A DNA stretch of 28,652 nt from a virus. Both the position numbers and the translations under genes were made by a program. Every line of letters starts with the position of its first letter. The first letter of the stretch is position 1. Positions 1 through 28,652 of this stretch are shown here, piece by piece. The stretch is taken from the IMG/VR virus record IMGVR_UViG_3300031658_003181, positions 1 to 28,652 of that record; one strand, given 5' to 3'. The notes below the pieces were generated by a model, which saw only the letters and a list, made by a program, of their open reading frames with translations, made no database searches and had not been told where the DNA came from.

Positions 1-21
1 CACCGTAATGGGATATAAATC

Positions 22-819
22 ATGAGCAACGTGGCGATAATTGGATATGGATTTTGTGGCAAGGCAACACATAAGATTCTAAAACAAGTAGAAACAATTA
101 ATAGAATACAAATACATGACCCGCAATGGCAGATGTATAAGAAACCCATTACTGATTGGAGGGGTATAGACTATGCATTCATATGTGTGCCTACTCCGAT
201 AACTGACGGCGAACTCAAGTTTAATTATGGTCACATCCTAGATGCTACCGTGGAGATTCCAGAGGGTGTGCAAATTGTTATCCGCAGTACTGTTGGCCCA
301 GAAGCATTGTCCCATACTTGGATTCACTGGCCAGAGTTTCTACGGGAAAGTCATTGGGAACAAGATGCCGAGGATATGTCCATACCAATTATCCTTGGTG
401 GCCACATGAGCGCCGTAAAAAGCAACATGACATCAAAATCGCTCAAAGAAATGAGTGGGTGGTTTCCACACCGCGAAAGTGTAATTCTTACTGGTGCAAA
501 AGAAGCCGCGATTTACAAGTTGTCTAGAAACGCTATGTTGGCCGCAAAGGTTGTCATGTGCAATTATATACACAGTGTATGTAAGGAACAGAATTGTTCT
601 TACAGTGAAGTTGCCAGTATGTTGTTGAACTTTGGTAACCTTGGTAATACTCATATGAGTGTGCCCGGCCCAGATGGCGAACATGGTTTTGGTGGTTCGT
701 GTTTCCCGAAAGACATCTCGCATCTTGCTGGGTTGCAACTAGATTCAAGTCACTACGCGGTTGATAATATTTTTGATGCGGTACTGGAGTGCAATGAGCG
801 ATATCGTAAAACTGTATAA
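22..819 (+). CDS. UDP-glucose/GDP-mannose dehydrogenase-like protein, short form
   Basis: Family role: NAD-dependent two-step oxidation of a nucleotide sugar to its uronic acid. Seen (265 aa): Rossmann loop GYGFCG at residues 8-13, CVPTP at 55-59, RSTVGP at 88-93, PEFLRES at 104-110 (the family's substrate-loop motif), a helix with KLSRN at 166-170, and the catalytic block GFGGSCFPKD with the nucleophile Cys227. The start at 22 is the first ATG; the ribosome site is weak. Full-length enzymes run about 390-450 aa, so this copy ends soon after the catalytic Cys and lacks most of the C-terminal nucleotide-sugar-binding domain. It overlaps the first radical SAM gene by 26 bases, suggesting translational coupling. 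Catalytic competence without the C-terminal domain is uncertain; it may have to work as a dimer or with the second dehydrogenase at 13979. Confidence 0.82.
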   Translation: MSNVAIIGYGFCGKATHKILKQVETINRIQIHDPQWQMYKKPITDWRGIDYAFICVPTPITDGELKFNYGHILDATVEIPEGVQIVIRSTVGPEALSHTWIHWPEFLRESHWEQDAEDMSIPIILGGHMSAVKSNMTSKSLKEMSGWFPHRESVILTGAKEAAIYKLSRNAMLAAKVVMCNYIHSVCKEQNCSYSEVASMLLNFGNLGNTHMSVPGPDGEHGFGGSCFPKDISHLAGLQLDSSHYAVDNIFDAVLECNERYRKTV

Positions 820-2077
820 AGATATTGCAGAAAGAAACAATGCAGTAGGTGATGGGTTTTGTGTTCTCAAGTGGTGGCACTTGGAAATGCATTTGGGTAC
901 TGGCAACTATCATTCTTGTTTTCATTGTCCCCAGCAGAATCTAAAACTCGGTGAAGACATACACAACACCCTTCACAAAATGCAACAACGAAAAACTATG
1001 TTGAGGGGTGGGAGACCCGAAGAATGTTCTTATTGTTGGAAGGCGGAAGATGCGGGTGCTGTAAGCCCTAGAACAACTCTCTCTGCCATATACACTGAGA
1101 TGCAACCAGACATAATAGAAACCACTGCGTCACTGGAGTGGGACGAATATGTTTATCCAAAATATCTGGAGATGAGTTTTTCAAATACATGTCAGATGAA
1201 ATGTTCTTACTGCGCCCCATCATTGAGTTCTACTCTGTTGAAAGAAATTAAAGACATGGGTGCGTACCCATTGAAAGACCCAGAGAGTAGAGGTCAGTAT
1301 GAGTTGAATGGCACGGAAGAACTTTATAAGGATGACAATAACCCCCTAGTCAAAAAGTTCTGGAGTTGGTTTGACACTGCTATAGAACATCTTGACACAC
1401 TACGGATTACTGGTGGCGAACCCTTGTTACACAAAGGTATGTTTGATATGTTGGAGTACTTGAAGAATTCTCCGCATGATATAAACTTCCATGTAAACAG
1501 TAATCTATCAATATCAAACCGTAGAGTTAAACAGACATGTGACCTTCTACCATCAAAGTCTAAAGTGTATGCTAGTGTTGATACATATGGAAAACAGGCA
1601 GAGTGGATTCGACACGGGCTTGATTGGGAACTTTTTGAAGAGAATGTCCTAACGGTCATTGACCACGGAATCCCAATTAGTTTTATGACAACATTTTGTC
1701 TTCTTAGTATACCTAACTTCAAAGACTTCTTGTACTATGTTATACAATTAAAAGACATAGGTGATGTTAAGATAGACACCCCATTTATGACAAACCCACC
1801 TCATTTATCATGTCTTATAATGGATGATAAGATGCGGGATATGCTAGAGGACAGTTACCAATTTATGGTAGAGAATAGTGAATTCAATGAAGCAGAAGTA
1901 ATTAAATTTGAGAGAGTTCTTAAATGGGTTGACAATAATAGGTACACCGGAGAACGCCTAAATAGACACAGGAGAGACTTTAAAACCTTTGTCGATGAAC
2001 ATGATAAACGCAGGGGTAGTAATTGGCACGATGCATTCCCCGAACTAAAATATTTTTATGAGTTATGTGATGTCTGA
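794..2077 (+). CDS. Radical SAM protein with N-terminal twitch domain, copy 1
   Basis: Radical SAM enzymes use a 4Fe-4S cluster to cleave S-adenosylmethionine and make a radical; the substrate here is unknown. Seen (427 aa): an N-terminal Cys domain (Cys23, Cys42, Cys45, Cys78, Cys81, in contexts FCVLKW, SCFHC and CSYC) likely to hold an auxiliary cluster; the radical SAM triad CxxxCxxC at Cys133/137/140; TGGEP at 206-210 (SAM binding); a later NSN strand and IRHGLDW motif; and an FPEL motif near the C-terminus. I chose ATG 794, preceded by TGGAG at 785-789, over an upstream ATG at 761 that would lie deeper in the preceding gene. It is the first of seven paralogues in this region and overlaps copy 2 by 8 bases. 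Confidence 0.88.
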   Translation: MSDIVKLYKDIAERNNAVGDGFCVLKWWHLEMHLGTGNYHSCFHCPQQNLKLGEDIHNTLHKMQQRKTMLRGGRPEECSYCWKAEDAGAVSPRTTLSAIYTEMQPDIIETTASLEWDEYVYPKYLEMSFSNTCQMKCSYCAPSLSSTLLKEIKDMGAYPLKDPESRGQYELNGTEELYKDDNNPLVKKFWSWFDTAIEHLDTLRITGGEPLLHKGMFDMLEYLKNSPHDINFHVNSNLSISNRRVKQTCDLLPSKSKVYASVDTYGKQAEWIRHGLDWELFEENVLTVIDHGIPISFMTTFCLLSIPNFKDFLYYVIQLKDIGDVKIDTPFMTNPPHLSCLIMDDKMRDMLEDSYQFMVENSEFNEAEVIKFERVLKWVDNNRYTGERLNRHRRDFKTFVDEHDKRRGSNWHDAFPELKYFYELCDV

Positions 2078-3476
2078 GAATAAACCCAACGAATACTGGA
2101 TGGAACAACTCAAAGAGAAACGAGAAAAGATTAATTCTATCTCGCCTTCTTTTTGTTCTGCTAAGTGGTTACAGACAACTTTGTATTTGCAGAATGGATA
2201 CAATCATTCTTGTCACCACCCGTCACCACACAAAATCCCTGTTAAAGAAGTGTTGGAAAATCCAGCTGCTCTCCACAACAGCAACTATAAAAAACAACAA
2301 AGAATTAAAATGCTCAATGGTGAAAGACCCAAAGAGTGCGACTACTGTTGGAAGATAGAAGACCAAGGCAAAGACCATTACTCAGACCGACATTACAAAA
2401 CTGCCGATTGGTGGTCGTGGGATAAAGTTGACCTTATCGCAACCAGTAATCCAACTGAAGATGTATACCCATCATACCTAGAAGTATCATTTAGTAATGC
2501 GTGTAATTTTGCGTGTGCTTATTGTTCACCGGAAATCAGTTCTACTTGGATGAAAGATATCGAAGAGAACGGTGACTACCCAGTTAAGTTTGGTTCTGGT
2601 AACTTAGACTATTTGCGTTCAGTTGAAAAGTTCCCATACAAACACTCAGATGCCAATCCATATGTTGATGCGTTTTGGAAATGGTTTCCAGAAGCCCTTC
2701 CCCACTTAAAGGTGTTTCGTGTTACTGGTGGTGAACCAACCATGAGTAAAGATGTTTGGAAAGTTCTGGATTACATATACGAAAATGCACAACCAGAACT
2801 GTCGATTGCAATCAATAGTAACCTTGGCACAGACCCTAGACTTATACAGAGGTTGATTGATGCATGTAACAAACTAGAGGGCAAGGTTAAACAGATTGAG
2901 ATATATACCAGTTGTGAGGCTATCGGTGAACAGGCTGAATACATTCGGGACGGGTTAGATTACAATTACTGGATGGCTAATTGTGAACGGGTGTTATCAG
3001 AGACAAATGCCAATGTTGCTATTATGACAACATTAAATATTTTGAGTATGACAACATTCAATGACTTCATCGAAGACATAATGAAACTAAGAATAACGTA
3101 CAACAAGGATTTGGCGAACAATCGCATACCATTGAGTGTAAACTACTTGCGATTCCCCCCACACCTACAGTGTACGTTGTTAGATATAGACACGAGAATA
3201 TCTTATGCGAATCAATATGAACTCACGGCAAAGAGTTGGTTGAAGTATGACTCACCTGATAAATTTGCAAGAATATACTTGGAAGAATATGACCAGATAC
3301 AGAGGTTCTGTGAATACTTGCGGGGAGAAGATAATACTGCTAAAAAATACAGGGCAGACTTTGTAAATTATATAAAAGCGTATGATATCAGAAGATCGAA
3401 AAACTTTAGCGAAACTTTCCCAGAATACACACATTTATTGGAGGAGTGGAATGTCCAAAAAATACATTCATGTTAA
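2070..3476 (+). CDS. Radical SAM protein with N-terminal twitch domain, copy 2
   Basis: Seen (468 aa from ATG 2070; an in-frame ATG at 2058 would add four residues). N-terminal Cys domain: Cys29 (FCSAKW), Cys48 (SCHHP), Cys90 and Cys93 (CDYCW). Radical SAM triad at Cys145/149/152 (CNFACAYC), VTGGEP around 218-223, then an NSN strand, the YIRDGLDY motif and a C-terminal FPEY. It belongs with copies 1 and 3 in a subgroup where the N-terminal domain carries a single Cys followed by aromatic/His residues instead of the Cys-Cys pair of copies 4-7. Substrate unknown. Copies 2 and 3 share a long N-terminal pattern (HKIP, an NP-A-HN segment, ERP-EC), so they look like a recent duplication relative to the others. 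The 3' end overlaps the 75-residue gene at 3451 by 26 bases. Confidence 0.88.
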   Translation: MSENKPNEYWMEQLKEKREKINSISPSFCSAKWLQTTLYLQNGYNHSCHHPSPHKIPVKEVLENPAALHNSNYKKQQRIKMLNGERPKECDYCWKIEDQGKDHYSDRHYKTADWWSWDKVDLIATSNPTEDVYPSYLEVSFSNACNFACAYCSPEISSTWMKDIEENGDYPVKFGSGNLDYLRSVEKFPYKHSDANPYVDAFWKWFPEALPHLKVFRVTGGEPTMSKDVWKVLDYIYENAQPELSIAINSNLGTDPRLIQRLIDACNKLEGKVKQIEIYTSCEAIGEQAEYIRDGLDYNYWMANCERVLSETNANVAIMTTLNILSMTTFNDFIEDIMKLRITYNKDLANNRIPLSVNYLRFPPHLQCTLLDIDTRISYANQYELTAKSWLKYDSPDKFARIYLEEYDQIQRFCEYLRGEDNTAKKYRADFVNYIKAYDIRRSKNFSETFPEYTHLLEEWNVQKIHSC

Positions 3477-3678
3477 TATGCATAAAATCCGTGCCAACAA
3501 AAAACATGGAACGGATGAACCTGTCCTTACAGTGAAGGAAGGTAGAAAAAATACTTATGGTCACAGGGTAAAGATACACGGGCCGAGTGAAGTTTTGTAT
3601 GGTGGTAATGATAAACCGTTATTGCCATGCGGTGCAAGAGTTGTTATAATGACAGAAGCGGAGATAGAGATTGAGTAA
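3451..3678 (+). CDS. Small conserved hypothetical protein between radical SAM genes
   Basis: Seen: 75 residues starting MSKKYIHVN, basic in the first half, with an HGPS motif, a CGARV segment close to the end and an acidic tail. ATG 3451 follows a strong ribosome site (GAGGAG, 3441-3446) with a four-base gap, so I prefer it over a longer reading from 3382 that would sit inside the preceding gene. The pattern (IHVN near the start, HGPS in the middle, CGARV near the end) matches a short unnamed family I associate with phages and mobile DNA; I know of no assigned function. The alternating hydrophobic pattern suggests a small beta-fold. Its place inside a coupled radical SAM operon makes a partner or substrate role possible, but nothing in the sequence looks like a RiPP leader or core peptide. 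Confidence 0.75.
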   Translation: MSKKYIHVNMHKIRANKKHGTDEPVLTVKEGRKNTYGHRVKIHGPSEVLYGGNDKPLLPCGARVVIMTEAEIEIE

Positions 3679-5173
3679 CGAATTTGATTTAATTAAGTAT
3701 CGAAAGGATATTCTGGATACTAAGTCAGAAAGTTTTTGCGGTGCTAAGTGGTATAATGCAACTACATGGTTGGGAAGTGGTACAACCGCTTCTTGTCATC
3801 ACCCCCCAGCTCACAAAATTCCACTACATGAAATTGCAGTCAACCCATCTGCCATTCATAATACGCAACACAAGAAGGCGATGCGTAAGATGATGCAGAA
3901 TGGAGAACGGCCTCGTGAATGCGAGTATTGCTGGAAGGTCGAAGATATGCCGACTGAAGCTGTTAGTGACCGTGTTTATAAATCAATCATTTATTCAAAC
4001 GATGACTTGCAGAAGGCACAAGATGCCGACTTCAATGATAACACTTTGTTGAAGACTTTTGAGATTGCATTTGACCGGACATGTAACCTTGCTTGTTCTT
4101 ATTGTAATTCTAGTTTCTCCACTACATGGGCAAAGGACATTAAGAAGAATGGCCCGTACCAGAATATGGTATCCGATGGTGCTGCTGCATTTCAACACGA
4201 TGGTGAGTGGGCAGACCCTTATGGAAAGAAACAAGAGAACCCTTATGTAACTGCTTTCTGGGATTGGTGGGATGATGGTCTTTCTAAGAGTCTAGAAGAA
4301 TTGCGTGTTACTGGTGGCGAACCATTGATGTCTGACCAAGTGTGGAAACTTTTTGATTGGTTTCAAAAGAACCCATCCGATATGAGGTTTGCTGTTAATT
4401 CAAACTTGATTGCGAAACCAAGTATCATTGATAAGGTAATAGAAAAGTCTCACGGACTCAAACACTTCCACCTATACACAAGTTGTGAGAGTACAGGCAA
4501 ACAAGCCGAGTATATTCGGGATGGTCTTGATTATGATATGTGGTATAATAATGTAGTTCGATTGATTAAAGAAGGTAACTGCGAAGGCATCAATATAATG
4601 ATGACTGTCAATAGTCTGTGCCTATTTAATATTACCGATTTCCTAGAGGACGTATTTAAACTAAAAGAAATCAACCAGAGTAAGACACCCGTGTTCAGTG
4701 TTAACCTGTTGAGGTTTCCAAGTTTCCAGAGTCCACTGGCATTACCAGACCATATAAAGGATTACCTCAGAAACAAACTATCCGATTGGTATGAAGATAA
4801 CAAGGACAGGGATTACTGGCATGACTTTGAGAAGGCTAGTATTGAGAGGTTGATTGACTACTTAGAAGTTGTTGATGCACCACATAGACGGACTAGTGAC
4901 AAGATGACTCTCTGGCGAGACTTCAAGACCTTCTACGCGCAATATGACACCCGCCGTGGTAAGACTTTGGATGTATTTCCAGAAATCCTTACTGATTGGG
5001 TGGATACTATCCCCGACACCGTAACCGAACAAATCGTACAAATGGTGGATGGTGATAGTACCAGACAGTACGACAATGACCCAGACTTGCAAAAGGTTGC
5101 AGATGAAGAGGGTTGGGTTTTGAAACCCGACAATAAAAACATCGATGAAGCACTAGGTGACTATGACAAGTAG
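3671..5173 (+). CDS. Radical SAM protein with N-terminal twitch domain, copy 3 (TTG start)
   Basis: Seen (500 aa, longest of the array): N-terminal Cys23 (FCGAKW), Cys42 (SCHHP), Cys84 and Cys87 (CEYCW); radical SAM triad Cys138/142/145 (CNLACSYC); VTGGEP at 213-218; NSN strand; YIRDGLDY; VFPE near residue 435. After that motif, where most copies end, it carries about 60 extra acidic residues. The start is TTG 3671: no in-frame ATG occurs before the conserved FCGAKW block, GAGATAGAGA lies just upstream, and the eight-base overlap with the previous stop matches the overlaps elsewhere in this run. It is closest in pattern to copy 2. Substrate unknown. Confidence 0.87.
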   Translation: MSNEFDLIKYRKDILDTKSESFCGAKWYNATTWLGSGTTASCHHPPAHKIPLHEIAVNPSAIHNTQHKKAMRKMMQNGERPRECEYCWKVEDMPTEAVSDRVYKSIIYSNDDLQKAQDADFNDNTLLKTFEIAFDRTCNLACSYCNSSFSTTWAKDIKKNGPYQNMVSDGAAAFQHDGEWADPYGKKQENPYVTAFWDWWDDGLSKSLEELRVTGGEPLMSDQVWKLFDWFQKNPSDMRFAVNSNLIAKPSIIDKVIEKSHGLKHFHLYTSCESTGKQAEYIRDGLDYDMWYNNVVRLIKEGNCEGINIMMTVNSLCLFNITDFLEDVFKLKEINQSKTPVFSVNLLRFPSFQSPLALPDHIKDYLRNKLSDWYEDNKDRDYWHDFEKASIERLIDYLEVVDAPHRRTSDKMTLWRDFKTFYAQYDTRRGKTLDVFPEILTDWVDTIPDTVTEQIVQMVDGDSTRQYDNDPDLQKVADEEGWVLKPDNKNIDEALGDYDK

Positions 5174-6479
5174 GCTCAACATTAACGGGTCTGGGTTTTG
5201 TACTGCGCCATGGACACACACTTACGTTTCTCCTCAAGGGGAGAGGCGACTGTGTTGTGCCAGTAGAGAAGAAGCTAAATTCCAAAAACAATATTTGGAT
5301 AGTGGTACTAAGAAAGGCAAGTTTGAACCAGAGACATTAGAAGAACACTGGAACAGTGATTATATGAAAGACATTCGCAAGAGAATGTTGGCCGGTGAAA
5401 AACTAAAAGAATGTGAAGTATGCAATGACCAAGTTTTAAATCTACATACTTACAGGAAGTATTTTACTGAGACATTGTTTCCACACAAGGTGGAAGATAT
5501 AATCGCCAATACTGCGATGGATGGCACTTATAGTGACCTCCCAGTTTCATATGACTACCGCATATCTAATCTATGCAACTTTAAATGCCGCATGTGCGGA
5601 GAACAACTTTCGTCTAGTTGGGAGGCAGAGAAAAAGAAACATAATCTCATTGATGTTAAACAAGACCCTTGGATGGAACCCACTAATAGAAAGAAGATAA
5701 CCAATTTCCAAGAAGAAGTATTGGAAGTGGAATTGCAGAGGGCTGTTGATAATAAGACGATAGAAGAAATCTATTGGGTTGGCGGTGAACCATTGATGTG
5801 GGAACGTCATTGGACTATCATGCAACAGTTGGTAGACAATGGTCACTCGAAAAATGTCACCATCCGTTATAATACAAATCTGAGCCGTGTCAAGTATAAA
5901 GACTATAACTTGTGGGACATGTTGCCACACTTCAAGAATGTTAACATATGTGCCAGTATTGATGGTGCGTATGATGTCGGTGAATATATCAGAGATGGGT
6001 TGGTATGGAGTGAGTGGATAGAGAACTTTAAATCGGGTATGTTTCTCATTGACCAATTTGGTGATGATGCATTGGTGCTTGATGTAACACTAACTACGCC
6101 GGGATTATTTCATCTCAAACAGATGTTTGATGTTGCTAGGTCACTTGATGTAAAATCGTACTTCAAGTTCACTTATGCATTCGACCCCAGTGTTGTCATG
6201 TCACCTTTCTGTTTACCTAAAAATATTCTTGAACCATTGGTAAATGATTTACTGGAATACATTGAACCCAACCTAACATGGAAGACTAAGGTGTATAAAG
6301 AATCATTGGTGAGTCTAATAAATAGAGAGTCGTTTGATGAACAATGGCCGAACTCATATAAAGATGGACTTAAACGTGGTAAAGAGTTTCAAGTTTATCT
6401 AGATGATTTGAGAAATACTAAATTGAAATTCGTGGATACACTTCACGGAGATGCTGTGGATTGGTGGGATAGAATATGA
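5163..6479 (+). CDS. Radical SAM protein with N-terminal twitch domain, copy 4
   Basis: Seen (438 aa from ATG 5163; GTG 5157 is an alternative two codons upstream). The N-terminal domain has Cys13 (FCTAPW), the pair Cys31-Cys32, then Cys84 and Cys87; this Cys-Cys arrangement defines the second subgroup (copies 4-7). Radical SAM triad Cys138/142/145 (CNFKCRMC), VGGEP at 206-210, an asparagine strand (YNTNLS), an SIDG motif and YIRDGL. The C-terminus departs from the other copies: it lacks the FPE motif and ends DWWDRI. The overlap with copy 3 (11 bases) and with copy 5 (4 bases) implies translational coupling. Substrate unknown. Confidence 0.87.
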   Translation: MTSRLNINGSGFCTAPWTHTYVSPQGERRLCCASREEAKFQKQYLDSGTKKGKFEPETLEEHWNSDYMKDIRKRMLAGEKLKECEVCNDQVLNLHTYRKYFTETLFPHKVEDIIANTAMDGTYSDLPVSYDYRISNLCNFKCRMCGEQLSSSWEAEKKKHNLIDVKQDPWMEPTNRKKITNFQEEVLEVELQRAVDNKTIEEIYWVGGEPLMWERHWTIMQQLVDNGHSKNVTIRYNTNLSRVKYKDYNLWDMLPHFKNVNICASIDGAYDVGEYIRDGLVWSEWIENFKSGMFLIDQFGDDALVLDVTLTTPGLFHLKQMFDVARSLDVKSYFKFTYAFDPSVVMSPFCLPKNILEPLVNDLLEYIEPNLTWKTKVYKESLVSLINRESFDEQWPNSYKDGLKRGKEFQVYLDDLRNTKLKFVDTLHGDAVDWWDRI

Positions 6480-7708
6480 GTAAAACATTTTGTCCTTTGC
6501 CTTGGAATCACTTAGCAACCCATCCTCATGGGATATGCACCCTGTGTTGCGAATCAAACCAAGACGATGGTATATCACAAGCCTTTAATGATACGAAGAA
6601 TGATGCCTTCCGTAATGCATTGACACTACAGACGGTTGAAGATTTCTCTGAGATTACAAACTCCGATAGTTTTAGTAAAGTTAGATTGCAGATGCTCAAT
6701 GGCGAAAAACCTATTGAGTGTAACAAGTGTTGGGATGCGGAAAGTGTAGGGAATAAAAGTAAACGGTATTACGAGAGTCGCCGACTTCCATTGACGTTGG
6801 AAGAGGCAATAGAAAATACAAATGATGATGGTACACTCAAGGAAGTTAACTATGAGTTTGTAGAACTGCGACTAGGCAATCATTGTAATGTCCAGTGCCG
6901 AACATGCAATCCATATTCGAGTTCTCGTTGGTTAAAAGATTGGGATACGGTAAATCCAGAAAGACGGTCTCTCCCAGAGTTTACGAGAGTAAGTAGTTTT
7001 AACTGGCCCTTGGATGAAGATTTCTGGACTAAGTTATTGGATAGAAGTGGTAACCTAAAGTGCCTGTATATCAATGGTGGTGAACCCTTTCTCATAGACA
7101 AACATTTTGCATTCTTAGAGACATTGGTTGAACGGGGAATCGCAAAGGATGTTGAGATAGTATATTCTACCAACTGTACAATTATTAACCATTCATACGA
7201 AGACATATGGAAGAACTTTAGAAAGGTTCAGTTTATGTTATCGATTGATGACCTTGAAGAAAGGAACGAGTACATCAGAACATACACCGCATGGGGAAAG
7301 GTGTTGTCGTTTGTTGAGTGGATGGATGAGATATGCGGCAAGTATGATAACTTGGATTATAACATATTACAAACGGTGTCGGTATATAACATTTTATACA
7401 TCCCAGAGTTCTACGAATATTTCAAGGGGTTTCATATAAGTCACAACTTTGTAAATGACCCTGCTCACTTTGACCCGTTGATACTACCACGGGATGTGCA
7501 AGAAATAATTGTAGATAGAATCGGTGACCTTACAGATGATGTTGCGAATTACTTAAATGTGAAAAGAAAACAAGGGGACATTTCGGTTGCTAATCTTTCG
7601 CCACTGCAAACCTTTTTTGAAAAGACCAGAACTATGGACACAATGAAAAAGACTTCATTTGAGGATACGTTCCCAGAACTTTATGAGTTGATAAAAAATT
7701 ATGAGTGA
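6476..7708 (+). CDS. Radical SAM protein with N-terminal twitch domain, copy 5
   Basis: Seen (410 aa): Cys6 (FCPLPW), Cys21, Cys24-Cys25, Cys82 and Cys85 (CNKCW) in the N-terminal domain; radical SAM triad Cys137/141/144 (CNVQCRTC); NGGEP at 200-204; an STN strand; an SIDD motif where copies 4 and 6 have SIDG; and a C-terminal DTFPEL. The start ATG overlaps the TGA of copy 4 (ATGA). The first residue of the usual TGGEP motif is Asn here, Val in copy 4 and Ala in copy 6; GGEP, which is the SAM-contacting part, is intact in all. Substrate unknown. Confidence 0.87.
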   Translation: MSKTFCPLPWNHLATHPHGICTLCCESNQDDGISQAFNDTKNDAFRNALTLQTVEDFSEITNSDSFSKVRLQMLNGEKPIECNKCWDAESVGNKSKRYYESRRLPLTLEEAIENTNDDGTLKEVNYEFVELRLGNHCNVQCRTCNPYSSSRWLKDWDTVNPERRSLPEFTRVSSFNWPLDEDFWTKLLDRSGNLKCLYINGGEPFLIDKHFAFLETLVERGIAKDVEIVYSTNCTIINHSYEDIWKNFRKVQFMLSIDDLEERNEYIRTYTAWGKVLSFVEWMDEICGKYDNLDYNILQTVSVYNILYIPEFYEYFKGFHISHNFVNDPAHFDPLILPRDVQEIIVDRIGDLTDDVANYLNVKRKQGDISVANLSPLQTFFEKTRTMDTMKKTSFEDTFPELYELIKNYE

Positions 7709-8921
7709 TAGAAAGAATATATGTATGTTGCCGTGGGTTCATCTACACACATGGCCGAATGGAAATGTCTACCCATGTTGTTTAACCCCAATGGAACATA
7801 TTGCTGGCAATCTGAACGAGAATAGTTTGGAAGAGATATACAACAGTGATTTAATAAAAGACATTCGGGTTAAGATGATAGATGATGAAAGACCAGAACC
7901 CTGTAATCGATGTTACCACCATGAAGATGCTGGTGGCATGTCAATGCGACATAGAGCAAACACTAGTTGGTCTAAATACGAACACATGATTGATGAGACC
8001 AAAGAGGACGGTACGGTAGAAGAAATGAAACTACCATACTGGGACTTTAGGTTTTCTAATATCTGCAATTTCAAATGTCGTAGTTGTGGCCCTCAGTTGA
8101 GTACTGGTTGGTATCCTGATATTAAGAAGATTGCTGTCATGGAAACTGGTAGGTCTTTCCTACCCGATGATATTCCAAAGAACAATAAGTTTGATTTGTG
8201 GGAACAGATAGAACCATACTTTGAAGATGTCGAAGAGATATACTTTGCCGGCGGCGAACCTCTTATAATGGAAGAACACTATCGCATTCTAAAAAAACTT
8301 GATTCGATGGGGAGACATGATGTTTTGTTGCGATACAATACAAACTTCAGTGAGATGCGATATAAAGATTTGCATGTGTTGGAGTTCTGGCCCAAGTTTA
8401 AAAATGTAGAAGTTGGTGCAAGTATTGACGGCATGGGCGAGGAGGGTGAGTTCATCCGCAGTGGATTTAGTTGGCAACAATTTAAAGACAACAGAACTAA
8501 AATGAAACAGACATGCCCTCATGTAAACTTTTATGTGAGTAGTACAATCAGTATTCAGAATGCCTATCATATAGTGCCATTCCACCATAAACTTGTTGAG
8601 GGTGGATGGATTGATAGTTATAATTCGTTCAATGTTAACATTGTCACCGAACCAAACCATCTTGATATAAGAATTTTACCACAACATCATAAAGTTAAAT
8701 TAGAGAAACTTTACCAAGAACACATTGACATGTTATCCGATGTAGGTGATTGGTCTGCAAAACAGGGGTTCGATAGTTTGAAAAACCATTTGATGCAAGA
8801 TATCGAAACTGCCGGAGAACATCTTGAAGTGTTCAAATACAAGATGAAACAAGTTGACAAGATACGAGAAGAAAACTTTTCGGAAACTTTCCCAGAGATG
8901 AGTGATTTGTATGGGCTTTAA
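7701..8921 (+). CDS. Radical SAM protein with N-terminal twitch domain, copy 6
   Basis: Seen (406 aa): the most canonical copy of the array. The N-terminus reads ICMLPWVHLHTWPNG, then Cys26-Cys27, GNLNENSLEEIYNSD and Cys68/Cys71 (CNRCY) followed by HEDAGG, the usual signature of N-terminal-twitch radical SAM proteins. Radical SAM triad Cys122/126/129 (CNFKCRSC), AGGEP at 183-187, YNTNFS, ASIDG, FIRSGF and a C-terminal ETFPEM. It overlaps copy 5 by eight bases and the next gene by eleven. Substrate unknown; related domains elsewhere act on peptides or small molecules, so no reaction is claimed. Confidence 0.88.
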   Translation: MSDRKNICMLPWVHLHTWPNGNVYPCCLTPMEHIAGNLNENSLEEIYNSDLIKDIRVKMIDDERPEPCNRCYHHEDAGGMSMRHRANTSWSKYEHMIDETKEDGTVEEMKLPYWDFRFSNICNFKCRSCGPQLSTGWYPDIKKIAVMETGRSFLPDDIPKNNKFDLWEQIEPYFEDVEEIYFAGGEPLIMEEHYRILKKLDSMGRHDVLLRYNTNFSEMRYKDLHVLEFWPKFKNVEVGASIDGMGEEGEFIRSGFSWQQFKDNRTKMKQTCPHVNFYVSSTISIQNAYHIVPFHHKLVEGGWIDSYNSFNVNIVTEPNHLDIRILPQHHKVKLEKLYQEHIDMLSDVGDWSAKQGFDSLKNHLMQDIETAGEHLEVFKYKMKQVDKIREENFSETFPEMSDLYGL

Positions 8922-10074
8922 AGAAACCAAGACACGGGACGCTGATGATTATTTCTTTGACGAAAGTTACTCTGCTGATAGTTTTTTGATGTCAGCAAAA
9001 CCGATGTTAAATAAGATTATTGTGATTCGGTTATGTAATTCAAGGGATAGTAGTGTAGAACCATTTGATATGAAAATACAACTAGATGATAATCCAGCTG
9101 TTGATTTGTGGTATCAGAGATTTAAATATGAGTTAAAGTCGGAAGCCTTTTTCAGAAAAGAACATGTGTTTATGGGTGAGAGTACTCTCACTACAGAGGA
9201 AATGATTGGTCGGGTCAATACCACATTAGACCATATATCCAAGTTTGACTTTGTTGCCGAACAGTGGTCACGGTGGCATGACTTTGTTGCTGCAGACCAG
9301 ACAAATGTTATTGACCACCCCATCAGTGAGAACCCAGACATATCCGTTAGATTGACAATGGAAGATTTTGCGGGTGGCAATGATAACAAAAAAATGAATA
9401 TTGTTCATAACTACTTCCCCCTTCTTAGCGGCCCGGCCCTCAAAACCGCCGCATATATGTACATAGCTACAGATAGTATTAAGGCGAGTATCATGCGTTT
9501 GAACTTAGAGGTTCACGAACTCCATACTACCTTACAGAATGATAGTGATGCGCCGGAAGACTTTAATATGCATCTCAATATATCATGGCAACGGGCTCCA
9601 AAACATCTACCGTCATTGCCAGATTGTTTCAATGAATTGTTTACACCATACAATAAGTTTGGTGATGTGCTGTTGGGGTTTCCACAAGTTGGCAAGACTC
9701 ACATAGAGGCATACGCAGAAGAAGACGAAGAATTAGAAGATGAACACATCGAACCTATTAAGTTTTTAGCCGGAGACATGTTAATAAAATTATCAACTGA
9801 TATGGATGATAATTGGGTGGATGGATTTCATGCGTGGTTGGTTGAACAGGGATTAGACCCAAATGACCCAGCTGGAAGATATGGGTTTGCGAAACTTGGT
9901 CGGGTTGTAGACTGTGATTTGGAATATGTGCGTAACAGTATATCGGGTAAGTATGATGACATAGATAAGATAACTATTACAGACCCACTCGCCGGAGATG
10001 AAGAATATCACTACCCATATAGTAGATTTGATGATAATTACAAGGAGAAGTTTTTGGAGTATTTAAATGACTGA
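8911..10074 (+). CDS. Hypothetical protein embedded in the radical SAM array
   Basis: I do not recognise this 387-residue protein. ATG 8911 is preferred to GTG 8902 because it gives the shorter overlap and GAG/AGTGA lies just upstream. Seen: no signal peptide or membrane span; a mixed alpha/beta composition; acidic stretches around 268-282 (EEDEELEDEHIE) and at the C-terminus. Residues 256-263 (GFPQVGKT) fit the Walker A pattern GxxxxGK[ST], but no convincing Walker B follows, so a P-loop ATPase is not supported. It sits between copies 6 and 7 of the radical SAM proteins with overlaps on both sides, so it is very probably co-translated with them and may be a partner, substrate or structural protein acted on by them. 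That role is inference from position only. Confidence 0.7.
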   Translation: MGFKETKTRDADDYFFDESYSADSFLMSAKPMLNKIIVIRLCNSRDSSVEPFDMKIQLDDNPAVDLWYQRFKYELKSEAFFRKEHVFMGESTLTTEEMIGRVNTTLDHISKFDFVAEQWSRWHDFVAADQTNVIDHPISENPDISVRLTMEDFAGGNDNKKMNIVHNYFPLLSGPALKTAAYMYIATDSIKASIMRLNLEVHELHTTLQNDSDAPEDFNMHLNISWQRAPKHLPSLPDCFNELFTPYNKFGDVLLGFPQVGKTHIEAYAEEDEELEDEHIEPIKFLAGDMLIKLSTDMDDNWVDGFHAWLVEQGLDPNDPAGRYGFAKLGRVVDCDLEYVRNSISGKYDDIDKITITDPLAGDEEYHYPYSRFDDNYKEKFLEYLND

Positions 10075-11251
10075 TACGATATGCGTGTTGCCTTGGGTAC
10101 ATACCGAATTCACTACAGACGGAACATCAAACCCATGTTGTTTGTATCGCGCTGAACCAATGGGAGATCTGAAATCGGAGAATTTCCTAGATGTTTGGAA
10201 TGGGGAAAACTATACCAATCTAAGAAAAGAATTTCTTGCAGGGGGGAAACCAAAAGGTTGTTCTCAGTGCTGGGAAGGTGAAGAAGCTGGATATCAATCA
10301 AAACGATTGCAGGACAATAAACGGTTTGCAAAACAGTTTGATGAAATAACGGAAACTCGGAACTTTATTGCTACCGATACACCAAAGTATCTTGACTTGA
10401 AATTTGGTACTTTGTGTAATCTGAAGTGCCGAACATGCGGCAGTATTAATAGTTCAAATTGGCAAACTGATGAGAAGAAGTTATATGGTAGAATTCTAAA
10501 CAAAAAAGACCCATTGTGGATTGTTAAAAACCCAACGGTGTGGGATGAACTGTTTGAAATTATGCCATTGGTGGAACAAATGGATTTCACAGGTGGTGAA
10601 CCATTTATGATAGCAGAACACTTTGACTTGTTGCGAAGAGTCGTGGAGTCTGGCCATGCCCATCATGTATCGTTGCATTATAACACAAATGGAACTATTC
10701 GCCCATCACAAGAGATATTCGATTTATGGGAACAGTTTAAGTCGTGTGAAATAATGTTTAGTCTCGATGGAATATATGAGAAATTTGAATACATGCGACA
10801 CCCAGCAAAATGGGATGAAGTCTGGAACAATTACAACCACTTCAAATCGATAGATTGGATGCATGTACAAGTTTGTCATACGGTAAGTATTTACAATGTT
10901 TATTACTTAGAAGAGTTTATAGAAAAGTTTGGCAGAGAAAACATATACCTTAACTTGTTGCATTTCCCTAGGGCCTATTGCGTTAGGAATATGCCAGATA
11001 AAGTAAAAGAACGGGTTGCTCAGAGACTTATAAATATCCCTGACATGGAAGACATAATTTCTTTTATGAATCAAGAACCACATTACGATAAATTAGACCT
11101 TGGGTTTTTGTCCGTGACTGAAAAACTGGACGAAATAAGAAGTGAAAATTTCAGTGAATGCTTTTCAGAATTTTATAGGATATTGGTAGATGGCGGAATC
11201 AACGAAGAACCTTGGGTCGTTAGAGAATACTTTAGACCAGTTAGTCAGTGA
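10067..11251 (+). CDS. Radical SAM protein with N-terminal twitch domain, copy 7
   Basis: Seen (394 aa): Cys6 (ICVLPW), Cys24-Cys25, Cys65/Cys68 (CSQCW) followed by GEEAG; radical SAM triad Cys117/121/124 (CNLKCRTC); TGGEP at 175-179; YNTNGT; SLDG; and a C-terminal ECFSEF that degenerates the FPE motif of its relatives. It overlaps the upstream unknown gene by eight bases. Its 3' end overlaps the next gene by 62 bases, the largest overlap in this run. With copy 6 it shares the ICxLPWVH start, so these two look closest. Substrate unknown. Confidence 0.87.
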   Translation: MTDTICVLPWVHTEFTTDGTSNPCCLYRAEPMGDLKSENFLDVWNGENYTNLRKEFLAGGKPKGCSQCWEGEEAGYQSKRLQDNKRFAKQFDEITETRNFIATDTPKYLDLKFGTLCNLKCRTCGSINSSNWQTDEKKLYGRILNKKDPLWIVKNPTVWDELFEIMPLVEQMDFTGGEPFMIAEHFDLLRRVVESGHAHHVSLHYNTNGTIRPSQEIFDLWEQFKSCEIMFSLDGIYEKFEYMRHPAKWDEVWNNYNHFKSIDWMHVQVCHTVSIYNVYYLEEFIEKFGRENIYLNLLHFPRAYCVRNMPDKVKERVAQRLINIPDMEDIISFMNQEPHYDKLDLGFLSVTEKLDEIRSENFSECFSEFYRILVDGGINEEPWVVREYFRPVSQ

Positions 11252-12926
11252 GGTTTCTGGTCTCAGAAGTGAACTGGCAGATTTAAAAAGAATCAACACC
11301 AGTGTCTTGAATAAACATTTGGTGCGGAAGGGGTCTGAGAGAGAACAACATTATATCTTCTTTGATAAGGTGAGTCAACAGTATGATCTCGACGATTCGA
11401 TAACATGGCCTGCGTGTAATGGTTCTGCCCATCCAGCATCAAATGGCGTTTTTGAAAACATCACTAACGTCATTGGTTATTATCAAAACGTAGACTGGCC
11501 TTTCAAAGTATGTGATATTTCAACTTTCGATCCACCCAGCAGACACAAAGAAACCAATAATCTTTACTTCTTAGAACCCCAGTTTATATTTACTGAGGCT
11601 TGGTCAGATTGTCTTGCAACGCTTTCGCCCGATGTAGTGGGATACCTACAAAACAGGCAAATGGCATTAGTACTGTGGTTTCCGCACGAAGGAATGAATT
11701 TTCATACTGGATTTAACGCCGTGGGTTGGATGCACCAGTTCCACTTGCAGATGAAGGAACACAATTTAGAAAATTGCATTGCGTATTTTGTGTTTGGTGA
11801 CCTTGAGTGCCAACGCAATTATGACGAGTGGTTCAAACACCAAGGTGCCGGACGGACAGATTTCCGATTTGAAAGGGTAATTTCTTATGACTATTTTCAC
11901 AGGGAGTATTGGACTGAGTACTCAGAAAGAACTGGAGTCTTTATAAACAGAACCCACGATATAGATTACATGTCCGCCGAAGCTTATGGTAACTCTGAAC
12001 TTATCGGTGCATTTAATGACTCTGTGTGTATTCCATACGAACACTTTGACCCACAGTTGTTAATACACTCGCCAAACCCTTCAATTCAGAATTCATATGA
12101 AGGATGCCAAACAGATGAGGTTCTCGTGGGAGTTCCACATGGCCACGAAAAGACAAAAGACTTGGTGTGTTTGAATGCACGACCAAGGTCACATAGACCG
12201 GCCCTTGTTTCTGAATTGCATAGGTTGGGATATAACAATGATAATTCTTATGTGAGTTACCTTAATAGAAATGATATGCCAAACATCGACTGTACAGAAC
12301 ATCCAGTAGAGAATCCTTGGAAAGAAAATATGTACAATGGAAGTGATATAACACAATTCACTGCCAGAAATAATGGATCCTTTGTTTGTTTTCTATCACA
12401 CGATGTTCAAATTGAATATCTGTATAAATTCTGGTTGAATAGAGACACTGTTATTGCAGACGCAACAACTGCACAGGTTAACCAAGATGACAGGTTAATG
12501 ACTACGAGTATGTACAAGGATTCGTTTTTCAGTCTTGTCTCAGAAACACTTTTCAGCGATGACCCACATTCGTTGTTCATCACAGAGAAAACATATAAAT
12601 GTATTGCTTACAGACACCCATTCATGGTTGTTGGTAGTGTGGGTACACTGCGATATCTTAGGCATCTTGGTTATGAAACCTTCCCAGAAATGTTTGATGA
12701 AAGTTATGATAATGAACGTGACCTCAAGAAACGGTTTGCTATCATTGTTAGCAACCTAGAACAATGGCATCAATTAACGCACGAAGAAAAGGTCGAGAAG
12801 TACAATAGTGTTAGACCTAAACTGTTACGCAACTTTCAACTATTTAAAAACTCGATTGGGACATTTGAACGGGATACGGTAAACGTGTTGGGTCAGTTGT
12901 CCTCTCATGGTGTTGAGATTCATTAG
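11190..12926 (+). CDS. Glycosyltransferase-like protein with N-terminal coiled coil
   Basis: Seen (578 aa): residues about 8-40 form heptads of Leu/Val (LENTLDQLVSEVSGLRSEL), probably a coiled coil or oligomerisation helix. The last third contains SETLF, then ITEKTYK, HPFMVVG, LRHLGYETF and DESYD. This serial pattern is seen in nucleotide-sugar-dependent transferases of the fucosyltransferase/exostosin type, where the Glu-Lys segment contacts the donor. No signal peptide. The start ATG 11190 overlaps copy 7 by 62 bases; I see no other in-frame ATG close downstream, and the coiled coil supports this start. The next gene shares the same C-terminal pattern. Donor and acceptor are unknown; it could glycosylate a phage structural protein or extend a surface sugar chain. 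Confidence 0.62.
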   Translation: MAESTKNLGSLENTLDQLVSEVSGLRSELADLKRINTSVLNKHLVRKGSEREQHYIFFDKVSQQYDLDDSITWPACNGSAHPASNGVFENITNVIGYYQNVDWPFKVCDISTFDPPSRHKETNNLYFLEPQFIFTEAWSDCLATLSPDVVGYLQNRQMALVLWFPHEGMNFHTGFNAVGWMHQFHLQMKEHNLENCIAYFVFGDLECQRNYDEWFKHQGAGRTDFRFERVISYDYFHREYWTEYSERTGVFINRTHDIDYMSAEAYGNSELIGAFNDSVCIPYEHFDPQLLIHSPNPSIQNSYEGCQTDEVLVGVPHGHEKTKDLVCLNARPRSHRPALVSELHRLGYNNDNSYVSYLNRNDMPNIDCTEHPVENPWKENMYNGSDITQFTARNNGSFVCFLSHDVQIEYLYKFWLNRDTVIADATTAQVNQDDRLMTTSMYKDSFFSLVSETLFSDDPHSLFITEKTYKCIAYRHPFMVVGSVGTLRYLRHLGYETFPEMFDESYDNERDLKKRFAIIVSNLEQWHQLTHEEKVEKYNSVRPKLLRNFQLFKNSIGTFERDTVNVLGQLSSHGVEIH

Positions 12927-13982
12927 ATGTCTAGGTATTGGTCTAAGGGGGCAGATATAAAAAGTGGTAGCGTTCATATCACGGAATTTGAACGTGTGTT
13001 TGTTAAAGAATTACAACTACAAATGCCAAGTGATTGCGTTTTGGTAAATTCTACATGGTTTTCTCTCCCAGAAAATGTAGAAGATATGAAACAATGGTTA
13101 AGTCCCATGATAGATACAGATGGGCCTTTTCATCCAAAAGTGTTATTGTACTCTGGCATGGATTGGGAAAATGAGACATGCGTGGAAACAGCGAGACAGG
13201 CGCATCTGTGGTTGCGAAAACACTTTCAAGTAATTGACATTGGTAATACTGGTAAAGGTCATTATTTTAGTTTCTGGATGTCTTTTATTCACAAACACCT
13301 TGACACCTTCTTTGATCCGTGTTATACTGAGATACCACGGATCAGGAAATACTTCATGTGTTTGAATCACCAACCGCATGCTCACCGCATCCAATTGCTT
13401 AATCTATTTCACCGAATCGGTTGGTTTAAGAAGGCCATTATTTCTGCTGTGATACCACACGAGGAATATGATTTTCCAAATCCTGTCATCCTCAAGGAAA
13501 ACAGAGACCCCCGTATCATGGAGAAAGCCATGCCTTGGGAGATTGTCAACGAGAACCACCTAGCGAATGATATCATTTCTCTTGGTGATCCTATTTACTG
13601 GAACTCTCATTTTTGTACCGTTATCACGGAGAGTGTTTTGCACAGTGATGTGTTTTTGAGTGAAAAGACTTTTAAACCAATGATAGGATTGAGACCGTTT
13701 ATTATTTATGGTGATGTTGGGATAAATGCGAAACTCAAGGAACTTGGGTTCGATACGTTTGAAGACTTATTCCCGTTATCGCATAGAACAGACTTCAACA
13801 TCCCTAGTGACCGCCACCTGTTCATTAAAGATGACCTCCTAAATCTAATGAATAAATATACCATTGAAGATTTAGAGGATTTGTATCGTAGTTTGGAAGA
13901 CAGGTTAATGCATAACAGAAAACGAGTTCTTGAGGTTATAAATGAGAACTACACAGCAATCACGGAGATTAGTAAATTATGA
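12927..13982 (+). CDS. Glycosyltransferase-like protein, shorter paralogue
   Basis: Seen (351 aa): no coiled coil. The C-terminal part carries VITESVL, LSEKTFKP, RPFIIYG, LKELGFDTFEDLFP and a final helical segment, the same order of motifs as in the gene just upstream, so the two are paralogues. The initiator ATG directly follows the TAG of the upstream gene with no gap. Such short SEKTFKP proteins are common in marine phage genomes and are usually left unnamed. A nucleotide-sugar transferase is the best guess from the motif pattern and from the adjacent UDP-sugar dehydrogenase. A consensus sigma70-type promoter lies inside this gene (13300-13328). Confidence 0.58.
   Translation: MSRYWSKGADIKSGSVHITEFERVFVKELQLQMPSDCVLVNSTWFSLPENVEDMKQWLSPMIDTDGPFHPKVLLYSGMDWENETCVETARQAHLWLRKHFQVIDIGNTGKGHYFSFWMSFIHKHLDTFFDPCYTEIPRIRKYFMCLNHQPHAHRIQLLNLFHRIGWFKKAIISAVIPHEEYDFPNPVILKENRDPRIMEKAMPWEIVNENHLANDIISLGDPIYWNSHFCTVITESVLHSDVFLSEKTFKPMIGLRPFIIYGDVGINAKLKELGFDTFEDLFPLSHRTDFNIPSDRHLFIKDDLLNLMNKYTIEDLEDLYRSLEDRLMHNRKRVLEVINENYTAITEISKL
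13300..13328 (+). promoter_or_regulatory. Possible internal sigma70 promoter
   Basis: TTGACA at 13300-13305, a 17-base spacer and TATACT at 13323-13328, reading in the direction of the operon. It could raise expression of the dehydrogenase and downstream carbamoyltransferase genes. It lies inside a coding region, so chance is possible; the match to consensus (-35 perfect, spacing perfect, five of six in the -10) is nevertheless strong. Confidence 0.4.
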
Positions 13983-15121
13983 CAAAAATTGGTTTTATTG
14001 GGTTTGGAAAACTGGGCAAACCTTGCGCTGAGGTCATTGCAAAAAAAGGTTTCTCGGTTGATGTTTATGACACATCAGATGTTACTAGTCAGTGGTGTAC
14101 TGTCACCGATTCAATTGAAGCGTGTGTCAAAGATAAGACATTTGTTTTTGTGGCAGTACCTACTCCGCATGACCCAGCTTACGATGGTTCAACGCCAACA
14201 AATCATTTGCCGCCTAAAGATTTTAATTATGATACCGTAAAAGAAGTTGTTGCAGAAGCAAACGCGCATATGTACGACTACCAGACGTTGGTTCTCATTA
14301 GTACCGTATTGCCTGGCACTGTTAGACGAGAGGTAGTTCCTCTTATTACAAATACCAAGTTTATTTACAACCCATACTTGATTGCTATGGGAACTGTTGC
14401 GTGGGATATGGTAAATCCAGAAATGGTAATGATAGGCACAGAAGATGGGCTAGAGTCACCAGAATCACACGAACTCATGTACTTCTATAATCAGATTATG
14501 GAAAATGAACCCAGATATGAAGTGGGTACTTGGGATGAGTGTGAGTGTATTAAGGTGTTCTATAATACATTCATTAGTGCCAAGATTGGTCTTGTAAATA
14601 TGATACAGGATGTTGCAGAGAGACAGGGCAACATTAATGTTGATGTTGTTGCCAATGCCTTGCGAGATAGTGGTCAAAGAATCATGGGCCCAAGTTATAT
14701 GAAGCCTGGAATGGGTGATGGTGGTGCTTGTCACCCGCGAGATAATATCGCACTTAGGCACATGGCGCAAGAATTGAATTTGGGGTATGACCTATTTGCT
14801 GAAATAATGAAAGCCAGAGATATACAAGCACAGAATATGGCCAACGCGATTACCAAACATGGAAATAGAATTGCCTTTACTTCAGACTCATATAAACCAG
14901 ATGTACCATACACAAATGGTAGTTATAGTTTATTAGTACAGTTTTATGTATCATCACAGAGGAAACATTGGGTGGTTACTATGAACGATAGTCCAGATGT
15001 TATAGTAAAGGTACACGCAACCGATATCATACCAGAGGATTTCGCAGGAATCATATTTGACCCTTGGAGAACCGAATCTGGTGAAAATGTAATTCGATAC
15101 GGAGACACTAGAAATGGATAA
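13979..15121 (+). CDS. UDP-glucose/GDP-mannose 6-dehydrogenase family protein
   Basis: Family role: NAD-dependent oxidation of a nucleotide sugar to the uronate. Seen (380 aa): GFGKLGKP at residues 8-15, VPTP at 60-63, LPPKDFNYD at 77-85, STVLPGT at 108-114, NPYLIAMG at 131-138, KVFYNTFISAK at 192-202 (family Lys and Asn), and GDGGACHPRD with catalytic Cys251 and Asp255. Length is close to that of a full enzyme, unlike the short copy at position 22, so this is the better candidate for an active dehydrogenase. The ATG overlaps the TGA of the glycosyltransferase-like gene, which supports a shared sugar pathway. Confidence 0.85.
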   Translation: MTKIGFIGFGKLGKPCAEVIAKKGFSVDVYDTSDVTSQWCTVTDSIEACVKDKTFVFVAVPTPHDPAYDGSTPTNHLPPKDFNYDTVKEVVAEANAHMYDYQTLVLISTVLPGTVRREVVPLITNTKFIYNPYLIAMGTVAWDMVNPEMVMIGTEDGLESPESHELMYFYNQIMENEPRYEVGTWDECECIKVFYNTFISAKIGLVNMIQDVAERQGNINVDVVANALRDSGQRIMGPSYMKPGMGDGGACHPRDNIALRHMAQELNLGYDLFAEIMKARDIQAQNMANAITKHGNRIAFTSDSYKPDVPYTNGSYSLLVQFYVSSQRKHWVVTMNDSPDVIVKVHATDIIPEDFAGIIFDPWRTESGENVIRYGDTRNG

Positions 15122-15269
15122 AGAACAGAAATCTTGGCATCAAAAAAACATCGATGAACAGAAAGATATTGCCTCTAAAAGAGAAGCCGTAGAGAAAGCA
15201 AAGAAGGAGAAGGAACTAGACCGCAAATTGAAAAAGATGCGAGAACGAGACCCCTTTATTTATGACTAG
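15114..15269 (+). CDS. Small highly charged helical protein
   Basis: Seen: 51 residues from ATG 15114 to TAG 15269, rich in Lys, Glu and Arg and probably one long helix; it starts MDKEQKSWHQ and ends RERDPFIYD. GGAG at 15101-15104 precedes the start. It overlaps the dehydrogenase stop by eight bases and the next start by eight bases, exactly the overlap style of its neighbours, so it is very likely a real gene although short. No domain recognised. Confidence 0.68.
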   Translation: MDKEQKSWHQKNIDEQKDIASKREAVEKAKKEKELDRKLKKMRERDPFIYD

Positions 15270-16227
15270 ATTAGTTGGATATGGATGTTCTAATACTGCC
15301 GGTGATGAGTTAACAGACCACTTGATTCTTAAAACAACTGCACAAAAACTGGATATGGTCAAGAGAGAAATCAGGGGTGATAGGAACCTCGAGCGATTGT
15401 TTCTGCATCAGTCGCAGCCAGGCGGCAGCGTCCAGACGGTATGGGAATACCTGTACCACCACTTTGGGTTTCAATATGACCCCCGTTTAGACGGAATGGG
15501 TATCACTGACCCATACGCCTGGCAGTCAGTTGATACCGCTGATGATTGGGCATCTAAGTTCCCAATGCAAGTGGAACCCTATAGTCGTTCTTTGACTTGG
15601 GTTAGACATTTAGCTGAACATGGCGGATACACCCAATATATGAACAGGGGTCAAGGTGGCGGTTCGGTGGAAATGTGTCTTTATTATTTACAAACAGACC
15701 TAATGAGTGGAGCGGTGAATCCGGCAGAAGACAAGATTGTCGTGCAAGTACCACACCCATACAGGTGGTTGGGTATGGACTTTGATGGAGACACATACAC
15801 CATCCGCCCCAATGACTTAATGTATAAGACTCCGATTGACCCCAAACAACCAGACGAATTGAACTTCTATACGGTAAGTTATAGATACTGCACTGCACTC
15901 AAACATCTGAAAATGTTGGGTGCCGAGTTATTCTTTATACATCAATCACCACAAGCACTAAGAAGGGATGTGCTAGAAGACAATCCGGTTGGGTTGAGCA
16001 GTGGCCCATACTCCGGCAGTTTGCCATATCGTTTGGTACAACATCAATGGGAGTGGGTATTCGATAATGCGGTTGATTATAATAAGGATCTGCCAACCGC
16101 AGATATCAGTGGCAACTCAGAACGAGGCGCTGAGGGAAGCGTACATGGAGGTGGTCATTATATTGCCGAGTTGCAGAAAGAAATTGGGATGAGTTTATCG
16201 CAGATGCCTCAGCTGAGGGCGGCATAG
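15262..16227 (+). CDS. SGNH-hydrolase-like protein, copy 1
   Basis: Family role: esterase or acyltransferase, often deacetylating or acetylating sugars. Seen (321 aa): an N-terminal block GYGCSNTAGDEL with Ser10 in the nucleophile position (G-x-S-x-T-x-G-x-E-L), an NRGQGGGS block in the middle matching the Asn/Gly oxyanion blocks, and a late HGGGHY at about 295-300 that could provide the catalytic His. The overall order is that of SGNH enzymes, but the spacing is unusual and I cannot place the Asp with certainty. A second gene of this type lies at 18130. Neighbours (sugar dehydrogenase, carbamoyltransferase) suggest a carbohydrate substrate. Confidence 0.6.
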   Translation: MTRLVGYGCSNTAGDELTDHLILKTTAQKLDMVKREIRGDRNLERLFLHQSQPGGSVQTVWEYLYHHFGFQYDPRLDGMGITDPYAWQSVDTADDWASKFPMQVEPYSRSLTWVRHLAEHGGYTQYMNRGQGGGSVEMCLYYLQTDLMSGAVNPAEDKIVVQVPHPYRWLGMDFDGDTYTIRPNDLMYKTPIDPKQPDELNFYTVSYRYCTALKHLKMLGAELFFIHQSPQALRRDVLEDNPVGLSSGPYSGSLPYRLVQHQWEWVFDNAVDYNKDLPTADISGNSERGAEGSVHGGGHYIAELQKEIGMSLSQMPQLRAA

Positions 16228-16718
16228 TGAATCACTTTGTTATTGATGCTAAACTGACAGAAGACCAAAAGGAAACATTGGGGCATCTCGCTAAGAAACA
16301 CGAACAAGAGTTTCATTTACATAAGGATAAAACGGGTATAGACTACACCCACTTAGATATTATGATACTCAATGATAACCCTGTTGCCGACAAAGTGGCA
16401 GAACAGTTTAGTGTCAAACCGAATAGGGTTAGTCTGATGAGGGTAGCTCCCAATGCTACAATAGTACCTCATGTAGATGGAAAAGATTATCAACGACTGT
16501 CTGCTATCGTGTTCCCTATTTTACCTGTCATGGAAGACTTCACTCCAACGTCTTTCTACCATGCTGGTAATGGGAATAAAAAATATTCACATTCATCTGA
16601 GTGTTATGCTTTTGATACCCAACAAATGCATGGCGTTGAAAATAATGATAACTATAGACTCTCGCTCCAACTTTGGTACGATATGTCACTGACTGAATTG
16701 AAGGAGATGATTATATGA
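16227..16718 (+). CDS. Small HxD...H oxygenase-like (cupin-fold) protein
   Basis: Seen (163 aa, GTG start sharing one base with the upstream TAG): a double-stranded beta-helix pattern with VPHVDG giving His82 and Asp84, then a strand ending FDTQQMHGVEN with His135, and NYRLSLQL with Arg144. His-x-Asp...His plus a downstream Arg is the iron and 2-oxoglutarate ligand set of aspartyl/asparaginyl beta-hydroxylase and related dioxygenases. This supports an Fe(II)/2-oxoglutarate-dependent hydroxylase, but the protein is small and the substrate is unknown. It overlaps the carbamoyltransferase start by four bases. Confidence 0.62.
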   Translation: MNHFVIDAKLTEDQKETLGHLAKKHEQEFHLHKDKTGIDYTHLDIMILNDNPVADKVAEQFSVKPNRVSLMRVAPNATIVPHVDGKDYQRLSAIVFPILPVMEDFTPTSFYHAGNGNKKYSHSSECYAFDTQQMHGVENNDNYRLSLQLWYDMSLTELKEMII

Positions 16719-18142
16719 TACAATGGGGAATTAGTGCTGGTACACACGATGCGTCTATATCAGTAATACAAAATAACAAAATACTCTTTGCTTCTCACAG
16801 TGAGAGGTTTAGTGGTATAAAGAATGATGCCTTTCTTAACCCATCAATAGTAGATTATGCTTTACAATACGGCGAACCTGCCGAAATATGTTGGTACGAG
16901 AACCCATACTTGAAGGCCGCGAGAAAAATATATGCCGGTCAGAAACGAGTATGGTTTAATCCCAGAGAATACCTCAAGAAGTTTGGTTTGACTGCGCCTG
17001 TAGTTTATGCCACCCACCACCAATCACACGCCGCTGGCGGTTACTACACCTCGCCGTTTCCCTCTGCGGCGACTCTAGTGATGGATGCCATAGGTGAGTT
17101 CACTACATCTTCTATATGGGGTGATGGGTTGAAAAAACTATGGAGTTCTTCATACCCACGTTCCGTTGGATTGTTCTATTCTGCAATGACCGCGAGGATT
17201 GGTCTCAAACCAAACGAAGACGAATATATTCTTATGGGTATGTCTGCTTATGGTGACCCTTGGAGATTCTTTGATTCAATCAAGGCCGAGATATGTGATG
17301 CCAAGTCTTTGCATCGTGGATGTATGTGGTGGAACCCAGACTTAAAGGAAGAAGATTATTTTGATGTCGCTGCATCCACTCAGGTGATATATGAACTGAT
17401 ATTTAGAAAGATGCTTGAAGAGACACAGAAGTTAACTCGAAACTCCAATTTAGTTTTTTCTGGTGGATGTGCTTTGAATTGTTTGGCTAACCGACACATA
17501 CGCCAGTATTTTGACAACCATTGGATTATGCCTAATCCCGGCGATGCTGGGTCTAGTATTGGTGCAGTAGCTGCTCGCAACAAAACTCGGATAGAGTGGG
17601 ATACGCCTTATCTTGGATATGATATAAAGGGGGCATATCCAATCGATGATATGTTACGGGAATTGAAAGACAACAAGATAGTCGGTGTTGCGAATGGCAA
17701 AGCTGAGTTTGGCCCAAGGTCGTTGGGTAATCGTAGTCTTCTTGCAGACCCCCGTGGGCAGGAGATGAAAGTTCTTGTTAACAAGATAAAGAAGAGACAG
17801 GAGTTCAGACCATTTGCGCCAGTGATACTACAGGAAGATGTGCATAAATATTTCAAAGTTAACAGGAGATTTAAATCACCATACATGCAAGAAATAGTTG
17901 AATGCAGGAACCCAGAATTATTTCCTGCTATCGTACACAAGGATGGTACTAGTAGGATACAGACGGTAAACTCAGAACAACACAGCGGATTGGCACAACT
18001 TTTGAGAAGGTGGAAGGCGGAAGGTAATCACCCAATCCTCTTGAACACGAGTCTAAATATTAAAGGACAACCAATGGTTAATACTGAGGTTGATGGGAAA
18101 GAATTTACAGAAAAGTATGGAGTTAAAGTGTGCGTAGGATAA
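16715..18142 (+). CDS. NodU/CmcH-family carbamoyltransferase
   Basis: Family role: transfer of a carbamoyl group from carbamoyl phosphate, via carbamoyl-adenylate, to a hydroxyl of a sugar or small molecule. Seen (475 aa): GTHDASI at 9-15, SERFSGIKND at 29-38, the metal-binding HHQSHAAGGYYTSPF block (His101/102 and His105), FSGGCALN in the ATP-binding domain, then AEFGPRSLGNRS and LADPRGQ in the C-terminal YrdC-like half, and NTSLNIKGQPMVNT near the end. Cellular members are often about 100 residues longer at the C-terminus; all catalytic blocks are present, so I read this as a compact version. It gives the clearest chemical clue for the region: something hydroxylated, probably a sugar, is carbamoylated. 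Confidence 0.88.
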   Translation: MIQWGISAGTHDASISVIQNNKILFASHSERFSGIKNDAFLNPSIVDYALQYGEPAEICWYENPYLKAARKIYAGQKRVWFNPREYLKKFGLTAPVVYATHHQSHAAGGYYTSPFPSAATLVMDAIGEFTTSSIWGDGLKKLWSSSYPRSVGLFYSAMTARIGLKPNEDEYILMGMSAYGDPWRFFDSIKAEICDAKSLHRGCMWWNPDLKEEDYFDVAASTQVIYELIFRKMLEETQKLTRNSNLVFSGGCALNCLANRHIRQYFDNHWIMPNPGDAGSSIGAVAARNKTRIEWDTPYLGYDIKGAYPIDDMLRELKDNKIVGVANGKAEFGPRSLGNRSLLADPRGQEMKVLVNKIKKRQEFRPFAPVILQEDVHKYFKVNRRFKSPYMQEIVECRNPELFPAIVHKDGTSRIQTVNSEQHSGLAQLLRRWKAEGNHPILLNTSLNIKGQPMVNTEVDGKEFTEKYGVKVCVG

Positions 18143-18996
18143 AATATCATGGAGGTGAACAGATTGAGGTAGATGCTTTGCATTTTTATGGGTGTTCATA
18201 TGTTGCAGGGCAAGAGTTATTGGACAGTGAAATACCAGACCCAATGCAGATTAGTGATAAGGAGATGTCACTTCAGCCGGGCGAGAAACAGGCCGACTAT
18301 TATAGGAGAAGACTTCAACGAGAGTTGCAATGGATTAAAAAAATTAAGTTGGAAAAACAACAGGCATGGCCTGCTCATATGTGTGAGGTATTGAAGGTGA
18401 TGTGTTTTAATCATGCATCACACGGTTCTTCAATGACGCAGATGAAGGCGAATATTGTACAACATATTATGGAAGACAAGTATGACAAGGAAACGGAAGC
18501 TATAGTTGTTGGGTTGACTGCCATCGACAGAGAAATGGTTTGGGCTTCCGAAGAGAACCAAGTACATGGATCGGGTAAGATTGGTGTGGCTAGGAGTATG
18601 GTAGTAGCTCTAAATTATGAGAGGGCAGGTTATCAAGACTTTTCTAGAACCTACATTCAGTTGAAGACGGACTTTCACAATCTTTGGAATTATATGCATG
18701 AACTTTGGAATATAATTAATATATGCGAAATGAATGGAGTGAGGGTTTACTTTGTGCCTATGTTGTATCCATTCAACCTAACGTGGTATTCAAAATCATA
18801 TGATATAGATATAATCAACCCAGAATACCATGAACAGCTGCAATTCCTAGAATCAAAAATAGATAAGTATGTCTTAGAAGGGATGAAAGTTGACCCTCTA
18901 GGGGCCAACATAATATCGCATTTACCAAGGGGCCATCCATGCGCCGAAAGTCACAAAAGATATGGCGTTAAGGTCGGTAACAAGTTAGCACTATGA
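18130..18996 (+). CDS. SGNH-hydrolase-like protein, copy 2
   Basis: Seen (288 aa): FYGCSYVAGQEL with Ser23 as likely nucleophile, NHASHGSSMT as the Gly/Asn block, and a C-terminal GHPCAESH (His269 or His275) in the place of the catalytic Asp/His block. The start is GTG 18130, seven bases after GGAG (18119-18122). A second strong ribosome site GGAGGTGA (18150-18157) lies just inside the reading frame but is followed only by an in-frame ATT, so a shorter form starting there is possible but would need a rare codon. The protein pairs with the SGNH-like gene at 15262, flanking the oxygenase and carbamoyltransferase. Confidence 0.62.
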   Translation: MRRIKYHGGEQIEVDALHFYGCSYVAGQELLDSEIPDPMQISDKEMSLQPGEKQADYYRRRLQRELQWIKKIKLEKQQAWPAHMCEVLKVMCFNHASHGSSMTQMKANIVQHIMEDKYDKETEAIVVGLTAIDREMVWASEENQVHGSGKIGVARSMVVALNYERAGYQDFSRTYIQLKTDFHNLWNYMHELWNIINICEMNGVRVYFVPMLYPFNLTWYSKSYDIDIINPEYHEQLQFLESKIDKYVLEGMKVDPLGANIISHLPRGHPCAESHKRYGVKVGNKLAL

Positions 18997-19292
18997 CCAA
19001 TAATATAATTAAGTTCCCCACGAAACTAAAGTGGGAACCAACTGGATATAGAATAAACCTATACACGGAAGAGGATATCTACATAGTTCTTTTATGTCTT
19101 AACATATCCGATGATCTAGATGACCCCAAGAAATGGGTTAGGAAAGATCTACGCACTCTAGAACCAGAATTCGTCATAGGCAAAATGGACGAATGTTTGG
19201 ACAACCAAGTATTATCCGAAAAAATCAAAAAAACCATTCGTAGAATCATGTCCTCAGCCGAGGTCGTGCCTTTGTCTGCGCTTTACAACTAG
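18993..19292 (+). CDS. Hypothetical protein
   Basis: Seen: 99 residues, ATGA overlap with the SGNH-like gene, start MTNNIIKFPTK. It has a middle segment of hydrophobic and acidic residues (YIVLLCLNISDDLDD) and a basic C-terminal helix. No recognised domain, signal or membrane span. Its position and overlap suggest that it is the last gene of the long plus-strand operon: the next gene starts 72 bases downstream. Confidence 0.62.
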   Translation: MTNNIIKFPTKLKWEPTGYRINLYTEEDIYIVLLCLNISDDLDDPKKWVRKDLRTLEPEFVIGKMDECLDNQVLSEKIKKTIRRIMSSAEVVPLSALYN

Positions 19293-19363
19293 GGAGAGTC
19301 TATGTAATCACACTCTTTGTGATGGAGTATTTTTTCAACCAACCATCTAGAGGAACACCCCAC

Positions 19364-20131
19364 ATGGCAAGACGCAAAACAAACCCCAACCTTACCGTAA
19401 TTGAGAATTATAATTCCGATGCCCAAACGGTAAAACAAAAATCAACACTAAAAATGCGGGTTGATGATTTAGTCACAATTGATGCACTCACTGAAACACA
19501 AGGACTGTTTTTATCTGAGTATACACGAGATGCCAAGGCGATGTTATTACATGGATGCGCTGGAACAGGTAAGACATATATTGCACTGTACAGAGCTTTA
19601 GAAGAAGTTTTAACGCGAGGAAATCCATACAAGAAAGTAGTTATAATCCGTTCTGCGGTTCCGTCCAGAGAGATAGGACACCTGCCAGGCGATGAAACGG
19701 AAAAGACGGCAGTCTACATGCAACCTTATATCGACATGTGTGCCGACTTATTCCCCACCAAACAACAAGCATTCCAGAGATTAATCGAACAAAAACATAT
19801 TGATTGGATGATAACCTCTTTTGTCAGGGGTATTACATTGGACAATGCAGTAATCATTGTCGATGAATGCCAGAATATGAATGATATGGAGATTAACTCA
19901 ATTATCACCCGCGTAGGCCACAACAGTAAAATCATATTTTGCGGTGATTTTCGACAGACTGACCTATACAAACGAGGCGATATGAGTGGATTGCAGAAAT
20001 TCATGATAATTGCTGATAATATGCCCTCTTTTCGGACATTTGAGTTCGGGACAGATGATATCGTGAGATCTGACCTAGTAAAAGAGTATCTGATTGCATT
20101 AATTAAATACGAGGAGGAATATGGGACATAA
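19364..20131 (+). CDS. phoH: PhoH-like P-loop ATPase
   Basis: PhoH-family proteins are ATPases, widespread in marine phages, with roles proposed in RNA metabolism or phosphate stress; the phage role is unsettled. Seen (255 aa from ATG 19364): an N-terminal basic tail (MARRKTNPN), a TETQ motif, Walker A GCAGTGKT at 64-71, RSAVPSREIGHLPGD, Walker B VIIVDECQNM and the GDFRQTD sensor segment, all standard for the family. ATG 19364 follows AGAGGA (19349-19354); an upstream in-frame ATG at 19319 lacks such a site and would add residues not typical of the family. Confidence 0.9.
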   Translation: MARRKTNPNLTVIENYNSDAQTVKQKSTLKMRVDDLVTIDALTETQGLFLSEYTRDAKAMLLHGCAGTGKTYIALYRALEEVLTRGNPYKKVVIIRSAVPSREIGHLPGDETEKTAVYMQPYIDMCADLFPTKQQAFQRLIEQKHIDWMITSFVRGITLDNAVIIVDECQNMNDMEINSIITRVGHNSKIIFCGDFRQTDLYKRGDMSGLQKFMIIADNMPSFRTFEFGTDDIVRSDLVKEYLIALIKYEEEYGT

Positions 20132-20146
20132 AAGGCGAAAAAAGAC

Positions 20147-20175
20147 TTGACAACTGCCTGAATAGCTGTTATAAT
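20147..20175 (+). promoter_or_regulatory. Consensus sigma70 promoter for the nuclease gene
   Basis: TTGACA at 20147-20152, a 17-base spacer and TATAAT at 20170-20175: both hexamers and the spacing are exact consensus. It lies in the 72-base gap between phoH and the nuclease, about 30 bases before the start codon. A host housekeeping polymerase should read it strongly, so the gene is probably early. Confidence 0.85.
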
Positions 20176-20203
20176 GGGTACATAAATTAGAGAAAGAGAG
20201 ATT

Positions 20204-20872
20204 ATGTTTACCCATATTACTGAAAAGCACACCTTCCCCCGTCTGATACGGGAGACCCATGACGGGAAAAGGTGTTATATGACGGACTCCGGTGATAGAT
20301 ACCCCTCTATCACCACCGTTTTAGGCCATAAGACTGCGCCCTCTATACAGAAGTGGCGCAAATATGTCGGAGAAGAAGAGGCGGATAAGATATCCCGCCA
20401 GGCTTCAGTTCGCGGCACAAAAATTCATGCTCTGTGCGAGGATTATGTCCTCAATCAAAGAACCGAAGTCACCCAACGAAATAGAATGTCTATTGTAGAA
20501 CTCCAAATGTTTAAGGACATGAAGACCTACATCGACAGGGTTGACAATATCCATTGCGTGGAACAATTCCTATACAGTGACCATCTACGGTTGGCTGGAC
20601 AGGCAGACCTTATCGCTGAATTTGATGGTAAACTATCCATCATTGACTTTAAGACATCTGGTAAGATAAAAAAGAAATCTTATATCAAGAGTTACTTTGC
20701 TCAGTGTGCTGGTTATGCCATCATGTTTGAGGAAAGAACAGGCATTCCTATTGACCAATCAGTGATTATCATTGGGGTTGCTAATGAAGACCCACAATTG
20801 TTCGTAGAAAAACGTGATAACTATACAGACTATTTGTTAGAATGTAGAGATTATTATGAAGAAACTGCTTGA
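20204..20872 (+). CDS. PD-(D/E)XK exonuclease, RecB/Cas4-like
   Basis: Seen (222 aa): VRGTKIHALCEDY (the GxxxH-type motif I with His75), a conserved Glu (Glu120), then AGQADLIAEF (Asp135) and LSIIDFKTSG with Asp148 and Lys150 forming the D...DxK metal-binding core, followed by a Gln (Gln167) helix. This order is that of RecB/Cas4-type nucleases, which degrade or resect DNA; in T4-like marine phages such genes lie near the replication genes. No Cas4 iron-sulphur cysteines are apparent. The stop codon lies inside the -35 box of the next promoter. Confidence 0.85.
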   Translation: MFTHITEKHTFPRLIRETHDGKRCYMTDSGDRYPSITTVLGHKTAPSIQKWRKYVGEEEADKISRQASVRGTKIHALCEDYVLNQRTEVTQRNRMSIVELQMFKDMKTYIDRVDNIHCVEQFLYSDHLRLAGQADLIAEFDGKLSIIDFKTSGKIKKKSYIKSYFAQCAGYAIMFEERTGIPIDQSVIIIGVANEDPQLFVEKRDNYTDYLLECRDYYEETA

Positions 20873-20897
20873 CATTTGCTTGGATATGAGGTATTAT
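20869..20897 (+). promoter_or_regulatory. Strong sigma70 promoter of the tmRNA
   Basis: TTGACA at 20869-20874 (overlapping the nuclease stop), a 17-base spacer and TATTAT at 20892-20897. It places a start near 20904, right before the tmRNA acceptor half. It is immediately followed by a late-promoter octamer (20902-20909), so the RNA can probably be made both early and late. Confidence 0.78.
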
Positions 20898-20901
20898 ACC
20901 T

Positions 20902-20909
20902 TATAAATA
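20902..20909 (+). promoter_or_regulatory. T4-type late promoter (TATAAATA)
   Basis: Exact TATAAATA octamer, the -10-only element used by T4-type late transcription (gp55/gp33/sliding clamp), in an intergenic position five bases after the sigma70 -10 box. gp33 is encoded at 22701 in this window, so the machinery is plausibly present. It would start RNA near 20915, just upstream of the tmRNA acceptor piece. Confidence 0.6.
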
Positions 20910-21099
20910 ACTAACACTCGATGAAACAAGTCGAACGGTCATCAAGACGGGAGTGCGAATCTCCCCGCCTCCACCATAAGGGCATTTGTAAGTCACAATG
21001 GTGTCCTTATGATGGGGGCGAATAGGTATCGATTGGGGCTAATTAGGTGCGTGGAGAGTTCGGTGAGGAAGCTACCGTGAACGCAACAAAACTATAAAT

Positions 21100-21144
21100 G
21101 CAGAAGATAACTTTGCACATGAGAATTACGCTATAGCGGCGTAG
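21100..21144 (+). other. tmRNA tag reading frame (AEDNFAHENYAIAA, stop)
   Basis: Fourteen sense codons from GCA 21100 to GCG 21141, then TAG. The resume codon GCA encodes Ala. The tag begins AEDNFA, like alphaproteobacterial tags (ANDNFA-type), and ends in IAA, a variant of the LAA/VAA end read by ClpXP. Cyanobacterial tags, the other common permuted class, look different (ANxIVxF), which argues for an alphaproteobacterial host. Confidence 0.85.
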
Positions 21145-21161
21145 TCGCTCGGGGTTCTTGA

Positions 21162-21195
21162 GACAGTTCCTAGCAACAGAATACTGTTTCTTTTT
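21162..21195 (+). terminator. Probable tmRNA terminator
   Basis: Six-base stem GACAGT (21162-21167) with ACTGTT (21183-21188, one G-U pair), then TCTTTTT. The loop is long (15 bases), so it may be leaky and let the tmRNA promoters also serve the hydrolase gene that follows. Confidence 0.45.
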
Positions 21196-21219
21196 ATCTC
21201 CCTAAGAGAAGGATAAAAA

Positions 21220-21780
21220 ATGAATCTGTTTTTAAGTAACATAGTACTTGTATCACTTTCATTATGGCCTGTTACTGCAACACAGACAAGTGTTGAAGAG
21301 GTAGTTCAACAAGAGATTACTTTAAGTCCCGAAACAGAAATTGTTTTAGACAAGAAGGAAATCAATTGTCTTGCAGTTAACATGTATCACGAGGCTAGAG
21401 GAGAAAGTACTGAGGGACAACTCGCAGTGGCTTTCGTGACTCTCAATCGAATGGAGAGTAAATCTTATCCCGATTCGGTTTGCGGAGTTGTTTATCAAGG
21501 TAGACACAAACCTTCTTGGAAGGATGAGGCAATACTGGTTCCTATAAGATGGAGGTGTCAGTTCAGTTGGTACTGTGATGGCAAACCAGACATTGTACGC
21601 GACACAGATTTGTTTAATGAAATGGTGCATTTGTCAATTGATGTTTGGCGGGGAAGACACGAAGATATGACAGACGGAAGTTTGTTCTATCATGCTGATT
21701 ATGTACAACCATCATGGGCAAAAAGTATGGTAATGGTAACACAAATAGATAGACACATGTTTTATAGAATGGCAAACTAA
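21220..21780 (+). CDS. SleB-type cell wall hydrolase, exported
   Basis: Family role: hydrolase_2/SleB enzymes cut peptidoglycan glycan strands; phages use them to degrade the host wall. Seen (186 aa): a hydrophobic N-terminal segment (residues 2-20, LFLSNIVLVSLSLWPV) that looks like a signal peptide or signal-arrest-release anchor, then the catalytic YHEARGES block with Glu58, a LNR motif, CQFSWYCDGK and a C-terminal FYHADYVQPSWA block typical of SleB. AGAAGGA lies upstream of ATG 21220. It could be the lysis enzyme; it follows the tmRNA without a clear promoter of its own. Confidence 0.85.
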   Translation: MNLFLSNIVLVSLSLWPVTATQTSVEEVVQQEITLSPETEIVLDKKEINCLAVNMYHEARGESTEGQLAVAFVTLNRMESKSYPDSVCGVVYQGRHKPSWKDEAILVPIRWRCQFSWYCDGKPDIVRDTDLFNEMVHLSIDVWRGRHEDMTDGSLFYHADYVQPSWAKSMVMVTQIDRHMFYRMAN

Positions 21781-21781
21781 A

Positions 21782-22699
21782 ATGGATGAAGCTCATAACT
21801 TTATAGTTACAGGTGGATGCGGATTTATCGGTTCGCATTTGGTAGAGGCATTGGTCTTACACGGACAGAATGTTTTAGTAATCGATGATATGCGTAAAGG
21901 TGATTACAAGATAGACTACAAGAATGTAGAGTATCTCCACCAAGATGTTGCCACTGCAATCCCGATAGGAAAATACGATGCAGTATTTCATTTAGCTGCA
22001 ACACCCAGAATTCGTTATTCTCAAACAGACCCCTTTGGTACAATTACAAATAACATTAATTCAACTATGGTAGTTGCCGAGTATGCGAGAAGAGAAGGAA
22101 TCCCCTTGTTTTTCGCTGCCTCTTCTAGTACCCAGTTTGTTCACCACCAATCAAACCCATACACGTTCTCCAAGACTGTCAGTGAGGAAATCTTACAACT
22201 ATACCATGAACAATATGGTCTTGATTATCACATGATGTTTTTCTATAATGTGTATGGGCCAAGAGAGGCTGACTACGGTGAGTACAGTACCGTTGTTCGG
22301 GCATTTAAGAAATGCGTGGAAACCGGAAAACCGCTCAGGGTATTTGGTAGTGGTAATAAAACACGCGACTTCACACATATCCATGATGTTGTAGATGGTA
22401 TGATGAAACTGTTGACCACAAAGAACAAACCAAGAGAAGTCCATTTTGGTTCTGGAAACCCTCACAGTATACTGGAGATTGCAAACGCATTTAATCACTC
22501 CAAGATACACGAGTTTGATAAGCCAGGCGAGGCAGAGGCGACAGAGTGTTTGAGACCTTATATCGAATCTCAGTATGACGTTATTCGATATATTGAGAAT
22601 TGGAAGAATGATTTTGATGAAGAAAAGATTTTAAGAAATATAGATAACGAATTTAATAATGTGGATGAGAAGTATGCCAAAATTGATAGTAGACAATGA
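21782..22699 (+). CDS. NAD-dependent nucleotide-sugar epimerase/dehydratase (extended SDR)
   Basis: Family role: 4-epimerisation, dehydration or decarboxylation of a nucleotide sugar. Seen (305 aa): TGGCGFIGSHL at 10-20 (NAD loop), DDM at 35-37, FHLAA at 69-73, SSSTQF at 114-119 (catalytic Ser/Thr region), YTFSK with Tyr127 and Lys131, YNVYGPR, and a late GSGNKTRDFTHIHDV segment. All active-site positions are intact. It starts two bases after the hydrolase stop. Together with the two dehydrogenases it gives the phage at least three nucleotide-sugar enzymes; UDP-glucuronate or UDP-glucose is a likely substrate by analogy, not proven. Confidence 0.88.
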   Translation: MDEAHNFIVTGGCGFIGSHLVEALVLHGQNVLVIDDMRKGDYKIDYKNVEYLHQDVATAIPIGKYDAVFHLAATPRIRYSQTDPFGTITNNINSTMVVAEYARREGIPLFFAASSSTQFVHHQSNPYTFSKTVSEEILQLYHEQYGLDYHMMFFYNVYGPREADYGEYSTVVRAFKKCVETGKPLRVFGSGNKTRDFTHIHDVVDGMMKLLTTKNKPREVHFGSGNPHSILEIANAFNHSKIHEFDKPGEAEATECLRPYIESQYDVIRYIENWKNDFDEEKILRNIDNEFNNVDEKYAKIDSRQ

Positions 22700-22700
22700 T

Positions 22701-22964
22701 ATGCAAAAGACCGAAACAGTAAGTGACCAATTCCTTATTACTAAGGAGTTTAAGAGTTCCTCCGATTTTTCCCAACATATAGAAAAGAAAGCCGTCAGTG
22801 GTGGAAACTATATTGATGTTCTCGTAGAGTATTGTACGAAGAATGGAATAGAAATCGAGAGTGTTAAGAAACTCCTTACTGCCTCCCTGAAAGAAAAAAT
22901 CAAAGCAGAAGCAATAGACCTCAATTTGGTCAAAGGTGAGAAGTCCTGTAAGTTGCCACTGTGA
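22701..22964 (+). CDS. 33: Late-transcription coactivator gp33-like
   Basis: In T4, gp33 bridges RNA polymerase and the sliding clamp to activate late promoters. Seen (87 aa from ATG 22701): ITKEFKSSSDFSQHIE, then YIDVLVEYCTKNGIEIESV and a basic helix LKEKIKAEAIDLNLVKGE. This pattern (aspartate-helix, YID...YC, LKxKIxxEA) is that of the phage late coactivators, and the order 33-59-32 is the T4 order. The epimerase stop lies one base before the ATG. An in-frame ATG at 22659 would overlap the epimerase by 41 bases and add residues unlike the family. The final Leu-Pro-Leu could be part of a clamp-binding tail. Confidence 0.72.
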   Translation: MQKTETVSDQFLITKEFKSSSDFSQHIEKKAVSGGNYIDVLVEYCTKNGIEIESVKKLLTASLKEKIKAEAIDLNLVKGEKSCKLPL

Positions 22965-23539
22965 TGGAACCCTTTGAAGTTTACAAACTGTACCTTGCTA
23001 TTAAACTTCACTTCACTACCAAGTCGTATGATGTAGTAAAGTACAAGGGGAAAGTCAGAGTCAAACAAGAAACCTTTCAGAAACGCAAAGACATGGTTTC
23101 CATAAAGAAGTTGGCTAGGGATTATAAACGCGAAGAGATTATTGATTTCTTAGTGGCTAATTTTGTCTCTGGTGAAAGATGGGGTGGAATGTTCGATGTA
23201 GGGGCATCCAAACGATACGAAGATTGGAAGATAAAAAAGACACAACGGGAATATCTTTTCAAGGGAGATGTTTCAAAGATACTACTGGAGATGGAGATAC
23301 AGAAAGTTTCGCCTTTTTATGAAATAAATGGAAAACAGGGCTTGACTTTTCGTCTGTACTATGGTAGAATGATCAACATTGAGACTCTTGTTATATTAGA
23401 TAAGATTTTCAATTTTGTAGGGGAGACTGACGATATTTTATTAGAAGATGTTGTACTACTAGTGAAGAAGTATCGTCCGTTTCTAAGAGTGACTGACACT
23501 ATGCGTGAAGTCGCAAAACAGCTTGCTCAACCTGTATAA
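22964..23539 (+). CDS. 59: DNA helicase loader gp59-like
   Basis: In T4, gp59 loads the gp41 helicase on gp32-coated forks. Seen (191 aa from ATG 22964, sharing the A of the upstream TGA): MEPFEVYKLYLAIKLHFT at the N-terminus, a YDVVKYKGK basic segment, KRKDM, and an all-helical remainder with FVSGERWGG, matching the helical T4 protein (217 aa) in layout. Position between gp33 and gp32 matches T4. GTG 22961 is an alternative start one codon earlier. Confidence 0.82.
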   Translation: MEPFEVYKLYLAIKLHFTTKSYDVVKYKGKVRVKQETFQKRKDMVSIKKLARDYKREEIIDFLVANFVSGERWGGMFDVGASKRYEDWKIKKTQREYLFKGDVSKILLEMEIQKVSPFYEINGKQGLTFRLYYGRMINIETLVILDKIFNFVGETDDILLEDVVLLVKKYRPFLRVTDTMREVAKQLAQPV

Positions 23540-23542
23540 ATA
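23535..23542 (+). promoter_or_regulatory. Possible late promoter TATAAATA at the end of gene 59
   Basis: Exact TATAAATA spanning the gp59 stop and running into the AGGAG ribosome site of the next gene. If used, the RNA would start near 23549, removing that ribosome site, so it could not serve the next small gene normally but might feed gp32. Overlap with coding and ribosome site makes a chance match possible. Confidence 0.35.
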
Positions 23543-23554
23543 GGAGTGTACATT

Positions 23555-23740
23555 ATGATGAGTGAGTCAAATATTTCCAACGATAGAGATAGACGTATTA
23601 GGAGAGTTCCTAGTGATAATAAAACTAGACTTGACAAATACAAACATCTTATCTATGATGAGGAGGTATATGAGTCTGATGAATTCATGGATGATTTAGA
23701 CAAAAAAAGTAAAATACAACGCAAACAGAAACCAAACTAA
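23555..23740 (+). CDS. Small charged hypothetical protein between 59 and 32
   Basis: Seen: 61 residues from ATG 23555, eight bases after AGGAG (23542-23546); a second ATG follows at 23558, and a GTG at 23546 overlaps the ribosome site and is unlikely. It begins MMSESNISNDRDRRIRR and has an acidic patch (DEEVYESDEFMDDLDKK) and a basic tail. No domain recognised. It has no counterpart between 59 and 32 in T4. Its coding sequence contains a consensus promoter (23631-23659) probably serving gp32. Confidence 0.62.
   Translation: MMSESNISNDRDRRIRRVPSDNKTRLDKYKHLIYDEEVYESDEFMDDLDKKSKIQRKQKPN
23631..23659 (+). promoter_or_regulatory. Consensus sigma70 promoter upstream of gene 32
   Basis: TTGACA at 23631-23636, a 17-base spacer and TATGAT at 23654-23659, inside the small gene upstream of gp32 and about 125 bases before its start. 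It would give gp32 its own early transcript, as expected for a protein needed in large amounts, with the RNA running to the terminator at 24732. Confidence 0.65.
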
Positions 23741-23741
23741 C

Positions 23742-23754
23742 GGGGATGCTCCCC
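23742..23754 (+). promoter_or_regulatory. Short GC hairpin in the gene 32 leader
   Basis: GGGGA (23742-23746), loop TGC, TCCCC (23750-23754), 32-44 bases before the gp32 ATG and upstream of the GGAG ribosome site (23772-23775). T4 gp32 represses its own translation by nucleating on a folded RNA in its leader; this hairpin is the only stable-looking element in that place. There is no U-run, so it is not a terminator. Confidence 0.35.
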
Positions 23755-23785
23755 AACACAATGCATACTACGGAGAACAAATAAT

Positions 23786-24709
23786 ATGTCATTTAATTCA
23801 ATAGAAGATCTACGCAAGTCGCGTGGCAACATGGACACTCTCATGTCTCAAGTCGAGAAGATGTCTGCTACCAATACTCAGTCGAAAGACGATGGTAACG
23901 AATGGAAACCAACGGTTGACCAAGCTGGCAATGGGTACGCTGTAATCCGATTCCTGCCTCCAGCAAAAGGTGAAGAAATTTACTGGGCAAGACTCTGGAC
24001 ACATGGATTCCAAGGGCCAACGGGTAAGTGGTATATCGAAAACTCTCTTACAACACTACAACAACAAGACCCTGTTTCTGAATTGAACAGTGAATTGTGG
24101 AATAGTGGTGTTGAGTCTAATAAGGATGTTGCTCGTAAACAAAAACGCCGACAGTCTTTCTATTCCAACATTGTTGTTGTGAAAGATCCTTCCAACCCTG
24201 CGAACGAAGGTAATGTTTATCTTTATCGTTATGGTAAGAAAATCTTTGATAAGATTCAAGACTTATTGAAACCCGAATTTGAAGACGAGACTCCAGTAAA
24301 TCCTTTTGATTTCTGGGAAGGTCGTAACTTTAAACTGAAGATTCGCCAAGTTGAAGGATTCCGAAACTATGACAAGTCAGAGTTCGAGCAAAACGCATCG
24401 CCAGTCGCTGCTGATGATGCGATAGAAGCATTGTGGGCAAATCAAAACTCTCTCCAAGAGATTGTTGACCCTGCCAACTTCAAGTCTTATGATGAACTCA
24501 AGACTAAGTTGAACATGGTTCTTCATGGTGCAAGTCGCGTCCCACCCACTATTGCCTCTCAAACAGGTGATATTGAGGATGACATATTTGCACAGAAGAC
24601 AGTCATGCCGACTGCTGAAACATCTGTAGTATCGAATGTTTTAGATAGTGGTAAGACTGATGATGATGATGCAATGTCCTACTTTGCGAAACTCGCTGAC
24701 GATAGTTAA
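23786..24709 (+). CDS. 32: Single-stranded DNA-binding protein gp32
   Basis: Coats single-stranded DNA during replication, recombination and repair. Seen (307 aa, close to T4's 301): an N-terminal basic/helical segment (SIEDLRKSRGN) like the cooperativity domain, the OB-fold core with YAVIRFLPP, WTHGFQGPTGKWYIENS, DPVSELN and FYSNIVVVKDP, YLYRYGKKIFDKI, and an acidic C-terminal tail (DSGKTDDDDAM...ADDS) for partner binding. It has no Cys, so the zinc site of T4 gp32 (one His, three Cys) is not conserved. Clear ribosome site GGAG at 23772-23775. Confidence 0.92.
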   Translation: MSFNSIEDLRKSRGNMDTLMSQVEKMSATNTQSKDDGNEWKPTVDQAGNGYAVIRFLPPAKGEEIYWARLWTHGFQGPTGKWYIENSLTTLQQQDPVSELNSELWNSGVESNKDVARKQKRRQSFYSNIVVVKDPSNPANEGNVYLYRYGKKIFDKIQDLLKPEFEDETPVNPFDFWEGRNFKLKIRQVEGFRNYDKSEFEQNASPVAADDAIEALWANQNSLQEIVDPANFKSYDELKTKLNMVLHGASRVPPTIASQTGDIEDDIFAQKTVMPTAETSVVSNVLDSGKTDDDDAMSYFAKLADDS

Positions 24710-24731
24710 TATCTAGTGGTGTAATGCTATT

Positions 24732-24766
24732 GGGGGCGTCCATAAATATAGGGCGTCCCCTTTTTT
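24732..24766 (+). terminator. Rho-independent terminator after gene 32
   Basis: Ten-base stem 24732-24741 with 24751-24760 (two G-T wobbles), nine-base loop, then six T (24761-24766). The loop and last stem base carry CATAAATA (24741-24748), one base away from the late octamer TATAAATA, immediately ahead of the radical SAM gene at 24779. Confidence 0.85.
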
Positions 24767-24778
24767 ATGTGGTAAATT

Positions 24779-26293
24779 ATGGATGTAATTATATTCGGCG
24801 GCCAGTTAGAAGACATCGCTGGGTCAATAGATAAGAAATTCGATTCTAAGAACATATCAATTAGACGGTCTTCTGGCGGGCATAAGATTGCCACGTTTCT
24901 GCGGCAGAATGGATATGAAGTCGATGTAGTAGATTATGTCCATCGATGGACAATAGAACAACTCAAAGAGTATCTTGAACCAAGGGCAAAGACATGTAAG
25001 TTTTTTGGTTTTGGTTCAACATTCTTTTTAGACAGTCCCATTGTTATGGAACTGATTGCGTGGTTGAAAAAAGAATACCCACACATACCACTCGTAGCTG
25101 GCAGTCAAAATGATAGTATGCGTAGTCTCAATGTAGATTGGTATATCTATGGTTACGGCGAATATGCCATATTGGAATTGTTGAAACACTTTGAGGGTGG
25201 GCCAGAACCTACTCACATACTCAATACAATAAATGCATACACCAAGTACAAGTCTTATCCCAAAGATGATTTAACAGTAACTTACCAAGAGAATGATTTC
25301 ATACAACCCAGAGAAATAACTTTGATAGAGTTTGCTCGTGGATGTAAGTTCAAATGCAAGTTTTGTAGTTTTCCTATTCTGGGGGTGAAGGGTGATTACT
25401 CAAGAACCGCGCAGAGTGTTTATGATGAGATGTCAGAGAACTATGACAAGTGGGGCACTGAACATTATATTGTGTTGGACGAAACCTTCAATGATAGCAG
25501 TGAGAAGATTCAGAAGTTTGCTGATGTCATAGAGAAACTTCCCTTCCAACCAAAGATGACTGCCTATATCAGAGGAGATTTGATTGCCTCTAAACCAAGG
25601 GATTGGGACAACCTAATACGAATGGGAATTACTTCTCATTTTTATGGCATAGAAAGTTTTAATCACAAGGCCGCTAAATCTGTAGGTAAGGGAATGCAGA
25701 CGGGTAGAATACAAGATGGTCTCTTAGAGGTCAAGGAGTACTTCCAGAAGAATGCCGGTTTCTACAAAGGTCACATGTCATTAATCGCTGGTCTACCATA
25801 CGAGACTATCGACAGTCTACGAGAAACAACGAGATGGTGCAGTGAGTATTGGAGTGACCAAAGTTATCACATGAACGTGTTGATGATAAAGTTATTGGGT
25901 ACAGCGCCTACGCTGAATCACAGTTCAGAATTTGATATGAATTGGAAGGATTACGGGTACAGAGAGGGGACATTCCCTAATCAGGATATAAACTGGGATA
26001 AGAGTCCTAATCCCTACTACAAGTGGTTGTACGACTACTTGGCGAGTTGTGGCGACTACATTCAGTGGGAGAACGACTACGCCACGATGTTTGATTGTTT
26101 CAAGTTCTGTGTAGAAGAATTCAGTCAGGCGAAACTAAAAAACATCATTGACCCATTCATGTATGATAAGTTTTTCATTGACCCCAGTGTACAATGGAAT
26201 GATTTTATGGACAAGGAAGATATGCAACGCCGAGAGAGTTTTATACTAGACCACGCTGACAGTTACATCCAAAAGAAACTTAAGCATTCATAA
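24779..26293 (+). CDS. B12-binding-type radical SAM protein
   Basis: Seen (504 aa): residues about 1-140 have the Rossmann-like layout of the B12-binding domain (HKIATFLRQNGYEVDVVD, FGFGSTFF, PLVAGSQ, YGYGEYAILEL) but no DxHxxG cobalamin-ligand motif. The radical SAM domain follows with ARGCKFKCKFC (Cys189/193/196), LDETFND, then the strands YIRGDL, HFYGIES and GHMSLIAGLPYET. The C-terminal 150 residues are unassigned. It differs clearly from the seven twitch-type proteins. Its 3' end overlaps the minus-strand tail gene by 14 bases, so the two are convergent. The reaction is unknown; relatives do methylations and carbon-sulphur chemistry. The ribosome site is weak. Confidence 0.85.
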   Translation: MDVIIFGGQLEDIAGSIDKKFDSKNISIRRSSGGHKIATFLRQNGYEVDVVDYVHRWTIEQLKEYLEPRAKTCKFFGFGSTFFLDSPIVMELIAWLKKEYPHIPLVAGSQNDSMRSLNVDWYIYGYGEYAILELLKHFEGGPEPTHILNTINAYTKYKSYPKDDLTVTYQENDFIQPREITLIEFARGCKFKCKFCSFPILGVKGDYSRTAQSVYDEMSENYDKWGTEHYIVLDETFNDSSEKIQKFADVIEKLPFQPKMTAYIRGDLIASKPRDWDNLIRMGITSHFYGIESFNHKAAKSVGKGMQTGRIQDGLLEVKEYFQKNAGFYKGHMSLIAGLPYETIDSLRETTRWCSEYWSDQSYHMNVLMIKLLGTAPTLNHSSEFDMNWKDYGYREGTFPNQDINWDKSPNPYYKWLYDYLASCGDYIQWENDYATMFDCFKFCVEEFSQAKLKNIIDPFMYDKFFIDPSVQWNDFMDKEDMQRRESFILDHADSYIQKKLKHS

Positions 26294-28007
26294 CACCTCT
26301 AAGTCGTTCGTCAGTCATGTGGTTGCTGGTATCCTTGTACACGGCAATAATTTGCGCGTCAGGTTTTACTACTGCACCACCGCCACCAGTTCCACCAGTT
26401 CCATTCCCACCGTTTGCCGCAAACTGGGCGTTCTGTTGTTCCATTTCACTTTGCGCGGTTGCCGCGTTAGTCTGTGCCCCAGCGATTGTTACCGCAGATT
26501 TTGTGTTTGGCGCAGGCGTTATCTCTGGTGAAGCAACACTACTGCCACTAAGTTGCGGTGACATTTTCGATGTTCCATCTTCATTGTGAGTCGCGCCGTG
26601 TTCATCATCCCACGATTTCTGATTGGATGCCAGTTCATTTTTTCGTGTTTCTGCACCAAATGTAAACGTACCGGCCTCTGTTGGTCTTGCATCTACTGTA
26701 CCATCATCACCGGACATACCATCTATTAATCTTTGTATTGCCTCGGCCGCATAGTCTTTAATTTGCCCGTAGTTAGCAAGATATCCAGATGTCTCTTGGT
26801 TTTTCAAATCGATATCATGCGGAAGTCTTTCATCCTTATCTTTGGCGTCAGGGTTACCGTAAATATCATTGTACATATCTCTGGCCAAGAGGCCAATGTC
26901 AAGTGGCATGCCTGCAACAGATGGCAGGAATATTCCAGCACCCTCTGCCATCGCGCCCTTCATATCACCATCAAACAGTCTTTTTATTGACATGCCTGCC
27001 CCTGCGAGAGCGCCCACGGCAGGCACCATCTTTGCTCCGAAAGTTGCAAGTCCTTTAACTGCAGCTTTGGCCAGTCTTGCTGCTGGGATTTTTTTAATCA
27101 CATCTCCCGCCACCTTTAACTTTGGAATGTTAGCCAGTGCGGCCGCTTCCTTATTTACCTTAAACCGCATATCGGGCCTTCCACCCTTCGTCAATGGCCC
27201 AGCTGGCGGTTTTGGGGCCTTGGGTGTGCCGCTGCCATCCAGAAGGGAAGCAACCCCCTTAACGGCCGCAGCAGTCCCCTTAACGGCCGCAGGAGTTGCT
27301 TTAGCGGCGTTTACTAACCCCTTCCCACCAGCAACGGCTGCCTTTACCACGAATTTTGTTCCCCCGCCGGCTATGTTAGTGACCAACTTGGCGCTCATTA
27401 CTGCGAGTCGCGTCTTCATGCTGTCTTCTACATCGTCCAACTTTTTCTCTACGGCCTCATCCAACCCATCAAATGCCTCACCTGTCTTACCACCACTGAA
27501 ATCCAACCCCATCGCCATCAGACCAGCAATGCCTCCGATACCGGCGGCCATTTTGCCCTTACCCGCCATAGTCGTTTGGCCACCCTTAACTTCTTGTTGC
27601 GGGGGTTTAACTGTTTCCACCTTCTCCGCCTTTGAAACCAGTGCAGTCGTATTGATCACAGTGGCAAGCGTATTCTTTTTGATATCCTCCAAGACATCTA
27701 TAATATCTTTGTTGTTACCAAGGTTCTCCGGCAACGAAGAAACTGCGCCGCCAGCGGTCACTGGGGTAGTAGCGCCTTGGCCGGCAGCTACTCCATTCCC
27801 AGTTGGGAATTGTCTCACGTTATCATTGCTACCAATAGAATTAGATTGTCTCTGTTGTGGGCTACTCGACATTGCCGAAGCAATGCCATATCCGGCAGCG
27901 GCCTTGCCAACAGTTCCCGCAGCTCGCAATCCGCTTTTCGCCACACCAGCCCCTGCTCTGAGTGCCATGGCTCCTACTCTACCCATTCCCATTAGTAGTG
28001 GTAACAT
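26280..28007 (-). CDS. Large Ala/Gly-rich tail protein, probable tape measure or hub subunit
   Basis: Seen (575 aa): long stretches rich in Ala, Gly, Val and Lys (for example residues 10-48 and 215-255) that predict amphipathic or hydrophobic helices, a Gly/Ser/Thr-rich linker near the C-terminus (GGNGTGGTGGGG), and polar segments. The ATG at 28007 lies just after GGGGATAAAGA, the end of the gp51-like frame, so it is translationally linked to it. Its length is near T4 gp29 (590 aa), the tape measure/baseplate hub protein, and a tape measure is expected directly downstream of a frameshifted chaperone pair. No sequence motif proves this; a different hub subunit remains possible. A 395-codon plus-strand frame opposite it is only a mirror. 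Confidence 0.5.
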   Translation of the reverse strand: MLPLLMGMGRVGAMALRAGAGVAKSGLRAAGTVGKAAAGYGIASAMSSSPQQRQSNSIGSNDNVRQFPTGNGVAAGQGATTPVTAGGAVSSLPENLGNNKDIIDVLEDIKKNTLATVINTTALVSKAEKVETVKPPQQEVKGGQTTMAGKGKMAAGIGGIAGLMAMGLDFSGGKTGEAFDGLDEAVEKKLDDVEDSMKTRLAVMSAKLVTNIAGGGTKFVVKAAVAGGKGLVNAAKATPAAVKGTAAAVKGVASLLDGSGTPKAPKPPAGPLTKGGRPDMRFKVNKEAAALANIPKLKVAGDVIKKIPAARLAKAAVKGLATFGAKMVPAVGALAGAGMSIKRLFDGDMKGAMAEGAGIFLPSVAGMPLDIGLLARDMYNDIYGNPDAKDKDERLPHDIDLKNQETSGYLANYGQIKDYAAEAIQRLIDGMSGDDGTVDARPTEAGTFTFGAETRKNELASNQKSWDDEHGATHNEDGTSKMSPQLSGSSVASPEITPAPNTKSAVTIAGAQTNAATAQSEMEQQNAQFAANGGNGTGGTGGGGAVVKPDAQIIAVYKDTSNHMTDERLRGVMNA

Positions 28008-28011
28008 TTCT

Positions 28012-28200
28012 TTATCCCCATTTGTTTTGTTTCATGCTGTCCGCTTTCTTTTTTAGATGTTGGACTAACATTGCAATATATACTTGCCTTTCCCACGGAA
28101 TCCAACTCTCTATTTCTGATAAACTGTATTTATGTTCTTGCATCAATAAAAAGTTGGTCTTGAAGTAATTCTCTAAGTTCTCGTGAAAAAGGCTTATACG
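28012..28200 (-). CDS. 51: gp51-like tail assembly domain, likely made by -1 frameshift from gp26
   Basis: Seen: an open frame of 62 codons read in -1 relative to gp26, from CGT (28200-28198) to TAA (28014-28012). It contains LFHENLENYFKTNFLLMQ and YSLSEIESWIPWERQVYIAM, a helical, Trp/Glu-rich segment of the kind found in phage tail-assembly chaperone C-termini and T4-type gp51 small proteins. No plausible start codon lies near its beginning; the first ATG (28143) would drop a conserved-looking third and has no ribosome site. The frame is entered exactly at a slippery T TTT TTC heptamer in gp26. In T4, gp51 (249 aa) promotes baseplate hub assembly; this frame is much shorter. Confidence 0.68.
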   Translation of the reverse strand, partial: RISLFHENLENYFKTNFLLMQEHKYSLSEIESWIPWERQVYIAMLVQHLKKKADSMKQNKWG

Positions 28201-28652
28201 AAAAAATCGTAGTACCCATTTAAGTACGCTGTGTTTTCCTTTTCACAACTTGCACATTTGTATTCAATAGTATTTTCTATCACTGGCATCGTTTCAAAAA
28301 AGTTCTTTATGTGAACAAATTGTTCCGATGTAAGGTTGTTGACGAACTCTTCCCTCTCTTCAGGGTTTAACGCATCCTCATCAAGAATAACATCACCGTA
28401 ATAAATCTTTTCTATACACTTTTCTGCGACCCTGTAAATATCATTTTCTGTCTCAGACTTACCAAGTTCTGCAAGTTCAGTCGCAGTTGGGTATCGCATT
28501 TCCAATGATATATCTTCCGCGATACTAAATTCTTTTGAATGACCCTCGGTCTTGTTCAGTTTAAAAGCATCCAGACTGAGGTCAACATCCATTGATTTCT
28601 CACAGTGGCCGCAGACTAGTCTTATATTCACGGTGTCTGATATTGAAACTTT
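28194..28652 (-). CDS. 26: Baseplate hub/tail assembly protein gp26-like (5' end outside window)
   Basis: Seen: the frame runs open to the window edge, so the true start lies beyond 28652; a GTG at 28631 is only internal. Residues visible: a zinc-like pair CGHC near the edge and CASC near the C-terminus (four Cys, probable zinc ribbon), an acidic middle with EREEFVNNLTSEQFVHIKNFFETMP, and the end GYYDFFV. The two-CxxC layout and the SEQF...FF.TMP segment match T4-like gp26 baseplate proteins as I remember them. The TAA at 28196-28194 follows directly after the slippery site; the zero-frame product is gp26, the shifted one a gp26-gp51 fusion. Confidence 0.72.
   Translation of the reverse strand, partial: KVSISDTVNIRLVCGHCEKSMDVDLSLDAFKLNKTEGHSKEFSIAEDISLEMRYPTATELAELGKSETENDIYRVAEKCIEKIYYGDVILDEDALNPEEREEFVNNLTSEQFVHIKNFFETMPVIENTIEYKCASCEKENTAYLNGYYDFFV
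28200..28206 (-). other. Candidate -1 ribosomal frameshift site
   Basis: On the minus strand the end of gp26 reads GAT TTT TTC GTA TAA. The heptamer T TTT TTC (28206-28200) fits the X XXY YYZ rule in the gp26 frame. A one-base backward slip continues into the gp51-like frame instead of the stop two codons later. I see no obvious downstream hairpin or pseudoknot. Confidence 0.65.

Follow-up and report, generated by a model that had tools for sequence, protein, structure and literature searches.

Conserved, ordered arrays of N-twitch radical SAM genes in T4-like marine phages, probably for a modified glycan

Why would a phage carry seven radical SAM genes side by side, and what could their products make together? 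We followed this question in the window, the whole 28,652-base (28.7 kb) stretch of viral DNA analysed here. The initial annotation had seen in it a compact phage genome in which selection strongly favours a pathway with several steps or substrates. Downstream of the array there were a PhoH-like gene (recognized from its translation), an exonuclease, a cell-wall hydrolase, a gp59-like helicase-loader and a gp32-like gene, the last being closest to Methylophilales phage Melnitz and to T4-like cyanophages (51–54%). A permuted tmRNA of the alphaproteobacterial type was found at ~20865–21235. Melnitz-like marine phages likewise have such a tmRNA, and phages with this type can infect other hosts (PMC9004378). 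The contigs of its close relatives measure 137 and 161 kb, and the premise of a compact phage is therefore wrong. By its T4-like gene set, the window comes from a large T4-like marine myovirus, of which it is one fragment.

All seven array genes lie on the plus strand and belong to the N-twitch radical SAM family. Scored against the NCBIfam profile NF033640 (N_Twi_rSAM, curated cut-off 170 bits), they reached 303.9 bits for position 1 (761..2077, with an ATG at 794), 332.6 for position 2 (2058..3476), 304.0 for position 3 (3671..5173), 333.0 for position 4 (5157..6479), 344.0 for position 5 (6476..7708), 405.3 for position 6 (7701..8921) and 365.8 for position 7 (10067..11251). The E-values ranged from 1.8e-90 to 2.9e-121, which excludes chance, and the profile (1–398) was nearly fully covered. 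Position 4 also matched the Pfam SPASM and Radical_SAM families above cut-off. In the alignment, the CxxxCxxC triad (C122/C126/C129 in the 7701 protein) and the GGEP motif were invariant in 7/7, and so were four twitch cysteines N-terminal of the radical SAM core (C8, C27, C68 and C71 in the same protein). The triad, GGEP and N-terminal cysteine domain read from the letters by the initial annotation are thus confirmed by profile and alignment. Membership in viperin (at most 26.1 bits, against a cut-off of 180 for NF038283) and in QueE was rejected on score. An eighth radical SAM gene in the window, of the B12 type (24779–26293), lies away from the array.

The array is interrupted, as first described, by one small and one larger gene only. 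The small one (3454..3678, +) encodes a 74-aa phage protein with a PHROG match (phrog_8676) and is probably incidental. The larger one (8902..10074, +) encodes a probably accessory 390-aa protein without a family match; it has homologues in the relatives L012, L013, L019 and L069, and is absent from the array of L011. Neighbouring array genes overlap by 4–62 bases throughout, in agreement with the earlier reading. Decay of the cluster cysteines, which had been named as one of two observations that would speak against the proposal, was found in none of the seven members, and 283 of 297 full-length relatives had both CxxxCxxC and GGEP. A split member was seen in one relative only (G020, one TGA).

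The genes from 22 to 19292 lie on a single strand, with overlaps at almost all junctions, and we therefore read them as one translationally coupled operon. Promoter and terminator counts in the window were not above those of shuffled sequences. The operon is headed by a UDP-glucose/GDP-mannose dehydrogenase-like gene (22..819, +; PF00984, E 5.7e-12), and in L011 and L012, too, its orthologue immediately precedes the array. After the array, also on the plus strand, follow two probable glycosyltransferases. The first (11190..12926), of a family with the motif FITEKTxKPI, had no Pfam or PHROG match and falls into one cluster with the second (11 loci). The second (12927..13982) is possibly GT-B-like: its model, of low to moderate confidence (pLDDT 71.6), had almost exclusively GT-B enzymes as best PDB fold matches, all of them weak (every E >0.01). 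Next come a UDP-glucose dehydrogenase-like gene (13979..15121; phrog_9148, E 1e-87; PF00984, 7.7e-17) and a NodU/CmcH-type carbamoyltransferase (16715..18142; PF16861, 6.5e-50; PF02543, 2.6e-39). Between these two lie an SGNH-hydrolase-like protein (15262..16227), assigned by motif (GCS...G) without database support, and a possible 2OG-Fe(II) oxygenase (16227..16718), suggested by H.D...H in a protein without a family match. A second SGNH-like protein (18130..18996) is related to the first and clusters with it. Neither the 8902 family nor clusters 2 and 3 nor the SGNH-like families had a usable match in PDB profile searches. The operon would therewith combine nucleotide-sugar enzymes and glycosyltransferases, the company by which a glycan-tailoring cluster is predicted.

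Are the seven genes separate enzymes or copies of one? The seven-member alignment was too divergent to serve as a query, and IMG/VR was searched with single proteins; position 2 alone gave 58 viral loci. In 30 relative records the number of N-twitch members ranged from 1 to 19, mostly 5–8, with some records having 1–4 and few having 10–19. Since some phages retain a single member, this one at least is able to function by itself. Orthologues across phages are 44–88% identical, and the window's own paralogues only 22–37%. The tree of the seven with their N-twitch relatives, which the initial annotation had proposed, was built carefully with 69 rows, and it recovered every array position as its own orthologous clade. 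The supports, given as pairs, were 100/94 for position 1 with L012_2246 and L018_8683; 94/94 for position 2 including L028, and 100/98 without it; 100/100 for position 3; 100/99 for position 4; 100/100 for the main set of position 5; 95/95 for position 6; and 100/99 for position 7 with L023 and L024. These identities and trees rule out a recent duplication.

The gene order is also shared. The window and L012 have 1-2-3-4-5-6-7, L018 has 1-2-3-4-5-x-x, L064 has 2-3-4-5-x-x, L023 has 2-3-6-4-5-7, and L019 and L020 have 2-3-7'-4-5-6. Most arrays preserve 2-3-4-5 as their relative order, and positions 6 and 7 on the flanks change places or drop out. Exceptions are L028, with 5 before 4, and L024, which lacks 4 and 5 in the stretch read. 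Against L012, dN/dS was about 0.03–0.09; with dS near saturation only its direction is safe, and it indicates strong purifying selection on the array genes. The array is neither unique to the window nor recent: by these comparisons, the family expansion predates the divergence of these phages and has been maintained since. Copy numbers from 1 to 19 and the unstable flanks could point toward local duplication that was selfish or gave largely redundant copies, without a seven-step pathway. This reading was already disfavoured and we consider it very improbable, given the gap between paralogue and orthologue identities, the kept core order, the purifying selection and the fact that nearly all copies are intact. 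That selection favours a pathway with several steps or substrates, as proposed at the outset, is supported by the same data, namely old, non-redundant paralogues under constraint, in orthologous positions across divergent phages. The ordered orthologous core is strong evidence for a multistep product, and this product is probably a modified glycan.

The sugar genes accompany the arrays beyond the window, as a survey of array neighbours showed for phages. Within the L012 array, positions 3 and 4 have an NDP-sugar epimerase/dehydratase (PF16363, 6.3e-38) between them. A methyltransferase separates positions 6 and 7 in L082, and a P-loop kinase-like protein is a further filler between array genes of relatives. 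The carbamoyltransferase was present in 15/20 records with N-twitch arrays. In other lineages (L023, L024, L042, L050, L054 and L065) the array is located directly 3' of tail-fibre/collar genes and of two glycogenin/GT8-like proteins, and is preceded by an additional conserved family, which reads as glycosyltransferase-like from its sequence alone. An A-type Fe-S carrier gene was found in 3/3 of the nearest relatives examined, fitting a heavy Fe-S demand.

In bacteria, the survey found further radical SAM and GT2 genes. The family was present in 73/241 Bdellovibrionota-like genomes (a phylum label inferred from one MAG), with up to 9 copies within 20 kb. Of 121 neighbours of the bacterial arrays, 27 were further radical SAM proteins (p 2e-8) and 7 were GT2 (p 0.03), compared with at most 1/121 each in control regions taken from these genomes, an upper bound set by the top 25 families listed. 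The chromosomes carrying these radical SAM/GT2 clusters are not phage-like. A chromosomal homologue of position 2 itself was found at one locus only, on a short MAG contig, and members of the wider family came from a profile search. It is conceivable, and we propose it tentatively, that the phages and these bacteria share a new class of pathway, in which N-twitch sets and glycosyltransferases would successively rewrite the sugars of surface or virion glycans. We know of no polysaccharide pathway that uses radical chemistry on such a scale.

The predicted structure leaves several substrates in play. An AlphaFold model of position 4 (pLDDT 87.1, pTM 0.85) had a radical SAM core and an N-terminal helical/twitch domain. 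Its best PDB match was BlsE, followed by the RiPP maturases CteB, SkfB and SuiB with similar E-values, then viperin and GDGT-MAS; the matches cover the radical SAM core only, with TM-scores of 0.24–0.46 against radical SAM entries. Sequence profiles matched GDGT-MAS, BlsE, viperin and the auxiliary twitch domain of BtrN, with which the N-terminal domain aligns marginally (E 2.5e-4). BtrN is an aminocyclitol dehydrogenase and BlsE a sugar-nucleoside decarboxylase. With low-TM matches to BlsE, RiPP maturases and viperin alike, the fold is undecided between sugar, nucleotide and peptide substrates, and the genomic context decides.

Most twitch/SPASM radical SAM enzymes are peptide modifiers, and the main rival explanation is that the array enzymes act on a protein, by epimerisation, crosslinking or C-H oxidation. 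The target would be a host protein or a protein of the virion, for example the tail fibre, rather than a small free precursor. The weak matches to StsB, AlbA, SkfB, SuiB and CteB, and the arrays immediately 3' of tail-fibre genes in several lineages, are in line with this. The operon itself argues against it. There is no dedicated precursor gene in the array, and the overlaps between array genes leave no room for one. The only small genes are the widespread 74-aa phage protein and a 51-aa gene, for which the room in L012 and L013 is limited to about 100 bases. The 74-aa gene was rejected as a RiPP precursor, its homologues occurring in phages where tblastn gave no N-twitch match. No PqqD/RRE domain was found in the Pfam matches of the seven proteins, and a classical RiPP maturase system was rejected on this and on the precursor gene. 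The arrays are moreover accompanied by sugar genes, not by peptidases or exporters. Overall, we regard protein modification as unlikely.

Less likely still are modified nucleotides or DNA/RNA bases, such as hypermodified DNA or viperin-like or BlsE-type sugar-nucleoside products, serving protection or host takeover. BlsE as best fold match, the weak viperin profile matches, the T4 alpha-glucosyltransferase among the fold matches of the 12927 protein, and QueC near the bacterial arrays would all suit such products. The viperin scores nevertheless lie far below the cut-off, the operon showed no gene dedicated to nucleotide modification, and the bacterial chromosomes that share the clusters, together with GT2, are not phage-like.

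We thus lean, by somewhat more than an even chance, toward enzymes that tailor sugars step by step through radical chemistry, for a glycan of the surface or the virion, together with the sugar genes of the operon; substrate class, reaction types and purpose are what we infer. Seven non-redundant enzymes, with nucleotide-sugar dehydrogenases, a carbamoyltransferase and glycosyltransferase-like proteins, would make or reshape a glycan of an unusual kind. Two clusters are predicted per enzyme, a [4Fe-4S] cluster that cleaves SAM and an auxiliary one in the twitch domain. The 5'-deoxyadenosyl radical would take hydrogen from a defined carbon of a nucleotide-linked or polymer-bound sugar, and the outcome could be an oxidation, an epimerisation, a deoxygenation or a C-C/C-O change beyond ordinary NAD-dependent sugar enzymes. 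Different array positions may act on different sugar positions or on different residues. Most likely the product would alter the surface polysaccharide of the infected cell, for superinfection exclusion or for escape from receptor trapping, or decorate the virion or tail fibre. Against this reading speak the fold matches, which extend over the radical SAM core alone and include RiPP maturases, the low-confidence model behind both glycosyltransferase assignments, the place of the array beside replication genes in the window lineage, and the phages with one member.

Radical SAM enzymes do difficult C-H chemistry, and the N-twitch family is large and widespread in ocean phages and Bdellovibrionota-like bacteria. 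A modified glycan, if this is the product, would decide phage-host recognition or superinfection. The core 2-3-4-5 is a small set to express, with which the abundance of radical SAM genes in marine T4-like phages, noted before, can be put to the test.

How far is such an array known? The initial annotation had asked whether it is common and already functionally assigned in related phages: common it is, and often larger in relatives, and radical-SAM-rich T4-like phages are published, but no function is assigned. Our literature searches, mostly without subscription papers, found neither a functional study of the N-twitch family nor any paper that describes its ordered orthologous arrays or the parallel bacterial clusters with GT2. 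The NF033640 family agrees with all seven proteins in score, domain order and cysteines; its description assigns no reaction and is without an ordered multi-gene array or sugar-gene company. BtrN and other twitch sugar/cyclitol dehydrogenases share the twitch domain in a marginal match, and in BtrN this domain is C-terminal. The SPASM RiPP maturases SkfB, SuiB and CteB share the radical SAM core and an auxiliary cysteine domain, with weak fold matches, but the array is without a precursor gene or RRE and its auxiliary domain is N-terminal. The radical SAM genes of the Vibrio phages KVP40 and K566 are distant relatives (22–29% identity); K566 has six N_Twi matches, three of them close together, but not in an ordered array. 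In Tasman Sea viromes, genes for radical SAM proteins, RmlD and glycosyltransferases were enriched (PMC7150976).

Two published cases come nearer. The T4-like marine phage TARA_ERS488813_N000010 has 12 radical SAM genes and, like the nearest relatives of the window, an A-type Fe-S carrier (Nishimura 2017, PMC5332604); the accessible part of that report counts the former within Fe-S genes, without arrays, orthology or glycan context. The host recognition cluster of pelagimyophages is a hypervariable island of tail fibres, GT8 and radical SAM cassettes, and the LPS-related genes that these phages carry include UDP-glucose dehydrogenase (Zaragoza-Solas 2020, PMC7029224); the accessible part of the paper has no deeper radical SAM analysis. 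Both the abundance of radical SAM genes in marine T4-like phages and the cassettes in host-recognition islands are already published (PMC5332604, PMC7029224). Islands of the pelagimyophage type, with tail fibres and glycosyltransferases, are present in L023, L024, L042, L050 and others. The pelagimyophage cluster, as described in the same accessible part, lies between tail genes; in the window lineage, by contrast, the array adjoins not tail fibres but the replication-side genes PhoH, exonuclease, gp59 and gp32.

Among the relatives, 19 N-twitch radical SAM matches were found on a single 66 kb viral contig (G025, loci L091-L093). Two other relative records, G017 (C1:3595-6102) and G016 (C1:154566-157073), had one reading frame of 851 aa that fused two N-twitch radical SAM units. 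In the Bdellovibrionota-like chromosomal loci (L117-L130), N-twitch radical SAM genes were mixed with other radical SAM and GT2 genes, in clusters with genes on alternating strands. At L121, up to nine N-twitch genes lay within 20 kb.

A short way upstream of an N-twitch gene, one phage contig encoded a fusion protein that joins a GT7-type galactosyltransferase with a laminin-G/pentaxin lectin domain (L057:13220-14734). In a near-complete relative, two minus-strand genes were located upstream of the array (L089:7880-11197), one of them with an NTNTN-rich repeat; this pair may represent the curli-like module that has been described in pelagimyophages. At this locus, which belongs to G004, a fatty acid desaturase gene (L089:11267-11995) also preceded the array operon.

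The window itself encoded an eighth radical SAM protein, of the B12 type (24779-26293), adjoining the gp32 gene. It bore a weak resemblance to radical SAM enzymes of the PhpK family and to lipid B12-binding ones, and had almost no relatives in phage isolates.

Further, we detected a phage-borne, permuted two-piece tmRNA of the alphaproteobacterial type (window 20865-21235), with the tag AEDNFAHENYAIAA. A tmRNA of this kind has also been reported in Melnitz-like marine phages (PMC9004378).
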